The translations under genes and the position numbers were made by a program. Below are positions 1-64,000 of a stretch of DNA of 64,000 nt, piece by piece. Under the pieces are notes generated by a model that was not told where the DNA came from, did no database searches, and saw only the letters and a list, made by a program, of their open reading frames with translations. Each line of letters starts with the position of its first letter. Position 1 is the first letter of the stretch. Source of the stretch: Hufsiella ginkgonis (GTDB taxonomy: Bacteria > Bacteroidota > Bacteroidia > Sphingobacteriales > Sphingobacteriaceae); the NCBI RefSeq assembly GCF_009834915.1, contig NZ_WVHS01000004.1:372001-436000 (forward strand). Direction: 5' to 3'.

Positions 1-300
1 CTCGGCGCCAGCGTGGCGCTCATCACCGACGGACGTTTCAGCGGCGGCACCCACGGTTTCGTGGTAGGCCACATTACGCCCGAGGCATTCGACGGCGGCC
101 TCATAGGCCTGGTGCACGACGAAGACCGCATCGAGATCGACGCCACTACCCGCACTATTATCCTCGATGTGCCCGAAGACGTTATCGCCGCACGCCGCGC
201 CGCCTGGGTACAACCGGAACTGAAAGTAAAAAAAGGACTCTTATATAAATACGCGAAACAGGTTACCACAGCTGCTGAAGGCTGCGTAACCGACCAGTAA
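1..300 (+). CDS. ilvD: Dihydroxy-acid dehydratase, C-terminal part (5' end outside window)
   Basis: The frame is open from base 1, so the gene starts outside the window and only about 99 C-terminal residues are visible. They contain [12 protein letters not shown], the IlvD/Edd motif whose serine (GRFSGG) is the catalytic base, followed by GHITPEA. IlvD is a cytoplasmic Fe-S dehydratase that turns 2,3-dihydroxyisovalerate and 2,3-dihydroxy-3-methylvalerate into the 2-keto acids preceding valine and isoleucine. It is the first visible gene of the ilv-leu cluster, and its stop is followed directly by a palindromic repeat and ilvB. Confidence 0.93.
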
Positions 301-302
301 CT

Positions 303-405
303 GACGGTTGGACGTTAAACGCTCGACGTTAACGCTCCTGTCCCGTGCTTATTGAAAGCTTAAATTAACACGAAGCAAACGTCCGACGTTAACGTCAAAC
401 GTTGA
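303..405. repeat. Palindromic ACGTT-type intergenic repeat between ilvD and ilvB
   Basis: Left part carries GACGTTAAACG and CGACGTTAACG; right part carries CGACGTTAACGTCAAACG. ACGTTAACGT is itself a palindrome, so the two sides can pair. The middle contains CCTGTCCCGT, a 10-mer that recurs in the ilvN-ilvC gap. It starts within a few bases of the ilvD stop codon. Seen directly; the role is unknown. Confidence 0.7.
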
Positions 406-428
406 ACCCGGATAAACCAAACAAGAAT

Positions 429-2165
429 ATGGAGACGCTACAACAAGAATTACCAGCTGCCGAGAAAAAGGAAACCAGGAAAGTTTCGGGATCAGTGGCA
501 TTGCTGGATGCCTTGATCGCAGAGGGAGTGGACACGATCTTCGGATACCCGGGAGGTGCGATCATGCCTATCTATGACGCGCTGTATGATTATTCGGAAC
601 AGCTGACCCATATCCTGGTACGCCACGAGCAGGGAGGCATCCACGCAGGACAGGGTTACGCACGCTCGTCGGGCAAAGTGGGCGTCGTTTTCGCTACCAG
701 CGGACCGGGCGCCACCAACCTGGTAACAGGCCTGGCCGATGCACAGATCGATAGCACGCCCCTGGTATGTATCACCGGGCAGGTGTTCGCCCACCTGTTG
801 GGAACAGATGCGTTCCAGGAAACGGACGTGATTAACATCACTACCCCGGTAACCAAATGGAACTACCAGGTAACCGACGCGACCGAGATCCCGGAGGTAT
901 TGGCAAAGGCATTTTATATCGCCAAAAGCGGCAGGCCGGGCCCGGTGCTGATCGATATCACCAAGAATGCACAGCTACAGCAGTTCGACTATGAAGGTTA
1001 CATCCCTTGCAGCCATATCCGCAGCTATCGCCCTAAACCGATCGTACGTAAAGAATATATCGAACAGGCAGCGGCACTGATCAACAATGCGAAAAAGCCG
1101 TTCATCATCTGGGGGCAGGGTGTATTGCTCGGCCGTGCAGAAAGCGAATTTAAAGCCCTGGTAGAAAAAAGCGGGATCCCTGCAGCATGGACGATCATGG
1201 GCGCCGGCGCAATACCCACGGACCACCCTCAAAATGTTGGGATGCTGGGTATGCACGGCAATTACGGCCCTAACGTGATGACCAATGAATGCGACGTACT
1301 CATCGCCATTGGCATGCGTTTCGACGACCGTGTAACCGGGAGGCTCGATAAATATGCCAAACAGGCACAGGTGGTACACCTCGATATCGACCCTGCGGAG
1401 ATCGACAAAAACGTGAAAACAACCGTTCCTGTATGGGGCGATTGCAAAGAGACTTTGCCGCTTCTCACCCGGTTACTTGAGCCTAAGCAACATACCGGGT
1501 GGCTGGCCAGGTTCCGTGAGTTCGATGAGCAGGAACAGGAAATCGTGATCAACCAGGAACTGCACCCGCAATCCGGGGAACTGACCATGGGCGAAGTGAT
1601 CTACCAGCTGAACGAGTTAACCAAAGGGGAAGCTATCATTGTAACCGATGTGGGCCAGCACCAGATGGTGGCCTGCCGCTATGCGAAGTTTAACAACACA
1701 CGCAGCAACATCACCAGCGGGGGCCTTGGCACCATGGGCTTCGCGCTTCCTGCTGCCATCGGCGCAAAATTTGGCGCCCGGGATAAAACGGTAGTCGCCA
1801 TTATTGGCGACGGTGGCTTCCAGATGACGTTACAGGAACTCGGTACCATCATGCAGAGCGGCATTGATGTAAAGATCATGATCCTGAACAACCGGTTCCT
1901 CGGCATGGTCCGTCAATGGCAGCAGCTGTTTCATGAAAAACGTTATTCATTTGTAAACATCACCAGCCCAGATTTCGTACAGGTGGCGAAAGGCTATTAT
2001 ATCGACGGGAAGAGCATCTCCGACCGCGCAGATCTCGCAGGCGCCCTTCAGGAAATGCTTAGCCATAAAGGCTCTTTCCTGCTCGAAGTAATGGTGGCGA
2101 AAGAGAACAACGTGTTCCCGATGGTGCCCCAGGGATGCAGCGTGAGCGAGATCCGTCTTAAATAA
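429..2165 (+). CDS. ilvB: Acetolactate synthase large (catalytic) subunit
   Basis: Thiamine-diphosphate enzyme making 2-acetolactate from pyruvate, or acetohydroxybutyrate from pyruvate plus 2-ketobutyrate; the first common step of branched-chain synthesis. N-terminal part shows GYPGGAIMP and RHEQGG (catalytic Glu), then ATSGPGATNLVTG. The C-terminal ThDP/Mg site is GDGGFQM followed by LNNRFLGMVRQWQ. The frame is open back to a TTG at 402, but the ATG at 429 gives the usual N-terminus and leaves the repeat outside the gene; length is 578 residues, normal for the family. No Shine-Dalgarno is visible. Operonic with the adjacent ilvN regulatory subunit. Confidence 0.95.
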   Translation: METLQQELPAAEKKETRKVSGSVALLDALIAEGVDTIFGYPGGAIMPIYDALYDYSEQLTHILVRHEQGGIHAGQGYARSSGKVGVVFATSGPGATNLVTGLADAQIDSTPLVCITGQVFAHLLGTDAFQETDVINITTPVTKWNYQVTDATEIPEVLAKAFYIAKSGRPGPVLIDITKNAQLQQFDYEGYIPCSHIRSYRPKPIVRKEYIEQAAALINNAKKPFIIWGQGVLLGRAESEFKALVEKSGIPAAWTIMGAGAIPTDHPQNVGMLGMHGNYGPNVMTNECDVLIAIGMRFDDRVTGRLDKYAKQAQVVHLDIDPAEIDKNVKTTVPVWGDCKETLPLLTRLLEPKQHTGWLARFREFDEQEQEIVINQELHPQSGELTMGEVIYQLNELTKGEAIIVTDVGQHQMVACRYAKFNNTRSNITSGGLGTMGFALPAAIGAKFGARDKTVVAIIGDGGFQMTLQELGTIMQSGIDVKIMILNNRFLGMVRQWQQLFHEKRYSFVNITSPDFVQVAKGYYIDGKSISDRADLAGALQEMLSHKGSFLLEVMVAKENNVFPMVPQGCSVSEIRLK

Positions 2166-2183
2166 ATAGAGCAGGAACAAAAT

Positions 2184-2235
2184 AATGAGTCGTACCCGCG
2201 CTAACAGCCAACAGCTATTAGCTATCAGCTAAAAA
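2184..2235. repeat. AGCT-type palindromic repeat between ilvB and ilvN
   Basis: A run of AACAGCCAACAGCT, ATTAGCTATCAGCT ends three bases before a short A-run and the ilvN start. Overlapping AGCT and TAGCTA units are self-complementary. A GTACCCGC stretch precedes it, as a TCCC-like core precedes the arms of the other members. Same flavour as the repeat at the hemL stop and the one inside ispG. Confidence 0.6.
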
Positions 2236-2238
2236 AAC

Positions 2239-2847
2239 ATGACAGCACAAGATCAGCCTTTTAAGCAGGAATTTAATATAACCGTTTACACTGAAAACCA
2301 GATCGGCCTGTTAAACCGGATCGCGATCATTTTTACGCGCCGGAAGATCAATATCGACAGCCTGAACACCTCCCCCTCGGAGATCGAAAGCATCCACCGC
2401 TTCAATATCGTGATCACCGAAACGGAGGATGTGGTACGCAAGCTCTCCCGCCAGATCGAAAAACAGGTGGAAGTACTAAAAGTGTACTACAACACCAATG
2501 ATGAAGTGATCTGGCAGGAACTGGCGCTATACAAAGTGCCCACCGATGTGATCGCCGAAAAAGCGAGTGTCGAGCGCCTGCTTCGTGAAAACGGTGCACG
2601 CGCCGTAGTGATCCGCAAAGATTACACCGTATTTGAAACAACCGGTCACCGGGAAGAAACCGACGCCCTTATCAAGGTATTACAACCCTATGGACTGATC
2701 GAGTTTGTACGCAGCGCCAGGGTAGCCATCATTAAACACAGCGACGGCTTTAACCGCAAGATCCGTGAATTTGAACGCATCGACCCGGGACAGGAGGTGA
2801 TCGAAAATGAATTCCTGAACAGCAGGGAGAAGGTGTTTACTATGTAA
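2239..2847 (+). CDS. ilvN: Acetolactate synthase small (regulatory) subunit
   Basis: The N-terminal ACT domain (about residues 10-85) starts FNITVYTENQIGLLNRIAII and fits the IlvH/IlvN family, which binds valine for feedback control and activates the catalytic subunit. A second ferredoxin-like domain follows (about 90-175: AVVIRKDYTVFETTGH, LIKVLQPYGLIEFVRSARVA). At 202 residues it is longer than the roughly 160-residue enterobacterial form, with an extra C-terminal tail of about 25 residues. The ATG is preceded by AAAAAAC rather than a Shine-Dalgarno. It lies 73 bp after ilvB, separated by a repeat. Confidence 0.92.
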   Translation: MTAQDQPFKQEFNITVYTENQIGLLNRIAIIFTRRKINIDSLNTSPSEIESIHRFNIVITETEDVVRKLSRQIEKQVEVLKVYYNTNDEVIWQELALYKVPTDVIAEKASVERLLRENGARAVVIRKDYTVFETTGHREETDALIKVLQPYGLIEFVRSARVAIIKHSDGFNRKIREFERIDPGQEVIENEFLNSREKVFTM

Positions 2848-2853
2848 AATAAG

Positions 2854-2961
2854 GGTTAGGCGTTCACGCCGGACGTTGGGCGTGCCTGTCCCGTTAAACT
2901 GAAATATCAATAATTAATTACTATACAAAACGTACAACGTAAAACGTACAACGTAAAACCA
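2854..2961. repeat. ACGTT-type palindromic repeat between ilvN and ilvC
   Basis: Left part GGCGTTCACGCC, GGACGTTGGGCG; then CCTGTCCCGTTAA; then a right part with ACGTACAACGT and AAAACGTACAACGT repeated. It has the same order (arm, CCTGTCCCGT core, arm) as the ilvD-ilvB repeat. Arm pairing is imperfect. Confidence 0.65.
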
Positions 2962-2968
2962 AAACGCA

Positions 2969-4027
2969 ATGGCAAAATTAAATTTCGGGGGTACCGAAGA
3001 AACCGTAGTAACCCGTGAAGAGTTTCCGTTATCAAAAGCACAGGAGATCCTGAAAAATGAAACTGTAGCAGTGATCGGCTACGGCGTACAAGGCCCCGGA
3101 CAGGCGCTAAACCAGAAAGACAATGGCATTAACGTGATTGTTGGTCAGCGTAAAAATTCAAAAACATGGGATAAGGCTGTTCGCGATGGTTTTGTACCCG
3201 GCGAAACGCTGTTCGAAATTGAAGAAGCCCTCGAAAGAGGAACCGTGATCTGCTACCTGCTGAGTGATGCCGCCCAGATCGAGCTGTGGCCAACTGTTAA
3301 AAAACACTTAACTGCGGGCAAAGCCCTTTACTTCTCGCATGGCTTTGGTATCACGTTCAAAGAACAGACCGGCATCATCCCTCCTGCCGACGTAGACGTG
3401 TTCCTGGTCGCACCAAAAGGTTCGGGCACTTCGCTGCGCAGGATGTTCCTCGAAGGCCGAGGCCTCAACTCCAGCTTCGCCATTTTCCAGGACGCTACCG
3501 GCCGTGCTTTCGAGCGTGTAATTTCCCTCGGTATCGCGGTAGGCAGCGGTTACCTGTTCGAAACCGACTTCCGTAAAGAAGTATTCAGCGACCTTACCGG
3601 CGAGCGCGGCACCCTGATGGGCTGTATCCAGGGTATTTTCGCGGCACAATATGAAGTATTGCGCAGTAAAGGGCACAGCCCCTCCGAGTCGTTTAACGAA
3701 ACCGTTGAAGAGCTGACCCAATCCCTTATGCCGTTAGTGGCAGAAAACGGGATGGACTGGATGTACGCCAACTGCTCTACCACCGCACAACGCGGCGCGT
3801 TAGACTGGTGGAAAAAGTTCCGCGATGCCACCAAGCCGGTTTTCGAAGAGCTTTACGAAAGCGTTGCAACCGGCAAGGAGTCGCAGCGCTCGATCGATTC
3901 AAACAGCCAGCCGGATTACCGCGTAAAATTAGACGCCGAACTTGCCGAGCTTCGCGACAGCGAAATGTGGCAGTCGGGCAAGACCGTAAGAAGCTTAAGA
4001 CCTGAGAACCAGGTGGTAGAAGCATAA
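2969..4027 (+). CDS. ilvC: Ketol-acid reductoisomerase (NADP+)
   Basis: Isomerises and reduces acetolactate or acetohydroxybutyrate to the dihydroxy acids used by IlvD; needs Mg2+ and NADPH. The N-terminal Rossmann fold has VIGYGVQGPGQALNQKD (nucleotide loop) and VIVGQRKNS, with the Arg/Ser pattern of NADPH-using enzymes. The all-helical KARI domain includes DLTGERGTLMGCIQG with the metal-binding Asp/Glu, and ENGMDWMYANCSTTAQRGA. 352 residues, class I size. Flanked on both sides by palindromic repeats, the second beginning directly after the stop codon. Confidence 0.95.
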   Translation: MAKLNFGGTEETVVTREEFPLSKAQEILKNETVAVIGYGVQGPGQALNQKDNGINVIVGQRKNSKTWDKAVRDGFVPGETLFEIEEALERGTVICYLLSDAAQIELWPTVKKHLTAGKALYFSHGFGITFKEQTGIIPPADVDVFLVAPKGSGTSLRRMFLEGRGLNSSFAIFQDATGRAFERVISLGIAVGSGYLFETDFRKEVFSDLTGERGTLMGCIQGIFAAQYEVLRSKGHSPSESFNETVEELTQSLMPLVAENGMDWMYANCSTTAQRGALDWWKKFRDATKPVFEELYESVATGKESQRSIDSNSQPDYRVKLDAELAELRDSEMWQSGKTVRSLRPENQVVEA

Positions 4028-4122
4028 CAGTAACCAGTGATCAGTAATCAGTAATCAGTTTCTATCCCAATGCGAAAGACGGCGGCTGGGAACTGACTGC
4101 TGATTACTGATCACTGACAACC
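4028..4122. repeat. Long hairpin of ATCAGT units between ilvC and leuC
   Basis: Left arm 4035-4060 is built from CAGTGATCAGT and AATCAGT units. Right arm 4091-4116 is its reverse complement at 24 of 26 positions. The 30-base loop contains CTATCCCAATGCG and ends GGCTGGG, so CCCA and TGGG can extend the pairing. It starts at the base after the ilvC stop codon. It lacks a following T-run, so it does not look like a terminator. Confidence 0.85.
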
Positions 4123-4131
4123 GAAAGATTC

Positions 4132-5547
4132 ATGGGAAAAACACTATTCGACAAGATCTGGGACGCGCATGTGGTAAGCAGCAAAGATGGTTTCCCGGAT
4201 ATCTTGTACATCGACACGCACTTTATTCACGAGGTAACGAGCCCGCAGGCATTCGACGGGCTGCGCAAGCGCGGGCTCCCCGTTTTCAGGCCCAGACAAA
4301 CGGTAGCCACAGCCGATCATAACGTACCTACGGTTGACCAGCATCTTCCTATTAAGGAAGAGCTTTCGCGTTTCCAGGTAGATACGCTGACGAGAAACTG
4401 CAACGAGTTTGGAGTAGAGCTCTATGGGCTCGGGCATCCCTTCCAGGGAATCGTACACGTGATCGGCCCGGAGCTCGGTATTACTGTACCCGGCAACACT
4501 TACGTATGCGGCGATAGTCACACGTCGACCCACGGCGCTTTCGGCGCCATCGCATTCGGTATCGGCACTTCGCAAGTAGAGCAGGTAATGGCTACCCAAT
4601 GTTTGCTGCAGTCGCGTCCCAAAAGGATGAAGATCGAAGTGAACGGCAAGCTAACGACCGGCGTAGGCGCAAAAGACATCATCCTGTACATCATCTCGAA
4701 AATTTCAGCAGCCGGGGGAACGGGCTATTTCGTGGAATATGCGGGGGAAACCATCCGTTCACTGAGCATGGAAGGCCGCATGACCATCTGTAATATGAGC
4801 ATCGAGATGGGTGCCCGTGGTGGAATGATCGCCCCGGACGATACCACGTTCAACTACGTAAAAGACCGCGAATTTGCTCCCAAAGGCGAAGAATGGGATA
4901 AAGCCCTGGCTTATTGGAAGACACTTTATTCAGATATCGACGCGCAGTTCGACAAAGTATTGTACTTCGCGGCCGAAGATATCGAACCGATGATCACCTA
5001 CGGCACCAACCCCGGAATGGGGATCGGCATTACCGGGCACATCCCGGAAACGGGTGCGGTAGAGGTGCACGAGCAACCTTCTTATAAGAAAGCGTTAAAC
5101 TACATGGGCCTCGAAGACGGACAAACCCTGCTCGATAAACCCATCGATTACGTATTTATCGGCAGCTGCACCAATTCGCGCATCGAAGACCTTCGCCAGG
5201 TGGCGGAATTTGTAAAAGGCCGCACCAAGGCGGCACATGTTACGGCATGGATCGTCCCCGGCTCGAAACAGGTAGAACAGCAGGCGATCCGTGAGGGTCT
5301 CGACAAAGTGTTCGAGGCGTCCGGTTTTCACCTGAGAGAACCGGGATGCAGCGCTTGTCTCGGCATGAATGAAGACAAGATCCCGGCAGGAAAATACTGC
5401 GTATCAACCTCCAACAGGAACTTTGAAGGACGCCAGGGCCCTAACGCCCGCACATTCCTGGCCAGCCCGCTCACCGCAGCTGCAGCCGCAATTACCGGCA
5501 GGATCACCGACGTGCGCGAATTATTGGAAGAACCGGAACTGATTTAG
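4132..5547 (+). CDS. leuC: 3-isopropylmalate dehydratase large subunit
   Basis: Aconitase-family subunit that, with LeuD, converts 2-isopropylmalate to 3-isopropylmalate in leucine synthesis. It carries the 4Fe-4S ligands: [13 protein letters not shown] (first Cys) and [10 protein letters not shown] (CxxC pair). Also visible are [20 protein letters not shown] and RNFEGRQG, all typical. 471 residues is full length. ATG start; no Shine-Dalgarno. Five bases separate its stop from the leuD start, the tight spacing expected for two subunits of one enzyme, and this gap has no repeat. Confidence 0.95.
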
Positions 5548-5552
5548 GAATC

Positions 5553-6143
5553 ATGGCAACTAAAATATTTAAGAACATACAATCCCCGGCGGTTCCCCTG
5601 CCGGTAGAGAACATCGATACCGATCAGATCATTCCCGCGAGGTTTCTGAAGGCCACTACGCGCGATGGGTTCGGAAGTAACCTTTTCCGCGACTGGCGCT
5701 ATGAGAGCGACGGGCAACCAAAAGCGGACTTCGTGCTGAACCAGCCGCTGTATAGCGGTAAGATACTGGTTGCAGGGAAGAACTTCGGTTGCGGAAGCAG
5801 CCGCGAACATGCCGCCTGGGCGCTGGCCGATTACGGCTTCGACGTAGTAGTGAGCAGCTTCTTTGCCGATATTTTTAAAGGCAATGCCCTCAACAACGGC
5901 TTGCTGCCGGTGCAGGTGAGCGATGGCTTTCTCGAAAGCATCTTTGCCGCCATCGAAAAAGATGCCCATACCCTGGTTGAAGTCGACCTCGAGAAACAAA
6001 CGATCTTCCTCCACCATTCCGGCAAAGAAGAAACGTTCGAGATCAATCCCTATAAAAAAGCCTGTTTGATAAACGGGTATGATGACATCGATTATATCCT
6101 GAGTAATAAGGAACTGATTGAGGAATTTGAAAGTAATCAGTAA
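5553..6143 (+). CDS. leuD: 3-isopropylmalate dehydratase small subunit
   Basis: Swivel-domain partner of LeuC. It shows [16 protein letters not shown] near the N-terminus and [17 protein letters not shown] in the middle, the latter binding substrate. 196 residues, normal length. The last three residues Ser-Asn-Gln and the TAA stop (AGT AAT CAG TAA) are already part of the palindromic repeat that fills the gap to leuB, so the repeat has probably replaced the original end of the gene. Confidence 0.94.
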
Positions 6144-6224
6144 TCAGTGGTCAGTGGTCAGTTAGCCTCGGTCCCGCTATGGGCGGGGATAAAACTGATC
6201 ACTGATCACTGATAGCTGACAACC
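6132..6224. repeat. ATCAGT-type palindromic repeat spanning the leuD stop
   Basis: Left arm is AGTAATCAGT, AATCAGTGGTCAGTGGTCAGTT; right arm is AACTGATCACTGATCACTGATAGCTGACAACC. The centre, CGGTCCCGCTATGGGCGGGGAT, is itself palindromic and read on the other strand gives ATCCCC. The left arm codes for the last three residues and the stop of leuD. The right end contains GATAGCTGACA, linking this flavour to the AGCT flavour. Confidence 0.8.
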
Positions 6225-6233
6225 AAACGAAAC

Positions 6234-7313
6234 ATGATAACTAAAAATATACTTGTCATCCCCGGGGATGGCATCGGTGCGGAAGTGACTACCTGGGGCA
6301 AGGCGGTGCTTGAACAGATCGCTGCAGATTTTGGTCACGAATTCTCGTACGAAGAGGCGTTGATGGGTCACGTGGCCATCGAAGCAACAGGCACGCCCCT
6401 GCCGGATGAAACGCTTGAAAAAGCGAAACGCAGCGATGCGATCCTTTTCGGAGCGGTAGGTCATGCCAAATACGACAATGATCCTACATTAAAAGTACGC
6501 CCGGAGCAGGGCCTGCTAAAGATCAGGAAAGAGCTTGGGCTGTATGCGAACCTTCGCCCCATCCTGTTATTCGACGAACTGCTGGGCGCCTCGAGCCTTA
6601 AACCGGAGATCTTGAAAGGAACGGATATTCTTTTCTTCCGCGAACTAACCGGCGATGTATATTTTGGCGAGAAAAACCGCAGCGAAGATCGTAACACCGC
6701 CTCCGATCTCATGATCTACCATCGCTACGAGGTGGAGCGTATCGCGCGGAAAGCGTATGAGGCGGCACGCGTAAGACGTAAAAAGCTATGTTCGGTAGAT
6801 AAGGCGAATGTACTCGAAGCTTCACGCTTATGGCGCGAAGTGGTACAGGAGATCGCGAAAGAATACCCGGATGTAGAAACCGAGCACATGTTTATCGATA
6901 ACGCGGCCATGCAGCTGGTAAAAAACCCCGGGAAATTCGACGTGGTGCTAACCGCGAACCTGTTTGGCGACATCCTGACCGACGAGGCTTCGCAGATAGC
7001 CGGGTCCATGGGGATGCTGGCCTCTGCGTCTGTGGGCGACGGCACCGGGTTTTTCGAACCGATCCACGGCTCGGCACACGATATTGCAGGACAGAACAAA
7101 GCCAATCCGCTGGCTTCGATCCTGTCAGCAGCATTGATGCTCGAGATCGCCTTTGGCCTCAAGGAAGAAGCGAAACAAGTTACGGATGCGGTGGATAAGG
7201 CGCTTAAACTGGGATTCCGTACTTCAGACATTGCAGGTAACGGCACAGATCCATCCGATATCCTGGGAACTAACGAGATGGGCAATAAAATAGTAGAACT
7301 CGTCAAGCGGTAA
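6234..7313 (+). CDS. leuB: 3-isopropylmalate dehydrogenase
   Basis: NAD+-dependent oxidative decarboxylase giving 4-methyl-2-oxopentanoate, the direct leucine precursor. Motifs: VIPGDGIGAEV at the N-terminus, FGAVGHAKYDNDP, RELTGDVYFGEK, the Mg-binding NLFGDILTDEASQIAGSMG, and FEPIHGSAHDIAGQNKANP (adenine-binding region with the Asp typical of NAD+ enzymes). 359 residues. ATG at 6234 follows the repeat. leuA starts 20 bp downstream. Confidence 0.95.
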   Translation: MITKNILVIPGDGIGAEVTTWGKAVLEQIAADFGHEFSYEEALMGHVAIEATGTPLPDETLEKAKRSDAILFGAVGHAKYDNDPTLKVRPEQGLLKIRKELGLYANLRPILLFDELLGASSLKPEILKGTDILFFRELTGDVYFGEKNRSEDRNTASDLMIYHRYEVERIARKAYEAARVRRKKLCSVDKANVLEASRLWREVVQEIAKEYPDVETEHMFIDNAAMQLVKNPGKFDVVLTANLFGDILTDEASQIAGSMGMLASASVGDGTGFFEPIHGSAHDIAGQNKANPLASILSAALMLEIAFGLKEEAKQVTDAVDKALKLGFRTSDIAGNGTDPSDILGTNEMGNKIVELVKR

Positions 7314-7333
7314 CATTATAAAGAAACACCCCT

Positions 7334-8497
7334 ATGCTACACGATCCAAACCGTATTTATGTATTCGACACCACCCTTCGCGACGGCGAACAGGTACCGG
7401 GTTGCCAACTGACTACCCCTGAAAAGGTAGAGATCGCGAAGTCGCTGGAACTGTTGGGCGTGGATATTATCGAGGCTGGTTTCCCGATCTCCAGCCCGGG
7501 TGATTTCCAAAGCGTGGTAGAAATATCCAAAGCCGTAAAAGACCCGGTGGTATGTGCGTTAACGCGTGCCAACAAAGGTGATATCGATGCGGCGGTGGAA
7601 TCGCTTAAATTTGCTAAACGTCCGCGGATCCATACCGGGATCGGCTCTTCCGACATGCATATCAGGCATAAATTTAACAGCACCCGCGAAGAGATCCTTC
7701 GCCGTGGCGTAGAAGCCGTTAAATATGCCAAGCAGTTTGTAGAGGATATCGAGTTTTATGCCGAAGATGCCGGCCGTGCCGATATCGAATTTCTTGCCCA
7801 GATGATCCGCGCCGTAATTGCCGCCGGCGCTACCGTGGTGAACATTCCCGATACCAATGGCTATTGCCTGCCCGAACAGTATGGCGCAAGGATCAAGTAC
7901 CTCAAAGACAACGTGGATAACATCGGCCAGGCGATCATTTCTGTGCATTGCCACAACGACCTCGGCCTGGCTACCGCTAACAGCATCGCGGGCTTACAGG
8001 CGGGCGCACGGCAGGTGGAATGCACCATCAACGGCATTGGCGAGCGCGCCGGGAATACGTCGATGGAGGAAGTGGTGATGATCCTTAAAACGCACCATTC
8101 CGTTAACCTGCACACCCATATCAAAGCGGCTAACTTTTTCGAAATGAGCCGTATGATCAGTTCGCAAATGCGCATGCCGGTACAGCCGAACAAAGCGATT
8201 GTGGGTGCGAACGCGTTTGCACACAGCTCGGGCATTCACCAGGACGGCTTCCTGAAAAACAGGGAAAACTACGAGATCATAAAACCCGAAGATGTTGGCT
8301 TTCCAAGCGCATCGATCGTGCTAACGGCACGCAGTGGACGGCATGCATTAAAATTTCACCTGGAACGACTTGGCTATCAACTGGATAAAGAGGCCCTGGC
8401 CGAAGCTTACAAAAATTTCCTGGCGCTGGCAGACCACAAGATGGACATCGACGATGACGACCTGCGCAGCCTCGTAACCGAAAACTTAGTCAAATAA
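7334..8497 (+). CDS. leuA: 2-isopropylmalate synthase, short form without regulatory domain
   Basis: Condenses acetyl-CoA with 2-oxoisovalerate, the committing step of leucine synthesis. The TIM barrel shows [13 protein letters not shown] with the metal-binding Asp, [10 protein letters not shown], and [13 protein letters not shown] with the His-x-His metal ligands, then NGIGERAGN. The helical accessory region [16 protein letters not shown] follows. The protein ends at 387 residues, where standard LeuA would begin its C-terminal leucine-binding domain (about 120 residues more). Homocitrate or citramalate synthase are related alternatives, but the leuCDB context favours LeuA. Confidence 0.9.
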
Positions 8498-8498
8498 C

Positions 8499-9749
8499 AT
8501 GGAGTCGCTGGATAAAGAAGTGCTGGATTTTGAGTCGGCTAAAAAACGGTTAAACGGGATCGTAAACCGGACGCCCCTGGTCTACAACCACGGGCTTTCG
8601 TTAAAATATAACTGCGAAGTTTACCTGAAACGCGAGGACCAGCAGATCGTACGTTCGTACAAGATCCGCGGCGCCTATAACATGATCAGCTCGCTTTCCG
8701 CAGCACAGCTGGAAAAAGGCATCGTTTGCGCAAGCGCAGGCAACCATGCACAGGGAGTGGCTTTTTCTTGCCGGCGACTTGGCATTAAAGGGATCATCTT
8801 TATGCCGGAGATCACGCCCAAACAAAAAGTAAAACAAACGGCCATGTTTGGCGACAGCTCGATAGAAATCGTGCTTACCGGCGATACTTTCGACGATTGC
8901 CAGCAGGAAGCCCTCGCCTATGCGGCGGCACACGAAATGGCGTTCATCCCCCCGTTCGACGATCGCCGGATCGTGGCCGGACAGGGTACCGTAGGAATGG
9001 AGATCGCCGAAGACCTGCCGGGCGCAGACCTCGTGATCGTTCCCGTGGGCGGCGGCGGGCTTGCCTCCGGCGTGGGCCACTACCTTAAAAGCTTTAATCC
9101 ATCGATCAGCATATTGGGCGTAGAGCCCGAAGGGGCGCCGTCTATGAAGGCCGCTTTTGATGCCGGCGAACCGGTCACGCTCCCGGAAATAAGCCGCTTT
9201 ATTGACGGCGCAGCGGTGAAACGGGTAGGTGCGCTCACCTATGTCCTGGCCAAAGAAGTGCTGGATGAGGTATTGCTCGTTCCGGAAGGGAAAGTCTGCT
9301 CTGCCATATTAAAGCTTTACAACGAGGATGCGATCGTTGCCGAACCGGCAGGCGCCATGTCCGTAGCCGCGCTCGATCTTTGCAAAGACTTGCTTCCCGG
9401 CAAAAAGGTAGTGTGTGTAATAAGCGGCGGCAACAACGACATCGACCGGATGCAGGAAATAAAGGAACGTTCACTGCTTTACGAAGGACTGAAACACTAT
9501 TTCATCGTCCGCTTTCCGCAGCGTCCCGGGGCGCTTAAGCTGTTCGTTAACCATGTGCTGGGGCCGCATGACGATATTACCCGCTTCGAGTTCATCAAAA
9601 AAACGGAACGCGAAAGCGGACCTGCTTTGGTGGGCATCGAGCTGAAATCGTCAGACGACTACGCCTCCCTGGTACAGCGTATGCAAGCCCACCGGTTCGA
9701 CTACAAAGAGCTTAACCGCGACCAGACACTGTTCGAATACCTGGTATAA
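8499..9749 (+). CDS. ilvA: Threonine dehydratase (biosynthetic)
   Basis: PLP enzyme deaminating threonine to 2-oxobutyrate, the entry to isoleucine. VRSYKIRGAYN holds the PLP lysine, CASAGNHAQGVA and VPVGGGGLASG hold the phosphate and substrate loops. The catalytic domain ends near residue 325; the remaining 90 residues (FIVRFPQRPGALKLFVNHVL onward) form one ACT-like regulatory domain, against two in the 514-residue E. coli enzyme. One base separates it from leuA. It closes the ilv-leu cluster. Confidence 0.93.
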   Translation: MESLDKEVLDFESAKKRLNGIVNRTPLVYNHGLSLKYNCEVYLKREDQQIVRSYKIRGAYNMISSLSAAQLEKGIVCASAGNHAQGVAFSCRRLGIKGIIFMPEITPKQKVKQTAMFGDSSIEIVLTGDTFDDCQQEALAYAAAHEMAFIPPFDDRRIVAGQGTVGMEIAEDLPGADLVIVPVGGGGLASGVGHYLKSFNPSISILGVEPEGAPSMKAAFDAGEPVTLPEISRFIDGAAVKRVGALTYVLAKEVLDEVLLVPEGKVCSAILKLYNEDAIVAEPAGAMSVAALDLCKDLLPGKKVVCVISGGNNDIDRMQEIKERSLLYEGLKHYFIVRFPQRPGALKLFVNHVLGPHDDITRFEFIKKTERESGPALVGIELKSSDDYASLVQRMQAHRFDYKELNRDQTLFEYLV

Positions 9750-9758
9750 GCCTTTCCC

Positions 9759-9785
9759 TTGTTCTCCTCAAATAATTTATCTTCG
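9759..9785 (+). promoter_or_regulatory. Possible promoter for the TMEM175-like gene
   Basis: TTG at 9759-9761, a 16-base gap, then TATCTTCG at 9778-9785, one base off the Bacteroidota -7 consensus TAnnTTTG. It lies 14 bases before the ATG at 9800 and would separate this gene from the ilv-leu transcript. Confidence 0.3.
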
Positions 9786-9799
9786 TGACCAGGTAAGTT

Positions 9800-10474
9800 A
9801 TGAAAGAAGACAAAGAAATCACATCCGACGAAATCCGCAGAGAGTTTCAGCTTGAGAGAATGGTATTATTCAGCGATGCCGTTTTTGCGATCGTAATCAC
9901 GCTGATGGCCATTGAAATTAAGATGCCCGAAGGCATTGAGATCAAATCAGACGCCGATCTGTGGCATGAGTTTAAACACGTTGGCCCCATTATCCTCTCT
10001 TACATCATCAGCTTCACCTTTATTGGTGTGATCTGGTTCCGCCATCTGAAGATCTTCAGCCGGCTTAAAGATTATGATACGGGCCTGGTTGTCCGCAACC
10101 TGCTGTTGCTGTTCTTTATCGGCCTCTTTCCATTCGGCTCCTCGCTTATTACGCATTATCGCTCGCTTACCAGCCCGACCGTTATTTACCTGTTCCTGGT
10201 CTTTTTCAGCATGCTTTCGCTGCAGCTGCTTCAGTACTATATCATGGTGCAGCGTCCCGCGCTGCGAAGAAACGTATCGGTGGTTAGAGAGACAAAAGAG
10301 CTGAAGGTATTTTGGATTACCTTATCGGGTTTTCTGGTTACCCTGGTCTCGGTAGCCGTTTCTTCATTCTTCCTGCAACCGGAAGAGCGTCAGTATATTT
10401 TCATAGCCGGCGTGATGCTTACCGCCGCGGCATCGAGAATATCGAGGAAATACTTTTTAAAAGGCATGGAGTAA
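9800..10474 (+). CDS. TMEM175/DUF1211 family membrane protein (likely K+ channel)
   Basis: The N-terminal stretch LERMVLFSDAVFAIVITLMA contains the FSD motif that lines the pore in TMEM175-type potassium channels; bacterial members have one six-helix repeat and tetramerise. About six hydrophobic segments are visible, including HVGPIILSYIISFTFIGVIW and NLLLLFFIGLFPFGSS, consistent with 224 residues. It is set 50 bp after ilvA with its own possible promoter and faces the ABC ATPase gene convergently, 7 bp apart. Ion selectivity is inferred from the family. Confidence 0.8.
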   Translation: MKEDKEITSDEIRREFQLERMVLFSDAVFAIVITLMAIEIKMPEGIEIKSDADLWHEFKHVGPIILSYIISFTFIGVIWFRHLKIFSRLKDYDTGLVVRNLLLLFFIGLFPFGSSLITHYRSLTSPTVIYLFLVFFSMLSLQLLQYYIMVQRPALRRNVSVVRETKELKVFWITLSGFLVTLVSVAVSSFFLQPEERQYIFIAGVMLTAAASRISRKYFLKGME

Positions 10475-10481
10475 CGGCAAG

Positions 10482-11477
10482 CTAAAATTCTGTTACCTGC
10501 CTGACGGTGAAATGCACCTTCATCCCTTTTTGGTATTTACCAGGATCATTGCATAACGCGCGGAAACTGGTGCCGTTACACAACAACCGGACTTCCTCCT
10601 GGGCCCCTTTAAAAGAGACATCTTCTATGAGGGCCGACCTGTTTGTCCAGCCGGCGTTTAACGATACCCATTCGGGGTAAAACAACACTTGTGACCCTTT
10701 GGCCTTTAAGCCGATGGCGGTAGCCTCACCCGGTGAAAGTACGTTCGCACTTCCGAGTAATTCGCCCGTATACGGATGTTTCGGCTGGTTGTATACGTTC
10801 GAAGGTGTACCGGTTTCGATCACTGCTCCTTCACGGAGGATGATTAACTGTTCCGCCAGCATCAGCCCATCCACCGGGTCGTGCGAAACCAGGATGATAG
10901 TGACCCCCGTTTCCTGCGCTAAGCGTTTAATATCGGCCCGGAGAATGTTCTTTACCAACGTATCCAGCTGACTGAAAGGCTCATCCATCAGCAGCACCTC
11001 GGGTTCAGTGATCATCGCCCGGGCAATCGCCACGCGCTGCCTTTCGCCGCCGCTCAGGTCGGCTACCCGCTTATCTGCCAGGTGGCCGATGTGCAGCAGT
11101 TCCATCATCGCCAATGAACGGTTACGCTTCTTCTCCAGGTTGGTATTGGGAAGCATGGAAGCGATGTTATCGTACACCTTGGCATAGGTGTTCAGGTCAA
11201 AATCCTGGGTTACCATCTTCATCCGGTCGTGTCCCGGGATAAGCTTTTCCTCCGGCCCCATTACTACCTCGCCTTTAAAGAGCACTTGTCCGCTTTGCGG
11301 CGATACCAGGCCGTAGATCAGCTTCAATAAGGTACTTTTCCCGCTTCCGCTTTCGCCCACCACGGCAATCACCTGGCCTTGACTTATATCGACGCTGATT
11401 TCCCGTACCCCCGATACGAGGTTATTCATGTACTGGCGGGTAACTTGTTTTAGCTCGAGGAATGGAACAGGCGACAT
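10482..11477 (-). CDS. ABC transporter ATP-binding protein, permease not nearby
   Basis: Walker A GESGSGKST, signature LSGGERQRVAIARAM, Walker B VLLMDEPFSQLD and switch His in VSHDP are all intact, so it should hydrolyse ATP. After the nucleotide-binding domain (about 230 residues) comes HPYTGELLGSANVL and a C-terminal portion of about 90 residues like the TOBE/OB regions of spermidine/putrescine- and Fe3+-type importer ATPases. No permease or binding-protein gene is adjacent, so the substrate cannot be inferred. The upstream barrel gene is insulated from it by a terminator. Confidence 0.85.
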   Translation of the reverse strand: MSPVPFLELKQVTRQYMNNLVSGVREISVDISQGQVIAVVGESGSGKSTLLKLIYGLVSPQSGQVLFKGEVVMGPEEKLIPGHDRMKMVTQDFDLNTYAKVYDNIASMLPNTNLEKKRNRSLAMMELLHIGHLADKRVADLSGGERQRVAIARAMITEPEVLLMDEPFSQLDTLVKNILRADIKRLAQETGVTIILVSHDPVDGLMLAEQLIILREGAVIETGTPSNVYNQPKHPYTGELLGSANVLSPGEATAIGLKAKGSQVLFYPEWVSLNAGWTNRSALIEDVSFKGAQEEVRLLCNGTSFRALCNDPGKYQKGMKVHFTVRQVTEF

Positions 11478-11493
11478 GCTGCGAAGATACGGA

Positions 11494-11531
11494 AAACAAA
11501 AAACCCGACCGAAGAAACTCCGGGCGGGTTA
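11494..11531 (-). terminator. Intrinsic terminator after the outer-membrane barrel gene
   Basis: Read on the - strand, AACCCGCCCGGAG, a short loop, then a CGGTCGGGTT arm and TTTTTTGTTTT. It lies just below the stop at 11549 and before the ABC ATPase start. Confidence 0.75.
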
Positions 11532-11548
11532 AATGTATAGAACTGATT

Positions 11549-12367
11549 TTAAAATCCAAACATTACACCGAAGGCCATATTCTTAAGACCTTTCTGTGCG
11601 GGGCTGTTTTCAAACATATCGTTAAAATATTGTTTGTAGAATAAGCCGGCGCCTCCGTAACCGACCCTTGCATAAGCTCCGTAACGGAACTCGGAGAAGT
11701 GGTAATCGTCTTTAAACTTCTGTTTACCGTTTTCATCACTCACCTGTTTTACCTTTCCGCCGAGCAGGAATCCAACTTCCGGACCGGCCACCAGGTGGAA
11801 CCGTTTCCCTCTCCGGTCGCTTTTGCTGCGGTAATCGAAGCCAAGGGGGATACGGAGATAAGTAGAAGAGAAACGGTTCTTCTCATATTCAACGGCATCT
11901 ACCGAGTAGTTCAGTACCGGCTGGTCCCTGAGGATGGTGATATCTTTTTCGAGGCGGATATGCGTCCAGTCGAAACCACCTGCCACGTAGATCTTGAAAT
12001 AGCTGGTGAACCGGTACCCGAACTGGAGAATATCGAATCCGACGTTGCTGGTTTTGCTCGATTTATAATCCAGGAACTGGTTGGCGGGAGATAGCGTGAA
12101 GCTTCCGTTATCTACCAGCTTGGAGAAACCGATATCGAAGCGCTCGAACGTTAAGGCAAACGATGCGCCGGGTGCCTTAGAGCGGTTTTTAAGCGAGTCG
12201 CGCTTGCTCTCTATCCCGATCCCGTTTTCGGTGGCGCCAACGGTTACAGTAACTGTTTTCTTCTTGGTTTTTATGGTATCGACGGGAGAATCAACGCTGA
12301 TATGGCGAGCGGCATAACCCATGGCAGCTGTCGCTGCGAGCACTATTGTTAAAACTAAGCGTTTCAT
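11549..12367 (-). CDS. Putative outer-membrane beta-barrel protein
   Basis: No named family was recognised. MKRLVLTIVLAATAAMGYA is a clear signal peptide; after a short polar linker the rest alternates hydrophobic and polar residues, with aromatic-rich strands such as FDILQFGYRFTSYFKIYVAGG and a C-terminal GVMFGF ending in Phe, as outer-membrane barrels usually do. 272 residues would fit 8-10 strands. It is third in a row after an ECF sigma factor and a single-pass probable anti-sigma factor (6 bp gap), which suggests it is the envelope output or sensor of that sigma system. Confidence 0.7.
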   Translation of the reverse strand: MKRLVLTIVLAATAAMGYAARHISVDSPVDTIKTKKKTVTVTVGATENGIGIESKRDSLKNRSKAPGASFALTFERFDIGFSKLVDNGSFTLSPANQFLDYKSSKTSNVGFDILQFGYRFTSYFKIYVAGGFDWTHIRLEKDITILRDQPVLNYSVDAVEYEKNRFSSTYLRIPLGFDYRSKSDRRGKRFHLVAGPEVGFLLGGKVKQVSDENGKQKFKDDYHFSEFRYGAYARVGYGGAGLFYKQYFNDMFENSPAQKGLKNMAFGVMFGF

Positions 12368-12372
12368 GATAT

Positions 12373-13170
12373 TTATTTATTGGTTGAATTATTGTTCTTG
12401 CTTTTGATCTTGAGCAAACCTAGGTTGATGCCCGATACTTCTGTACCCTCGTCGCTGTCCCTGAATTCGATCACTTTATCATCCCGCGGATCTACCTTGC
12501 CTACCACGTAGTTCACCAATCCGCCGATCGACCTGATCCTGCGTTTCGGCGCAGGTTCGGCAATTTCCGATTCGCGCATATTTACGTTGTTGGCCATCGC
12601 CACATCGCTGGTGGCTTCGATGGTATGTTTATAACCCAGTGGCTGGATGGCCCGTTGTCCTGTGGGTTGCGCTGGCTCCTGCGATGCCTCGGTTACGGTT
12701 GATGCCACCAGCGTGCTGCTGATCTCCTGCTCTTCAGGCACCGTTTGCAGGGAAGGCTTTTTAGCCGATGGTCTTGTTGCTGCACGGGCCACAGTTATGG
12801 TTGATGCCGACCGGCTGGGCACTGGCTCGTCTGCTGCCGGTTGCTTTACCGCAGGCCGCCCAGTTACCGGGGTTACCGCCACCGGATCTTTCGCCGATGC
12901 CACAACCTCCGCAGGCTGCTGACCATGCAGTTTAATGGATTTCCCTGGTTGGTAGAACAACCACAGGCCGGTAAAAGCTACAACGGTTACGCTGGCGGCA
13001 GCCATCCAGAACACCGGGATGGTACGCGTTTTCGTTTTCTTTTGTTGTACAGGCCGGGCGTCCAGTTGTTCAGCGATCCCTGCCCATAACCCGGGCGAAA
13101 CTTCAGGCTCGAAATCATCGAACTTCTGTTGAAAAAGCAGGTCCAGTTCTTTATCCGACATTGGTTGCAT
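12373..13170 (-). CDS. Probable anti-sigma factor (single-pass membrane protein)
   Basis: The N-terminal 45 residues (SDKELDLLFQQKFDDFEPEV, GLWAGIAEQLDA) are acidic and helical, a lysine/arginine patch follows, then one membrane helix at about 51-69 (VFWMAAASVTVVAFTGLWLF). The periplasmic part is long, low-complexity and rich in Pro, Ala, Thr and Val. This matches the layout of Bacteroidota anti-sigma proteins, though no named domain is certain. It overlaps the upstream sigma gene by 20 bp (11 bp if the Met at codon 4 is used), so the two are likely translated together. Confidence 0.65.
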   Translation of the reverse strand: MQPMSDKELDLLFQQKFDDFEPEVSPGLWAGIAEQLDARPVQQKKTKTRTIPVFWMAAASVTVVAFTGLWLFYQPGKSIKLHGQQPAEVVASAKDPVAVTPVTGRPAVKQPAADEPVPSRSASTITVARAATRPSAKKPSLQTVPEEQEISSTLVASTVTEASQEPAQPTGQRAIQPLGYKHTIEATSDVAMANNVNMRESEIAEPAPKRRIRSIGGLVNYVVGKVDPRDDKVIEFRDSDEGTEVSGINLGLLKIKSKNNNSTNK

Positions 13171-13726
13171 AATTAAAACCCTCCATTTTTACGATCTTTT
13201 CTCTTAAAATAGCTCTTGCTCTTGATAACTGGGATTTTGAGGCCCCTTCACTGATTCCCAGCTGTTCTGAGATCTCCTTGTGCGAAAATCCTTCGATCAC
13301 ATACATGTTAAATACCAGCCGGTAGCCTGTAGATAGTTGCGAAATGAGCTTCAACAGGTCCTTCGTCTCCAAACCGTTCATATCGAATGTTGTTTGGGCC
13401 TCATCATATACTTCGTCGATGTCGACCACATTGAGCATCCGCTGATTCTTACGGTAGATCTCGATGGCCGTATTCACCATGATCCTCCTTATCCATCCTT
13501 CAAAAGACCCGTCTCCCCTGAATTCCGATACCTTTTTAAACACTTTCACAAAACCCAACTGTAACATATCTTCAGCTTCGTATTGGTCTTTGGCATATCT
13601 CATACATACCCCCAGCATCCGCGATGCCAGCGTTTTGTATAAGAGCTCCTGGGCTTTGCGCTCGCCGCGCCTGCACCCTTCGAGCAAGTCGTTTATAGTA
13701 AACTTATGTTCCAAATTCATATACAT
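13151..13726 (-). CDS. ECF-family RNA polymerase sigma factor
   Basis: Region 2 is visible as MRYAKDQYEAEDMLQLGFVK and GSFEGWIRRIMVNTAIEIYRK; region 4 as GYRLVFNMYVIEGFSHKEI and LGISEGASKSQLSRARAIL (helix-turn-helix). 191 residues, typical of ECF sigma factors. It heads a three-gene operon with its probable anti-sigma factor and a barrel protein, and probably directs its own transcription. Start at 13726 (MYMNL) or six bases later. The nearby region holds no exact TAnnTTTG box in the correct place. Confidence 0.9.
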   Translation of the reverse strand: MYMNLEHKFTINDLLEGCRRGERKAQELLYKTLASRMLGVCMRYAKDQYEAEDMLQLGFVKVFKKVSEFRGDGSFEGWIRRIMVNTAIEIYRKNQRMLNVVDIDEVYDEAQTTFDMNGLETKDLLKLISQLSTGYRLVFNMYVIEGFSHKEISEQLGISEGASKSQLSRARAILREKIVKMEGFNYATNVG

Positions 13727-13796
13727 TTAAATACAAGATGTAGCAATCCGGATATTGGTTGCATCCTGTGATAAAATTTCATCAAAATTTCATTTA

Positions 13797-13949
13797 GTGG
13801 TCAGTGATCAGTTGTCAGTGATCAGTTCCTATCCCGGTCGTTATGCGTGATGCAGCAACTGATCACTGACACTGATTACTGACAACTGATCACGGATTAC
13901 TGACAACTGATCACTGACAACTGATCACTGATCACTGATCACTGATTAC
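13797..13949. repeat. Largest ATCAGT-type palindromic repeat, at the end of a barrel gene
   Basis: Left arm (to 13827) is GGTCAGTGATCAGTTGTCAGTGATCAGTT; core 13828-13856 begins CCTATCCCGGTCG; the right arm from 13857 is a long run of AACTGATCACTGA, GATTACTGACAACTGATCA and ATCACTG units, roughly three times the left arm. Units are 7-10 bases and irregular, with no unique spacers, so it is not a CRISPR array. On the - strand its end codes for the last residues and stop of the gene at 13939. Confidence 0.85.
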
Positions 13950-15063
13950 TTCTAACCATCCTGAAGTCCTGCCTGTACACCAAAAATAGCGAATGATAAA
14001 ACTCCGCTTTCCCGCCGGGGCCAAGGTCAAATACCGGTTCTACACGAAAGTCGAGCCTGAAATTCTGCGTCAGGTCCTTCTGGAAAGCGTAACGTAAAAA
14101 CAGCAGCTCCCGGTGTTTTTCACTATAACCGGGGTGATTGATCTGTTGCGAAAGTGACTGGTAGATGGGCATGCCGTTTATCGCGATAAAGCCCTGCCCG
14201 TTCCAGTAGCTGGCAAGCACTGTCCCCAGCCGCGTATCGGCCCCGAGGTTGAGGTAAGCGCCGGTACCGCGGGAAAAGGGCCTGATCTTAACCGGAGATA
14301 ATTCGTTGTAGGTAACGAAATAATTTTCCGTCCGCCAGCTGCCCACGAAACCATTGCTCTTTAACGTCAGCTTTACACCAGCGGCCGAGTTGACGATCGT
14401 TTGCAGCGGCCGGGCCATGGTATCGATCTGTCCTCCCTGGTGGAACGCGGTAAGCTGCAAGGGCACGGAAAATGTGATCCTCTTTCCCGCCGCAAGGCGG
14501 ACGTCGGACGATAATCCCGCCACGATCTGCTCCTGTACCGGCGACGGTTTGTAGATCATGCGTTTCCAGTTAATAAACGCATCCAAGAATAATGCAGGTT
14601 TGCTGATCACCAGTTGGGTGCCGTATTCAACCGGGTCGTTAACGGTTTTCTCGAAATCATACAGTGGCTCTATCAACCGGTGATTCACATTGGCTTCCAG
14701 CGCTCCCGCGATCAACGCGGTATTTCCCTTTTGGTATTTGACACTAAATAAAGGATAAGTTTTAGAGATCCCCTCCGACCCGAAGTCTTTCTGCAGCAAA
14801 GCGCCTGCTGTAAGCACCAGTTCCGGATTCGCGTAATAGGCCAATTGGGGCGAAAGCTGGGTACCGTACAGTGTATACCCGTCCTGGAACTTATTATAAA
14901 ACTCGTAGTTGCGCAGGAAGTTAAAGTTATTGACGCTGAGGTAAAGAGATCCGGTACGATAATAATCGGGACGGATGCGGTACTCCAGGCTGTCATTTCT
15001 CAGCTGTCCGGAAACGCGGAGGGAGCATACAGTAAAACAAAAAAAAAATAGGAGCTTCTTCAT
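13939..15063 (-). CDS. Putative outer-membrane beta-barrel protein, C-terminus made by a repeat
   Basis: No named family was recognised. The start chosen is the ATG giving MKKLLFFFCFTVCSLRVSG, a signal peptide; the frame is open 14 codons further up but those add only an odd hydrophobic run. The mature part is rich in short amphipathic strands (SLYLSVNNFNFLRNYEF, AYYANPELVLTAGALL, ELLFLRYAFQ, LDFRVEPVFDL), which suggests a barrel of about 350 residues. It ends Arg-Ser-Asn-Gln-stop, where AGT AAT CAG TGA is the edge of the repeat. It lies downstream of hemJ, probably behind a weak terminator. Confidence 0.6.
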   Translation of the reverse strand: MKKLLFFFCFTVCSLRVSGQLRNDSLEYRIRPDYYRTGSLYLSVNNFNFLRNYEFYNKFQDGYTLYGTQLSPQLAYYANPELVLTAGALLQKDFGSEGISKTYPLFSVKYQKGNTALIAGALEANVNHRLIEPLYDFEKTVNDPVEYGTQLVISKPALFLDAFINWKRMIYKPSPVQEQIVAGLSSDVRLAAGKRITFSVPLQLTAFHQGGQIDTMARPLQTIVNSAAGVKLTLKSNGFVGSWRTENYFVTYNELSPVKIRPFSRGTGAYLNLGADTRLGTVLASYWNGQGFIAINGMPIYQSLSQQINHPGYSEKHRELLFLRYAFQKDLTQNFRLDFRVEPVFDLGPGGKAEFYHSLFLVYRQDFRMVRSNQ

Positions 15064-15153
15064 TGAGGCGATATGCAAGATCGCAAATATAAGAGTTATA
15101 AACACTTAAAATTATTAGCAGTACTTCATGAGCTGCGGCTTGGGAATATAAAG

Positions 15154-15180
15154 ATTAAAAAGCTGCCGTAGAAACGGCCT
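15154..15180 (-). terminator. Probable terminator at the end of the heme operon
   Basis: On the - strand GCCGT, TTCT loop, ACGGC, then AGCTTTTTAATCTTT. The stem is short (5 bp), but the T-rich tail and position 20 bp below the hemJ stop fit. Confidence 0.45.
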
Positions 15181-15200
15181 CCGATTGATTGCCGCTTAAC

Positions 15201-15737
15201 TCAGTCTTTCGTCCGGTAATACTTGTAGATCTTCACTGCTATCATGATCATCACCCCGAAGAGCACGAACCCGATCGTTCCATAAATCCAGTTCATCGCG
15301 CTTTTTAACACTACCGTGAACACGATAGCGACAAGGAAAAGGGTGGCTACTTCGTTCCAGATACGTAATTGGGTGGAAGTCCAGGCAGAATTCCCTTCCT
15401 TTAATTTGGTGACGATGCCCTGGCAAATGAAATGGTAAACCAGCAACCCGATCACGAAGCCGAGCTTTACGAGCATCCACGGTTGGCGGTACCACTCCAG
15501 CACGATCATCATATAAACACCGGTAAGCGCAGCCAGGATCATCGCCGGCGTAGCGATCACGTTCCACAGGAGCTTCTCCATCTTAACAAATTGATGGTGA
15601 AGGATCTGCCGGTCGGGCTCGGCGCGATCATTCGCTTCGGTATGGTAAATAAATAGCCGGACGATGTAAAGAAGACCGGCCATCCAGCTTACCACGAAGA
15701 TAATGTGGAGAGATTTCAGATAACCGTAATATTCCAT
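15201..15737 (-). CDS. hemJ: Protoporphyrinogen oxidase HemJ
   Basis: Four-to-five-helix inner-membrane protein that oxidises protoporphyrinogen IX to protoporphyrin IX. It begins YLKSLHIIFVVSWMAGLLYI, with the conserved His in the first helix and the WMAG motif, then RLFIYH. Later helices are LLWNVIATPAMILAALTGVY and a WMLVKLGFVIGLLVYHF segment with conserved Lys and His. 178 residues, normal. It is the last gene of the heme operon, 4 bp after hemE, and explains how this step is made in the absence of hemG or hemY here. Confidence 0.88.
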   Translation of the reverse strand: MEYYGYLKSLHIIFVVSWMAGLLYIVRLFIYHTEANDRAEPDRQILHHQFVKMEKLLWNVIATPAMILAALTGVYMMIVLEWYRQPWMLVKLGFVIGLLVYHFICQGIVTKLKEGNSAWTSTQLRIWNEVATLFLVAIVFTVVLKSAMNWIYGTIGFVLFGVMIMIAVKIYKYYRTKD

Positions 15738-15741
15738 CAGG

Positions 15742-16812
15742 CTAGTAGCTGAATTCTTTGATCAGTTCCACAGCGTATTTTACGTTATCGAAAGGAATAT
15801 CAGGCATTATACCATGTCCGAGGTTAAAGATAAAGCCGTCCTGGCCACGCATCCGCTCGAACAGCTGCAGGATCCTTTCTTTGATCACCTTTTTATCGGC
15901 ATACAGGATATGGGGGTCCAGGTTTCCCTGTACAGCGATGCCTTCAGGCAATTGCCGCTTGATAGTTAGGAGGTCGGCATTCCAGTCCACGGAGATCACG
16001 TCCGGGGCGGCTTCAGCCATCATCGGTGCAAATACGGAGCTTCCCTTACAAAAGGAGATTACAGGAATATCTTTCCGGTTTAACCGGGAAATGATCTGTT
16101 CGATGTAATAATGAGAGAACTCCCGGTAGTCGTCCCACGAAAGCGCCTGCGCCCAACTGTCAAAGATCTGTACCGCGTTTACGCCGGCTTCGATCTGCAG
16201 GTTCAGGTAATCGGCGGTCACCACGGCGATTTTCGAGAGGAGCCGGTGAGCCAGTTCGGGCTCATTGTGCAGCATCAGCTTGGTAAGCTTAAAGTCCTTA
16301 GACGATCCGCCCTCAACCAGGTAGCTCATCACCGTGAACGGCGCCCCGGCGAAACCGATCAGCGGGATCTTGCCGTTTAGCCGCTCCCGGATCACGCGAA
16401 TGGCATCGGCCACATACTGAAGCTTATCCAGCACCCCGGTTTGGAGGTTATCCACATCGGCTTTTGTTCTTACCGGGTTGGCAAAACGCGGGCCGATGCC
16501 GTTGGTAAAGCTCAGGTCGCCACCCATGGCCTCGCCGGTGACGAGGATATCCGAAAATAGGATAGCGGCGTCAATATCAAGCAAATTCACCGGGAGCATG
16601 GTCACGTCTGCTGCAATCTCCGGGGTTTTGCACATTTCGAGGAAAGAATACTTGTTTTTGATCTCCCAGTATTCTTTCATAAACCTGCCCGCCTGCCGCA
16701 TCATCCATACAGGGGGGCGTTCAACGGGCAGTGAAAATGCGGAACGTATAAATAAAGAATTCTCCACACGGGGCATTTTAAGGTCCTGGGCGGGTATGTG
16801 CTGGTGATCCAT
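15742..16812 (-). CDS. hemE: Uroporphyrinogen decarboxylase
   Basis: Removes four carboxyl groups from uroporphyrinogen III to give coproporphyrinogen III. RPPVWMMRQAGRFMKEY is the family signature with the substrate-binding Arg residues; AAILFSDILV, GFAGAPFTVMSYLVEGG, FDSWAQAL and NLGHGIMPD are also present. 356 residues; the first 12 residues (MDHQHIPAQDLK) extend beyond most homologues, and the Met at codon 13 is a possible start. The ATG at 16812 overlaps the stop of the response regulator by one base (TAATG), typical of coupled translation. Confidence 0.94.
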   Translation of the reverse strand: MDHQHIPAQDLKMPRVENSLFIRSAFSLPVERPPVWMMRQAGRFMKEYWEIKNKYSFLEMCKTPEIAADVTMLPVNLLDIDAAILFSDILVTGEAMGGDLSFTNGIGPRFANPVRTKADVDNLQTGVLDKLQYVADAIRVIRERLNGKIPLIGFAGAPFTVMSYLVEGGSSKDFKLTKLMLHNEPELAHRLLSKIAVVTADYLNLQIEAGVNAVQIFDSWAQALSWDDYREFSHYYIEQIISRLNRKDIPVISFCKGSSVFAPMMAEAAPDVISVDWNADLLTIKRQLPEGIAVQGNLDPHILYADKKVIKERILQLFERMRGQDGFIFNLGHGIMPDIPFDNVKYAVELIKEFSY

Positions 16813-17516
16813 TAATGATTGTCGGTAAATTTATAGCCTACGCCCCTGATCGAATGAAAGTAAACAGGGTTCTTTTGGTCGGGTTCGAAGTATTTCCTGA
16901 AGGTGAGAATAAAGTTGTCGATGGTACGTGTTGAGGGGTAAACGTCATAGTTCCATACCGTTTCCAGGATCTGCTCCCGCGATACCGCTTCGTTTCTCCG
17001 CTCGATCAGCAATTTAAGCAGCATGGTTTCCTTTTTTGTGAGCGGCGTGATCGAGCCGTCGTCATTTTTCAGCTCGAAGGAGTTGAAATAGATGGTTTTA
17101 TCGCCTATATGGTAAGAGTTAAGCTCTTTCAGGTCATCGCCTTTCAGGCTGCGTTTTACGAGAATGCCTACGCGAAGGATCAGTTCTTCCAGGTTGAAAG
17201 GCTTAACGAGGTAATCGTCGGCTCCTTTCTTCAAACCTGTAACCCTGTCTTCACTGGTATTTTTCGCGGTAAGGAACATGATGGGCACTTCCGAGTTTTC
17301 CAGCCGGATGGTTTCCGCCACCTGGAACCCGTCGATTTCGGGAAGCATCACATCCAGGATCACGAGATTGAACCGTTCTTCTTTGAATACTTTGAGCGCC
17401 TTCTTCCCATCGGTCGCGGTGGTGACTTTATAGCCCTCGAGTTCGAGATTCAACTTGATCGCTTCGAGCAGATGGTCTTCGTCCTCCACCAGTAAAATAC
17501 GTTTTTTAGTTGGCAT
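16812..17516 (-). CDS. OmpR/PhoB-type response regulator inside the heme operon
   Basis: Receiver domain (about 1-120): acidic pair in LLVEDEDHL, phosphoacceptor Asp in LVILDVMLPEIDG, Thr in MFLTAKN and Lys in LVKPFN. The C-terminal winged helix (about 135-234) has LTKKETMLLKLLIE and the recognition region TIDNFILTFRKYFE, RGVGYKF. It lies between the histidine kinase (11 bp overlap) and hemE (1 bp overlap), so it is translated as part of the heme operon. It may regulate this operon or use heme status as input; neither is shown by the sequence. Confidence 0.92.
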   Translation of the reverse strand: MPTKKRILLVEDEDHLLEAIKLNLELEGYKVTTATDGKKALKVFKEERFNLVILDVMLPEIDGFQVAETIRLENSEVPIMFLTAKNTSEDRVTGLKKGADDYLVKPFNLEELILRVGILVKRSLKGDDLKELNSYHIGDKTIYFNSFELKNDDGSITPLTKKETMLLKLLIERRNEAVSREQILETVWNYDVYPSTRTIDNFILTFRKYFEPDQKNPVYFHSIRGVGYKFTDNH

Positions 17517-18381
17517 TTGTATTAAATATTACTTCAAAAATGGTTCCTTCAGGTTTATTGTTCCGCACCCTGATCTGCGCCTGGTGATGTGTGAGCACCT
17601 GTTTGACAATAAACAGGCCCAAACCAGTTCCTTTCGTTTTACGGGTATCTTCACTTCCCACGCGATAAAACTTATCAAAGATGCGAAGTTTTTCCGCATC
17701 CTCGATACCAGCGCCGTGATCTGCAACTTCGAGCGATACCGTCGGACCGTTTTTGGAAAGCGTAACCAGCACTTCGGCACAGGGCGGAGAATATTTTACG
17801 GCGTTTTCTACCAGGTTGGTCACCACCGAAGTGAGCGCAAAACGATCTCCCACCAGGAGGATATCCGGCTTTATCTCGGCACGGATCGTCTGTGTGCTGC
17901 AGGTATGTACCTGCAAACGTTCGGTGATGCGGACCACCAGCTCCGAAAAGTTGAATTCTTCCTTGGGAAAGCTGTAAGATTTGTTCTCGATCTTGGCAGC
18001 GATGAGCATATTTTCCACCAGGTCGTCTAACCGCTCGATATCCTTCAGCGATTTCCGTAAAAAGCTATGTACCTGTTCCCGTTCGAGCTGGCGTTTCAGG
18101 ATCGTTTCTACATATAGTTTGATGGAAGCCAGCGGCGATTTAAGTTCGTGCGTAACCGACAATAAGAAGTTGCGTTGCTGCGCGTGCAGCTTTCTTTCTT
18201 TCCGCAGCGACTTATGCAGCTGATGCGCTCCCACGAAAAAAAGCAGCAGGAATACGGCGCCTTCCCCGAGGATCATCCCCTTCCGGTGAGGTTGCTCCCT
18301 GATCAGGATATATCCCCACCAGACCAGTTCCGCAAATGCGTAAAGGATCAGGAAATAAAATATGGCGAGGGGTTTTCTCAT
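17506..18381 (-). CDS. Membrane histidine kinase inside the heme operon
   Basis: Two membrane helices (about residues 5-27 and 36-54) are separated by only about ten residues, so there is almost no periplasmic sensor domain. The cytoplasmic part has the H-box SVTHELKSPLASIK, N-box NLVENAVKYSP, G1 DHGAGIED, F-box FDKFYRVG and G2 GTGLGLFIVKQ, all intact. 291 residues. Such intramembrane-sensing kinases usually detect membrane or envelope signals or a partner protein. It overlaps its response regulator by 11 bp and follows hemL by 32 bp, the gap holding an AGCT-type repeat. Confidence 0.9.
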   Translation of the reverse strand: MRKPLAIFYFLILYAFAELVWWGYILIREQPHRKGMILGEGAVFLLLFFVGAHQLHKSLRKERKLHAQQRNFLLSVTHELKSPLASIKLYVETILKRQLEREQVHSFLRKSLKDIERLDDLVENMLIAAKIENKSYSFPKEEFNFSELVVRITERLQVHTCSTQTIRAEIKPDILLVGDRFALTSVVTNLVENAVKYSPPCAEVLVTLSKNGPTVSLEVADHGAGIEDAEKLRIFDKFYRVGSEDTRKTKGTGLGLFIVKQVLTHHQAQIRVRNNKPEGTIFEVIFNTNAN

Positions 18382-18385
18382 TTTC

Positions 18386-18421
18386 TTAGCTATTGGCTAA
18401 CGGTTATTGGCCGTCAGCTGG
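18386..18421. repeat. AGCT-type palindromic repeat at the hemL stop
   Basis: TTAGCTATTGGCTAACGGTTATTGGCCGTCAGCTGG. On the - strand it reads AGCTGACGGCCAATAACC and on to GTTAGCCAATAGCTAA, a run of related GCCAATA units. The hemL stop (TGA at 18414-18416) lies inside its AGCTGA unit. Confidence 0.55.
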
Positions 18422-19721
18422 AAAATACTACATCGAAACTATCAAATATCGCCTGTTTCGCCGTTTCCAGCACGGCGGGGGTATGAGCGGCAGAAATAAA
18501 TCCCACCTCGTAGCCCGACGGGCCGAAATAAACACCGCGGTTAAGCAGTTCCCGGTGCAGCACCCTGAAACGTTCCATACTTGCAGGATCGATGTCTCCG
18601 GCTTTCTTTATTTCCAGTTCAGAGAACGCGATCCAAAAGATCGAACCGATCACATACAGTTTGCATGGATAACCCCGTTCGGTTAAAAATGATTGTATGG
18701 ACCCTGTAAAACCGGCCGTTTTCCGGTTAAGCTCGTCGTAAAAACCCGGCTGCAGCAATTCCGAAAGCTGGGCAAGACCCGCTGCCATGGCGACCGGGTT
18801 ACCTGATAACGTACCGGCCTGGTAAACCGGGCCTTCCGGCGATATGCTGCTCATGATCGCCGCTGATGCGCCGTACATACCTACGGGCATTCCGCCGCCG
18901 ATGATCTTTCCATAAGTAAGAATATCGGGCCGAATGTCATAGTAGGCGGCGGCGCCTTCAAATCCGAGCCGGAAGCCGGTGATCACTTCGTCGAAGATCA
19001 GCAGCGTTCCGTTAGCGGAGGTGATCTCCCTGAGGAAATCGATATAGTCTTTATCCTGGATCAACAGCCCGTTATTGGCAGGAATTCCTTCAATAATTAC
19101 GGCGGCGATCTGGCCGCTAAAAGTGTGGAAAGCTTCCTGCACCGCCTCACGGTCGTTCAGCGGCGCCACAATGGTCTCATTCGCGAAAGCCGCAGGTATA
19201 CCCGCCGAAGAGGTTTCGCCCAGCGTTACCAATCCCGACCCCGCTTTCACGAGCAGGCTGTCGGCATGCCCATGGTAGCAGCCTTCAAACTTGAGTATCT
19301 TGTCACGCCCCGTATAACCGCGGGCAAGCCGGATGGCCGACATCACGGCTTCAGTACCGGAACTTACGAACCTGATCTTTTCTACCAGTTTATTATGGGT
19401 AAGGATCAGTTCCGCAAGTTGGTTCTCCAGCATAGTGGGGGCGCCGAAACTCATGCCGTTCTGGATGGCCTGTACCACACTTTCACGTACCGACGGATGA
19501 TTATGTCCCAGGATCAGCGGGCCCCAGGAACAGCAAAAATCGATAAACTGGTTGCCGTCGGCATCCCATAAATAACATCCGTCGCCCTTCCGGATAAACA
19601 GCGGCGTACCAAAAACCGATTTAAAGGCACGTACCGGCGAGTTAACGCCTCCGGGGAAATATTGCCGGGCCTTTTCGTAAAGCTCCGCTGACTTCTCGCG
19701 GGAAATGTCTTCTTTGATCAT
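18414..19721 (-). CDS. hemL: Glutamate-1-semialdehyde 2,1-aminomutase
   Basis: PLP enzyme turning glutamate-1-semialdehyde into 5-aminolevulinate, second step of the C5 pathway. FPGGVNSPVRAF is the N-terminal signature, FIDFCCSWGPLILGHNHP and VSSGTEAVMSAIRLARG bind PLP phosphate and substrate, FDEVITGFR holds the PLP Asp and LTYGKIIGGGMPVG the Schiff-base Lys. The frame is open to a TTG at 19733, but the ATG at 19721 gives MIKEDISREKS and sits two bases after the hemB stop, so it is preferred (435 residues). The stop codon lies in a repeat. Confidence 0.94.
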   Translation of the reverse strand: MIKEDISREKSAELYEKARQYFPGGVNSPVRAFKSVFGTPLFIRKGDGCYLWDADGNQFIDFCCSWGPLILGHNHPSVRESVVQAIQNGMSFGAPTMLENQLAELILTHNKLVEKIRFVSSGTEAVMSAIRLARGYTGRDKILKFEGCYHGHADSLLVKAGSGLVTLGETSSAGIPAAFANETIVAPLNDREAVQEAFHTFSGQIAAVIIEGIPANNGLLIQDKDYIDFLREITSANGTLLIFDEVITGFRLGFEGAAAYYDIRPDILTYGKIIGGGMPVGMYGASAAIMSSISPEGPVYQAGTLSGNPVAMAAGLAQLSELLQPGFYDELNRKTAGFTGSIQSFLTERGYPCKLYVIGSIFWIAFSELEIKKAGDIDPASMERFRVLHRELLNRGVYFGPSGYEVGFISAAHTPAVLETAKQAIFDSFDVVFSS

Positions 19722-19723
19722 GA

Positions 19724-20695
19724 TCAGATCCAATTATTTGCCAGCACGTCTTTCGCGTGATAGGTAAGTATGGCAGAAGCGCCTGCGCGCCGGATGCTCA
19801 TTAAAATTTCTGTTACTGCGCGCTGTTCATTAAGCCAGCCGTTTTTTGCTGCCGCTTTTACCATGGCGTACTCGCCGCTCACGTTATATGCCGCAATAGG
19901 GAGGTCGAAGTTATCTTTCAGCAGCCTGATCACGTCAAGGTAAGCCAGCGCCGGCTTCACCATCAGGAAATCTGCACCTTCCTGTGTATCGAGCGAGGCC
20001 TCGATCAACGCCTCCTGCTGGTTGGCAGGATTCATCTGGTAGGTCTTCTTGTCGCCATGCTTTGGCGCAGATTGCAATGCATCACGAAATGGCCCATAAA
20101 AGGCACTCGCATATTTCGCAGAATACGACATAATGGACACATGACTGAAACCATTCGCATCCAACAGTTCACGGATATACCCGACGCGGCCGTCCATCAT
20201 ATCAGACGGGGCGATGATGTCTGCCCCGGCATGCGCCTGTGCCAGGGACATCCTGCCTAAGACTTCCAAGGTTTCGTCATTCAATATCTCACCGTTTTCC
20301 ACAATGCCATCATGACCATCGCTGCTATAGGGGTCCATCGCCACATCGGTGATCACGCAAGCTTCCGGGAACTCCTCTTTAACCTGCCGGATAGCACGCA
20401 GATAGAGGCTATTTTCGCGGTAGCTCTCTGTGGCGTACCTGTCTTTTACCGACTCTTCCAGGTGTGGAAAAAGATCAAAAGTGGTTAGCCCGAGTTTTAA
20501 GCAGCTTTCCACCTCCTTCAATAGCTCGTCTACAGAATGCCGGAAAATACCGGGCATCGACGATACTTCGTCCTTGCGGCGATCGCCTTCGGTGATAAAT
20601 AACGGGAAGATCAGGTTCGAAGCATGCAGGCGTGTTTCCTGTACCATTTGCCGGATAGCTTCACTTTTTCGATTTCGTCTCGGACGGCTTAACAT
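19724..20695 (-). CDS. hemB: Porphobilinogen synthase (5-aminolevulinate dehydratase), Zn-site-less type
   Basis: Joins two 5-aminolevulinates into porphobilinogen. The two active-site lysines are in SYSAKYASAFYGPF and FLMVKPALAYLD. At the metal site the sequence reads ITDVAMDPYSSDGHDG: aspartates replace the cysteines of zinc enzymes, the pattern of Mg2+-/K+-dependent HemB. 323 residues, full length. ATG start. It lies 92 bp below hemCD, the loosest join in the operon, and 2 bp above hemL. Confidence 0.94.
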   Translation of the reverse strand: MLSRPRRNRKSEAIRQMVQETRLHASNLIFPLFITEGDRRKDEVSSMPGIFRHSVDELLKEVESCLKLGLTTFDLFPHLEESVKDRYATESYRENSLYLRAIRQVKEEFPEACVITDVAMDPYSSDGHDGIVENGEILNDETLEVLGRMSLAQAHAGADIIAPSDMMDGRVGYIRELLDANGFSHVSIMSYSAKYASAFYGPFRDALQSAPKHGDKKTYQMNPANQQEALIEASLDTQEGADFLMVKPALAYLDVIRLLKDNFDLPIAAYNVSGEYAMVKAAAKNGWLNEQRAVTEILMSIRRAGASAILTYHAKDVLANNWI

Positions 20696-20787
20696 ACCTT
20701 AACCTGTTTTGCTTTGAAAAATTCTCCGCAAATATCAGATTATAGTTTTATAAAAGGGAGTATAAAGCATCATCAGGATGTCAAGCT

Positions 20788-22392
20788 TTATAAGGCAAAT
20801 ATCGCTTCCGCGAGGCCGATCTCATCAGGAGAGAACGGCAGCGTATACTTCACCCCCATTTCATCGAACTTCTTGCCGGTAGAACGGCCGATACAGATCA
20901 CCTGCTGGCCGGGTTCAAGCAAATTATCGGCAAAATAGGCATCTACATTAGAAGGGCTTGTAAATACCAGGACTTTGGCAAACGATTGAGCTACATTATC
21001 CTCGATCACGGTTTCGTATACCGGGAGGTCTATCACGGTAGTATCGGGTGTAAGCGCCCGCTGCACTGTTCTGAGCGACTCTTTTGCCCCCGGGAACAAC
21101 ACCGTAGAACCGTTGGCGATTTTGGCAAACGCTTCGGCGATATCGGCGGTATCTATACCGTCTTCCTCCCCGTTAAATTCAGGTTTCTTACCCAGGCGGC
21201 GCAACGCATCTTCCGATCCGCGGCCGATCACCCCGAACTTGGTTTTTTTCGCAAATTGCGGGTCAAGTTTAAAGAAATACTCGATGGCGTTCTTGCTGCT
21301 GAAAAACACCCAGTCAACATTCCGGAGGATATAGGAATCAAGCTTATGGATGGTTGGGAAGGTACGGATCAGCGACCGGTCGTCGATGTGGATCGAATGT
21401 TTGGTAAGCCACTGCCGGAGGTAACTGCTTTCCGGCAGGTCGCGCGTAATAAAAACACTCTCTATAAGTTTGCGTTCGGTGGCGTATTTAGCGACGATCC
21501 GCTCGGGCAGCCCGGCGGTATTGTCTGTTTCCAGGAAAAGGCGATCGGGTATGGCTTCTTCTTCCCCGGCTTTGGAGGTCCATACCTGGAACTTATCATC
21601 GTTCTTGCGGCAGTAACAGCCAAGAGGCATATGGCATCCACCTTCAAACAGGTTAAGCACACCGCGCTCTACGCCGATCTCTTCCGCCACGTCTGCATGA
21701 TGCAGCGCCTGCAGCTTTTCGAACAGGGCCTTGTCGTTTTCGCGGATCTGGATAGCGAGCACGCCCTGTGCGGGTGCAGGGATAAAATCTGTCGGATCGA
21801 GCTCTTCAACATAGAATTGGTCGAGGTTAACGCCCAGCCTCGATACGCCGGCCTTGGCGATAATAATGGCATCGTAATCCTCGTCGGCAAGCTTCTCTAT
21901 GCGGGTAGGAACATTCCCGCGCAGATCGGCTACTTCCAGGTCCGGACGGACCGCCAGTAACTGGGCTCTCCGCCTGTTGGACGAGGTACCCACCCTGCCT
22001 CCATATTTCACGGACAGCCGTTGGTTCAGCTCTACGCAATCCTTCAGGATCAGGAGTAATTCGGAGGGATCTTCGCGTTCAGAAACGGCCGCGACCATTA
22101 GTCCCGGCGGGTTTACCGTGGGCAGATCTTTGTGGGAGTGTACCGCCAGGTCGATCGTGCCTTTCAGCAACTCCTCCTCGAGTTCCTTGGTAAAAAAACC
22201 CTTGCCTTCGAGCTTATCAAGCCGGAGGTTTAAAATGCTATCACCCTGTGTTTTAATGATCTTCAGCTCTGCTACGAGGCCAATGCCTTCAAGCTGCCGT
22301 TTTACCGCATTGGCTTGCCAGAGAGCGAGATCGCTTCCGCGGGTTCCAATAATAATCTTTGTATGAAAAGGAAAAGTAGAAAGTCCGGGCAT
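20788..22392 (-). CDS. hemC: Fused hydroxymethylbilane synthase - uroporphyrinogen-III synthase
   Basis: A 534-residue fusion of two consecutive pathway enzymes. Residues 12-310 are HemC: IGTRGSDLALWQA, HSHKDLPT, VGTSSNRRRAQL, APAQGVLAIQIR and the dipyrromethane cofactor cysteine Cys253 in EGGCHMPLG. From about residue 312 the HemD part begins (VFITRDLPESSYLRQWL) with VDWVFFSSKNAIEYFF in the middle and VLVFTSPSNVDAYF near the end. HemC is a single polypeptide in E. coli. Fusion could pass unstable hydroxymethylbilane directly to ring closure. It is 6 bp below hemA. Confidence 0.93.
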   Translation of the reverse strand: MPGLSTFPFHTKIIIGTRGSDLALWQANAVKRQLEGIGLVAELKIIKTQGDSILNLRLDKLEGKGFFTKELEEELLKGTIDLAVHSHKDLPTVNPPGLMVAAVSEREDPSELLLILKDCVELNQRLSVKYGGRVGTSSNRRRAQLLAVRPDLEVADLRGNVPTRIEKLADEDYDAIIIAKAGVSRLGVNLDQFYVEELDPTDFIPAPAQGVLAIQIRENDKALFEKLQALHHADVAEEIGVERGVLNLFEGGCHMPLGCYCRKNDDKFQVWTSKAGEEEAIPDRLFLETDNTAGLPERIVAKYATERKLIESVFITRDLPESSYLRQWLTKHSIHIDDRSLIRTFPTIHKLDSYILRNVDWVFFSSKNAIEYFFKLDPQFAKKTKFGVIGRGSEDALRRLGKKPEFNGEEDGIDTADIAEAFAKIANGSTVLFPGAKESLRTVQRALTPDTTVIDLPVYETVIEDNVAQSFAKVLVFTSPSNVDAYFADNLLEPGQQVICIGRSTGKKFDEMGVKYTLPFSPDEIGLAEAIFAL

Positions 22393-22398
22393 TCTAAG

Positions 22399-23625
22399 TT
22401 AACAGTTGTTCACCAATATTTCTTTCGCCATTACCATGGGAACACTAATATACTTTTTCTCCATGTAATTAATTACTTTCTCGAGCACTTCGCGCGAATT
22501 TTCGTCCATGCCCTGTAGTTCGTCGGCAAAAACGGAATTCAACGCGGTACTTCTAATGGCTTTGATCTTCTCGGGAACTTCGCGCATAGCCAGTTCAACC
22601 CGGCGCTGCTTTAACATAGGTTTAAACTCCTGGATATTTCTTTCGATGATGCGCTCGGCATGGATTTGCTCCTCGTAACGGTCCTGCATATTCTGCTGCG
22701 CGATTTCCTGCAGGCTGCCCACTTCAATGAAATGAACGGCGTTGGACTCGGTTACTTTGCAACAGGTATCGTTGGGGATGGCAAGGTCAACGATCACTTT
22801 CTTATCTGTCTCACCAGACAGCAAAGATTGGTAGATCTCGTTGGTAATAATGGGCTCGGTAGCACCGGTACAGGTAATGATCACGTCGAAACCGCCTTTG
22901 TAATGCTTAAGGTCCTCCAGCCCGAACGCTTTACCGTCCAGTTCCAGTGCCATATGTTCGGCCTTGGCCAGGGTACGGTTAAAAACAGAAAAGTTCGAAA
23001 ACTTGTGCTTACGCAGGTACTTGGAAATATTCTGGTTAGTTTCGCCGGCACCCACGATCAGGATGCGTGCATTGGAGCACATCTTAAGATCCCGAAGCTT
23101 GCGGTAAGCCAGCGAAACTACCGAGATCGGCTTGCGGGAGATATTGGTATGGGTATATACCTCTTTCGCGGTTTTTACTACGCGGCTCATCACCATGCGG
23201 AGATAATCGCCGGTTAAGCCGGCTTCCCTGCATTGTTCATATGCTTTACGTACCTGGGCGAGGATCTCCTTCTCTCCCACTACCAGGCTCTCGAGCGAAC
23301 AGGAGATCCTGAGCAGGTGATTCAGCGCTTCCATATCTTCGTAAACGGAAGCACGACTGGCAATACCTTCCAGTTTATCTCCGGTAACACAGAAGTTAAG
23401 AGAGGAAATAAAATCCTTTACGAAATCCGGGGTGAGCTGCTGCTCCGCATAAAACACGAATTCTACCCGGTTACAGGTACCAACGTAAAATATTTCAGGA
23501 ATGCCAAACTTAGCCTTAACGCTTCCTAACCTGCTCTCCAATGTTTCGTTGCAGATCACGAACCTCCCTAAGTCTTTTAAATCGATGTACTTATGCGTAA
23601 ACGCTATTACCTTTAGATATTTCAA
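22399..23625 (-). CDS. hemA: Glutamyl-tRNA reductase
   Basis: NADPH-dependent reduction of glutamyl-tRNA to glutamate-1-semialdehyde, the first and usually controlled step of C5 heme synthesis. The catalytic cysteine is in YVGTCNRVEFVFY (about residue 51); VVGEKEILAQVRKAY is the signature, ILIVGAGETNQNISKYL the NADPH site, and the C-terminal dimerisation helices follow. 408 residues. ATG start, head of the operon. The upstream region has a -7 box on this strand and, farther up, an inverted repeat shared with the divergent MarR gene. Confidence 0.94.
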   Translation of the reverse strand: MKYLKVIAFTHKYIDLKDLGRFVICNETLESRLGSVKAKFGIPEIFYVGTCNRVEFVFYAEQQLTPDFVKDFISSLNFCVTGDKLEGIASRASVYEDMEALNHLLRISCSLESLVVGEKEILAQVRKAYEQCREAGLTGDYLRMVMSRVVKTAKEVYTHTNISRKPISVVSLAYRKLRDLKMCSNARILIVGAGETNQNISKYLRKHKFSNFSVFNRTLAKAEHMALELDGKAFGLEDLKHYKGGFDVIITCTGATEPIITNEIYQSLLSGETDKKVIVDLAIPNDTCCKVTESNAVHFIEVGSLQEIAQQNMQDRYEEQIHAERIIERNIQEFKPMLKQRRVELAMREVPEKIKAIRSTALNSVFADELQGMDENSREVLEKVINYMEKKYISVPMVMAKEILVNNC

Positions 23626-23655
23626 CGCCTGTTAAAATCTTAGTTTTGAACCCAA

Positions 23656-23663
23656 CAAAAGTA
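23656..23663 (-). promoter_or_regulatory. -7 box for the heme operon
   Basis: TACTTTTG on the - strand, an exact TAnnTTTG match, 30 bases before the hemA ATG. No clear -33 TTG stands at the expected distance, so activation by a regulator is possible. Confidence 0.4.
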
Positions 23664-23773
23664 TCGATCTACCTCACGGCATCTGTCACCTCTTTGTAAA
23701 ACAGGCCAATTTAGAACGCTTATAAATTAGCCTGTGCCAGGCGATCCCTAATTTACAACAAAAACAATGAATC

Positions 23774-23802
23774 AATAATTTATCCTATTAGAATAAATTA
23801 TT
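23774..23802. promoter_or_regulatory. Perfect inverted repeat, candidate MarR operator
   Basis: AATAATTTAT at 23774-23783 and ATAAATTATT at 23793-23802 are exact reverse complements around a 9-base spacer. It lies in the divergent gap between hemA and the MarR gene, 62 bases before the latter's ATG. MarR proteins commonly bind AT-rich palindromes in such gaps; binding here is inferred. Confidence 0.5.
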
Positions 23803-23863
23803 TTAGTTGTTGATGGAATTTATTCATATTAGCCTCCTGTTACACCGTCAAAAAATCATACTC

Positions 23864-24328
23864 ATGAATCAGGATAGCACCCGGCCGGTTGTATTCCCTT
23901 ATGGCCGTATTGAAGAATCGTCGGGGTTCCTCGTGTGGCAGATCGCCATGTGCTGGCAACGAAAAGTAAACCAGGAACTGGCGGTTCACGGCCTTACTTA
24001 TACACAGTTTGTTGTGCTTGCGGTGACCGAATGGCTTAAACAAAAAAACGATAACATTTACCAGCACCAGGTGGCAACGCATGCCCGGATCGACCGGATG
24101 ATGACCTCCAGGGTGATGACCAGCCTGGAGCGCAAAAAGCTCCTTCAGCGGGTAAAACAATCCGGCGATGCGCGTACGAATTTCGTGGTGATCACCCGGA
24201 AAGGGGAAGACCTGCTGGCAAAGGCGTTAAACGTGGTGACGAAGATGGAAACAGACTTTTTTAAAACTGAGACCGGGCTGGCGCCCGATATCGTGAAGTT
24301 CATGCAGCTGCTATTGCCTGAATGTTAG
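23864..24328 (+). CDS. MarR-family transcriptional regulator
   Basis: A winged-helix regulator of 154 residues. LTYTQFVVLAVTEWL is the first DNA-binding-domain helix, VATHARIDRMMTSRVMTSLERKKLL the helix-turn-helix with recognition helix, and KQSGDARTNFVVITRKGEDLL the wing, all in MarR order. Start taken at the ATG at 23864 (MNQDST); the frame is open to 23807 but the extra 19 codons do not look like MarR. It diverges from hemA across the inverted repeat, so it may control itself and the heme operon. Its last 18 bases overlap the end of the convergent LytTR gene. Confidence 0.85.
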   Translation: MNQDSTRPVVFPYGRIEESSGFLVWQIAMCWQRKVNQELAVHGLTYTQFVVLAVTEWLKQKNDNIYQHQVATHARIDRMMTSRVMTSLERKKLLQRVKQSGDARTNFVVITRKGEDLLAKALNVVTKMETDFFKTETGLAPDIVKFMQLLLPEC

Positions 24329-25030
24329 CTTACGCTGAAGGTCCATTTTATAGTTCCTGCCTATAGGGATCTCGCGGTCGCCGATTTCCACGCAATGTGA
24401 ATAATAGCTGGCTATCTTATCCACCGGGATAATAAACGACCGGTGAATGCGCACGAATTTATCCGCCGGCAGCAGTTCCTCCAACACGCTGATCTTCTGT
24501 TTGCTCAGCATCGTACGGTCGCGGGTTACCACCTTGATATAATCCTTGAGGCTCTCCACCCATAAGATCTCTTCCACGTTCAGCTTGATCATTTTCCGGT
24601 CGACCTTCAGGTAAAGGAAAATGTTCTTATCCGCCAGCGGCGCCTGGGCCGAGATAGAAACGTTGGTCTTGATCTGGTGCTGCTTAAAAACCTTGTCGAT
24701 GGCGCGGATAAAACGATCGAACGACACCGGTTTCAGCAGGTAATCAACCGCATCCAGCTCGAATCCTTCCACCGCGTATTCCATGTAAGCGGTAGTGAAG
24801 ATCACCTTTGGCGGGTTTTTGAGATTTCTCAGTAACTCAGTACCCGTTAACCCGGGCATCTTTATATCGAGGAACATGAGGTCTACCTGCTTTTGCTGCA
24901 GGAGCTGGAATGCCTGGATCGCATCGCCACAGGTGGCTACCAGCTCAATCTCGGTAAATTTCCGGAGATAGTTCCCGATCACTTCAATGGCGTGGGGCTC
25001 GTCGTCTACGATGATGGTCCTGATTTTCAT
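24311..25030 (-). CDS. LytTR-type response regulator
   Basis: Receiver domain with IIVDDEPHA, the phosphoacceptor Asp in LMFLDIKMPGLTG, Thr in FTTAYMEYAV and Lys in YLLKPVSFDRF. The LytTR DNA-binding domain covers about 135-240: ILWVESLKDYIKV, ISVLEELLPADKFVRIHRSFII and IPIGRNYK. The ATG at 25030 is preferred over a TTG nine bases upstream. It is 46 bp below its LytS-type kinase, the standard Bacteroidota pair. Confidence 0.92.
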   Translation of the reverse strand: MKIRTIIVDDEPHAIEVIGNYLRKFTEIELVATCGDAIQAFQLLQQKQVDLMFLDIKMPGLTGTELLRNLKNPPKVIFTTAYMEYAVEGFELDAVDYLLKPVSFDRFIRAIDKVFKQHQIKTNVSISAQAPLADKNIFLYLKVDRKMIKLNVEEILWVESLKDYIKVVTRDRTMLSKQKISVLEELLPADKFVRIHRSFIIPVDKIASYYSHCVEIGDREIPIGRNYKMDLQRKLTFRQ

Positions 25031-25076
25031 AATTGTCAAAAGTATCAGCTAAAAGACGCGTCATTCCGCGCGAATG

Positions 25077-26168
25077 TTACACCGGCAGGCGTTTTTGCAG
25101 GTCGATCTCCAGCACGGCGAGGAACAGCTCTTCTTCGTCGAAAAACTTTAGTTTGTACGCATCGCCGTACAGCAGCTCGAGACGTTTCTTCAGGTTGGTA
25201 AGCCCGATATGCCCGGAATACACCTGGCTGGTGGCAGCCGCCTGCGGCTTGCTGTTCGAAACTTTTAATATTAATCGGTCACCTTTTAACTGGAGGTTTA
25301 CGTTTATCCAGGTGTCGCCGATCACCTCGCTGGTGCCGTGCTTGAAAGCGTTCTCCACCAGCGGCAATAACAGCAACGGGGCTATGCGCTGCCGGTCGAT
25401 CTCCCCGGTGATGCTGAATGAAAACTCGAGGCGATCTTCGTAACGGATCTTTTCCAGGCCGATGTATTCTTCTAAGATCGTGACGTCTTTCTGTAGTTCG
25501 ATGTCGTCGGTACTGCATTCGTAGAGCATATACCGCATCATATCCGAAAGCTTTAACACCACATCCGGCGCTTGCGGCGACCCGTTCAATGTCAACGCAT
25601 ACAGGTTATTAAGCGTATTGAACAGGAAATGCGGGTGGATCTGTGCCTTCAAAAAGTTCAGTTCTGCCTGCAGGGCGGCATTGCGTCGCTCGAGCCACAT
25701 CTTAAAAAGCTTGATAGCCAGCGCGATCCACACCACCAGGTTAACGCCCTTAAGCGCGCCAAAGAAAGACCCCGGATCGAATACCTTTTTCCAGAACGTG
25801 TTGGCGCTGGCGGGATACCACACGCTCCCGGCGCCAACTACGCGGATCTCGAAGGGATCGACAAAGGCAACGTCGACGAAACGGGTAAGGTAGATGGCGC
25901 CGAAAAACAGCGCCGTCATTAACAGGAGAAATAAGGCAATTCGTTTTTTTAGCAGGAAATCAGGGATCAGCCAATAGGCCATCGTGTAGAAATAAATAAC
26001 ATGCACCGGCGTATAAAACAGGTTGTTACGCGCAGCGATGTAGTAATGCGTTTTGCTGTAGCCGTAAATAATGATCATCGCGGTATACGCCGCGATCCAG
26101 AACAGCAGGTGCTGCCAGATCCGCCTGACCCGGAAGGAACCGATATAAATATCTCCGCTCGAATACAT
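25077..26168 (-). CDS. LytS-type sensor histidine kinase
   Basis: Four membrane helices in the first 160 residues (for example HLLFWIAAYTAMIIIYGY and IALFLLLMTALFFGAIYL), then the His_kinase domain with FLKAQIHPHFLFNTLNNLYA, where the underlying HPHFLFN motif carries the phosphorylated His, and an HATPase region with PLLLLPLVENAFKHG (N-box) and GHIGLTNLKKRLELLYG. 363 residues. No extracytoplasmic sensor domain is visible. Transcribed just ahead of the LytTR regulator. A TAACTTTA stretch above the start is one base off a -7 box. Confidence 0.92.
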   Translation of the reverse strand: MYSSGDIYIGSFRVRRIWQHLLFWIAAYTAMIIIYGYSKTHYYIAARNNLFYTPVHVIYFYTMAYWLIPDFLLKKRIALFLLLMTALFFGAIYLTRFVDVAFVDPFEIRVVGAGSVWYPASANTFWKKVFDPGSFFGALKGVNLVVWIALAIKLFKMWLERRNAALQAELNFLKAQIHPHFLFNTLNNLYALTLNGSPQAPDVVLKLSDMMRYMLYECSTDDIELQKDVTILEEYIGLEKIRYEDRLEFSFSITGEIDRQRIAPLLLLPLVENAFKHGTSEVIGDTWINVNLQLKGDRLILKVSNSKPQAAATSQVYSGHIGLTNLKKRLELLYGDAYKLKFFDEEELFLAVLEIDLQKRLPV

Positions 26169-26355
26169 CAGGTAAAGTTAGGCCGGATCGGCGAATTTGC
26201 AGCGGTTATGATGCGCTTAGTCGACAAACAACGTGGTTGAGATGACAAACGACCAACAACACGCAACGCAACACGAAAAAAACCGACCAACAGCACCCGG
26301 CTGAGCAGAACAGCCGTTTGAAATCCAGGGGATGCTTTGCGGCGACTATCTTTTA

Positions 26356-26382
26356 TTGATGACGATGGTCATTATACTTTTG
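26356..26382 (+). promoter_or_regulatory. Promoter of the small secreted protein gene
   Basis: TTG at 26356-26358, 16-base gap, then TACTTTTG at 26375-26382 (exact TAnnTTTG), 24 bases before the ATG at 26407. Confidence 0.4.
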
Positions 26383-26406
26383 GATCAACAATTAAATATA
26401 AAGATC

Positions 26407-26709
26407 ATGAAAGCACTTTTAAATACAATCGCCCTCGTCGCATTTGCCTCAGTTACCGCCTTCGGGCAGCAAGCCAATAAAAAACCCATCGAAAAAGGCA
26501 CCTGGGTGGTGGAGAGCAACGTAAAAACACCAAAGATCCAAACCATCAAGATCTACGACGAATCGCTCAGGCTGGTATACCAGGAAACGGTGAATAAGAA
26601 ACTGAACATCAAAAAGGCAGGAACACGTGCCCGGTTAGATGCAATGACCGCAAAGGTCCTCAACGAGCCTGGCGCCCCGGGTACCTATACCGCGGCGCTC
26701 TGGAAATAA
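26407..26709 (+). CDS. Small secreted protein of unknown function
   Basis: 100 residues from the ATG at 26407; the frame is open 25 codons farther up, but MKALLNTIALVAFASVTAFG is a good signal peptide and a promoter lies in the upstream part. The mature part (GTWVVESNVKTPKIQTIKIY, LRLVYQETVNKKLNIKKAGT) is short, basic and strand-like, about 80 residues, with no cysteines or recognised domain. It is monocistronic, between its own promoter and a strong terminator. Confidence 0.75.
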   Translation: MKALLNTIALVAFASVTAFGQQANKKPIEKGTWVVESNVKTPKIQTIKIYDESLRLVYQETVNKKLNIKKAGTRARLDAMTAKVLNEPGAPGTYTAALWK

Positions 26710-26736
26710 ATTTGTTTTTTGTTAATGAGAAGATCA

Positions 26737-26762
26737 GGGCGGCGCGAGGCCGCCCTTTTCGT
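26737..26762 (+). terminator. Intrinsic terminator after the small secreted protein gene
   Basis: GGGCGGC, 5-base loop GCGAG, GCCGCCC, then TTTTCGTTT. Perfect 7-bp GC stem. It also separates this gene from the convergent ispG end at 26763. Confidence 0.85.
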
Positions 26763-28802
26763 TTATTGGGGGTCTACCCAATTCCCGTCGGCGGTAATGA
26801 TCCCGATCAGTTCATCCAGCGCCTGTCCTGTGTTCACATTTTTCTTGACCACCTCCTTGCCGCGGTAAAGCGTGATCTTACCCGGCCCGGCGCCTACATA
26901 CCCATAATCGGCATCGGCCATTTCGCCGGGCCCGTTTACGATACAACCCATGATACCGATCTTCAGTCCTTTCAGGTGAGACGTCCTGCCGCGGATCATC
27001 TGCGTAGTTTCCTGCAGGTCGAACAAGGTACGGCCACAGCTGGGGCAAGAAATGTACTCCGTTTTCGAGATCCGCGAACGGGTAGCCTGCAAGATCCCAA
27101 ATGAAACGGAGGTGATCACGTTCGCCGGGATATGCGGAGCATCGATCCATATTCCGTCACCAAAGCCATCTACCAATAAACCGCCAAGATCTGTGGCAGC
27201 ATAGAGTTGTAAGCGGGTGGTTTCTTCAGGCTGATAGCTGACAGCTGATAACTGATAGCTTCTCCTGATGATCACCGGCACTTCGCATCCCATCCCGAGG
27301 AGTTGGAAAAAAAAACCGCGCTGATCGGCCATACCGTGAATGGCTTCTGTTTCCAATACGAACACCAGCGTGTTATCTAACCTGATATTGGCAAAAGCTT
27401 CCGTTTCCAGGTCGGCCGGCGTTAATCTCACCAGGTTCAATGCAGGGCAGCGGCTGGTTGTCGTATTATATTCTTCGAGGCCGTACACCGGGTGGCAGTT
27501 TGCTTTATCGGCCAGGGTCTCCCACGTGGGATAATGATACAGTTGCTTCAGGTTTCCCGGGAAATTAAACGAAGGAAGATTATCACCCAGGTAAACGAAA
27601 TCGACCGACTGATCGGCCATGTGATACTTGTCGAGCAACGGGGAGTAAAGATACCCGGCATCGTTCAGCACGGCGGGATCCTTGAGGTTGGCGCGCGACA
27701 GGTCGAGCACCACACGCGGCACCATATGTCCGCCGATAAAGGCGTTTGCCTCGTAAGTATAGCGTTTTTCGTATCGATAAGGACTGTATCCAGCCGGAAA
27801 CCCCGGGTTTGAAGCAGGTTGCCGGTCAGGAGTAACGGAACTGCTTTCAGCTTTATACTTCAAGCTTTCAGCCTCTTTCCTTAAGCTTTCAGCCCTTGCC
27901 GTATACCTGTTCACCAGTTCGATGGCCACGGGAGCCTCCGCCTCCGGCTCTTCCGTTAACGACACACGAACGGTATCTCCCAGGCCATCTTCCAGCAAGG
28001 TGCCGATGCCGACCGCCGACTTGATCCGCCCGTCTTCACCGTCCCCTGCCTCCGTTACGCCAAGGTGAAGCGGGTAGTTCATTCCTTCCGCGATCATGGT
28101 TTCCACCAACAGCCGGTAAGCCTGTACCATTACCTGCGGGTTACTCGATTTCATGGAAACCACCAGGTTATAATATCCCAGGTTCTCGCACATGCGCATA
28201 AACTCCATGGCCGATTCCACCATTCCGCGTGGGGTATCACCGTAACGGCTCATGATACGGTCTGACAAAGAACCATGGTTGGTACCGATCCGCATCGCTG
28301 TTCCGTACTCTTTACAGATATTTACCAGGGGGGTAAACTTCTGGTAAATGCGGTCGAGCTCCGCCTGGTACTCGGTATCTGTATATTCCAGCTGATCGAA
28401 CTTCTTCTTATCTGCGTAATTGCCCGGGTTAACACGCACTTTTTCCACGATGCGGGCGGCTACTTCAGCGGCGTTCGGGGTAAAGTGGATATCGGCAACA
28501 AGAGGCACTTTATAACCTCTTTTATGCAGTTCGCTTTTAATCACCGCCAGGTTATACGCTTCTTTGATGCTTGGCGCCGTGATCCGCACGTATTCACAAC
28601 CGGCGTTTACCATCCGGATGCTTTGCTCTACGGTACCGATGGTATCCATGGTATCGGTGGTGGTCATGCTTTGGATACGGATCGGGTTGAGCCCTCCCAT
28701 GGGAATATCGCCGATAAAAACTTCGCGGGTAAGCCACCGCGAGTAAGAAGTCAGCGAATTACAATAAACTCCCCCTGCAGGTTTTAAAATTTCAGCACTC
28801 AT
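26763..28802 (-). CDS. ispG: 4-hydroxy-3-methylbut-2-enyl diphosphate synthase with repeat-derived insertions
   Basis: Penultimate step of the MEP isoprenoid pathway, using a 4Fe-4S cluster. The N-terminal TIM barrel shows PIRIQSMTTTDT, LVADIHFTPN and VRVNPGNYA; the C-terminal domain has the cluster ligands Cys586, Cys589 (SCPSCGRT) and Cys620 with MGCIVNGPGEMADADYG. 679 residues against about 370 in E. coli; a large middle domain is normal for Bacteroidota and plants. Two stretches look acquired: residues 303-321 (AESLRKEAESLKYKAESSS), coded by a 21-base repeat, and 515-524 (SYQLSAVSYQ), coded by an AGCT-type palindromic repeat. Both keep frame, so the enzyme is probably active. Confidence 0.93.
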   Translation of the reverse strand: MSAEILKPAGGVYCNSLTSYSRWLTREVFIGDIPMGGLNPIRIQSMTTTDTMDTIGTVEQSIRMVNAGCEYVRITAPSIKEAYNLAVIKSELHKRGYKVPLVADIHFTPNAAEVAARIVEKVRVNPGNYADKKKFDQLEYTDTEYQAELDRIYQKFTPLVNICKEYGTAMRIGTNHGSLSDRIMSRYGDTPRGMVESAMEFMRMCENLGYYNLVVSMKSSNPQVMVQAYRLLVETMIAEGMNYPLHLGVTEAGDGEDGRIKSAVGIGTLLEDGLGDTVRVSLTEEPEAEAPVAIELVNRYTARAESLRKEAESLKYKAESSSVTPDRQPASNPGFPAGYSPYRYEKRYTYEANAFIGGHMVPRVVLDLSRANLKDPAVLNDAGYLYSPLLDKYHMADQSVDFVYLGDNLPSFNFPGNLKQLYHYPTWETLADKANCHPVYGLEEYNTTTSRCPALNLVRLTPADLETEAFANIRLDNTLVFVLETEAIHGMADQRGFFFQLLGMGCEVPVIIRRSYQLSAVSYQPEETTRLQLYAATDLGGLLVDGFGDGIWIDAPHIPANVITSVSFGILQATRSRISKTEYISCPSCGRTLFDLQETTQMIRGRTSHLKGLKIGIMGCIVNGPGEMADADYGYVGAGPGKITLYRGKEVVKKNVNTGQALDELIGIITADGNWVDPQ
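27229..27260. repeat. AGCT-type palindromic repeat inside ispG
   Basis: GGCTGATAGCTGACAGCTGA and on to TAACTGATAGCT; near-identical units to the intergenic repeats before ilvN and after leuD (GATAGCTGACA). Read on the coding strand it gives SYQLSAVSYQ. Confidence 0.75.
27843..27893. repeat. 21-base-period repeat inside ispG
   Basis: GCTTTCAGC occurs at 27843, 27864 and 27885, exactly 21 bases apart, with AAGCTTTCAGC in the last two copies. It codes for a heptad series AESLRKE / AESLKYK / AESSS, which would form a short charged helix. Confidence 0.75.
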
Positions 28803-28819
28803 TCCTGGTAATCAATTTG

Positions 28820-28827
28820 CAAAAATA
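28820..28827 (-). promoter_or_regulatory. -7 box for ispG
   Basis: TATTTTTG on the - strand (exact TAnnTTTG), 17 bases before the ispG ATG, implying a leader of only about ten bases. Confidence 0.4.
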
Positions 28828-28838
28828 AGGATTAAACA

Positions 28839-29405
28839 ATGAATAGACACAGAACTGATGGTTTATTACATTATGTTAGCACCCTGGTATATGATAACGA
28901 AAGAACTTATCCACAATTAACCTCCCGCAGGCTCGTTTATAAAAAGGCTTGCGCCGAAGACCGTGCAGATTTCTTAAGCTGGTACACCAACGGCGAGGTG
29001 ATGCAAAATATTACCGGCAAACCGCTGGCGCCGGCAGAAGCTGAAATTAAGTTCGGCAAGATCCTCGAATCGGGCGACGCACATCCCTTTACCGGCTCTT
29101 ACGCCGTACGGCTGAAGGAGACCGGGGCCTTTGTCGGGATCGCGAAATTCATTTTCCTGCACGACGACGTCGCCGAGGCGGGATACGGGTTGCTTCCGCC
29201 GTATTGGGGGAAGGGGTATGCCTCAGAAATGCTCGAAGCAATGATCGCTTTGGCGCGCACGCTTCCCGAAATCAGGGAAGTTACCGGGATCATCAACCCG
29301 GTAAATGCCGCATCGAGAAACGTATTGCTTAAACAAAGCTTTATTTACCAGGAAAGCAGGTGGGAGAACCAATTCTTCGTAGAATACTATAAGCTGTCGT
29401 TGTAA
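28839..29405 (+). CDS. GNAT-family N-acetyltransferase (RimJ/RimL-like)
   Basis: LTSRRLVYKKACAEDRADFL is the usual start of the RimJ/RimL-type fold; the acetyl-CoA pyrophosphate loop region reads EAGYGLLPPYWGKGYASEML with the Q/RxxGxG-like WGKGYA, followed by VNAASRNVLLKQSFIYQ, the conserved Asn-x-x-S-x-x-V/L-L helix. The first 26 residues are an extra N-terminal stretch; a later start is possible but no better ATG is in frame before the domain. 188 residues. Divergent from ispG. Substrate (ribosomal protein N-terminus or small molecule) unknown. Confidence 0.82.
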   Translation: MNRHRTDGLLHYVSTLVYDNERTYPQLTSRRLVYKKACAEDRADFLSWYTNGEVMQNITGKPLAPAEAEIKFGKILESGDAHPFTGSYAVRLKETGAFVGIAKFIFLHDDVAEAGYGLLPPYWGKGYASEMLEAMIALARTLPEIREVTGIINPVNAASRNVLLKQSFIYQESRWENQFFVEYYKLSL

Positions 29406-29495
29406 CGTCGGCGCCCATGGTACCTGGCCATTCCCGATTACAGCCTGTGCGGGGGGAATGGAACCAGCCGCTGTTTTGCCAGCCTGTAAAAAACT

Positions 29496-30119
29496 TCAGG
29501 ATCCCATGGCATATGCCACGATGTTTACGCCGAATTTGGTGTTATCTTCCGCAAGAAAACGCTTGTTCCGGTAGTCGTAATCCCACTCGCACCCATAATC
29601 CTTATTGCTGTACAGGATAGCGATGCGTCCGTTCACCTCGATGGCCTTCAGGTAGTCGTGCACAAGGTCGTCACCCCACCCGTTCAGCTCGAAAGCGGTG
29701 GTTGGAGGCCCCTTTTCAAACTTAAAAAATGAGTGGTAAAGCTCGTGGTTGTTTGGGATCTTCTTAAGGGCCTGGGGGCCAAAGAGCGTGCTCATCTGGG
29801 TCTCGAACGACTTGGCAAACAAGCCGTCGATGTCGTGGTTACAATCGTCTGCAAACAGGAAGCCACCGTTCCTTACGTATTTTTTCAGGTTCTCTCGCTC
29901 CCGCAAATCGAACTGTACCAGCTTATGGCCGCTTAAATACGTAAAGGGCGCCGAAAAGAGATCTTCGCTTCCCAGGTCAATGATCTTTTCCTGCGGATTG
30001 ATGGGGATTGTCGTATATTCCAGCAGCGAATTGAGGATGTTCGAGGGCATGCGCTGGTCGGTATCCCAATCTCCTGATCTGTATCTTAATCGCGTGAACG
30101 TAAACTTAGCCCCTTTCAT
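29496..30119 (-). CDS. DUF4159-family protein
   Basis: KFTFTRLRYRSGDWDTDQ is the DUF4159 opening; then TYLSGHKLVQFD and LKKYVRNGGFLFADDCNHD, and a HELYHSFFKF, RIAILYSNKDYGCEWDYDY end. The fold is amidotransferase-like but no catalytic triad is evident. The ATG at 30119 is chosen over 30137 because it places MKGAKF before the domain; 207 residues. It diverges from the MoxR operon across 160 bp. In other Bacteroidota DUF4159 genes lie with MoxR/DUF58/BatA genes, so it probably belongs to the same system although it is on the other strand. Confidence 0.8.
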   Translation of the reverse strand: MKGAKFTFTRLRYRSGDWDTDQRMPSNILNSLLEYTTIPINPQEKIIDLGSEDLFSAPFTYLSGHKLVQFDLRERENLKKYVRNGGFLFADDCNHDIDGLFAKSFETQMSTLFGPQALKKIPNNHELYHSFFKFEKGPPTTAFELNGWGDDLVHDYLKAIEVNGRIAILYSNKDYGCEWDYDYRNKRFLAEDNTKFGVNIVAYAMGS

Positions 30120-30131
30120 TTTTCGAAAATA

Positions 30132-30161
30132 TTGCAAATATTATCGCATTTCATATTTTTG
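30132..30161 (+). promoter_or_regulatory. Promoter of the MoxR-TldD operon
   Basis: TTG at 30132-30134, 19-base gap, then TATTTTTG at 30154-30161: both boxes of the Bacteroidota promoter at normal spacing. Transcription would start near 30168, leaving a leader of about 115 bases before the TTG start of the MoxR gene. Confidence 0.5.
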
Positions 30162-30282
30162 ATTGCATTAGCTGTAATTTTTCTGCTACTTTAAAATCAT
30201 TTTTTAAAAAGCAGGCATTTTCTTTCTATTTTTCGACTTCAGGAGGGAAGATTCTTTTCCCTTAATAAAATAAAGCATCGTT

Positions 30283-31281
30283 TTGGAGATCACAGAAAGC
30301 AACATAACAGAGTTATTGGCCAAATTACCCCGGCTGAAGCAGGAAATACAGAAAGTTATCGTAGGTCAGGACCATATTCTCGAGGAAATTATCATCGCAT
30401 TAATGGCCGGGGGACATTGTTTATTGGAAGGTGTGCCAGGATTGGCGAAAACGCTGATGGTGCGTACGCTATCGCAGGCGCTGCATCTTTCCTTCAGGAG
30501 GGTACAGTTTACGCCCGACCTGATGCCGACAGACATCATCGGCACCGAGATCCTGGAAGAGGACCATGCTACGGGGAAACGGTTCTTCAAGTTCAACAAA
30601 GGGCCGCTGTTCGCTAACATTATCCTGGCCGACGAGATCAACCGTACACCGCCGAAAACACAATCGGCATTGCTCGAGGCGATGCAGGAATTCGAGGTGA
30701 CTTATGCCGGCCAGACCTACCCGTTAGACCGGCCGTTCTTTATCCTCGCTACCCAGAACCCCATAGAGCAGGCAGGAACTTACCCGCTGCCCGAAGCACA
30801 GCTCGACCGCTTCCTCCTGTATATTAAGATCGGTTATCCAACCGCCGCCGAAGAGTTCGGTATTTTAAGCAGCACCACAGGCGCCAAAAAGGTGCCCGTA
30901 AACGCGGTGATCAATGGCGAAGATATCCGCCAGCTGCAAAAGCTGGTCCGCGAAGTGAGCATCAACGACGACCTGGTACATTATGTTTCCGGCATAATCC
31001 GCGCTACCCGGCCCGACACCACCGCGGTGCCTTACGTAAAGGAATGGGTGCGCTGGGGAGCGGGCCCGCGGGCCGGCCAGGCGCTGATCCTTACCGCCAA
31101 AGCCCGGGCGCTGTTCAAAGGACGTTATGCCGTGATCATGGAAGATATCCAGGCCATGGCCCCGCCGGTACTGCGCCACCGTACCCTCATGAACTTTAAA
31201 GCCGAAGCCGAACGGGTAACTTCAGATATGGTCACCGCCGAGTTGCTGAAGGCCATCGACCGCCCCAAGCCCGGTAAATAG
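30283..31281 (+). CDS. MoxR-family AAA+ ATPase
   Basis: A chaperone-like ATPase that in known systems works with vWA proteins to activate or assemble targets. Walker A is EGVPGLAKT, Walker B LADEINRTPPKTQSALLEAM, sensor 1 FFILATQNPIEQAGTYPLPEAQLDRF, all canonical. 332 residues, full length. The start is a TTG: an in-frame TAA lies 12 bases upstream and the next ATG is about 40 codons inside the ATPase domain. It heads an operon of vWA, membrane and TldD/TldE genes; the DUF58 gene follows by 55 bp. Confidence 0.92.
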   Translation: MEITESNITELLAKLPRLKQEIQKVIVGQDHILEEIIIALMAGGHCLLEGVPGLAKTLMVRTLSQALHLSFRRVQFTPDLMPTDIIGTEILEEDHATGKRFFKFNKGPLFANIILADEINRTPPKTQSALLEAMQEFEVTYAGQTYPLDRPFFILATQNPIEQAGTYPLPEAQLDRFLLYIKIGYPTAAEEFGILSSTTGAKKVPVNAVINGEDIRQLQKLVREVSINDDLVHYVSGIIRATRPDTTAVPYVKEWVRWGAGPRAGQALILTAKARALFKGRYAVIMEDIQAMAPPVLRHRTLMNFKAEAERVTSDMVTAELLKAIDRPKPGK

Positions 31282-31283
31282 TA

Positions 31284-31330
31284 CCGGTGGTGCCGGTCTC
31301 GTCAACTTACCACGTAAAACGTAAACGTCT
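31284..31330. repeat. Weak ACGTT-type repeat between the MoxR and DUF58 genes
   Basis: ACGTAAAACGTAAACGTC precedes the DUF58 start; ACCGGTGGTGCCGGT lies on the left. Same units as the right arm at ilvC. Too short to form the full structure seen elsewhere. Confidence 0.4.
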
Positions 31331-31336
31331 CCCCGT

Positions 31337-32215
31337 ATGCCCCTCCTCGACCCAAAAACGGTAATGGCCATCAAAGAACTTTCTTTGTCGGCTAAAACCG
31401 TGATCGATGGTTTCCTTACAGGCATTAACAAGAGTACCATCAAGGGTCCCGGGCTCGAATTCAGCCAATACCGCAGTTACCAGCCGGGAGACGACCTGCG
31501 CTGGCTCGACTGGAAGATGTACGGCCGTTCAGACCGGTATTATATCCGCGAATCGGAAGTAGAAACGAGTGTCGCCGTGCGCTTCCTCGTGGACGCCAGC
31601 GGTTCGATGAACCACGAAGACGGCGGCTTTAAAAAGATCGATTACGCCCGGAGCCTGGCCGCCGCACTGGCGTACCTCGCTAATTTACAGGGAGACGCCA
31701 TCGGTTTGTACGTTTTCCGCGAGGGCGGCCTGTTTTCCCTGGCGGTGAAGCAGGACTTCCAGCATCTCACGCGCTTGTATTACCAGCTGGAACACATCCA
31801 ACCGGGCGGGAAATTTACTTCACCTGTACATTATAAAGATATTTATGCCGGCGCCGGCAAACGCGAGCTGCTGGTGTTCATCACGGATATGTACCAGCAG
31901 CAAAACGAGATCTTCGACCTGCTCGATTCGCTGAACACGCTGAAACATGAGATCATTGTTTTTCACCTGATGGGAAAGAACGAGCTTGAATTCGACTTTA
32001 AAGGCTATTCGGTACTCGAGGACCTCGAAACCGGCGAAACGATCCGCATCGACCCGGTATCGGCCAAAAAACAATACCAGGAAAAGCTTGAAAAACAGCT
32101 CGCAGACTACCGGACTGCCCTCCTCGACCGTCATATCTACTACCGGATGATTTCGATGGACCAGCCGCTCGACCTCGCCCTTCGCGATTTTCTTAACCAA
32201 CGAAATAAAAGCTAA
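31337..32215 (+). CDS. DUF58 / von Willebrand factor A-like protein
   Basis: The DUF58 core is RSYQPGDDLRWLDWKMYGRS, followed by a vWA fold with MIDAS motif FLVDASGSMNH, DAIGLYVF and ELLVFITDMYQQQNE. 292 residues, with no membrane segment, so cytoplasmic. Proteins of this family are the usual partners of MoxR ATPases, presenting targets to them through the metal site. ATG start. The next gene starts 11 bp later. Confidence 0.9.
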   Translation: MPLLDPKTVMAIKELSLSAKTVIDGFLTGINKSTIKGPGLEFSQYRSYQPGDDLRWLDWKMYGRSDRYYIRESEVETSVAVRFLVDASGSMNHEDGGFKKIDYARSLAAALAYLANLQGDAIGLYVFREGGLFSLAVKQDFQHLTRLYYQLEHIQPGGKFTSPVHYKDIYAGAGKRELLVFITDMYQQQNEIFDLLDSLNTLKHEIIVFHLMGKNELEFDFKGYSVLEDLETGETIRIDPVSAKKQYQEKLEKQLADYRTALLDRHIYYRMISMDQPLDLALRDFLNQRNKS

Positions 32216-32226
32216 CCCCGAACGAT

Positions 32227-33744
32227 TTGCTGCAGCTGCTTAATCCCATATGGCTTTTTTCTCTTCTTACACTGGCGGTCCCGGTTGTTATTCACCTGTG
32301 GAACATCAAACAGGGGAAAACGCTTAAGATCGGGAGTATTGCTTTGTTAGGCGAAAGTTCGCGGCAGAACGCAAAAAGTCTTCAGCTCAGCGACCTCCTG
32401 CTGCTCATCCTGCGCTGCCTCTTACTGGCAGGCCTGGCACTGCTGCTTTGCCAGCCGGTTTGGCGCGACGAAAAGCCGGTAGCCTCCCGCGGATGGGTAT
32501 TGATCGAACAGGCCGGCGCCCGGGAAACCTATCACCATTTTAAGAAAAGCATCGACTCCCTGGTAAACGCCGGGCACGAGCTCCACTACTTCGGACCGGG
32601 CTTCCGCAAAGCAAAGCTAGACGAAATAAACGCCGATACCCTGCCCGCCTCCGCAGATTCCGCCCGGCTCTCCTATTGGGCACTGCTGCATCTGCTTGAA
32701 AGCAAGCTTCCGCCGCGCAAACCCGTCACGCTGTTTACCGTAAACCAGGCGCGAAGGATCAGCGGAAAACGGCCATCGGTTTCATTTCCCGTAACCTGGC
32801 GTACTTATATCCCCGCCGATTCTACCGTAACCTGGCTCCAAGATGCGTTTTTAACTTCATCTGACAGCGTTATCGTGACCCTGGGGAAGAGTACGCCGGC
32901 AGCAAATACATTTAAAAATTATACGATCCGACCGACCGGTGATCATCCGCTATTCGGATATTCGATCATCAACGGGCAACCGTTGATAATCCTGAAAGGA
33001 AAAAACGCACGCGTGGCCGATTCGATCCTTGTTGACACTGCCGCGACGCATATCGAAATCGATTCGCACAGATATCCACAGGACGGACCCTATGTTCGTG
33101 CCGCTATCGAAGCCATAAAGTCGTATACCGGCCGGAAAATTATTTATTCGCGGGCGAACAATAAAACCGACTGGGTCTTTTTCCTAAGTGATATTCCCAA
33201 TGAAAATCACCGCAGTAATAAGACAAACGTGTTATTATATAGCGGAGGCGATGGCAGCCCTGCGGGCACTACCACGGGTTCCTTAAACAGTGAGGTGATC
33301 ACGGCGGCTCATCATGAGAAAATCGCGTTGCTGAAAAGGACACCGGCCAACGATCCCGGCAATAAAGACGAAGTAATTTGGAAAGACGGAGCAGGAGATC
33401 CGCTCCTGGTGAAGACTAATACGGAAAACACTACCTATTATCAATTCTACTCCCATTTCAATCCCGCCTGGAACGACCTGGTCTGGAGCAGCAGTTTTCC
33501 CATGATTTTGATGGACCTGATGTTTAAAAACAAACCGGTTCCTCACGAAATCGACCACCGCGCGCTGCCGGATGAACAATACCTTCCCGTTAATTCGAAA
33601 ACGGCGGCTTCCGGCGGTAAGATCAACGCAGGAGACGCCACCCCGCTTACCAACTACATTTGGTTGTTTCTTTTCCTGCTTTTTGCCATCGAAAGAATGA
33701 TCACTTATAAACAGCAAACCGAAACTAGTTATGCCGGAAAATAA
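32227..33744 (+). CDS. BatA-like membrane protein
   Basis: LNPIWLFSLLTLAVPVVIHLW is the BatA (aerotolerance) N-terminal signature and first helix; a second helix is LLLLILRCLLLAGLALLLCQPV. About 400 periplasmic-side residues follow with no clear vWA MIDAS motif, then a C-terminal helix NYIWLFLFLLFAIERMITY. 505 residues. It starts with TTG: no ATG occurs in frame before the N-terminal motif, which begins at the second codon. Probably an inner-membrane partner or scaffold for the MoxR-DUF58 pair. Overlaps the next gene by 14 bp. Confidence 0.82.
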   Translation: MLQLLNPIWLFSLLTLAVPVVIHLWNIKQGKTLKIGSIALLGESSRQNAKSLQLSDLLLLILRCLLLAGLALLLCQPVWRDEKPVASRGWVLIEQAGARETYHHFKKSIDSLVNAGHELHYFGPGFRKAKLDEINADTLPASADSARLSYWALLHLLESKLPPRKPVTLFTVNQARRISGKRPSVSFPVTWRTYIPADSTVTWLQDAFLTSSDSVIVTLGKSTPAANTFKNYTIRPTGDHPLFGYSIINGQPLIILKGKNARVADSILVDTAATHIEIDSHRYPQDGPYVRAAIEAIKSYTGRKIIYSRANNKTDWVFFLSDIPNENHRSNKTNVLLYSGGDGSPAGTTTGSLNSEVITAAHHEKIALLKRTPANDPGNKDEVIWKDGAGDPLLVKTNTENTTYYQFYSHFNPAWNDLVWSSSFPMILMDLMFKNKPVPHEIDHRALPDEQYLPVNSKTAASGGKINAGDATPLTNYIWLFLFLLFAIERMITYKQQTETSYAGK

Positions 33745-35866
33745 GGGACGGAAACTCATCGCCACGCTCAAAAAGCGATGGTCGGGATATAACCTGGCCG
33801 CGTTGATGCTTATTTCGTTATCCATGACACTGGTTTTATCGGTGTTTTTTAACCGCGCCTTATCATTACCGGTTTGGTACGCCATATTGTTCTTTGGTAT
33901 CTTCGCAAGCTTCCTCGTAGCGGTATCAAAATCCTGGAGGATCAGGGACAAAGACGTTTCCCGCCTGCTCAACTGCACTTTCCCAGGGCTGGAAGAAAGC
34001 GCCGGCCTCCTCCTTAAACCCCGTGATTCTTTAAACCTACTTGAGAAATTACAGCTAAAAAAGATCGGCGGGCAGCTCGACGGCCTGAAAGCGCCGGCGG
34101 AATTAACCCGGTTGCTTAAAGCTTCGGCTATCATCCTGGCCGGCGCGGTGCTGTTGTCGCTGGTCATGCTAAAGATAGATTACCATATTTCGCCTGAGAC
34201 CGCCGCAGCCCTCAATCTTCCCGGGGTTTCGAAAATGGCAAAACCGGCCGCAGCCATCCCGGAAATAGCCTCGCTCGACATCATTATCACCCCCCCGGAT
34301 TATACCAGGAAACCGGTCCATCAGCAGGATAAATTCGCCCTGCTGGCAGAAGAAGGATCGCAGGTCACCTGGAAAATCAGCACGAACGGACCGGTAAAAA
34401 ACCTCCACTTCATCCTGAACGGGAACCAGGTGATCCAACTGAAACCCGTTAACGGCGATAAAACCGAATGGGTAACTTCCAGGATGGTTTCCGCCCCCGG
34501 CTTCTACCAGGTAAGCTGCGACGGACGGCTTTCTGACCTGTACAAGATAGAAGTGGTAAAAGACCTGCCGCCCGCGATCCGCATCACTACACCGGCGCAA
34601 TACACTTACATAGAACCCGGCGAATCGCATAAGCTAAATATTAGGCTCTCGCTTACAGATGATTATGGCGTTTCCAGCGCGTCGATATCCGCCACCGTCG
34701 CCAGCGGGAAGGGCGAAAGCGTTTCATTTAAAGAACAGAACATGGCTTTTGCGACCGCCTTCACCAACGGCACACAATACCACCCTGAGAAACAGATCGA
34801 CCTCGACCAGCTAAAAATGCAGCCCGGCGACGAGCTTTATTTTTTCGTTAAAGCGATGGACAACCACGGGCAGGAAAGCCGCACCGACGTATACCTCGTT
34901 TCTATCCAGGATACCGCCGCCCTTATGAGCATGGAAGGTATCGCCAACGGCGTGAATAAGGTACCGGAATATTTCAGGAGCCAGCGGCAAATCATTATCG
35001 ACACTGAGAAACTGCTGAAAGACAAGCCCGCCATCACTGCCGAGACTTTTAACAACCGCAGCAATAATATCGGCATCGACCAGAAACTGCTTCGGCTCCG
35101 CTACAGCAAATTCCTTGGGGCAGAGTCGGAAGACGAACCCGACGGCACTCCCGATGAACACGGCGAGGGGGCTGACGATCCCGCCGATTTTAATAATGAG
35201 GCGAAACTCATGGACCAATACGCCCACAAACACGATAATGCTGAAGACGCCACTTTTCTCGATCCGGCACAAAAAGTGCAGATGCGCGATATGCTGAGCG
35301 AAATGTGGGGCGCCGAAATGCGGCTGCGCACCTTCCGCACGGCCGAAGCGCTTCCGTATGAATACCGGGCGCTTCGCAAGCTGAAAGAACTGCAGCAGCA
35401 ATCGCGCGTGTACGTAGCCAAAACCACTTACAAAACCCCTGCCCTGAAGCCCGAAAAAAGGCTTACCGGCGAACTGGATAAAATTACCGATCCCTTTGCC
35501 CTGCGAAAACTGCAGCAGGAAAAAGAATCCTATATTTCGTTGAAAACCGCGGCATCTATCCTTGACGGGCTAACCGGCGATGCGCGCCCGGGCGCCGCAG
35601 ACCTTGCCATCCTGCGCGAAGCAAACCTTGAGTTGAATAAACGCGCGGCGGGACAGCCTTCCGTTTACCTCCCCGCGGTTTCGTCTATGCGCCGGATCCT
35701 GGCCAACACGTCCGGAAACGTAAATATCAAAGATGTAAGGACCGCCCAGGCGGCGCTCAGGAAGATCATCGGCGCTTCCGCGAAGCTGCCTACGGCAGAA
35801 AAAACCGCACCGGCCACCTCGCTCGCCGATCAATATTTTAAGAATCTTCAACCCGGGAATCGCTGA
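33731..35866 (+). CDS. DUF4175-like large membrane protein
   Basis: Three hydrophobic helices lie in the first 150 residues (AALMLISLSMTLVLSVFF, WYAILFFGIFASFLVAV, ASAIILAGAVLLSLVML). The remaining 550 residues face the periplasm: beta-rich segments (DIIITPPDYTRKPVH, then KISTNGPVKNLHFILNGN), then a helical half with an acidic stretch around residues 455-495 and a coiled-coil-like KLKELQQQSR region. This arrangement fits the DUF4175 proteins that accompany MoxR/BatA operons. No enzyme motif was found. 711 residues. Overlaps its neighbours by 14 bp and 1 bp, so it is translated with them. Confidence 0.75.
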   Translation: MPENKGRKLIATLKKRWSGYNLAALMLISLSMTLVLSVFFNRALSLPVWYAILFFGIFASFLVAVSKSWRIRDKDVSRLLNCTFPGLEESAGLLLKPRDSLNLLEKLQLKKIGGQLDGLKAPAELTRLLKASAIILAGAVLLSLVMLKIDYHISPETAAALNLPGVSKMAKPAAAIPEIASLDIIITPPDYTRKPVHQQDKFALLAEEGSQVTWKISTNGPVKNLHFILNGNQVIQLKPVNGDKTEWVTSRMVSAPGFYQVSCDGRLSDLYKIEVVKDLPPAIRITTPAQYTYIEPGESHKLNIRLSLTDDYGVSSASISATVASGKGESVSFKEQNMAFATAFTNGTQYHPEKQIDLDQLKMQPGDELYFFVKAMDNHGQESRTDVYLVSIQDTAALMSMEGIANGVNKVPEYFRSQRQIIIDTEKLLKDKPAITAETFNNRSNNIGIDQKLLRLRYSKFLGAESEDEPDGTPDEHGEGADDPADFNNEAKLMDQYAHKHDNAEDATFLDPAQKVQMRDMLSEMWGAEMRLRTFRTAEALPYEYRALRKLKELQQQSRVYVAKTTYKTPALKPEKRLTGELDKITDPFALRKLQQEKESYISLKTAASILDGLTGDARPGAADLAILREANLELNKRAAGQPSVYLPAVSSMRRILANTSGNVNIKDVRTAQAALRKIIGASAKLPTAEKTAPATSLADQYFKNLQPGNR

Positions 35867-37575
35867 TGAACTGGCATGTGATCATAATCATCCTTTCCCT
35901 GGCATTGCTGGCGTTCGTACTTTGGCGGGAAATTGTACGTGTAAACAGGCTGAGGCTGGCGTGGCGGGTAGCCGCATCGGTCATTGCCGTTGCCTCGCTC
36001 ACTTTTATGGCGGTGCCCCTCCTTGTCCCCCAGGGCGGCCCGATGATCGCTTCTGCGAAACCCGTACTGGCAACCGATGGCGCGAATATCGACAGCCTTT
36101 ACAGGACTTATCAACGCACACCAATCTACACGCTCGACCGGGAGCTCGCAAACGAACATCCCGGCAAACTGACGTATATTTCAGATCCGTCAATGATTCC
36201 GTCGCCCGCCGGGGACAAAAGCTTCCAGGTCGCAGGCAACGGCTTTACGGCGGATGAGTTACGGGAATTAAAAGGGAGCACGTTTACCTATACGCCTCCC
36301 GGCTTTCCCCAAGGCATCATTTCAGCGCATTGGACCCAAAAAGTACAGTTTGGCGAAAATCTTATCCTCTCCGGGAAATACCGCAACCTATCAGACAGAC
36401 CGGTAAAACTTATCCTCGAGGGGTTAGGCACAAACCTCGATTCCGTTACGGTCACTCCACGGCTTACCAGCAATTTCGTGTTTCGCAACACACCTTCCCA
36501 CGCGGGAAGAGCCGTGTACCTGGTCCACGCGGTCGATGGCAAAGACACCCTCTCTACCGAAAAGGTCCCTGTAGAAGTGCTTAAGCATGATCCTTTAAAA
36601 GTATTGATCCTTGCTGCCGCCCCGGGATTCGAAAATAAGTTTCTTAAAAATTGGCTTTATGAACACGGTTATGCCATTGCCGTCAGGACCACCATCAGCA
36701 AGAACAAGTACGGCACGGAATACCTGAACATGGAAAATCCGGGCGGCGAATTACCGGGCGCATCATCGCTGGCAGGCTTCAGCCTGGTAATTGCCGACAT
36801 CGACGAGTTGAACGCCCTGGAAGGATCGGCCGCATCCGGATTAAAAAGCCTGGTTAACAAGGGGATGGGATTGATTATCCGGGCCGACAGCAGCGGAAAG
36901 TCGGCTTTCGGGGCATTCAAAACATATCCGTCAGCAGAGGTGCTGAAAGCATACCCGGTAAGGGTACCTCCTGAAAAAGCAATGTTACTGGAAACTGAGC
37001 ATCCTTATTTCGTACATCGCCTGCCGGGAGACCAGCCGCTGGTGACGGACACCAAAGACCGTACCTGGGTAAACAGTGTCCTTTACGGCAGGGGAAAGGT
37101 GGCGTTAAGTACCATCGGCGATTCGTATAAATGGCAGCTTTCCGGGAACACTGCTGCTTACGACGGCTTTTGGTCTCTGCTGGTAGCGAAGGCCGCAAAG
37201 AAGGACGAAACTACTGAGTTGTTCCTGCAGCCATCACCTGCCGTAGCGGGTGAGCGCGTAGTCATGCTTTCCAATGCCGGGGAGGATGCCGCGACAGCGC
37301 CTGCCAGCTGGTCCCTTCACAGCGGGTGGATGCCGCTAAAGTCCGGGAACTTAATACAGGATTGGGCCTATATTTATCCCCGCGGAAGCTGGAAAGCCCT
37401 AAAAACGACAGAAACTATCAAAAATACCACCTTTTTTGCGCAGGTAAGACCCGATTCGGGGTCTGATGGCCTTAAAACCGCCGGAAAATCGCTAACGTCG
37501 GTCCCAAAATGGCTCTTCTTCGCCCTATTTCTTCTTTGCAGCGCCTTTCTATGGCTTGAAACAAAATTGTTATAA
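35866..37575 (+). CDS. Membrane protein with amidotransferase-like core
   Basis: Two N-terminal helices (VIIIILSLALLAFVLW and AWRVAASVIAVASLTFMAVPLL), a periplasmic part with an Ig-like segment (LILSGKYRNLSDRPVKLIL), then PLKVLILAAAPGFENKFLKNW opening a class I amidotransferase-like fold of the kind found in DUF4159/BatA neighbours, and a C-terminal helix WLFFALFLLCSAFLWLE. No Cys-His-Glu triad is seen, so enzymatic activity is unlikely. 569 residues. Its ATG overlaps the previous stop (TGATG). The TldD gene follows 74 bp later. Confidence 0.7.
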   Translation: MNWHVIIIILSLALLAFVLWREIVRVNRLRLAWRVAASVIAVASLTFMAVPLLVPQGGPMIASAKPVLATDGANIDSLYRTYQRTPIYTLDRELANEHPGKLTYISDPSMIPSPAGDKSFQVAGNGFTADELRELKGSTFTYTPPGFPQGIISAHWTQKVQFGENLILSGKYRNLSDRPVKLILEGLGTNLDSVTVTPRLTSNFVFRNTPSHAGRAVYLVHAVDGKDTLSTEKVPVEVLKHDPLKVLILAAAPGFENKFLKNWLYEHGYAIAVRTTISKNKYGTEYLNMENPGGELPGASSLAGFSLVIADIDELNALEGSAASGLKSLVNKGMGLIIRADSSGKSAFGAFKTYPSAEVLKAYPVRVPPEKAMLLETEHPYFVHRLPGDQPLVTDTKDRTWVNSVLYGRGKVALSTIGDSYKWQLSGNTAAYDGFWSLLVAKAAKKDETTELFLQPSPAVAGERVVMLSNAGEDAATAPASWSLHSGWMPLKSGNLIQDWAYIYPRGSWKALKTTETIKNTTFFAQVRPDSGSDGLKTAGKSLTSVPKWLFFALFLLCSAFLWLETKLL

Positions 37576-37633
37576 ACAAAAAAGGGACGCCGTTGCGAAA
37601 AATTTGATAGATTGTGAACTTAAATAACAGCTT

Positions 37634-37640
37634 AAGGAGG
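37634..37640 (+). promoter_or_regulatory. Strong Shine-Dalgarno deciding the TTG start of the first TldD gene
   Basis: AAGGAGG, nine bases before the TTG at 37650. It is the only clear Shine-Dalgarno noticed in this window, whose other genes lack one. Confidence 0.7.
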
Positions 37641-37649
37641 AATACCATT

Positions 37650-39290
37650 TTGAAAAGACGAGATTTTCTTTATTTATCCGCTATGGGCGCAGGCGCTATG
37701 GCAATGCCCGGTCTTCCGGCTTTTGCCAGGGAAATCGACCCGCTGGAAGCACTCCAGGAAGGCATTGATGTAAAGCTCAAGAAGCAGCTAGCCGATGTAG
37801 CCCTGAACGCCGCCCGTGCGAAAGGTGCAACTTATGCCGACATCCGTATTGGCCGGTATCTCCGGCAAACAGTGGCCGCACGCGACAACCGGGTGCTGGG
37901 TGTTTCCAATAGCGAATCGTTTGGCGTAGGGATCCGCGTAATCGCAAACGGATGCTGGGGATTTGCCGCTACCAACAAAGTAACGAAGGATGACATTGCA
38001 AAGGCGGCAGAAAAAGCCGTCGCGGTAGCAAAAGCGAACGCCAGGATCTCCGGCGCGCCGGTACAACTCGCCCCGCAGAAAGGATATGGCGAGGTAAGCT
38101 GGAAAACGCCGATCGTTACCAACGCGTTCGAAGTACCGATTAAAGATAAGCTGGACCTCATCCTTGCCGTAAATGCGGCAGCGCTCGCGGGCGGCGCCTC
38201 GTTTGTCAATTCAAATATCGGGGCAATTAACGAGCAAAAATATTTCGCTTCTACGGATGGCTCTTATATCGACCAGGACGTGCACCGCATTTCGCCGGGC
38301 TTTAACGTTACCAAGACCGACCGCACTGCCGGTGTTTTCGTGAACCGCGGTGCATTAAGCATGCCGATGGGTATGGGATACGAGTACCTCGACGCCAGAC
38401 CCTCCGACAAGGTGCAGAGTGTGATCACCCTGTATAAAAACCGTTACGACATCATGGAAGATGTGAAGAACGCCGTAAAAGACCTGGATCAGAAAATGAA
38501 GGCAAAATCCGTGGAGCCCGGTAAATACGACCTGGTGCTCGACCCTTCGCACCTGTGGCTAACGATCCACGAATCGGTTGGTCACCCCACCGAGCTCGAC
38601 CGCGTATTGGGCTACGAAGCCAATTATGCCGGTACCAGCTTCCTTACCCTCGATAAATGGCAATCCAAGAAATTCAATTTCGGCAATAACCTGGTTAACT
38701 TTGTCGCCGATAAAACCCAGCCCGGATCATTGGGCGCGGTCGGTTACGACGACGAGGGAGTAAAATGCGGCAAATGGGACCTGATAAAAGACGGGATCCT
38801 GGTGAATTACCAGGCTATTCGCGACCAGGCGCATATCATCGGCCTGAACGCTTCGCAGGGCTGCTGTTATGCCGATGACTGGAGCTCCGTGCAATTCCAG
38901 CGCATGCCGAACGTATCCCTCCAGCCGGGAAAAACCAAGCTGGGTGTAAACGAGATGATCAAAAACGTGGAAAAAGGCATTTATATCATCGGCGACGGTT
39001 CGTACTCCATCGACCAGCAGCGCTACAACTTTCAGTTCAGCGGTCAGAACTTTTACGAGATCAGGAACGGACAGATCGTTGGCATGATCAAAGACATGGC
39101 CTACCAGGCTAACACACGCGAATTCTGGAACTCGGTAGCTGCTATCTGCGACGAAAGCGATTATCGCCTTGGCGGATCCTTCAGCGACGGAAAGGGACAA
39201 CCGGGACAGTCGAGCTCCGTATCCCACGGCAGTTCTACCACCCGCGTAAACGGGGTGAACGTGATCAATACGGCGAGGAAGATCGGGTAG
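37650..39290 (+). CDS. Tat-exported TldD-family metalloprotease, copy 1
   Basis: MKRRDFLYLSAMGAGAMAMP followed by GLPAFA is a twin-arginine (Tat) signal peptide, unlike cytoplasmic E. coli TldD. The catalytic zinc motif HESVGH is at residues 307-312, followed by PTELDRVLGYEANYAGTSF, matching TldD. The frame is open to a GTG at 37614, but the TTG at 37650 follows a Shine-Dalgarno and gives the same length (546 residues) as the paralogue at 40818. TldD pairs with TldE to cut peptides such as microcin B17 precursor and CcdA. It is sixth in the MoxR operon. Confidence 0.85.
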   Translation: MKRRDFLYLSAMGAGAMAMPGLPAFAREIDPLEALQEGIDVKLKKQLADVALNAARAKGATYADIRIGRYLRQTVAARDNRVLGVSNSESFGVGIRVIANGCWGFAATNKVTKDDIAKAAEKAVAVAKANARISGAPVQLAPQKGYGEVSWKTPIVTNAFEVPIKDKLDLILAVNAAALAGGASFVNSNIGAINEQKYFASTDGSYIDQDVHRISPGFNVTKTDRTAGVFVNRGALSMPMGMGYEYLDARPSDKVQSVITLYKNRYDIMEDVKNAVKDLDQKMKAKSVEPGKYDLVLDPSHLWLTIHESVGHPTELDRVLGYEANYAGTSFLTLDKWQSKKFNFGNNLVNFVADKTQPGSLGAVGYDDEGVKCGKWDLIKDGILVNYQAIRDQAHIIGLNASQGCCYADDWSSVQFQRMPNVSLQPGKTKLGVNEMIKNVEKGIYIIGDGSYSIDQQRYNFQFSGQNFYEIRNGQIVGMIKDMAYQANTREFWNSVAAICDESDYRLGGSFSDGKGQPGQSSSVSHGSSTTRVNGVNVINTARKIG

Positions 39291-39400
39291 TTGGACGTCA
39301 GACCGCATGGCTCCGGCCGCCGATCATAAATGAACAGAGCTCAAAAAAGTTAAATAGAATCTTTAAAAACGTACAACGTCAAACGTATAACGTATAACCA
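39291..39400. repeat. ACGTT-type palindromic repeat between the first TldD and TldE genes
   Basis: TTGGACGTCAGACC starts at the base after the TldD stop; the far side is ACGTACAACGTCAAACGTATAACGTATAACC. The middle 60 bases have no TCCC core and no gene. Confidence 0.6.
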
Positions 39401-39407
39401 CAAGAAA

Positions 39408-40754
39408 ATGGCCCTTTTAACCAAAGAAGAAGCACAGGCGATCTTGAAAAAAGCACTCAGCTATTCAAAAGCCGACGAAGTTGAACTAAGCCTCAGGGGA
39501 TCTGAGGGCGGAAACATCCGCTATGCGCGCAACGCGGTATCAACCGCAGGCGAGAGCAGCACCATGAGCCTGAGCGTAAGCTCGACTTTTGGAAAACAAA
39601 CCGGTAACGCAAGCATCAACGAGTTTGATGACGCCTCGCTGGCAAAAGTAGTTGCCCGTTCGGAAGAGCTGGCACGCCTGGCGCCGCCCAACCCGGAATT
39701 TATGCCCGCACTCGGCGACCAGGGACCTTATAAAGAAGGCAAAGGATTTATCGCTGCAACCGCTGCCATGACTCCCGACACCAGGGCAGAAATGGTTGCA
39801 AAAAGCTTACAGGCGGCCAAAGATGCCAAGCTGGAAGCAGCCGGATTCCTGGAAAATTCCGCTGGGTTTGGCGCTTCAATGAACAATAAAGGATTGTTCC
39901 TGTACAGCCGCAACACGGATGTATCGTTCTCCGTTACCCTGCGTAACGAGGCAGGCACGGGGTCGGGCTATGCCGAAAAGAGTTTTAACGACGTGAATAT
40001 GCTGGACGCACTGAACCTCACTAAGGTAGCGGCGTACAAAGCAAACGCATCGGCAACGGCGAAAGCCATCGAGCCGGGCAAATATACCGTGATCCTAGAG
40101 CCATTAGCGGCGGCAGACCTCATGGCCGGCGTGATCGGCGGTTTTGATGCCCGCAGCGCAGAAGAAGGACGAAGCATCCTTAGTAAAAAAGGCGGAGGCA
40201 CACGCCTCGGGGAGCAGTTCTTAAGCGAACTGGTGACGATCTATACAGACCCATACGATGAACGTATGCCCGGCTCGCCCTTCACCGGCGAAGGAACACC
40301 TACCGAAAAGATTGTTTGGGTAGAAAAAGGGGTGGTGAAAAATCTCGCTTACTCCCGTTATTGGGCAGCCAAAAAAGGCGTTAAACCAACTCCCGGTGGC
40401 GGCGGCGGCCGCGGTGGCGGTGGTGGCGGCGGCGTGATCTTCGCCGGAGGCTCAGGAACAACCGAAGACCTGATCAAATCGACCGAAAAAGGCATCCTGG
40501 TAACCCGCTTCTGGTACATCCGATCGGTGGATCAGCAGACCGGCCTCGTTACCGGTCTTACCCGCGACGGTACTTTTTACATCGAGAACGGCAAGATCGC
40601 CTTCCCGATCAAAAATTTCCGTTTTAACGAAAGCCCGATCATTGCACTTAACAACGTAGAAGCGTTGGGCACTCCTGTGCGCCAGGGCCGTGTGGTGATC
40701 CCGCCTATGAAGATCAGGGACTTTACGTTTACTTCGCTGTCTGACGCCGTTTAA
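39408..40754 (+). CDS. TldE/PmbA-family protein without signal peptide
   Basis: VELSLRGSEGGNIRYARNAV and the PmbA-like fold of 448 residues place it in the TldD/TldE superfamily. Where TldD has HExxxH this protein reads IEPGKYTVILEPLAAADLMA, without metal ligands, as expected of the non-catalytic TldE partner. DERMPGSPFTGEGTPTEKIV is a superfamily motif. An insertion at residues 330-343 is almost all glycine with one arginine. There is no signal peptide, although both flanking TldD copies carry Tat signals, so it may be exported as a passenger bound to them or the start may be misjudged. Confidence 0.85.
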   Translation: MALLTKEEAQAILKKALSYSKADEVELSLRGSEGGNIRYARNAVSTAGESSTMSLSVSSTFGKQTGNASINEFDDASLAKVVARSEELARLAPPNPEFMPALGDQGPYKEGKGFIAATAAMTPDTRAEMVAKSLQAAKDAKLEAAGFLENSAGFGASMNNKGLFLYSRNTDVSFSVTLRNEAGTGSGYAEKSFNDVNMLDALNLTKVAAYKANASATAKAIEPGKYTVILEPLAAADLMAGVIGGFDARSAEEGRSILSKKGGGTRLGEQFLSELVTIYTDPYDERMPGSPFTGEGTPTEKIVWVEKGVVKNLAYSRYWAAKKGVKPTPGGGGGRGGGGGGGVIFAGGSGTTEDLIKSTEKGILVTRFWYIRSVDQQTGLVTGLTRDGTFYIENGKIAFPIKNFRFNESPIIALNNVEALGTPVRQGRVVIPPMKIRDFTFTSLSDAV

Positions 40755-40760
40755 AAAGGC

Positions 40761-40791
40761 TGGACGTATAATGTAATACGTTATACGTCCA
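40761..40791. repeat. Perfect 11-bp hairpin between the TldE and second TldD genes
   Basis: TGGACGTATAA (40761-40771) and TTATACGTCCA (40781-40791) with a 9-base loop; GTAATACGTTATACG adds inner symmetry. Same units as the preceding ACGTT-type repeat. No T-run follows. Confidence 0.7.
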
Positions 40792-40817
40792 ACGCATAAC
40801 CATTTAACGTTACTACT

Positions 40818-42458
40818 TTGAAAAGAAGAAACTTTATGTACCTTTCCGGCATGGGCCTCGGCGCCACCATGCTGCAGGGGATCCCAGTGCTGGGGCGCGA
40901 CATTTCCATCGGGGAAATGCTTACACCCGTAGATGTTGCGCTAAAAAAAACACTCTCGGACGTTGCGCTCAATGCTGCTAAATCAAAGGGAGCCACGTAT
41001 GCCGACGTACGTATCGGCCGGTACCTTAACCAGTCGGTAAACGCACGCAATGGCAATGTGCAGGGCGTATCGAACTCCGAATCATATGGCGTGGGCATCC
41101 GTGTAATTGCCAACGGCTGCTGGGGATTCGCCTCCACCAACAAAATGACAAAAGACGAGATCGCCAAAGCGGCAGGCTTCGCGGTAGCGGTGGCCAAAGC
41201 GAACGCTAAGATCTCCGGCGAACCGGTACGCCTGGCACCGCAAAAGGGATATGGTGAGGTGAGTTGGAAAACGCCGTTCGAAAAGAACGCATTCGAAGTG
41301 CCGATCAAAGATAAAGTAGACCTGTTGCTGGCCGTAAACGCCGAAGGCATGAAGGGCGGCGCAACACAGATCATGTCTTCGCTCGGGTTTGTGAACGAAC
41401 AGAAATATTTCGCATCTACCGACGGCTCGTATATCGACCAGGACGTTCACCGCATCTGGCCTACCTTTACCGCCACCAAGATCGACCGGGCAAGCGGCGC
41501 ATTTGAAAGCCGCAGCTCGCTGAGCGCCCCCATGGGCCTTGGTTATGAGTACCTCATTCCCGACGAAAAGGAGAAAATTAAAGGAGGCCCGGCTACCTTG
41601 TACAAAAAGCGGTACGATATGCTCGAAGACATGCGTGAAGCGGCCGCACACATCGGCGAAAAGATCAAAGCCAAATCCATCGAGCCGGGCAAGTATGACC
41701 TGGTACTCGATCCTACACATTTATTCCTTACCATCCACGAATCTGTAGGTCACCCTACCGAGCTCGACCGCGTACTGGGCTACGAAGCCAACTATGCCGG
41801 TACCAGCTTCCTGACATTGGATAAATGGGAGTCGAAGAAATTCAACTTCGGCAATAAGCTGGTAAACATCGTGGGCGACAAACTGGAACCGGGTTCGCTC
41901 GGCGCCGTAGGTTATGACGATGAGGGCGTGAAGTGCGGCAAATGGGACATTATCAGGGATGGTATCCTGGTAAACTACCAGGCGATCCGCGACCAGGCGC
42001 ACATCCTCGGCCTTAACGCTTCGCAGGGTTGCTGCTATGCCGACGACTGGAGCAGCGTACAGTTCCAGCGCATGCCAAACGTTTCGCTGCAGCCGGGCAA
42101 AACCCCGATGAGCGCTGCGGAAATGATCAAAGGTGTGGAAAAAGGCATCTACATGCTGGGCCGTAACTCCTACTCCATCGACCAGCAACGTTATAACTTC
42201 CAGTTCAGCAGCCAGTTGGCTTACGAGATTAAGGAAGGAAAAATTGTCGGGATGTTTAAAGATGCAGCCTACCAGGCAAATACCCAGGAATTCTGGAACT
42301 CCTGTGCCGGCTTATGCGACGCCAACGATTACCGCTTAGGCGGAACATTTAACGACGGCAAAGGACAACCCAGCCAAAGCAGTGCGGTGTCTCACGGATG
42401 CCCTACCGCCCGGTTCAACGGGGTAAATGTTATCAACACCGGGCGAAGGATCGGGTAA
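40818..42458 (+). CDS. Tat-exported TldD-family metalloprotease, copy 2
   Basis: Tandem paralogue of the TldD at 37650: same 546-residue length, same TTG start, same Tat signal (MKRRNFMYLSGMGLGATMLQ), same HESVGH zinc motif, and near-identical long stretches such as the region after HESVGHPTELDR. Differences concentrate in residues 230-280. Both copies keep all recognisable catalytic residues, so they may form two different TldD/TldE pairs with the single TldE, or cut different substrates. It ends at a strong bidirectional terminator, closing the operon. Confidence 0.85.
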   Translation: MKRRNFMYLSGMGLGATMLQGIPVLGRDISIGEMLTPVDVALKKTLSDVALNAAKSKGATYADVRIGRYLNQSVNARNGNVQGVSNSESYGVGIRVIANGCWGFASTNKMTKDEIAKAAGFAVAVAKANAKISGEPVRLAPQKGYGEVSWKTPFEKNAFEVPIKDKVDLLLAVNAEGMKGGATQIMSSLGFVNEQKYFASTDGSYIDQDVHRIWPTFTATKIDRASGAFESRSSLSAPMGLGYEYLIPDEKEKIKGGPATLYKKRYDMLEDMREAAAHIGEKIKAKSIEPGKYDLVLDPTHLFLTIHESVGHPTELDRVLGYEANYAGTSFLTLDKWESKKFNFGNKLVNIVGDKLEPGSLGAVGYDDEGVKCGKWDIIRDGILVNYQAIRDQAHILGLNASQGCCYADDWSSVQFQRMPNVSLQPGKTPMSAAEMIKGVEKGIYMLGRNSYSIDQQRYNFQFSSQLAYEIKEGKIVGMFKDAAYQANTQEFWNSCAGLCDANDYRLGGTFNDGKGQPSQSSAVSHGCPTARFNGVNVINTGRRIG

Positions 42459-42477
42459 AAAACACTGTTAATAACTC

Positions 42478-42514
42478 AAAAGCCCCGGTTAGCGCAATGC
42501 GGCCGGGGCTTTTA
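42478..42514. terminator. Bidirectional terminator closing the TldD operon and GH105 gene
   Basis: AAAAGCCCCGG (42478-42488) and CCGGGGCTTTT (42503-42513) around a 14-base loop; A-run on one side and T-run on the other serve both convergent genes. Confidence 0.9.
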
Positions 42515-42636
42515 ATTTAAAAACGTTTACTTAGAGATTAGTTGCCGCTGGCTTGATACGATTAACGTTAAGGTTTGTGGCTACGATCAGCCCTCTCATG
42601 GTACTTCGTTTAAACCGAAGAAATTGATCAGCCGAG

Positions 42637-43896
42637 TTATTTGCTTGCCGCCTTTTCAAACTTCAGGATCTCTACCCCGGCATCGATGAGCGGACCGGTA
42701 CCGTGCTTTTCATTGAGGCCAACCGGACGCGTATAATAAAACACCATATTGTCCTGGATACCGGTGCCAACGCAGATATCTTTCAATTGCCCCAGCTCGT
42801 TGATCTTATATTTTTTTAACCCGTCCCAACCTGTTTTGGCAATAGACGCATAGCTTTTGCCGATCCATCCCTGGTTTACCGCGTGTGCGATGCCGTAAAC
42901 AAACATCGCCGAGGCGGAGGACTCGAGGTACGAGTCGGGCCTGTCGAGCACCTGGTGCCAAAGGCCTTCTGGGCTTTGAAAATGAGCGATTCCCAGGACC
43001 TGCTTTTCCAGTTGGCGAAGGAGCTTCGGCCTTGCCGGATGATTGGCGGGCAGCAGGTCGAGCAGGTGGACCTGTGCGATCATGATCCACCCATTACAGC
43101 GCCCCCAATGAGCTACCCCGTTGCGTTGCACGTCGCTGTACCAGGCGTGCCAGTAAAGCTGGTTTTGGGGATCCCAGAGATATTTATCAAAGTTCACCAC
43201 CTGCTTTATCGCATCGTCGAAGTACTTCTTCTCGCCCGTTAATTTTCCCATTCTTGCCAGGAACGGCACACTCATATACAGGTCGTCGGCCCATAACGTG
43301 TTTACGTGCGGGAATTTGCGTACGAACGTTCCGTCTTTCAGGCGAAGCCGCTCTTCCGTAAGGTGCATCGCGGCTTTCTTCACGTATGCCAGGTACTCGT
43401 CCTTCCGCTTACCCTCCGGCAGCGCAAGGATACTGGCGCTCATGGCGCCGAAGTCGTCCAGTTCTTCCATGGTGAACATCTCACCGTAAGGGTACCCGAC
43501 GTGCGACCGGCCGCCCGGGAAACGCTTCTTAAACGTCTCGTAATTAGCAAAACCGAATGCGACATGATCGGCCGCATAATTGGTATATTTAGGCTCATTA
43601 AGATAATTGCCCAGGTTCACCATCGACATATTGAGCACGCCATGCGTATAATGCCAACCGGTATAACTGCTCGCGTATTTTACCGCTACACCCTCGGGTA
43701 TGGCCGCAGCCGATGCGTAAAACTGCTTGTTGTCCGCTCCCTCGAAGCCAAGTTTGGTTTCGCGGATCACCTGGTCGGCTATCTTGCGCACCAGCGCCTC
43801 GTTCTCCTGTGCGGTGGCGCCCGGGAGAATGGCGATCAATAAAAGGACGGAGGCCACGAGGCGCCTGCGTGCGGTGTTAGGGTTTGGTACAATCAT
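42637..43896 (-). CDS. GH105/GH88-family unsaturated glycuronyl hydrolase
   Basis: Removes the unsaturated uronic acid from oligosaccharides left by pectin or other polysaccharide lyases. N-terminal signal peptide (RRRLVASVLLLIAILPGATA). The (alpha/alpha)6-barrel motifs are NTLWADDLYMSVPFLARMG (catalytic Asp region), HWGRCNGWIMIAQVHLL, EGLWHQVLDRPDSYLESSAS and FVYGIAHAVNQGWI. 419 residues. It stands alone, with no SusC/SusD or lyase genes in the window. A TACCTTCG box lies 20 bases above the start. Confidence 0.87.
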   Translation of the reverse strand: MIVPNPNTARRRLVASVLLLIAILPGATAQENEALVRKIADQVIRETKLGFEGADNKQFYASAAAIPEGVAVKYASSYTGWHYTHGVLNMSMVNLGNYLNEPKYTNYAADHVAFGFANYETFKKRFPGGRSHVGYPYGEMFTMEELDDFGAMSASILALPEGKRKDEYLAYVKKAAMHLTEERLRLKDGTFVRKFPHVNTLWADDLYMSVPFLARMGKLTGEKKYFDDAIKQVVNFDKYLWDPQNQLYWHAWYSDVQRNGVAHWGRCNGWIMIAQVHLLDLLPANHPARPKLLRQLEKQVLGIAHFQSPEGLWHQVLDRPDSYLESSASAMFVYGIAHAVNQGWIGKSYASIAKTGWDGLKKYKINELGQLKDICVGTGIQDNMVFYYTRPVGLNEKHGTGPLIDAGVEILKFEKAASK

Positions 43897-44265
43897 ATTG
43901 TTTGGACGAAGGTAATTTTAAACGGCCGGTATGGATTCGAACTTCCGGCCTGCACGGAACGCCGGTAATTCTTTTGTAATAATTGGTCGTACTAAAAGTA
44001 AGGCGCAAGCTCCCGGCTGGCAACCTGTGGTGTCCTGCAGGGGCTACAAGTATGCTCTTGCCCGTTATAAGCAAGTTAAGCGTACACTCAAAGGAACTCA
44101 GCGCTTAGAAGATACTTCTCTGCCTGAAGGCTCACCAGGAAAGCTGCTCTCCGTTTTTTTGCTAATTTGGTTATTAAATTCAGCACCATGGCCAAAACAC
44201 CCAGCTCGAACATTACCTGCAGTACAGCCTTCCATCTCAGGGCCGGTCGCATAAAACGATAAGGC
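43897..44265. other. 369-bp gap with no convincing gene
   Basis: Holds the GH105 promoter region (TACCTTCG on the - strand, 43917-43924, one base off TAnnTTTG). An open frame at 43931-44254 has no recognisable domain and no plausible start context. A TGGATTCGAAC stretch near 43931 resembles a tRNA T-loop but no tRNA folds around it. Confidence 0.5.
43917..43924 (-). promoter_or_regulatory. -7-like box for the GH105 gene
   Basis: TACCTTCG on the - strand, 20 bases before the ATG at 43896; one mismatch to TAnnTTTG. Confidence 0.3.
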
Positions 44266-44865
44266 ATGCATGGTAAGAACGTAGCCGAAGCTTACGACGT
44301 CATCGCTGAATGGTTTTCAGAAAACCGTTCCAAGTGCCTGATGGAACAGCCATACCTCGACCTGGTGATCGCGGCGACCGGTGGTAATGGCACCGTTCTC
44401 GACCTGGGGTGCGGAACCGGCGAACCGATGATGGCCTACCTGTTTCAACAGGGAATCTCCGCGACCGGGGTCGATGCAAGTCAACGGATGCTGGAAATTG
44501 CCGCCAGCAAGTTTCCTGCTGCCGAATTTATATGCCAGGATATGCGCAACCTGTCTCTTAACAGGAAGTTCGGCGCCGTGATCGCCTGGCACAGTTTCTT
44601 TCACCTTTCGCAGGAAGATCAGCCTGGTATGTTCCGGATCGTTAAAAAACACCTGGCGCCTAACGGCATCTTCCTGTTCACTTCCGGTAATGAAGCCGGC
44701 GAGGTATGGGCCGTGAATGGTGGCGAGCATATTTTTCATGCGTCGTTAGATGCCGGGAAATACCGTGAGCTGCTTACAGAGAACGGCTACGAACTATTGC
44801 TGCACGTAACAGACGACCCTTTTTGCGGCGGAGCCACTGTTTGGATGGCCAAATTAAAGCTGTAA
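44266..44865 (+). CDS. Class I SAM-dependent methyltransferase
   Basis: Motif I VLDLGCGTGEPMMAYL binds SAM, followed by GVDASQRMLEIA (acidic ribose-binding loop), FICQDMRNLSL and the post-motif region WHSFFHLSQEDQPGMFRIV. 199 residues, a minimal methyltransferase with no extra domain; the ubiE/Methyltransf_25-like core does not reveal the substrate. No co-transcribed neighbour. An OmpA remnant lies just beyond its end on the opposite strand. Confidence 0.85.
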   Translation: MHGKNVAEAYDVIAEWFSENRSKCLMEQPYLDLVIAATGGNGTVLDLGCGTGEPMMAYLFQQGISATGVDASQRMLEIAASKFPAAEFICQDMRNLSLNRKFGAVIAWHSFFHLSQEDQPGMFRIVKKHLAPNGIFLFTSGNEAGEVWAVNGGEHIFHASLDAGKYRELLTENGYELLLHVTDDPFCGGATVWMAKLKL

Positions 44866-44877
44866 CCGCCGTCGGAA

Positions 44878-45122
44878 TCACAGCGGGTTGGCGTACGTGT
44901 ATTCCAGCACGATACCAGCGGTAGCATCCAGTACATAGAGCTTTTTCTCGATCTCTTTATCCAGGCCGCGAAGTATCTCTTCGAAGGGGTTTCACCAAGT
45001 CCCCGTACCTTGATTCTTTGAGCCGCTATCCCGGAGTTAACGAGAAAGGGTTTAACAGGATTTGCCCGTCCGCTGCTTAAACGACGGTTAAAAACCTCCT
45101 TACCTGCATTATACCTTCTCAA
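44878..45122 (-). pseudogene. OmpA C-terminal domain remnant joined to a frameshifted tail
   Basis: From 45122 down, one frame reads RRLSSGRANPVKPFLVNSGI then AAQRIKVRGLGETP, the end of an OmpA peptidoglycan-binding domain (LSxxRAxxVxxYLxxxGI, GxGET). The upstream half of the domain and any signal peptide are missing. In the next frame the sequence continues as a protein-like tail (EEILRGLDKEIEKKLYVLDA then TAGIVLEYTYANPL) to a TGA at 44878. This is a truncated and probably frameshifted leftover. It abuts the antiporter stop within 4 bp. Confidence 0.6.
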
Positions 45123-46702
45123 ATTCTCTTTAACCGTTCCTCTTCCAAATCAATTTGGTAGAGTTGCTGCCGGATAATTTCTTCGTCAATTTTCGGGTCC
45201 CTGTTAAGCTCCACCAAGTATTCCCGCTGGGCTGCCAGTAGTTCCACAAACACAGTTTTCGTTTTTTCACTCATCAGGGTTTCGTCTGTGGCTTTTGCCC
45301 GCTCCTCCCATATCTTCAGGAATTTCTCCATACCGGCATGGCCCTGCGGGTCGTTTTCGTGTTTCCGTTTCAGGGAGTGATAAACGTGTTCCTTCAATCC
45401 CTTTTTCATTTGCTGCCTGGTAGTTTCGTGCGATGCTTGCCCTGGGACCTGTTCAAATACACGCGACCGATTGATCAGCGCCGGAAGCGTAAGTCCCTGG
45501 ATCACCAGTGTGAGCAAGATAGCGATGAAAGTAACGAACAAGATAAGGTTACGTTGCGGGAATTCCGTTCCGTTGGCCAACGTTGCGGGGATAGCTAATG
45601 CGGCGGCCAGCGAAACAACACCCCGCATGCCGCACCAGCCCAACACGAGCGGCACCAACATCGTTCTGCGGCGGGACGCGATGGTTGGAACCACGGCCGG
45701 ACGAAAAATATAGGTGGCGGCTAACGCTGCATAGGCGCTAATGACCCGGGATATGATCAGCACCAGGGTAACCAGCACACCATAGCCTATAGCGGTGCCC
45801 AACGGGATTCCTTTTTCCCGGAGACCTTCCACGATGCCGGGAAGTGCCAAACCGATGACCAGGAATACAGTGCCATTCAAGATGAACACAAAACTTTCCC
45901 AAACGCTAAAACCCTGGATCCGGCTCGCACTGTTTAAAAACACAAGTCGCTTTGCCGACATAAACAAGCCCCCGCTTACCACCGCCAGCACCCCCGAACA
46001 ATGGAACTGCTCGGCCACCCAATACATAAAATAAGGCTCTATAAGCGTTAATGCGATGTCTGATGATGCGTCTGTAGGTAACCGCTTATGCGCCTGGACA
46101 AAGATCCAGGCCAGCAGCAAGCCGATACCGGTGCCGCCAATCACCATCCAGAAAAAGCTCATGGCCGCCTCATGCCAAATAAACTGGCCGGTACCCACAG
46201 CCACCAGCGCGAAACGGAAAATGATCAATGACGATGCGTCGTTAAGCAGGCTCTCCCCTTCCAGGATGGCGGAAGTAGATTTTGGGATCTTCACAAACTT
46301 AGTGATCGCTCCTGTGCTCACCGCATCAGGCGGAGCCACGATCCCGCCAAGTAAAAATCCCAGCGCGATCGAAAACCCCGGGATATACCGGTTGGCGACT
46401 ACGGCAACAGATAACGCAGTAAAAAACACTACTAAAAAAGCAAAGCTGCCGATAATGCGCCACCATTTTTTCATCTCTTTAAAAGAGATGCTCCACGAGG
46501 CTTCAAACAACAGCGGCGGCAGGAAAATGAAAAAGATCAGGTCGGGATCGATCTTTACCGCCGGCAACCCGGGGATAAAGCTAACCAGCAGACCGGCAAC
46601 GACCAGCAAAATGGGATAAGCGATTTTTAGTTTGGCAGCCCACATTTCCAACAGTACCACAGAGGCAATCATCAAGAGCAGAAAGGGAAGAATGGTATGC
46701 AT
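45119..46702 (-). CDS. CPA1-family Na+/H+ antiporter
   Basis: About 12 membrane helices in the first 400 residues. LGGIVAPPDAVSTGAITKFV, the ion-binding Asp pair region, and LEGESLLNDASSLIIFRFAL are the NhaP/NHE signatures; GWCGMRGVVSLAAALAIP is the conserved arginine helix. A cytoplasmic tail of about 110 charged residues ends EEERLKRI. It exchanges cytoplasmic Na+ (or K+) for H+ for pH and salt control. 527 residues. Stands alone; its stop overlaps the OmpA remnant. Confidence 0.9.
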   Translation of the reverse strand: MHTILPFLLLMIASVVLLEMWAAKLKIAYPILLVVAGLLVSFIPGLPAVKIDPDLIFFIFLPPLLFEASWSISFKEMKKWWRIIGSFAFLVVFFTALSVAVVANRYIPGFSIALGFLLGGIVAPPDAVSTGAITKFVKIPKSTSAILEGESLLNDASSLIIFRFALVAVGTGQFIWHEAAMSFFWMVIGGTGIGLLLAWIFVQAHKRLPTDASSDIALTLIEPYFMYWVAEQFHCSGVLAVVSGGLFMSAKRLVFLNSASRIQGFSVWESFVFILNGTVFLVIGLALPGIVEGLREKGIPLGTAIGYGVLVTLVLIISRVISAYAALAATYIFRPAVVPTIASRRRTMLVPLVLGWCGMRGVVSLAAALAIPATLANGTEFPQRNLILFVTFIAILLTLVIQGLTLPALINRSRVFEQVPGQASHETTRQQMKKGLKEHVYHSLKRKHENDPQGHAGMEKFLKIWEERAKATDETLMSEKTKTVFVELLAAQREYLVELNRDPKIDEEIIRQQLYQIDLEEERLKRI

Positions 46703-47056
46703 CGTTTTACAGGTGTTTCGGCACCGGGAAGATAGGGAAAAATCGGAAGTTACTTCAATGCAGCCCCGGGCACTTCGGTGGCGTATTACGAAGCATGTGC
46801 GGATTATATTATCTTCTTAAACAAAAACCAAGCGACTTATCTAAATCTATTGATCATATTATTATAGTAGGATCGCACACGAAATTAGTCATACGATCGG
46901 CCTGCGTCATACGGACTATATAGACAGGTCATTTAGTTGCGGGGGAATAGCGGTTAATAAAGGCAGCGCGCCCTCTTTACCGCCTAACTACGTTTGGTTC
47001 TATCCCGGACCGGCCTCCGTGGTACGGATGGTCTTGTCGCCGCTTACCTTTCCGCG
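46703..47056. other. 354-bp gap with nothing recognised
   Basis: AT-rich middle (around 46840-46870, TATTGATCATATTATTATAG) between two - strand genes. Presumably contains the antiporter promoter. No gene, hairpin with a T-run, or repeat-family member was seen. Confidence 0.4.
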
Positions 47057-47914
47057 CTACCCGGCCGCTTCCTCTAATGCCGCGATGTCAAATTTCTTCG
47101 TCTGCATCACTACCTGCATTACCTTTCCCGCTTTCTCAGGGTTCTTCATCAATTCAGGAAGAACGGCCGGGATGATCTGCCACGACACCCCAAAGCGATC
47201 CTTAAGCCATCCACATTGGCTTTCCACGCCACCGTCCGTGAGGCGTTCCCAGTAATAATCTATCTCCTGCTGGCTTTCGCATTCCACCACCAGCGAAACG
47301 CCTTCATTAAAAGTGAATTGGTGCGGACCAGAGCTATCCATAGCCATCATCACGGTGTCGCCCAGGCTGAACTGCGCATGTTTTATGTAACCAGCTACAT
47401 CACCTTCGCCTTCCGCATACCGGGAGATGCCGCCGATATTCGACGGGCTAAAAACCGATGTATAGTAATCGATCGCTTCTTCGGCCTTGCCTGCGTTGGC
47501 CTGGGTAAACATCAGGCTGGGGCTATATTTCTGACCCACCTGCGAGAGGTCGCCAAGCATAATTTGCCAGCTTACGCCGAAGCGGTCTTTCAGCCACCCG
47601 TATTTTTTGCTCCAGGGATAGGTGTCGAGCGGCATGAGCACGTTTCCTCCTTCACCCAGGCCCGCCCAAATGCTGTCGGCCTCCGTTTCAGTTTGGCAGA
47701 TCACGAAGAAAGAGATGGAAGGATTGGGGGTAAACATGGGGCCGCCGTTCAGAAACATGAATTTTTCTTTGCCTGCGCGTAAGGTGACCACCATGGGCGA
47801 TTCTGAGGTGATCTCTGTGTCGGCGAATACCGAGCTGTAGAGGTCTGCGGCCTGTTTTGCGTTTCCGTCGAACCAGGTACAGGGGTAAATAGCGTGTTTG
47901 AGCTGGATTGTCAT
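47057..47914 (-). CDS. Double VOC-domain protein (PhnB/3-demethylubiquinone-like)
   Basis: Two tandem domains of the vicinal-oxygen-chelate fold, PhnB type: residues about 4-140 (IYPCTWFDGNAKQAADLYSS, NPSISFFVICQTETEADSIW, GWLKDRFGVSWQIM) and 150-285 (SLMFTQANAGKAEEAIDYYT, HQFTFNEGVSLVVECES, again GWLKDRFGVSWQII). The repeated GWLKDRFGVSWQI shows a duplication. Despite the old name these proteins are not methyltransferases; their function is mostly unknown. ATG start behind an exact -7 box. Confidence 0.85.
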   Translation of the reverse strand: MTIQLKHAIYPCTWFDGNAKQAADLYSSVFADTEITSESPMVVTLRAGKEKFMFLNGGPMFTPNPSISFFVICQTETEADSIWAGLGEGGNVLMPLDTYPWSKKYGWLKDRFGVSWQIMLGDLSQVGQKYSPSLMFTQANAGKAEEAIDYYTSVFSPSNIGGISRYAEGEGDVAGYIKHAQFSLGDTVMMAMDSSGPHQFTFNEGVSLVVECESQQEIDYYWERLTDGGVESQCGWLKDRFGVSWQIIPAVLPELMKNPEKAGKVMQVVMQTKKFDIAALEEAAG

Positions 47915-47936
47915 GGTCTTTGTTCTTGATTTAAAA

Positions 47937-47944
47937 CAAAGGTA
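47937..47944 (-). promoter_or_regulatory. -7 box for the double VOC gene
   Basis: TACCTTTG on the - strand (exact TAnnTTTG), 22 bases before the ATG at 47914 and just below the terminator of the acylase gene. Confidence 0.4.
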
Positions 47945-47960
47945 GAAGAGCCCCGGTATT

Positions 47961-47992
47961 TAAAAAACCCCTCCCGGCGACAAACTAGGGGG
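47961..47992 (-). terminator. Probable terminator after the acylase gene
   Basis: On the - strand CCCCT, 14-base loop, AGGGG, TTTTTT. Short stem but a clean T-run; 26 bp below the stop at 48018. Confidence 0.5.
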
Positions 47993-48017
47993 TAAGATGC
48001 GACAGCAATTGAGTGCC

Positions 48018-50207
48018 TTATTGCCCCGGCCGGTACCTTTTTTCTATATGTTCCAACACGTCCTCTTTATAAAACAGCACGTCTTTAAACTTGCCCGCCG
48101 CATATGCTCCAGCCTGGTCATAAAAATGCGGAGAATCGGGATCACCGCTTTCTCCACCGGCCAACAACGATTTCGCCCTGATCCGCGGACCGAATTCCAC
48201 GGCACAGATGAAGCTGTTCCCGCTCACCCCGTATCGTTTATTTGTTCCCGGCATCACGCGGCTGTTAAATGAAGGCAATTGCCCCCAGGTAGCCGATGCG
48301 CGTCCTACCGGGATGCTTGGTTTGTCGTCGTCGTATTTTTCATCGATCGCGCCCGTCAGCCGCTGGAAACGGTTCACATCACCCCAGGGTAACTGCCAGG
48401 TACCGAACCTGGCTTGCAGGTCTTTAAGGGTTGTTTGCAACGGACCGAGCAGTTGTTCGGGCCTGGCGGTTGAAGCAAATTCGCGGGTCTTTTCCACCTG
48501 GTCCTTATCGCCCTGCCCGATATAGACCTGAGCGATGGCCGGCGACAATTTTTGTGCCCATTCTACCGCCAACGTGGTAGCCACCGACGAAGCAGACGAG
48601 CGGTAGTCCCATTTAGCGAGCAAAGCGATGGGTTCCTCCAGGTCGCGGTAGCCGGCGACTTTTTGCCCGTATGCTTTTAGCAGTGGCGGGATCAGCACTT
48701 CAAAAGCCGAAAGATAACTATCGTAACCGGTAGCGATCACCTTATCGAGCGTGAACGCATGTTCGCTACTCAACACCTTCACGGCATTGATCGCACGAAA
48801 ATTCTCGCCGTCGGGTGCCATGTACGGCGGATAACCGGCTTTCTTCGGGCTATTTATTCCGGCAACAGTAAACGGCGTTGAATTGCAATTCTGCAGCCAG
48901 CCGTTTTTAGGATTGTACACGTGCACGCCTTCATTTACGGTGTGCAGCCCTTTGTAATCGGTTGCCGGTGTGGTGCCGTCCACCGCTTTTGACCAATCGA
49001 ATTCCGGGTCCCTTTTCGGAATGTGGTTACCATGCCAATAAGCGATGTTACCCTTACTGTCGGCGAAAACGGTATTATTCGAGGTGTTGGCGAGCAGGCC
49101 CATGGCTTTGGTATAATCTTCCAGTCCTTTCGATTTGGTACGCAACCAACTTTGTACAAGGCTTTTTGCCGATCGGTTGTACGAGGTGAGGCTTACCCAT
49201 TTACCGTCGCGTTTAGCCATTACGGGGCCATGGCGGGTAAAGTAAGTGCGGAATACCTTTTCCTTCAGCTGCCCGGCATCGGCATATTTGATCGCGATCT
49301 TCTTTTCCGTTACCGGGAGCTGTTTCCCGTCGTACTCGTAGAAATACTTATCGCCGGTTTTGATGATCTTCTCGAGGTACGAGTCTGCCACATCTACGGC
49401 GTTCGAGGTGTGCATCCAGCCGCAATAATCGTTAAATCCCTGGTATACGAAGAACTGGCCCCAGGTTACCGCGCCGTAAACGCGGAGTCCTTCTTCGCTG
49501 CTGATCTGCACCTCGGGCCTGAAATAAAACGTGGTATGCGGGTTGATCCACAAGATGGCATGGCCAGAGGCGGTGTTCTGCGGGGCAATAGCGAACCCGT
49601 TGGAGCCGCTGAGCTGATCGTATTCCCTGGGTGACAATGCCCCGGTTTTGATGTCGCCGGAGTAGAAGTCCCGTAACTCTCTTACCGTAATGTCGGCGGT
49701 ACTGATGGCGCCGATGCTGCCGTCAGTCCATAAGTACGGGTACCAGGGTTTGAATTTGGTAAGGAGTGCCGGCTTTACCTGCGGGTGGGTATAGAGATAG
49801 TAATTGACGCCATCTGCATAAGCGTTGAGCAGTTTCTTCATCCAAGGCTCGGACCTGTTATAATCGGCGATGGCTTCGGTGGAGTCGATCAGGAGGCGGA
49901 TCATGAGATCGTTGTACAGGTCTTTGTTCCCGTTCAGTTCCGATAGGCGGCCGAGTTTTTCGATGTAGTTCATCTCTACCCGCTTAAAATCGTCTTCGCA
50001 TTGGGCGTAGAGCAAGCCGAAAACGGCATCGGCATCGGTTTTACCGTAGATGTGGGGGACACCGTAGTTGTCGCGGATGATCTCGACCTGTTTGGACCGG
50101 GATTGATAGCGGGAGATTTCGTCGGGCGTGGCCTTTTGCGCCAGGGTATAACCCGGAAGCAGGCAGATGAGGATGATAAAACGGGGGAGTTGCAGCGCTG
50201 GTTTCAT
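48018..50207 (-). CDS. Penicillin acylase family (S45) amidohydrolase, secreted
   Basis: A periplasmic Ntn-hydrolase that self-cleaves to free its N-terminal serine. Signal peptide LPRFIILICLLPGYTLAQ; VEIIRDNYGVPHIYGKTDAD is the family start; Ser202 in LSGSNGFAIAP is the predicted nucleophile; beta-chain motifs include ILWINPHTTFYF and GDVNRFQRLTG. 729 residues. Family members cut penicillins, acyl-homoserine lactones or other amides; the substrate cannot be read from sequence. Monocistronic. A TATCTTTA stretch, one base off a -7 box, lies above the start. Confidence 0.9.
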   Translation of the reverse strand: MKPALQLPRFIILICLLPGYTLAQKATPDEISRYQSRSKQVEIIRDNYGVPHIYGKTDADAVFGLLYAQCEDDFKRVEMNYIEKLGRLSELNGNKDLYNDLMIRLLIDSTEAIADYNRSEPWMKKLLNAYADGVNYYLYTHPQVKPALLTKFKPWYPYLWTDGSIGAISTADITVRELRDFYSGDIKTGALSPREYDQLSGSNGFAIAPQNTASGHAILWINPHTTFYFRPEVQISSEEGLRVYGAVTWGQFFVYQGFNDYCGWMHTSNAVDVADSYLEKIIKTGDKYFYEYDGKQLPVTEKKIAIKYADAGQLKEKVFRTYFTRHGPVMAKRDGKWVSLTSYNRSAKSLVQSWLRTKSKGLEDYTKAMGLLANTSNNTVFADSKGNIAYWHGNHIPKRDPEFDWSKAVDGTTPATDYKGLHTVNEGVHVYNPKNGWLQNCNSTPFTVAGINSPKKAGYPPYMAPDGENFRAINAVKVLSSEHAFTLDKVIATGYDSYLSAFEVLIPPLLKAYGQKVAGYRDLEEPIALLAKWDYRSSASSVATTLAVEWAQKLSPAIAQVYIGQGDKDQVEKTREFASTARPEQLLGPLQTTLKDLQARFGTWQLPWGDVNRFQRLTGAIDEKYDDDKPSIPVGRASATWGQLPSFNSRVMPGTNKRYGVSGNSFICAVEFGPRIRAKSLLAGGESGDPDSPHFYDQAGAYAAGKFKDVLFYKEDVLEHIEKRYRPGQ

Positions 50208-50373
50208 GATGGAAGTGCCTGGTGACGTGGTTGAGCATTAAAGATAGGAGATGGATGGTAATGTAAATGCAACAAATAAGTTAAAAAGCTGCCTGCGGAA
50301 TATTGTCGCCGCACGATCAGCCGCCCGCGCGTCAAACATGACGATACTGGCACCGTATTCGTCCTAACATCCT

Positions 50374-50381
50374 TATCTTTG
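50374..50381 (+). promoter_or_regulatory. -7 box almost touching the methyltransferase start
   Basis: TATCTTTG (exact TAnnTTTG) ends five bases before the ATG at 50387, so transcription would begin at or next to the start codon. No -33 TTG at the right distance. Confidence 0.4.
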
Positions 50382-50386
50382 AAACG

Positions 50387-52228
50387 ATGGCTAACCCGAA
50401 CACCTCATTTCAATTTCCGAACTTACCAAACCTTACGAAGCGGACGAAACCCGGTAACGATCAGCTATTGAAGCTTCTGTTTGATAACGACCCCGCGAAG
50501 GCCATAGAAAGCGGGAGAACGATGGCGGTAGCCTGGTTTAAGAAGCTGTCCGAAGACGCCGGCCAGATCCAGCATATACATAGTTTCATGTTTCGTGTAA
50601 TGGCCGCTTATTGGTCGGCGCACCACCTCCAGGTTTCGTTACCAGCTGTGCCATCAGTAATAAAATTTTGTGATCTTGATTCGGGCGTAATCGCATTAGC
50701 GGAGGCGGTGGGTAAAGCTGCTGCTCAATTAGAGGTCATAGATGCAGGCTACCAGCTGGGCACTCTCTATACGTCAATTTTACCGCCGGCTATACGGTCT
50801 GCCAATGGCATTTTTTACACGCCGCCGCCGCTTACCCGGCGGATGCTTTCGATGGTAAAAGATGCAGGAGCTGATTATGCTTCGGCAAAATTCCTTGATC
50901 CTGCATGCGGCGGCGGGGCATTCCTGGCACCCATAGTAATGGAAATTGTTGCCGCACTACCCGTAACCGATCCGGAAACGATACTCACACACATAGAAGC
51001 TCATGTACAAGGGTTCGATACCGATGCCTTTGGCGGATGGCTCACACAAATCTTCGTAGAAACTACCCTAAAAGAATATACCTGCCCGGTAGGCAGACGT
51101 TTAAAATCACTCGTGAAAATTTGCGACAGTTTGTCGGTCGACCTAACCGGGGATGCCAGATTCGACGTAATTATCGGTAATCCCCCCTACGGTAAAGTGA
51201 AGTTAACCGATACTGTACGCGAACGTTTTAGTGAAGGATTATATGGTCACGCCAACTTATATTCTTTGTTTATTCATCTTTCACTGAACCTGGTAAAAAC
51301 CAATGGGATCGTAGCACTGCTTACGCCCACCAGTTTCTTATCAGGCGAATACTTTAAAAACATCCGGCAATTGATCCGGAGCCGGGCTGCGGTATCGGAA
51401 GTCGATTTCGTATCTCATCGCAAAGGCGTATTTGATGATGTGTTACAGGAAACTATGCTTTCTGTTTTCCGCAATGGAGCCGTGGAAAATAAACCGGTAA
51501 GCGTAAACGAGGTGACGATAGGCAAAGGGCAGCTACAGTTAACTCATTCCGGGAAATTTAACCTTTCCAGCGAACTCACGGCCGTGTGGCTGTTGCCACG
51601 ACGTAAAAACCAGTGCATGATGATAAAAGCGATGACTAAAATGACCCATAATCTTACCTCATGGGGTTATCGGGTAAGTACCGGTCCGCTGGTATGGAAC
51701 AGGAATAAGTCATTATTAACCGCAAAGCAATCTCAAAACGGCTTACCTGTTATTTGGGCTGAATCGATTACCCCGGATGGACGATTCGAATGGAAAGCCG
51801 GCAAGAAAAACCACATGCCTTATTTCCGGCGCCCCGAAAGTAATCCGGTTTTAGTGACCGTACAACCCTGCATTCTACTGCAGCGCACTACGGCGAAGGA
51901 ACAGCATAAGCGCTTAATCTGCGGCTACCTACCTGCCGAGTTTATTAAGCGTACAGGCGGTGTAGTGGTCGAAAACCATCTGAATATGATTATCCCGTCC
52001 GCTGCCACACAGGTCGCCCCCGAAGTGCTGAACGCGTTTTTAAACAGCAAAACCGTGAACGACGCTTTTCGTTGCATCAGCGGGAGTGTGGCTGTTTCTG
52101 CATTTGAGCTCGAGTCTCTTCCGTTACCTAAGGCCTCGAAACTTAACGGGCTATCCATGCTTGTACAACAAGGCGCATCCGGGGATGAAATTGAACGGGA
52201 GTGCCGCCGGATCTACCGGTTGAAATAG
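50387..52228 (+). CDS. Orphan N6-adenine DNA methyltransferase (Eco57I/TaqI-like)
   Basis: GIFYTPPPLTRRML and motif I FLDPACGGGAFLAP (171-179 DPACGGGAF) bind SAM; catalytic motif IV is NPPYGK (265-268), the N6-adenine type; ANLYSLFIHLSLNLVKTNGI is the following helix. The C-terminal half (about 420-600) would be the TaqI-like target-recognition domain. 613 residues, too short for a fused endonuclease, and no nuclease is adjacent except the distant Rpn-like gene. ATG start. It could be a solitary regulatory methylase or half of a lost restriction system. Confidence 0.85.
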   Translation: MANPNTSFQFPNLPNLTKRTKPGNDQLLKLLFDNDPAKAIESGRTMAVAWFKKLSEDAGQIQHIHSFMFRVMAAYWSAHHLQVSLPAVPSVIKFCDLDSGVIALAEAVGKAAAQLEVIDAGYQLGTLYTSILPPAIRSANGIFYTPPPLTRRMLSMVKDAGADYASAKFLDPACGGGAFLAPIVMEIVAALPVTDPETILTHIEAHVQGFDTDAFGGWLTQIFVETTLKEYTCPVGRRLKSLVKICDSLSVDLTGDARFDVIIGNPPYGKVKLTDTVRERFSEGLYGHANLYSLFIHLSLNLVKTNGIVALLTPTSFLSGEYFKNIRQLIRSRAAVSEVDFVSHRKGVFDDVLQETMLSVFRNGAVENKPVSVNEVTIGKGQLQLTHSGKFNLSSELTAVWLLPRRKNQCMMIKAMTKMTHNLTSWGYRVSTGPLVWNRNKSLLTAKQSQNGLPVIWAESITPDGRFEWKAGKKNHMPYFRRPESNPVLVTVQPCILLQRTTAKEQHKRLICGYLPAEFIKRTGGVVVENHLNMIIPSAATQVAPEVLNAFLNSKTVNDAFRCISGSVAVSAFELESLPLPKASKLNGLSMLVQQGASGDEIERECRRIYRLK

Positions 52229-52321
52229 TGATGATTGCCTGGTTTGCATCTGAACCGGAGAGGTTGGAGAGGCCGACCGGAAACCAAAAACAGTTGAATA
52301 ATTTAAAAAGAAATTGATGCT

Positions 52322-53608
52322 ATGAACCAGCCGAGCACCCCCGTCAACCCCGTACGCCGCATACTCACCGCAAGCCTCATCGGCACCACCATCGAGTTTT
52401 TCGACTTCTATATTTACGCCACGGCGGCGGTACTGGTATTTCCGAAGTTGTTTTTCCCGGCGGGCGACCCGGCTTCGGCTACGCTGGAATCGCTGGCCAC
52501 GTTTGCGCTGGCGTTTTTTGCACGGCCGTTGGGTGCGGCATTGTTCGGGCATTTCGGCGACCGCAAAGGACGTAAAGCTACGCTCGTTGCGGCGCTCATG
52601 ACTATGGGACCGTCTACCGTGGCGATCGGGTTATTGCCCGGTTATACCACTATAGGCATCGCCGCGCCGATCTTGCTGGCTTTATTCCGTTTCGGACAGG
52701 GCCTTGGCCTGGGCGGCGAATGGGGAGGTGCCGTATTGCTCGCTACCGAGAACGCACCCGCCCATAAAAAGGCGTGGTATGGCATGTTCCCGCAATTAGG
52801 GGCGCCTATCGGTTTCCTGTTGTCTAGCGGCACATTCTTTATCCTGAGCAAAACGATGAACGAAAGCGATTTTATCAGCTACGGCTGGCGCATCCCGTTT
52901 ATCGCCAGCGCGCTGCTGGTTTGGGTGGGCTTGTATGTGCGGCTGAATATCTCCGAAACGCCGGAGTTCACGAAAGTGGTAAACAACAAAGAGCGTTCGA
53001 AAGTGCCGGTTGCCGATGTATTCATGAAGCATACCAGGGCGATCAGCCTGGGTACGCTGTCGACCGTAACCACCTTCCTGTTGTTTTACCTGATGACGGT
53101 ATTTACCTTGAGCTGGGGGACTTCGGCGCTGCATTACCCGAAAAGCGATTTCCTGGTGGTGCAAATGATCTCAATGCTTTTCTTCGGGTTGGGCATCCCG
53201 TTATCGGCGCTGCTGGCCGACCGCTATGGACGAACCAGGATGCTGGTAGCGGCCAGTGCATGCATCATGGTGTTCGGGTTGTTTTTTGCGCCGTTATTTA
53301 CCGGGGGAAGCCTGGCCATGACGGGTGTATTCCTGTCGCTGGGTATGTTCCTGATGGGACTTACCTATGGCCCGATCGGTACGGCGCTGGCCGGCATCTT
53401 CCCGGCATCGGTAAGGTATACCGGCGCATCGCTGGCATTTACGCTTGCAGGGATCCTGGGAGCATCGCTCACGCCGTATCTGGCCACTACGCTGGCGAAA
53501 AATTACGGGCTTGCCTATGTGGGGTATTATCTTGCGGGAGCGGCTTTGCTTACCTTACTGGCATTGCTGGGAGCGGGCAAAATGATGAAGGAATCACCTA
53601 ATACTTAG
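52322..53608 (+). CDS. MFS transporter, metabolite:H+ symporter (MHS) type
   Basis: Twelve membrane helices in 428 residues. The N-terminal IGTTIEFFDFYIYATAAVLV is typical of the ProP/KgtP/ShiA group, and GHFGDRKGRKATLVA is the loop 2-3 signature; LADRYGRTRML is its second-half copy. RFGQGLGLGGEWGGAVLLA is the conserved helix 4-5 region. Members import organic acids, shikimate or betaines with protons. No metabolic gene next to it gives the substrate. Confidence 0.9.
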   Translation: MNQPSTPVNPVRRILTASLIGTTIEFFDFYIYATAAVLVFPKLFFPAGDPASATLESLATFALAFFARPLGAALFGHFGDRKGRKATLVAALMTMGPSTVAIGLLPGYTTIGIAAPILLALFRFGQGLGLGGEWGGAVLLATENAPAHKKAWYGMFPQLGAPIGFLLSSGTFFILSKTMNESDFISYGWRIPFIASALLVWVGLYVRLNISETPEFTKVVNNKERSKVPVADVFMKHTRAISLGTLSTVTTFLLFYLMTVFTLSWGTSALHYPKSDFLVVQMISMLFFGLGIPLSALLADRYGRTRMLVAASACIMVFGLFFAPLFTGGSLAMTGVFLSLGMFLMGLTYGPIGTALAGIFPASVRYTGASLAFTLAGILGASLTPYLATTLAKNYGLAYVGYYLAGAALLTLLALLGAGKMMKESPNT

Positions 53609-53610
53609 CT

Positions 53611-53834
53611 ATCGTCCGCATTACCGGCATTGCTGCCGACCGGGCAAGCATCTATGACCAGGTGCTCAGCATACAGACCTTAGAATTATACAAGGGACAA
53701 AAAGCGACCACTTTAAAAGCGATACCGGCACTCCATACTTCATGTTCTTCAGCGTAATAAAAGGCGACTGGCTTATTTTCGGAAGCAGGCAAACCGACGG
53801 AAATCTTTCACTTGCCTTTAATTGTCACTATTAG
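53611..53834 (+). pseudogene. Frameshifted remnant of an unidentified protein
   Basis: One frame reads IVRITGIAADRASIYDQVLS then IQTLELYKGQKATTLKAI; a one-base shift around the TTTAAAA near 53715 gives KSDTGTPYFMFFSVIKGDWL then IFGSRQTDGNLSLAFNCHY and TAG at 53832. Both halves look like real protein and join naturally, so this is the 3' end of a gene broken by a frameshift and without a start. It begins two bases after the MFS stop. The family is not recognised. Confidence 0.5.
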
Positions 53835-53864
53835 AAATTATATTAATTTTTAATTAATATACAT

Positions 53865-53872
53865 TATCTTTG
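53865..53872 (+). promoter_or_regulatory. -7 box three bases from the Rpn-like start
   Basis: TATCTTTG (exact TAnnTTTG) with the ATG at 53876, in a very AT-rich stretch. It implies a leaderless transcript or a different upstream start site. Confidence 0.4.
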
Positions 53873-53875
53873 TGT

Positions 53876-54781
53876 ATGGCAATCCATCATAGGGATATTC
53901 TTTGGAAAGGCATCTTAGAAGACCTCTTCGATGATTTCCTGCGCTTCTTTTACCCGGATGCGGATGAGTTGTTCGATATGCGACAAGGCTTCGGCTTTAT
54001 GGATAAGGAAATCGCGGAGTTATCTCCGGGAACGGGTTTAAAACACCCGCTGTTCGTGGATAAGCTGGTGAAGGTGTTCACGCGTAGCGGAGCAGAGGAA
54101 TGGATCCTGGTGCATGTTGAAGTACAAGGTTATGCAGATCACCATTTTGCCAGCCGGATGTTCACGTATTTTTACCGCATCCGCGATCGGTATGGGAAAG
54201 AGGTGACCGCCATCGCGATCTTCACGGACGAACATGACTGGTACGAGCCCGACTGTTATACCAGCACCTTCCTGGATACCGTGGTCACCTACCGGTTTAA
54301 AACGTACAAGGTGAAGCACCAGGACCAGGCGGCGCTGGAGAAAAGCGACAACCCGTTTGCTGTGGTGATCATTGCGGTACTGGTAGCGATGCAGCGCGGG
54401 AAGCAAACGCCGGATGACCTGCTGAGAATGACAACGGGACTGGTGCGGATGTTGTTCCGGAAGGGATTTCCGAAACAAAAGATCGATCAGTTACTTGATT
54501 TTATTAAAAAGTACGTTCATTATGGCAAACCAGAGGAGTTTGCTAAATTTGATACGGCAACCGAGACGATCAACAAACAAATTAAGAGCATGGGAATCAA
54601 GGAATTAATTATTTGGATGGAGCGGGAAGAAGCGACGGAGCTAGCTAACAATTCGAGAGACAAATCTTTTGTTACCAATCTATTAGCCGGAACGGATTTT
54701 CCCGTGGAAAAAGTAGCCACGCTGGCTAATGTTACTATCGATTTCGTGATTGAAATACAGAAGGAACTTTCTGCAAAATAG
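53876..54781 (+). CDS. Rpn-family / PD-(D/E)XK nuclease-like protein
   Basis: Resembles the RpnA-type recombination-promoting nucleases and related transposase-like proteins. The core region EEWILVHVEVQGYADHHFAS, RMFTYFYRIRDRYGKEVTAI has the ExQ active-site pair of PD-(D/E)XK folds, with DKEIAEL possibly supplying the acidic residue before it. FDTATETINKQIKSMGIKEL and a tail of FVTNLLAGTDFPVEKVATLA follow. 301 residues from the ATG at 53876 (a TTG two codons up is less likely). No inverted repeats or target duplications surround it. Confidence 0.75.
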   Translation: MAIHHRDILWKGILEDLFDDFLRFFYPDADELFDMRQGFGFMDKEIAELSPGTGLKHPLFVDKLVKVFTRSGAEEWILVHVEVQGYADHHFASRMFTYFYRIRDRYGKEVTAIAIFTDEHDWYEPDCYTSTFLDTVVTYRFKTYKVKHQDQAALEKSDNPFAVVIIAVLVAMQRGKQTPDDLLRMTTGLVRMLFRKGFPKQKIDQLLDFIKKYVHYGKPEEFAKFDTATETINKQIKSMGIKELIIWMEREEATELANNSRDKSFVTNLLAGTDFPVEKVATLANVTIDFVIEIQKELSAK

Positions 54782-54798
54782 TGAATCCGCAACCTCCC

Positions 54799-55788
<990 letters not shown>

Positions 55789-55853
55789 AGTTCGAATAGT
55801 TGTTTCAGAACAAAGTTCGGGAGAACAGCCGGCAAGGAGCCGGACAAAACAGA

Positions 55854-56714
55854 TTAATGCCCTGACAAATCCTGGGAAAAACCGGCAATCGTTTTACCGG
55901 TCACTTTTTTGAATAAACGGGAGAAATATTCCGGGTCGTTAAAGCCCAGTTCAAAAGCCAGCTCCTTAATGGAGGTGCTCTCTGCATAATAAAGGCGGCG
56001 TCTCGCTTCGAGAATAAGCCGGTTGGTAATAAACTCTTTAGGCGAAAGCCCGGAATAGCGCTTTACGATGTGGTAGAGGCTATTGGTGTTAAGCGCCAAT
56101 TCGGCCGCGATACCGGTAATAGGCGGATGATCGGTCAGGTTATTTTCTACGAAGACTTTGAAATCGATGTATTTGGAGAGTTTACCGCAGGCGGGATGCT
56201 CATCTGCGCTAAAATAAGCGGAGTTTATCTCCGTCAGCAAGCTGTTGAGGTGTGCCAGGATCAATTCCGGGTCTGTGTTCATAACGCTTAACAATCCGAT
56301 CAATATTTCGAATATGGACTTTAGCCTGGCTGCAGCGGGCGTGGTGAACCTAATCTTTTGCGTATTTAACGGGTTTACGAGAAAAGGATATTGTTTGGGC
56401 AGCAGCGAAAGACAGCGCTCGTCGAACCCTATTTTAAAATAGTCGGACCCCTGTTTTGTGGCCGGCAGTTGGTGCACCTGGTGCGGCAACACGAAAAGCA
56501 GCTCATGGCTGCCAATATCGAATTGTTCCAGGTCTACGCCATGGCGGATGCTGCCTTCCAGCATAAAAAGAAAAAAGTAGTAGGACTTACGGTGCGTTAA
56601 ATCATAGCCTGCGGCTGATTCGGCCGAAAGTTGACCGAACGCGGGAGAAATGATCCGGATGGGCAATTTTGCGTTCTGCTTTAAATTGTCGGGAAACTGC
56701 GCTTTGTTTTTCAC
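55854..56714 (-). CDS. AraC-family transcriptional regulator
   Basis: N-terminal cupin-like ligand domain (about 1-165) and C-terminal double helix-turn-helix (about 190-285): [60 protein letters not shown] and [11 protein letters not shown], the AraC signature. 286 residues. It precedes the aldo/keto reductase gene on the same strand and probably controls it. It contains no sign of a membrane segment. Confidence 0.88.
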
Positions 56715-56913
56715 TGTATGAAGGTAACCAAACGGCGGTTAACCTCCATAGTATTAAACCGGTCGCCGGATAAATCTGTTAAATTAATTGTGATTATGAC
56801 GTTTTATTGAAACGGATGCAACGTACTATTCGTTTTTTAAAAGTATCATAAAAGTTACACCAATCTTTTCTTATCACTTTTTATTTAATAACTATGCACT
56901 ACACGTTGTCACA

Positions 56914-57057
56914 ATGAAACCTCACCTTATCACACACATCCAGCAATCTTCGCCCGTATCCGGAGACTATCCGGTAGCCATTGCCATGATCGTAGGCAAT
57001 GCGCTCATTATTGGAGTATGTTCACTCGTTGCGTTCGGGCTTATCGAGCTTTTGTAG
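56914..57057 (+). CDS. 47-residue single-pass membrane peptide
   Basis: MKPHLITHIQQSSPVSGDYP, then VAIAMIVGNALIIGVCSLVA and FGLIELL: about 20 polar residues and one membrane helix. ATG at 56914, TAG at 57055-57057. A strong hairpin terminator starts 30 bp later, so a short transcript is likely. No homologue is recognised; the evidence is the hydrophobic helix, the start and the terminator. Confidence 0.5.
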   Translation: MKPHLITHIQQSSPVSGDYPVAIAMIVGNALIIGVCSLVAFGLIELL

Positions 57058-57087
57058 CCGTCCGCCAGCAGGTGAAAACAAACAGCC

Positions 57088-57145
57088 AACCACAAAGCGC
57101 TTCAAAACTTTAACAAAACCTGGTTTTGAAACGCTTTGTGGTTTT
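57088..57145 (+). terminator. Long-stem terminator after the 47-residue membrane peptide gene
   Basis: Arms at 57088-57108 and 57123-57143 pair over 21 bases with one G-T mismatch (AACCACAAAGCG / CGCTTTGTGGTT), loop of 14, then TT. T-run is short, but the stem is the longest in the window outside the repeat family. Confidence 0.65.
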
Positions 57146-57364
57146 ACAGTATAAACAGGTTATCTTATCTCCCCGGGGAGATGGTGCAAAAGCGGGGGAA
57201 GATTAGCTCCAGATAGTTACGGGGTTGTTGCGTAATCATAAACCGAAAGGTGAGTGTGTGCGGCAAGTAACTTGAATTTTGCGTAACCACCCATGGCATG
57301 TGATCTCCTCACCGTTAAATGTTAATTTTAAACCGTCCGTAGTTTAGCACGTTAACATACCATT
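57146..57364. other. Upstream region of pta, nothing firm seen
   Basis: Contains CTCCCCGGGGAGA, a short palindrome at 57171-57183, and TAGTTTAG at about 57340, a poor -7 box. Presumably holds the pta-ackA promoter. No gene. Confidence 0.35.
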
Positions 57365-59467
57365 ATGAGCAAAACCATCTTTGTAACAAGCACCGAACCA
57401 TACAGCGGAAAAGCCATCGTAGCCATTGGCCTGGTAAATATGTTGCTGGGAAAGGCCCGTAAGATCGGGTTCTTTAAACCGGTGATCACGCAGCGCGAAG
57501 GCAGGGATGCCCACATCGACACGATCCTGAGTCATTTCGAGCTTCCCGTGGCCTACGAGGACTCATTTGCCTATACCGGCAACGACGTACTGCAGCACAT
57601 GGATAAAGGCAATACCGGCGAGATCCTCGATACCATCATCCGGAAATATAAAAACCTGGAAGAACAGTACGATTTCATCGTGGCCGAAGGCACCGACTAT
57701 GCAGGCGAAGGTGTAGCGTTCGAGTTTGAGCTGAATGCACAAATAGCCAAGAACCTGCTGGCGCCGGTGATCGTAGTGGTGTCGGGCGAAAATAAAAGCA
57801 CGGCACAGGTGGTAAACGGCGCAATTACGGCCATTCGCAACTTCAGCGAGCGCGAAGTACAGGTGCTGGGCATCGTAGCTAATAAAGTAAGTCCCGGGCA
57901 GGTTAAAGAGGTGAAGGAATTATTGGCGAACCAGGTCTCGCCAGATATTGTACAAGCGGTGGTACCCTGGGACAAAAGCCTGCAGAATCCTTCCATGCGG
58001 GAGGTGCACGAGAAGCTCGGCGGACGATTGCTTTTTGGCACAGACCAGCTTAATAACCGGGTGGATCATTTCGTGACCGGCGCCATGCAGGTGCCAAATT
58101 TCCTGAACTACCTGAAAGACAATGTACTGATCGTTACCCCCGGCGACCGCGGCGATATCATCATCAGCGCTTTACAAGCGAACCTGTCTAAAAATTACCC
58201 GAAGGTGGCGGGGATCGTCCTCACCGCGGGGTACCAGCCCGACGAGCCGATCATCCGGCTGATCGATGGCCTGGAAACGGTATTCCCGATCATCACGGTA
58301 GATAACGGCACCTTCGAAACATCGAATAAGGTAGGCGCTATCCGTTCCAAAATCAACGCGGGCGATATGCAGAAGATCCAGCTGGCGGTCGAAACCTTTA
58401 ACCGGAATGTAGACATCGCGGAGCTCGACAAACGCATCATCACTTACCAGGCATCGGGAATGACGCCGCGCATGTTCCAATACCAGATCACCAGCTGGGC
58501 GAAAAGCCGGAAGAAACATATCGTACTGCCCGAAGGCTACGACGAGCGGATCCTAAAGGCCTCTGCCCGCCTCATCAGCCAGGACATTGTCGACCTCACT
58601 ATTCTGGGCGACCGCGAAAAGATCGCGGGTATCCTTTCGCGTGCCAACATTTCCCTCGACCTTGACAAGGTGACGGTGATCGACCCGGCATATTCCGATC
58701 GTTACGAAGAGTATGTGAATACGCTGTACGAACTGCGAAAGAACAAGAACGTGAACCTGGAAATGGCGCGCGACATGATGACGGATGTTTCCTATTTCGG
58801 TACCATGATGGTATACAAGGGACATGCGGACGGGATGGTTTCAGGCGCCGTACACACTACGCAGCATACCATCAGGCCGGCGCTCCAATTCGTAAAAACG
58901 AAGCCAGGCATCTCCGTGGTGTCGTCCGTATTCTTTATGTGCCTGCCCGATCGCGTCTCGGTATTCGGCGATTGCGCAGTGAACCCGAACCCTACCGCCG
59001 AACAACTCGCCGAAATCGCCATCTCTTCCGCAGAGAGCAGCCAGCGTTTCGGCATCGAACCGCGGGTGGCCATGCTCTCCTATTCTTCCGGCACTTCCGG
59101 CGAAGGCGAAGAGGTAGAAAAGGTACGCCGTGCCACCGAAATCGTGAAAAGTAAACGTCCCGGGTTAAAAGTGGAAGGCCCGATCCAATACGATGCCGCA
59201 GTGGACCCGGTAGTAGGCTCGAGCAAAATGCCGGGCTCGGAGGTGGCCGGGCAGGCAAGCGTGCTCATCTTCCCTGACCTGAATACCGGTAACAACACCT
59301 ACAAAGCCGTACAGCGCGAAACCGGCGCACTGGCTATCGGCCCGATGCTGCAGGGATTAAACAAACCGGTGAACGACCTTAGCCGCGGATGTACAGTAGA
59401 CGATGTGTTTAATACCGTGATCATCACCGCTATTCAATGCCAGGATTCGGCAGAAGCTGCCCCTTAA
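57365..59467 (+). CDS. pta: Phosphate acetyltransferase (long form)
   Basis: Converts acetyl-CoA and phosphate to acetyl-phosphate and CoA. 700 residues in three parts: a BioD-like P-loop NTPase-fold domain (TIFVTSTEPYSGKAIVAIGL), a DRTGG domain (about 225-340, TPGDRGDIIISAL), and the catalytic PTA domain from about 375 (KKHIVLPEGYDERILKASAR, SYSSGTSGEGEEVEKV, GPIQYDAAVDPVVG). This is the long type that can be regulated by NADH and pyruvate in enteric bacteria. ackA follows 33 bp later. Confidence 0.95.
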   Translation: MSKTIFVTSTEPYSGKAIVAIGLVNMLLGKARKIGFFKPVITQREGRDAHIDTILSHFELPVAYEDSFAYTGNDVLQHMDKGNTGEILDTIIRKYKNLEEQYDFIVAEGTDYAGEGVAFEFELNAQIAKNLLAPVIVVVSGENKSTAQVVNGAITAIRNFSEREVQVLGIVANKVSPGQVKEVKELLANQVSPDIVQAVVPWDKSLQNPSMREVHEKLGGRLLFGTDQLNNRVDHFVTGAMQVPNFLNYLKDNVLIVTPGDRGDIIISALQANLSKNYPKVAGIVLTAGYQPDEPIIRLIDGLETVFPIITVDNGTFETSNKVGAIRSKINAGDMQKIQLAVETFNRNVDIAELDKRIITYQASGMTPRMFQYQITSWAKSRKKHIVLPEGYDERILKASARLISQDIVDLTILGDREKIAGILSRANISLDLDKVTVIDPAYSDRYEEYVNTLYELRKNKNVNLEMARDMMTDVSYFGTMMVYKGHADGMVSGAVHTTQHTIRPALQFVKTKPGISVVSSVFFMCLPDRVSVFGDCAVNPNPTAEQLAEIAISSAESSQRFGIEPRVAMLSYSSGTSGEGEEVEKVRRATEIVKSKRPGLKVEGPIQYDAAVDPVVGSSKMPGSEVAGQASVLIFPDLNTGNNTYKAVQRETGALAIGPMLQGLNKPVNDLSRGCTVDDVFNTVIITAIQCQDSAEAAP

Positions 59468-59500
59468 TTCAAACCTTGCTCCTATTCAAAACTTGTGCCC

Positions 59501-60697
59501 ATGAATATCTTCGTTGTTAATTCCGGAAGCAGCTCTATCAAATACCAGGTCTTTAAAATGCCTGCCACAGAACCGGTGTGCAGTGGTCTTGTCGATCGCA
59601 TCGGCCTGGAGGGATCAACCATCTCCTATAAAACCAATGTAAACGGTACCGGGCAATCGGTCAGCAACACGCTCGACATCCCCGACCACGAGGCCGGGCT
59701 GGAACTGGTATCTCAATTATTAACCCACCGGGATACCGGCGTGATCAGCAACCCGGATGAGATACAGGTGGTGGGTCACCGGGTGGTGCACGGCGGAGAA
59801 TATTTTAAGACCACTACACGCATCACACCCGATCTTAAACAGCAGCTGAAGAGTACCTTTCACCTGGCGCCGCTGCACAATCCCCCGGCCTACAGCGGGA
59901 TCGAAGTGGCGGAAAAGATCTTTAAAAAAGCGGCGCAGGTGGCGGTTTTTGATACGGCCTTCTTCCAGTCGCTGCCACCGAAAGCCTACCGGTATGCCAT
60001 CCCGAACAACTTTTACAATGAGCACAACATCCGGGTGTACGGGTTCCACGGTACCAGTCACCGGTACGTTTCCGCCCTGGCGGCCGAATACCTGCAGAAG
60101 CCGTCGGGCAAACTGATCACGCTGCACCTCGGTAACGGATGCAGCATGAGCGCGGTAAAAAACGGGCAGGCCGTGGATACCACGATGGGATTCGGCCCCC
60201 TCGAAGGCCTCATTATGGGTACCCGCTCAGGAGCCATCGATCCTACCGTTATCTTCTACCTGGTTGATCAGCTTGGGTACGATATCCACCAGGTGAGTAA
60301 CCTCCTGAACAAGCGCAGCGGTATGCTGGGCCTCACAGGATATAGCGATATGCGCGATGTGACCCGCGCCATGCAGGAAGGCAATGCCGAAGCGGCACTT
60401 GCTTATGACCTGTATGCGTACCGCATTAAAAAGTACATCGGTTCTTACGCCGCCGTGCTGAACGGGCTCGATGCGGTCATCTTTACGGCCGGGGTAGGTG
60501 AGAACGACGCCCTGATCCGGAAATTGGTCTGCGCCGACCTGGATTACCTGGGGATCCAATTGGATGAAGAGAAAAACGGCTCCCGGGAAAAAGGGATCCG
60601 GGAAATCAATACCGCCGCCTCGGGCGTAAAGATCCTGGTGGTGCCTACGAATGAGGAGCTGGAGATCGCGAAGCAGTGTTATGAGCTTCAGAAATAG
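59501..60697 (+). CDS. ackA: Acetate kinase
   Basis: Makes acetate and ATP from acetyl-phosphate. NSGSSSIKYQVF is the ATP-binding start, GHRVVHGGEYF and FDTAFFQSLPP bind substrate, FHGTSHRYVS and LHLGNGCSMSAVKNG are ASKHA phosphate loops, TRSGAIDPTV and FTAGVGENDALIR close the site. The ATG at 59501 is used rather than a GTG two codons up; 398 residues. It forms the overflow and acetyl-phosphate module with pta. Its 3' end meets the convergent regulator gene with an 11-bp gap. Confidence 0.95.
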   Translation: MNIFVVNSGSSSIKYQVFKMPATEPVCSGLVDRIGLEGSTISYKTNVNGTGQSVSNTLDIPDHEAGLELVSQLLTHRDTGVISNPDEIQVVGHRVVHGGEYFKTTTRITPDLKQQLKSTFHLAPLHNPPAYSGIEVAEKIFKKAAQVAVFDTAFFQSLPPKAYRYAIPNNFYNEHNIRVYGFHGTSHRYVSALAAEYLQKPSGKLITLHLGNGCSMSAVKNGQAVDTTMGFGPLEGLIMGTRSGAIDPTVIFYLVDQLGYDIHQVSNLLNKRSGMLGLTGYSDMRDVTRAMQEGNAEAALAYDLYAYRIKKYIGSYAAVLNGLDAVIFTAGVGENDALIRKLVCADLDYLGIQLDEEKNGSREKGIREINTAASGVKILVVPTNEELEIAKQCYELQK

Positions 60698-60708
60698 ATC
60701 GGTCGTTC

Positions 60709-63264
60709 CTACCGGAGCACACTTTTGAAATCGTAATTAAATTCCTCGTTGTATATCGCCCTGTATTCCTGCCTGAAATTCTCGAAGGTGGCTTTTGCCA
60801 GGGAGTGCTTCCCGAGGTGGACGAGGGCTCTGCATTTTAATATCATGGCATCCTCATTTACGGGGTCGAAGTTAAAGATGTAGCTGGCTACCTGTATGAT
60901 CAGTTCGGGGTGCTCCTGCAGGTTTATGGTGTTTATAAAATGAATGAACGTGTCTGTCACCTCGTTGGCGGTTTCCGATTTAAATGTGTCCAGCCATTCG
61001 TAATTGAGGTTGGCAAGGATGTTTCCGCGCTGGCCGATGGCTGCCAGCTTTGCGATCTTTTCTTCGTTAATGCCTTTCTTATCTCTTACGATGGCCAGGT
61101 AATCGTAATAATCGATGTATATCGAAGAATGATCAATGAGCATGCGCCAGGTGCCGGTATCGTTCGACATATGGCAGTTACCCATGCGGTCTAACAACGC
61201 CTTCAGCTTTGCGATGTTTACCGACCGGTTGTTGCTCGCACTTTCGGCGCTTTTATCGGGCCACAGCATCTCTTTAAGCTTTTCTGAACTGATGCCGCGC
61301 TCCCATCGCAGGTTATAGAGCAAGAGGATCAGGAAAAGCTCCTTAACAAGCGGCGTAAACTGCCTGGTGATATCGGTCCCATCTTTGTCCACTATCTGGA
61401 AATCGCCGAAGAGATACACAATATTCGCATGGTGAGGTTGCCCGTTTTCCGGGATGACGGGCGTATGATCATTACTGATTTGCGTATCGGCCGGCTGCTT
61501 ATGGTTTAACCGCGGTGGCTGAAGACCGCTCTTTTTCCTTCGCGTGTAGTAGAAAAATAATCCCGCGGCCAGCAGCACCAGCACGGTGATTGCAGGATAA
61601 AGGAACCGCCTGACCTGACTTACGGCCGCGCCCCGCACCGGGACACCGGCCAGCGCCGGCGAAGACAGCGAGAAAATACCGACATGCGTCACGTCGTTAT
61701 CATCGAGATAGAGCGACGCCGCAACAAACCGGTTTAATTGCTTGCTATAAAAAAGATCGGCGTACGACCGGATATCCTGGAACTGGAACGGGATCTCATC
61801 CCCAAGCCTTTCCAGTACCGGTTTTGACAACGATCCTTTAACCAGCTGCAGGGTAGATTTAAACTTGTGTTTCGGAAAGACCAGGCCATAATAAACGCCC
61901 TCTTTTTCATCGATAACGATCGAATTGCCGAACACGAAATCTTCGGGTACAGGCTTGAGCTCATAAATCCGCTTGAAACGATTTAGCTTCCGGTCATAAT
62001 AAAGCAGATCATAGAGGTTACGTGATTTTAAGATCTGTTTGCCCTTGTTACTGCCATACCCGCCGATGATGTAAGCCCCGTTTTCCGTGGTTCCTAAACC
62101 GGCGAGGTACCTTGGGGTAAAAAAGTCGCCGCTATATTTTACCATGCTTTTTTTACCGGTAGCCATGTCAAGCCGCTGGAGGGTATTCTTATACATAAAG
62201 TGTCCGTATCCGCCGAACAGGTAAAAGGCGTCTTCTCCCGGGGAATAAAACTTATTATAATGCCAGTAATTGGTAAGCGGATCGGGCAGCGAAAAGTTCC
62301 TGCTCCATCGCCGCTCCGCGGGATCATATACCGACACCATGTCCTGGTCGATATAGATCGTGTACAGCTTACCATTCCGGGCATTCACATACGACTGGCT
62401 TCCAAGCAATACGTTCTGATGCCCGGAGCGATAAGAAACTCCCGACAGCGAATCATGCCTTACCGAATACCGGTACATAGAATCCGTTCCCACGATGTAG
62501 ACACGGTCGTTCCCTTCATCGAACGCCACGCTCACCGGTCCGCGCACGGTAAAATCGGCCAGCATTTTCCATTTCGTGTGTTTTTGCCTGATCCATTGCG
62601 GGTTACTGATCATGGCCATAGAACCGCTTACAAGGTCTTTGATCCCGGTGCCGGTTGCGTCATCCAGCGGCCAATGGTATTTCAGCTTGTTGTTTTTCCT
62701 GATCCCGATATCCCTGAGGCGCATCGGCGGAACATCGGTTGTCTGGAAGTCGGCAAAAGTATTGGCTCCAAAGAAGATATTTACACAGTCATCCAGTGGC
62801 TGCCCGAGCTTAATGGTGTATTTTCCCCCCCCCGCGGTAAACGTAAGCAGGTTATTTTTCCCCGAATAGCGGAAGCTGATCTTCAGCCATCCGTTAAAAT
62901 AATCGCTTTTGTCTATGTTATAAGGGAAAGAAACAGATACCTCGCCCATTACCAGCCGCAGGTGTCTTTTTATAGAGGCGTCCTTGTCGTAAATAAGATC
63001 GATGTTTTGCTTCCGCGAGTCGATGATCCTCACAATGTACCCGAAGTAGTCTACCTGGTCGGGAACAAACCCCAGGTCGAAGGATAGTTCAAAATCCTGT
63101 CCCAGGCAAAGGCTGCCGCCCGGGCTCAGGTCTATACCCGTTCGTTCGTCCTGCACCACTTCGCTTCCTGCCACCTGCAAACCATACGACTGTGGGTATG
63201 CACTACGGCCAAAACAACAAAGTATAGCGGCCAAAGCGCCGAGATATTTCAGAAACGTTCGCAT
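60709..63264 (-). CDS. Single-pass transmembrane regulator: Kelch-type periplasmic sensor, SARP-like output
   Basis: One 851-residue protein. Residues 1-25 are a signal peptide; 30-200 resemble a laminin-G/concanavalin-like fold; 240-540 a beta-propeller with Kelch-like GGYG motifs (AFYLFGGYGHFMYKNTLQRL, AYIIGGYGSNKG); 554-573 one membrane helix (LYPAITVLVLLAAGLFFYYT) followed by RRKK. The cytoplasmic part has a winged helix (615-720, NIVYLFGDFQIVDKDGTDIT, LVKELFLILLLYN, SEKLKEMLWPD, NIAKLKALLDRMG) and a helical repeat region (740-851), the arrangement of SARP/BTAD activators. It would sense a periplasmic ligand and bind DNA from the membrane. Names such as galactose oxidase would be misleading. 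Confidence 0.75.
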   Translation of the reverse strand: MRTFLKYLGALAAILCCFGRSAYPQSYGLQVAGSEVVQDERTGIDLSPGGSLCLGQDFELSFDLGFVPDQVDYFGYIVRIIDSRKQNIDLIYDKDASIKRHLRLVMGEVSVSFPYNIDKSDYFNGWLKISFRYSGKNNLLTFTAGGGKYTIKLGQPLDDCVNIFFGANTFADFQTTDVPPMRLRDIGIRKNNKLKYHWPLDDATGTGIKDLVSGSMAMISNPQWIRQKHTKWKMLADFTVRGPVSVAFDEGNDRVYIVGTDSMYRYSVRHDSLSGVSYRSGHQNVLLGSQSYVNARNGKLYTIYIDQDMVSVYDPAERRWSRNFSLPDPLTNYWHYNKFYSPGEDAFYLFGGYGHFMYKNTLQRLDMATGKKSMVKYSGDFFTPRYLAGLGTTENGAYIIGGYGSNKGKQILKSRNLYDLLYYDRKLNRFKRIYELKPVPEDFVFGNSIVIDEKEGVYYGLVFPKHKFKSTLQLVKGSLSKPVLERLGDEIPFQFQDIRSYADLFYSKQLNRFVAASLYLDDNDVTHVGIFSLSSPALAGVPVRGAAVSQVRRFLYPAITVLVLLAAGLFFYYTRRKKSGLQPPRLNHKQPADTQISNDHTPVIPENGQPHHANIVYLFGDFQIVDKDGTDITRQFTPLVKELFLILLLYNLRWERGISSEKLKEMLWPDKSAESASNNRSVNIAKLKALLDRMGNCHMSNDTGTWRMLIDHSSIYIDYYDYLAIVRDKKGINEEKIAKLAAIGQRGNILANLNYEWLDTFKSETANEVTDTFIHFINTINLQEHPELIIQVASYIFNFDPVNEDAMILKCRALVHLGKHSLAKATFENFRQEYRAIYNEEFNYDFKSVLR

Positions 63265-63511
63265 CCCGTGTTTTCGAAGCCGTTTAAGGCCAATGAAATT
63301 GATTAGCTAGCTGGTAATTGTATAACAAGATTACAAATGTTTTTCCAAAACTCGGGCTACACCCTGACAAATTGTAACAAAACCTAACATATCCGGTCCG
63401 GCGTTCCCCTCATAGGAAGAGCGGGATTCGAAAAGCGCCGGGCAACAGCCTGTAACCAGGAGTAAATGCGATCGCCCGCGACCGGATGCCGGGGCAAGGA
63501 TGTAATAAAGA

Positions 63512-63531
63512 GGCGCAGTATGAACTGCGCC
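63512..63531 (-). terminator. Hairpin below the ricin-lectin gene
   Basis: GGCGCAGT, 4-base loop, ACTGCGCC, perfect 8-bp stem; on the - strand it is followed by TCTTTATTACAT. The tail is only moderately T-rich. Confidence 0.55.
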
Positions 63532-63542
63532 CCTGGTATGAC

Positions 63543-64000
63543 TCAGGGTGTTTGAAACGCCCATTGCTGGCTGTTGCTGCCGGTGCTGGTCCAGATCTGT
63601 ATAAGCGCCCCGGCAACTGTCGAGTGACCGGGGACTTCCATCATTTTATTACTCTGAACCCCTTTCACGGAATAGTAGCCGCCGGAGGTACGGGTAATGA
63701 TCCATTTCTGGTTATCGCCGGCGGAGGAGTCGAAAATCTGGAGTTTGGCCCCGTCAGCCACCGATTGGCCGGTAACCTCCAGCGACCGGTTACTTTGGAT
63801 ACCCACAATACGGTATTGACCATTGCCCAGGCTGGTTACGTTCCAGCGCTGGTTATTGCCGCCGCTATAGGTCCATTGCTGCACGGGCGTTCCGTTTGCC
63901 GTTAGTGCCCCCTTGGCATCGAGCGCCAGGCCGCTGGTACGGTTAACGATCTTATAAATACCATCGGGCAACACTACGGGATCGGCAGTACGCTGCATCG
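63543..64000 (-). CDS. Ricin-type beta-trefoil lectin domain, C-terminal part of a larger protein
   Basis: The frame runs off the right edge; an ATG at 63998 is internal. The visible 152 residues form a ricin-B trefoil: three similar units beginning GIYKIVNRTSGLALDAKGAL, GQYRIVGIQSNRSLEVTGQS and GYYSVKGVQSNKMMEVPGHS, each ending in a QxW-like NNQRWNV, DNQKWII, SNSQQWAF. Such domains bind sugars and usually sit at the end of secreted glycoside hydrolases. The catalytic part lies outside the window. Confidence 0.85.
   Translation of the reverse strand, partial: MQRTADPVVLPDGIYKIVNRTSGLALDAKGALTANGTPVQQWTYSGGNNQRWNVTSLGNGQYRIVGIQSNRSLEVTGQSVADGAKLQIFDSSAGDNQKWIITRTSGGYYSVKGVQSNKMMEVPGHSTVAGALIQIWTSTGSNSQQWAFQTP

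What the first reader, a model, noticed from the sequence alone, without database searches (positions are those of the whole stretch)
4028..4122. A family of palindromic repeats fills most gaps of the ilv-leu operon
Repeats occur in the ilvD-ilvB, ilvB-ilvN, ilvN-ilvC, ilvC-leuC and leuD-leuB gaps; the gaps under 21 bp (leuC-leuD, leuB-leuA, leuA-ilvA) have none. The ilvC-leuC member pairs over 26 bases with 2 mismatches. None has a terminator T-run. Possible roles: REP-like mobile elements, mRNA stabilisers setting subunit ratios, or structural sites.
Basis: partly seen in the sequence, partly recalled or inferred. Interest (0 to 1): 0.7.

Follow-up and report, generated by a model that had tools for sequence, protein, structure and literature searches.

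The report
Seven-letter DNA repeats invading gaps
Gaps in this bacterium's leucine-isoleucine gene cluster hold arrays of a seven-letter DNA motif, about half of them mirrored, that also fill many other gaps, differ in wording from species to species, and even sit inside the coding sequence of an essential enzyme, so they look like a spreading repeat rather than a switch for this operon.

Summary
The repeats are real, but the unit is not a fixed palindrome. It is a degenerate heptad: a conserved pentamer (TCAGY, ACGTY or AATAG) plus two variable bases, repeated every 7 nt and, in about half of the gaps, set as inverted arms. Five operon gaps carry arrays (ilvD-ilvB only weakly); only ilvC-leuC and leuD-leuB fold as strong RNA hairpins (z -8.7, -6.3). 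They are not operon-specific: TCAGY triplets give 409 overlapping matches genome-wide against 2 for the reversed control, in gaps of every orientation. Relatives mostly hold other heptads in these gaps, so they are not old conserved leaders. RAYT-REP is unlikely: no Y1 transposase was found. Most telling, heptad arrays also lie in frame inside two IspG loops, including this window's ispG (27227-27264): 13 and 8 of 50 loops at lag 7, 0-1 at other lags except 14, none at lag 7 elsewhere in the gene. Best reading: a spreading repeat, like Rickettsia palindromic elements in behaviour and cyanobacterial heptanucleotide repeats in architecture, changing by 7-nt units. Mechanism inferred.

The parts
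306..407 (.). ilvD-ilvB gap (301-401): degenerate ACGTY-type heptads in both arms (314-334 and 387-407)
   Evidence: inverted arms 21 nt, 86%; lag-7 12 of 21, p 0.042; fold z -1.40: weak member
2198..2234 (.). ilvB-ilvN gap: AGCT/TCAGC-type heptad array, single arm
   Evidence: lag-7 17 of 21, 0 of 500 shuffles; z -1.32
2923..2970 (.). ilvN-ilvC gap: (AACGTNN)n array ending just before the ilvC start; a poor ACGTT-like counterpart near 2862-2880 (by eye)
   Evidence: z -0.66
4024..4127 (.). ilvC-leuC gap: (NNTCAGT)n - core - (ACTGANN)n palindrome; ungapped arms 4035-4067 and 4084-4116
   Evidence: strong RNA hairpin z -8.65
6127..6226 (.). leuD-leuB: (NNTCAGT)n - G+C-rich core hairpin - (ACTGANN)n palindrome; begins inside leuD and supplies its last codons and stop (TAA 6141-6143)
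   Evidence: z -6.26
13792..13958 (.). largest palindrome of the window, 4 left and 12 right TCAGT/ACTGA pentamers (counted by eye), reaching into the 3' end of the gene at 13939-15105 (-)
   Evidence: arms 32 nt, 97% complementary
27227..27264 (-). heptad array IN FRAME inside ispG/gcpE (26763-28802 -), encoding ...RRSYQLSAVSYQPEE... in loop S2; this one shows no inverted arm
   Evidence: ORF; Pfam GcpE 1e-121; loop comparison; inverted-arm test
39365..39403 (.). (AACGTNN)n array in an intergenic gap (39291-39407), similar to the ilvN-ilvC array (38 nt, 89%)
40755..40835 (.). short ACGTY-type inverted array in an intergenic gap (found at a laxer threshold)

Best explanation
These are members of a genome-wide class of degenerate heptanucleotide arrays. 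Each array repeats a 7-nt unit made of a conserved pentamer and a variable dinucleotide; in about half of the gaps that hold one, a core and a reverse-complement arm follow. SHOWN: the period is 7; arrays occur in intergenic gaps of any orientation, inside a transposon-like repeat, over the 3' end of leuD and in frame in IspG loops; the pentamer differs between species and between gaps of one genome; copies of one repeat differ by whole heptads. INFERRED: arrays grow, shrink and are rewritten by slippage or template switching primed at the pentamers, which keeps the pentamers alike and lets the dinucleotides drift; they spread or persist because intergenic DNA and protein loops tolerate them. 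Because 7 leaves remainder 1 on division by 3, a uniform array reads as the same repeating heptapeptide in all three frames, which may ease survival inside genes. In the ilv-leu operon they are presumably co-transcribed, and two form strong predicted intercistronic hairpins; any effect on mRNA is a by-product until shown.
For: Period: in 377 gaps of a blind sample lag-7 arrays lie in 32, against 1-4 for lags 5, 6, 8-11 and 13, and 0.8 on average after shuffling. Abundance (overlapping matches, both strands): TCAGY triplets 409 v 2 control; ACGTY 43 v 0. Inverted 21-mers beyond all 20 shuffles in 11 of 25 own gaps with arrays against 30 of 249 without. Spread: 40 of 121 family genomes have TCAGY triplets, patchily within genera. 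Same gaps mostly hold other units in relatives. Coding loops: 13 and 8 of 50 IspG loops at lag 7, 0-1 at other lags except 14 (8 and 6), none at lag 7 in the rest of the gene; MnmE loop in G139 with a related array in G128. Unit-wise change: 13 full-length copies of a 188-bp repeat have 3 (6), 4 (6) or 5 (1) right-arm heptads, and in the six 4-heptad copies variable positions differ more (5 of 36) than pentamers (2 of 90) or other sites (30 of 873).
Against: No machinery was found and no heptad array was caught as a filled/empty site pair. The ilvC-leuC gap has fold z below -3 in 13 of 15 relatives, with heptads in only 7, which could mean a selected hairpin (noticed post hoc among 7 gaps). 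In relatives, gaps with heptads do not fold clearly better than gaps without (median z -2.51 v -2.14). Relatives' arms match in order beyond the unit consensus (Stouffer 8.4, but those 29 pairs were selected for complementarity), which slippage alone does not explain; here the effect is weak (2.5; best-offset 65 v 63.6 +- 2.9). Only 5 of 13 S1 and 0 of 8 S2 heptad loops of IspG have inverted arms beyond 20 shuffles, and the loops do not fold better than controls. Octads also exist (lag 8: 36 v lag 7: 91 arrays in relatives). Arrays hold more stop-codon frames than shuffles (4.23 v 3.60 +- 0.09), unexplained. Not every in-gene array matches its genome's common unit: GAGCG arrays in IspG of genus g3 are rare elsewhere in those genomes (3, 1 and 1 matches).
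Confidence: 0.62

Rival explanations
1. Intercistronic mRNA stabilisers or processing sites selected in operons to set the ratio of neighbouring gene products.
For: Two of five ilv-leu arrays fold strongly; co-directional gaps of 60-220 nt with heptads in this genome have median z -4.2 (29 gaps) against -0.63 without (190 gaps); ilvC-leuC gaps of relatives fold strongly in 13 of 15 with differing sequences.
Against: Arrays occur in gaps of every orientation (co 19 of 226, convergent 3 of 52, divergent 10 of 99) and inside genes. Three of five operon members do not fold better than shuffles. ilv-leu gaps of relatives are not significantly enriched.
Confidence: 0.15
2. Binding arrays for a protein that reads the pentamer every 7 nt on DNA or RNA (regulator, nucleoid protein or translation factor).
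For: The pentamer is conserved and the dinucleotide free; unit spacing is exact; MacGregor (PMC4679880, abstract) proposed S1, Csp or Csr proteins for TAACTGA repeats upstream of start codons.
Against: The pentamer changes between gaps of one operon and between species, so one protein could hardly read all; arrays lie in any orientation and inside ispG loops.
Confidence: 0.11
3. REP/BIME elements spread by a RAYT (Y1 tyrosine) transposase.
For: Short, dispersed, mostly intergenic, about half with inverted arms.
Against: No Y1_Tnp (PF01797) match in this 99.99% complete genome, while the same search rings in 5 of 14 control genomes; no fixed element sequence: 24 of 37 cores of 18-70 nt match only themselves in the 1.26-Mb sample.
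Confidence: 0.03
4. Transposon remains: heptad palindromes are worn MITEs, like the 188-bp repeat found here.
For: A 188-bp repeat with terminal inverted repeats and 8-bp target duplications (exact in 5 of 13 full-length copies, 7 of 8 bases in 2 more) carries TCAGC heptad arms.
Against: BLAST of the window's gaps against the sample gives matches to other heptad arrays only, read by eye, and most tested cores are single-copy; the element's terminal repeats lie outside its heptad arms.
Confidence: 0.09

Closest known systems
TAACTGA heptamer direct repeats (Beggiatoaceae, cyanobacteria, five Bacteroidetes; MacGregor 2015, PMC4679880)
   Same: 7-nt tandem units, mostly intergenic, changes mostly in 7-nt increments between two Cyanothece strains, some inside ORFs as LSVISYQ peptides (abstract, passages, sections 9, 10 and 15 read); TCAGTTA, its reverse complement, is one variant of our NNTCAGY.
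   Different: Reported as direct repeats of one heptamer, with one indirect repeat in the main genome. Here the unit is degenerate at two positions, about half of the arrays have inverted arms, many pentamers are used, and loops of a conserved enzyme are occupied in many species.
Degenerate heptanucleotide repeats of cyanobacteria (STRR; P6b stem of the Nostoc tRNA-Leu intron)
   Same: Degenerate heptanucleotides that base-pair into a hairpin and vary in copy number (passage in PMC3488679). Details of STRR degeneracy are recalled.
   Different: Different phylum and sequence; that case is one intron stem, here hundreds of genomic matches and several units per genome.
Rickettsia palindromic elements (RPE)
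   Same: Repeats in intergenic DNA and in frame inside genes of unrelated function (passages in PMC10969869).
   Different: RPE families are ~150-bp palindromes with a conserved peptide; here the shared feature is the 7-nt period, the sequence is a species dialect, and most in-gene arrays tested have no significant inverted arm.
GTAG/CGTC REP elements (PMC3733652)
   Same: High-copy short palindromes, some inside genes (abstract start and passages).
   Different: Those are tag-ended fixed hairpins, the GTAG kind tied to RAYTs; no Y1 transposase was found in this genome.
Geobacter metallireducens tandem heptanucleotide elements (consensus MTYCTGA; GGACCGG; PMC2700814)
   Same: Four or five tandem heptanucleotides; the MTYCTGA alignment is described as looping back on the other strand (supplement legends).
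   Different: Presented as predicted regulator sites or RNA elements with a fixed consensus, in another phylum.

Membership tests
REP (GTAG, RAYT-associated) | Y1 tyrosine transposase (RAYT) in the genome | tested here: not met
   PF01797: 0 matches in own genome, 5 of 14 controls ring
REP (GTAG, RAYT-associated) | fixed short palindrome tagged by GTAG (or CGTC) | not tested
   no tag scan was run
Degenerate heptanucleotide repeats (STRR-like) | tandem 7-nt units with some variable positions | tested here: met
   intergenic arrays: 35 at lag 7, 21 at lag 14, 0-6 at other lags from 4 to 16; exactly two phases under 80% conserved in 28 of 49 own and 48 of 100 relatives' arrays; the two most variable phases adjacent in 28 of 49 and 49 of 100, a third expected
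Degenerate heptanucleotide repeats (STRR-like) | occurrence in cyanobacteria | tested here: not met
TAACTGA direct repeats | exact TAACTGA/TCAGTTA unit as direct repeats | tested here: not met
   two variable positions: GA, TG, AG, TT, GG, AA beside TA
Rickettsia palindromic elements | same repeat in intergenic DNA and in frame within genes | tested here: met
   intergenic; window ispG and IspG loops
Rickettsia palindromic elements | palindromic also where it lies inside genes | tested here: inconclusive
   inverted 21-mer beyond 20 shuffles in 5 of 13 S1 loops with heptads (2 of 37 without) and 0 of 8 S2 loops (3 of 42 without), the window's own included; no better folding than controls
Rickettsia palindromic elements | conserved element sequence/peptide of about 150 bp | tested here: not met
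   different heptads at the same IspG loop in different species
MITE | terminal inverted repeats and target-site duplication | tested here: inconclusive
   met for a separate 188-bp repeat; the ilv-leu arrays were not tested for duplications and no empty site was available
Intrinsic terminator | G+C-rich stem followed by a T-run | tested here: not met
   none of the 8 terminator-like sites in 1-10000 lies in the five gaps
Known structured RNA (Rfam) | match at or above gathering score | tested here: not met
   4 matches in 1-16000, all far below gathering, microRNA models on the 13.8-kb palindrome

The most novel reading that the evidence does not exclude
Sphingobacteriaceae carry an unrecognised writing system: one dedicated activity (polymerase, transposase or template-switching pathway) makes 7-nt-periodic arrays and palindromes in a species-specific dialect and places or rewrites them in intergenic DNA and in enzyme loops, so that variable loops of IspG and MnmE in these bacteria are in good part repeat-born.
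Probability: 0.19. Interest if true: 0.86.

Novelty: new variant of a known kind. Interest (0 to 1): 0.62.

Why it matters
Heptanucleotide repeats have been noted piecemeal in cyanobacteria, Beggiatoaceae, Geobacter and a few Bacteroidetes, and have been read largely as possible regulatory sites. Here one bacterial family shows a more general form: degenerate heptads, often with inverted arms, species dialects, and in-frame occupation of loops in a conserved isoprenoid enzyme. That shifts the default reading from regulation towards a spreading mutational or selfish repeat, gives a source of new protein loops, and makes the origin of the period of 7 testable by sequencing mutation-accumulation lines. 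It also warns against reading such hairpins in an operon as tuned control elements.

Tried and rejected
Operon-specific function: tested by enrichment and folding in relatives, not supported. RAYT-REP: no Y1 transposase. Terminators: none in the gaps. Known RNA: none above gathering. Orientation preference: a first, partly hit-picked sample suggested depletion in divergent gaps (3 of 33 arrays), but the blind 800-kb sample did not (10 of 99 divergent gaps carry one), so the claim was dropped. Compensatory pairing of the variable dinucleotides: weak in this genome. Orthologous-array comparison of G128 and G139: only 2 of 30 G139 loci had a long alignment to the 13 G128 stretches, at 76% and 73% identity, too far for a unit-by-unit history, but it led to the in-gene arrays. 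Dialect match between gene loops and gaps: seen in this genome, G050, G026 and G139, not for the GAGCG unit; left as a lead. Folding of IspG loop arrays: not better than controls (median z -0.01 and 0.43 against -0.34). First-draft statements mended on recount: that arrays are 'usually' inverted (about half), that no relative shares a unit at the same gap (L036 does), and that L329 has both arms (it has two unlike arrays); confidence lowered by 0.02 and the novel case by 0.01 for that.

In the IspG count of 50, L283 (this window) and L247 were picked because they hold arrays, L313-L316 because their matches were split, and L317 was dropped as shorter than 600 aa; without those six, 10 of 44 carry a lag-7 array in S1 or S2 (from the list). 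The search behind it covered 61 genomes; I looked at 50 of their ispG loci (49 used) plus L247. The rest of the gene has segments at other lags (18 at lag 9, 5 at lag 15, 1-2 at lags 8, 11 and 12).

Paper searches: ten in all; in this open-licence library the peptide LSVISYQ (or two shifted forms) is found only in PMC4679880. Subscription papers could not be searched. Mazel 1990, Vioque 1997, Costa 2002 and Ogata 2000 are recalled, not seen.

Full report
WHAT IS THERE. The operon ilvD-ilvB-ilvN-ilvC-leuC-leuD-leuB-leuA-ilvA lies at the window's left end (ORFs; Pfam agrees for the four tested, ilvB, ilvC, leuC and leuB; the other names are recalled from products and order). A scan of self-matches at fixed lags shows that the repeats in its gaps have period 7. 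In TCAGT-type arrays the unit is NNTCAGT on one side and ACTGANN on the other; related units are NNTCAGC and NNACGTT, and elsewhere in the genome RRAATAG. Best lag-7 scores against 500 shuffles of each gap are extreme for four gaps and marginal for ilvD-ilvB (p 0.042). The ilvC-leuC and leuD-leuB members are true palindromes with strong predicted RNA hairpins (z -8.65, -6.26); the other three do not fold better than shuffles. The leuD-leuB array begins inside leuD and supplies its last codons and stop.

GENOME-WIDE. The genome has 5.2 Mb in 25 contigs. TCAGYNNTCAGYNNTCAGY gives 409 matches against 2 for the reversed pattern, ACGTYNNACGTYNNACGTY 43 against 0; these are overlapping matches on both strands, not numbers of arrays. 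In 40 stretches (800 kb) chosen as contiguous runs outside the stretches known to hold hits, lag-7 arrays are intergenic 35 times and coding 6 times; other lags from 4 to 16 give 0-6 intergenic, except lag 14 with 21. Gaps with an array: co-directional 19 of 226, convergent 3 of 52, divergent 10 of 99, so no clear preference for operons. Of 377 gaps, 32 carry one, against 0.8 on average after shuffling. An inverted 21-mer beyond all of 20 shuffles is found in 11 of 25 gaps of 60-400 nt with an array and in 30 of 249 without. In own arrays of at least 35 nt, exactly two of the seven phases are under 80% conserved in 28 of 49, and the two most variable phases are neighbours in 28 of 49, where a third would be expected; in relatives 48 and 49 of 100.

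POLARITY. With at least three units in each arm, 19 TCAGY pairs are TCAGY-first and none reversed; the 19 share 16 right arms. At a laxer setting it is 40 to 11 for TCAGY and 7 to 4 for ACGTY. In 29 selected palindromes of relatives the 5' arm has more G than C in 26 (fewer in 2) and the 3' arm more C than G in 28; purines prevail in the 5' arm in 20. I cannot explain the polarity.

RELATIVES. Among 80 ilvC loci from named genomes, 207 operon gaps exceed 40 nt; at a lax threshold 69 hold a lag-7 array, against 14, 16, 33, 15, 4, 8 and 18 for lags 5, 6, 8, 9, 10, 11 and 13, and 50 for lag 14. The units differ: AAAGGNN, GATACTT, ATAGTCN, ACGTNNT, AGCTNNT and others. With a palindrome score above 4, 29 pairs were found and 158 segments stayed unpaired; by the later test 47 of 88 gaps with arrays have an inverted 21-mer beyond shuffles, against 74 of 237 without (L018-L057, the first 40 of the 80 loci). 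Some Mucilaginibacter species share an ilvC-leuC palindrome of the GATACTT kind (L022, L028, L031, L044), so arrays can last through speciation. Read by eye, relatives do not share this window's units at these gaps, except that L036 has an ACGT-type array in ilvD-ilvB as here (part of the output was cut). TCAGY triplets occur in 40 of 121 family genomes and are patchy within genera, e.g. 49 in G062 and 0 in G051 of g16; in genus g15, 6 of 41. The reversed control also has matches in some genomes (up to 50 in G091), as it is itself a heptad pattern. With a composition filter, intergenic arrays in relatives number 91 at lag 7, 36 at lag 8, and 0-5 at lags 5, 6, 9-11 and 13, so octads exist too.

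IS THE OPERON SPECIAL? In the 80 named loci, heptads lie in 41 of 140 ilv-leu gaps of 60-220 nt and in 53 of 241 other co-directional gaps (p 0.14), and folding does not differ (p 0.60). In this genome co-directional gaps with heptads fold better (median z -4.20, 29 gaps) than those without (-0.63, 190); in relatives hardly (-2.51, 111 gaps, against -2.14, 347). One gap stands out post hoc: ilvC-leuC has z below -3 in 13 of 15 relatives, with heptads in only 7 and other palindromes in several more. That is the best remaining hint of a selected hairpin.

INSIDE GENES. The window's own ispG (26763-28802, minus; Pfam GcpE) contains a TCAGY array at 27227-27264 that reads in frame as YQLSAVSYQ. 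Aligning 50 IspG proteins of the family shows two loops, S1 and S2, of variable length. Lag-7 arrays lie in 13 S1 and 8 S2 loops and lag-14 arrays in 8 and 6; lags 4-6, 8-13 and 15 give 0 or 1; the other 1.8 kb of the gene has none at lag 7. Six of the 50 were picked with knowledge of an array or a split match; among the other 44, 10 carry one. Inverted arms beyond 20 shuffles are found in S1 of L285, L286, L289, L315 and L247 (5 of 13; 2 of 37 loops without heptads), and in none of the 8 S2 loops (3 of 42 without), the window's own included. In genus g3 the S2 region has the same length (177 nt) in three species, but one has TCAGC heptads and two have GAGCG-type heptads, as if the unit had been rewritten at constant length; this is a single case. 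MnmE (Pfam MnmE_helical and TrmE_N) of G139 has LSVISYQLSDNRQQTTDNRQQ between its NKKDL and SAK motifs (motif roles recalled), and G128 has a related, decayed insert there. A uniform 7-nt array gives the same cyclic heptapeptide in all three frames, which may help it survive in genes; MacGregor described the LSVISYQ reading and in-ORF cases for TAACTGA, mostly in short hypothetical proteins or near protein ends, with one RNA polymerase beta'-like exception (PMC4679880 sections 9, 15).

HOW THEY CHANGE. A separate dispersed repeat of 188 bp, with ends GGATCAAGCT.../...AAGCCTGATCC, has 35 matches in this genome, 22 of them over at least 94 of the 171 query bases. Of 26 loci, 13 gave both ends; 8-bp target duplications are exact in 5 and 7 of 8 bases in 2 more (the right end of L216 was misplaced). 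It carries TCAGC/GCTGA heptad arms. Among the 13 copies the right arm has 3, 4 or 5 heptads in 6, 6 and 1 copies. In the six 4-heptad copies the variable dinucleotides of the right arm's first three heptads differ at 5 of 36 sites, their pentamers at 2 of 90, other sites at 30 of 873 (NN against all else p 0.007; NN against pentamers p 0.02); in the left arm dinucleotides differ at 0 of 36 and pentamers at 2 of 90. This fits unit-wise slippage with pentamers as the pairing register, on small numbers, and the stable left arm does not support a general rule. MacGregor likewise notes mostly 7-nt-increment indels between two Cyanothece strains (section 10).

ALTERNATIVES. RAYT-REP is excluded as far as a missing Y1 transposase can exclude it. 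Terminators and known RNAs are not supported. mRNA stabilisation is possible for the two strong hairpins but does not explain arrays in divergent gaps or in coding loops. A single binding protein does not fit many pentamers in one genome. A slippage-grown or spreading repeat explains most of the data; it does not yet explain the polarity, the stop-codon excess (4.23 against 3.60 +- 0.09 frames of six in 69 own arrays, 3.99 against 3.53 +- 0.07 in 154 of relatives; all six frames in 14 and 19) or the arm mirroring seen in relatives (a biased selection).

NOVELTY. Heptanucleotide repeats and in-gene palindromes are both known. The combination (degenerate heptads, inverted arms, species dialects, conserved enzyme loops as targets) was not found in the ten paper searches made. 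I file it as a new variant of a known kind.

Noticed in passing
L210-L231; e.g. G000:C1:318990-319160: A 188-bp MITE-like repeat with terminal inverted repeats, 8-bp target duplications and heptad arms; 22 matches over at least 94 of 171 query bases in this genome. Its autonomous partner was not sought.
   Followed up: partly
L245 1139-2764 (-), L271 2651-4135 (-): MnmE with a heptad-encoded insert in the GTPase part in G139; the relative G128 has a decayed insert at the same place.
   Followed up: partly
L020, L025, L034, L038 intergenic arrays: Octad (8-nt) arrays such as GATGTGCA/TGCACATC in Mucilaginibacter and Bacteroidetes MAGs, the same style with a unit of 8.
   Followed up: no
L018-L019 ilvC-leuC gap: Hexad (6-nt) inverted arrays of the CTGCNA kind in two related MAGs at the same operon gap.
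   Followed up: no
L191, L192, L193, L194, L022 gaps: Pairs of an ATCGGTGTAATCA-like 13-mer stand shortly before start codons in several of these operon gaps; function unknown, seen by eye.
   Followed up: no
L020, L022, L028, L191 ilv-leu gaps: Long GTCATTGCGAGG...CCTCGCAATGAC palindromes share the operon gaps in these genomes; by eye like CGTC-type REPs, no tag test made.
   Followed up: no
L022, L028, L032, L044, L204 leuC-leuD; L193, L194, L201 leuC-leuD; L192, L194, L201 leuB-leuA: Relatives carry extra small ORFs inside the leu operon gaps, apparently different genes in different genomes; seen by eye, no family search made.
   Followed up: no
L112 7581-8010; L110 11501-11768: Intergenic blocks where a heptad-bearing unit of about 120-130 bp (L112) or about 50 bp (L110) is itself tandemly repeated.
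   Followed up: no
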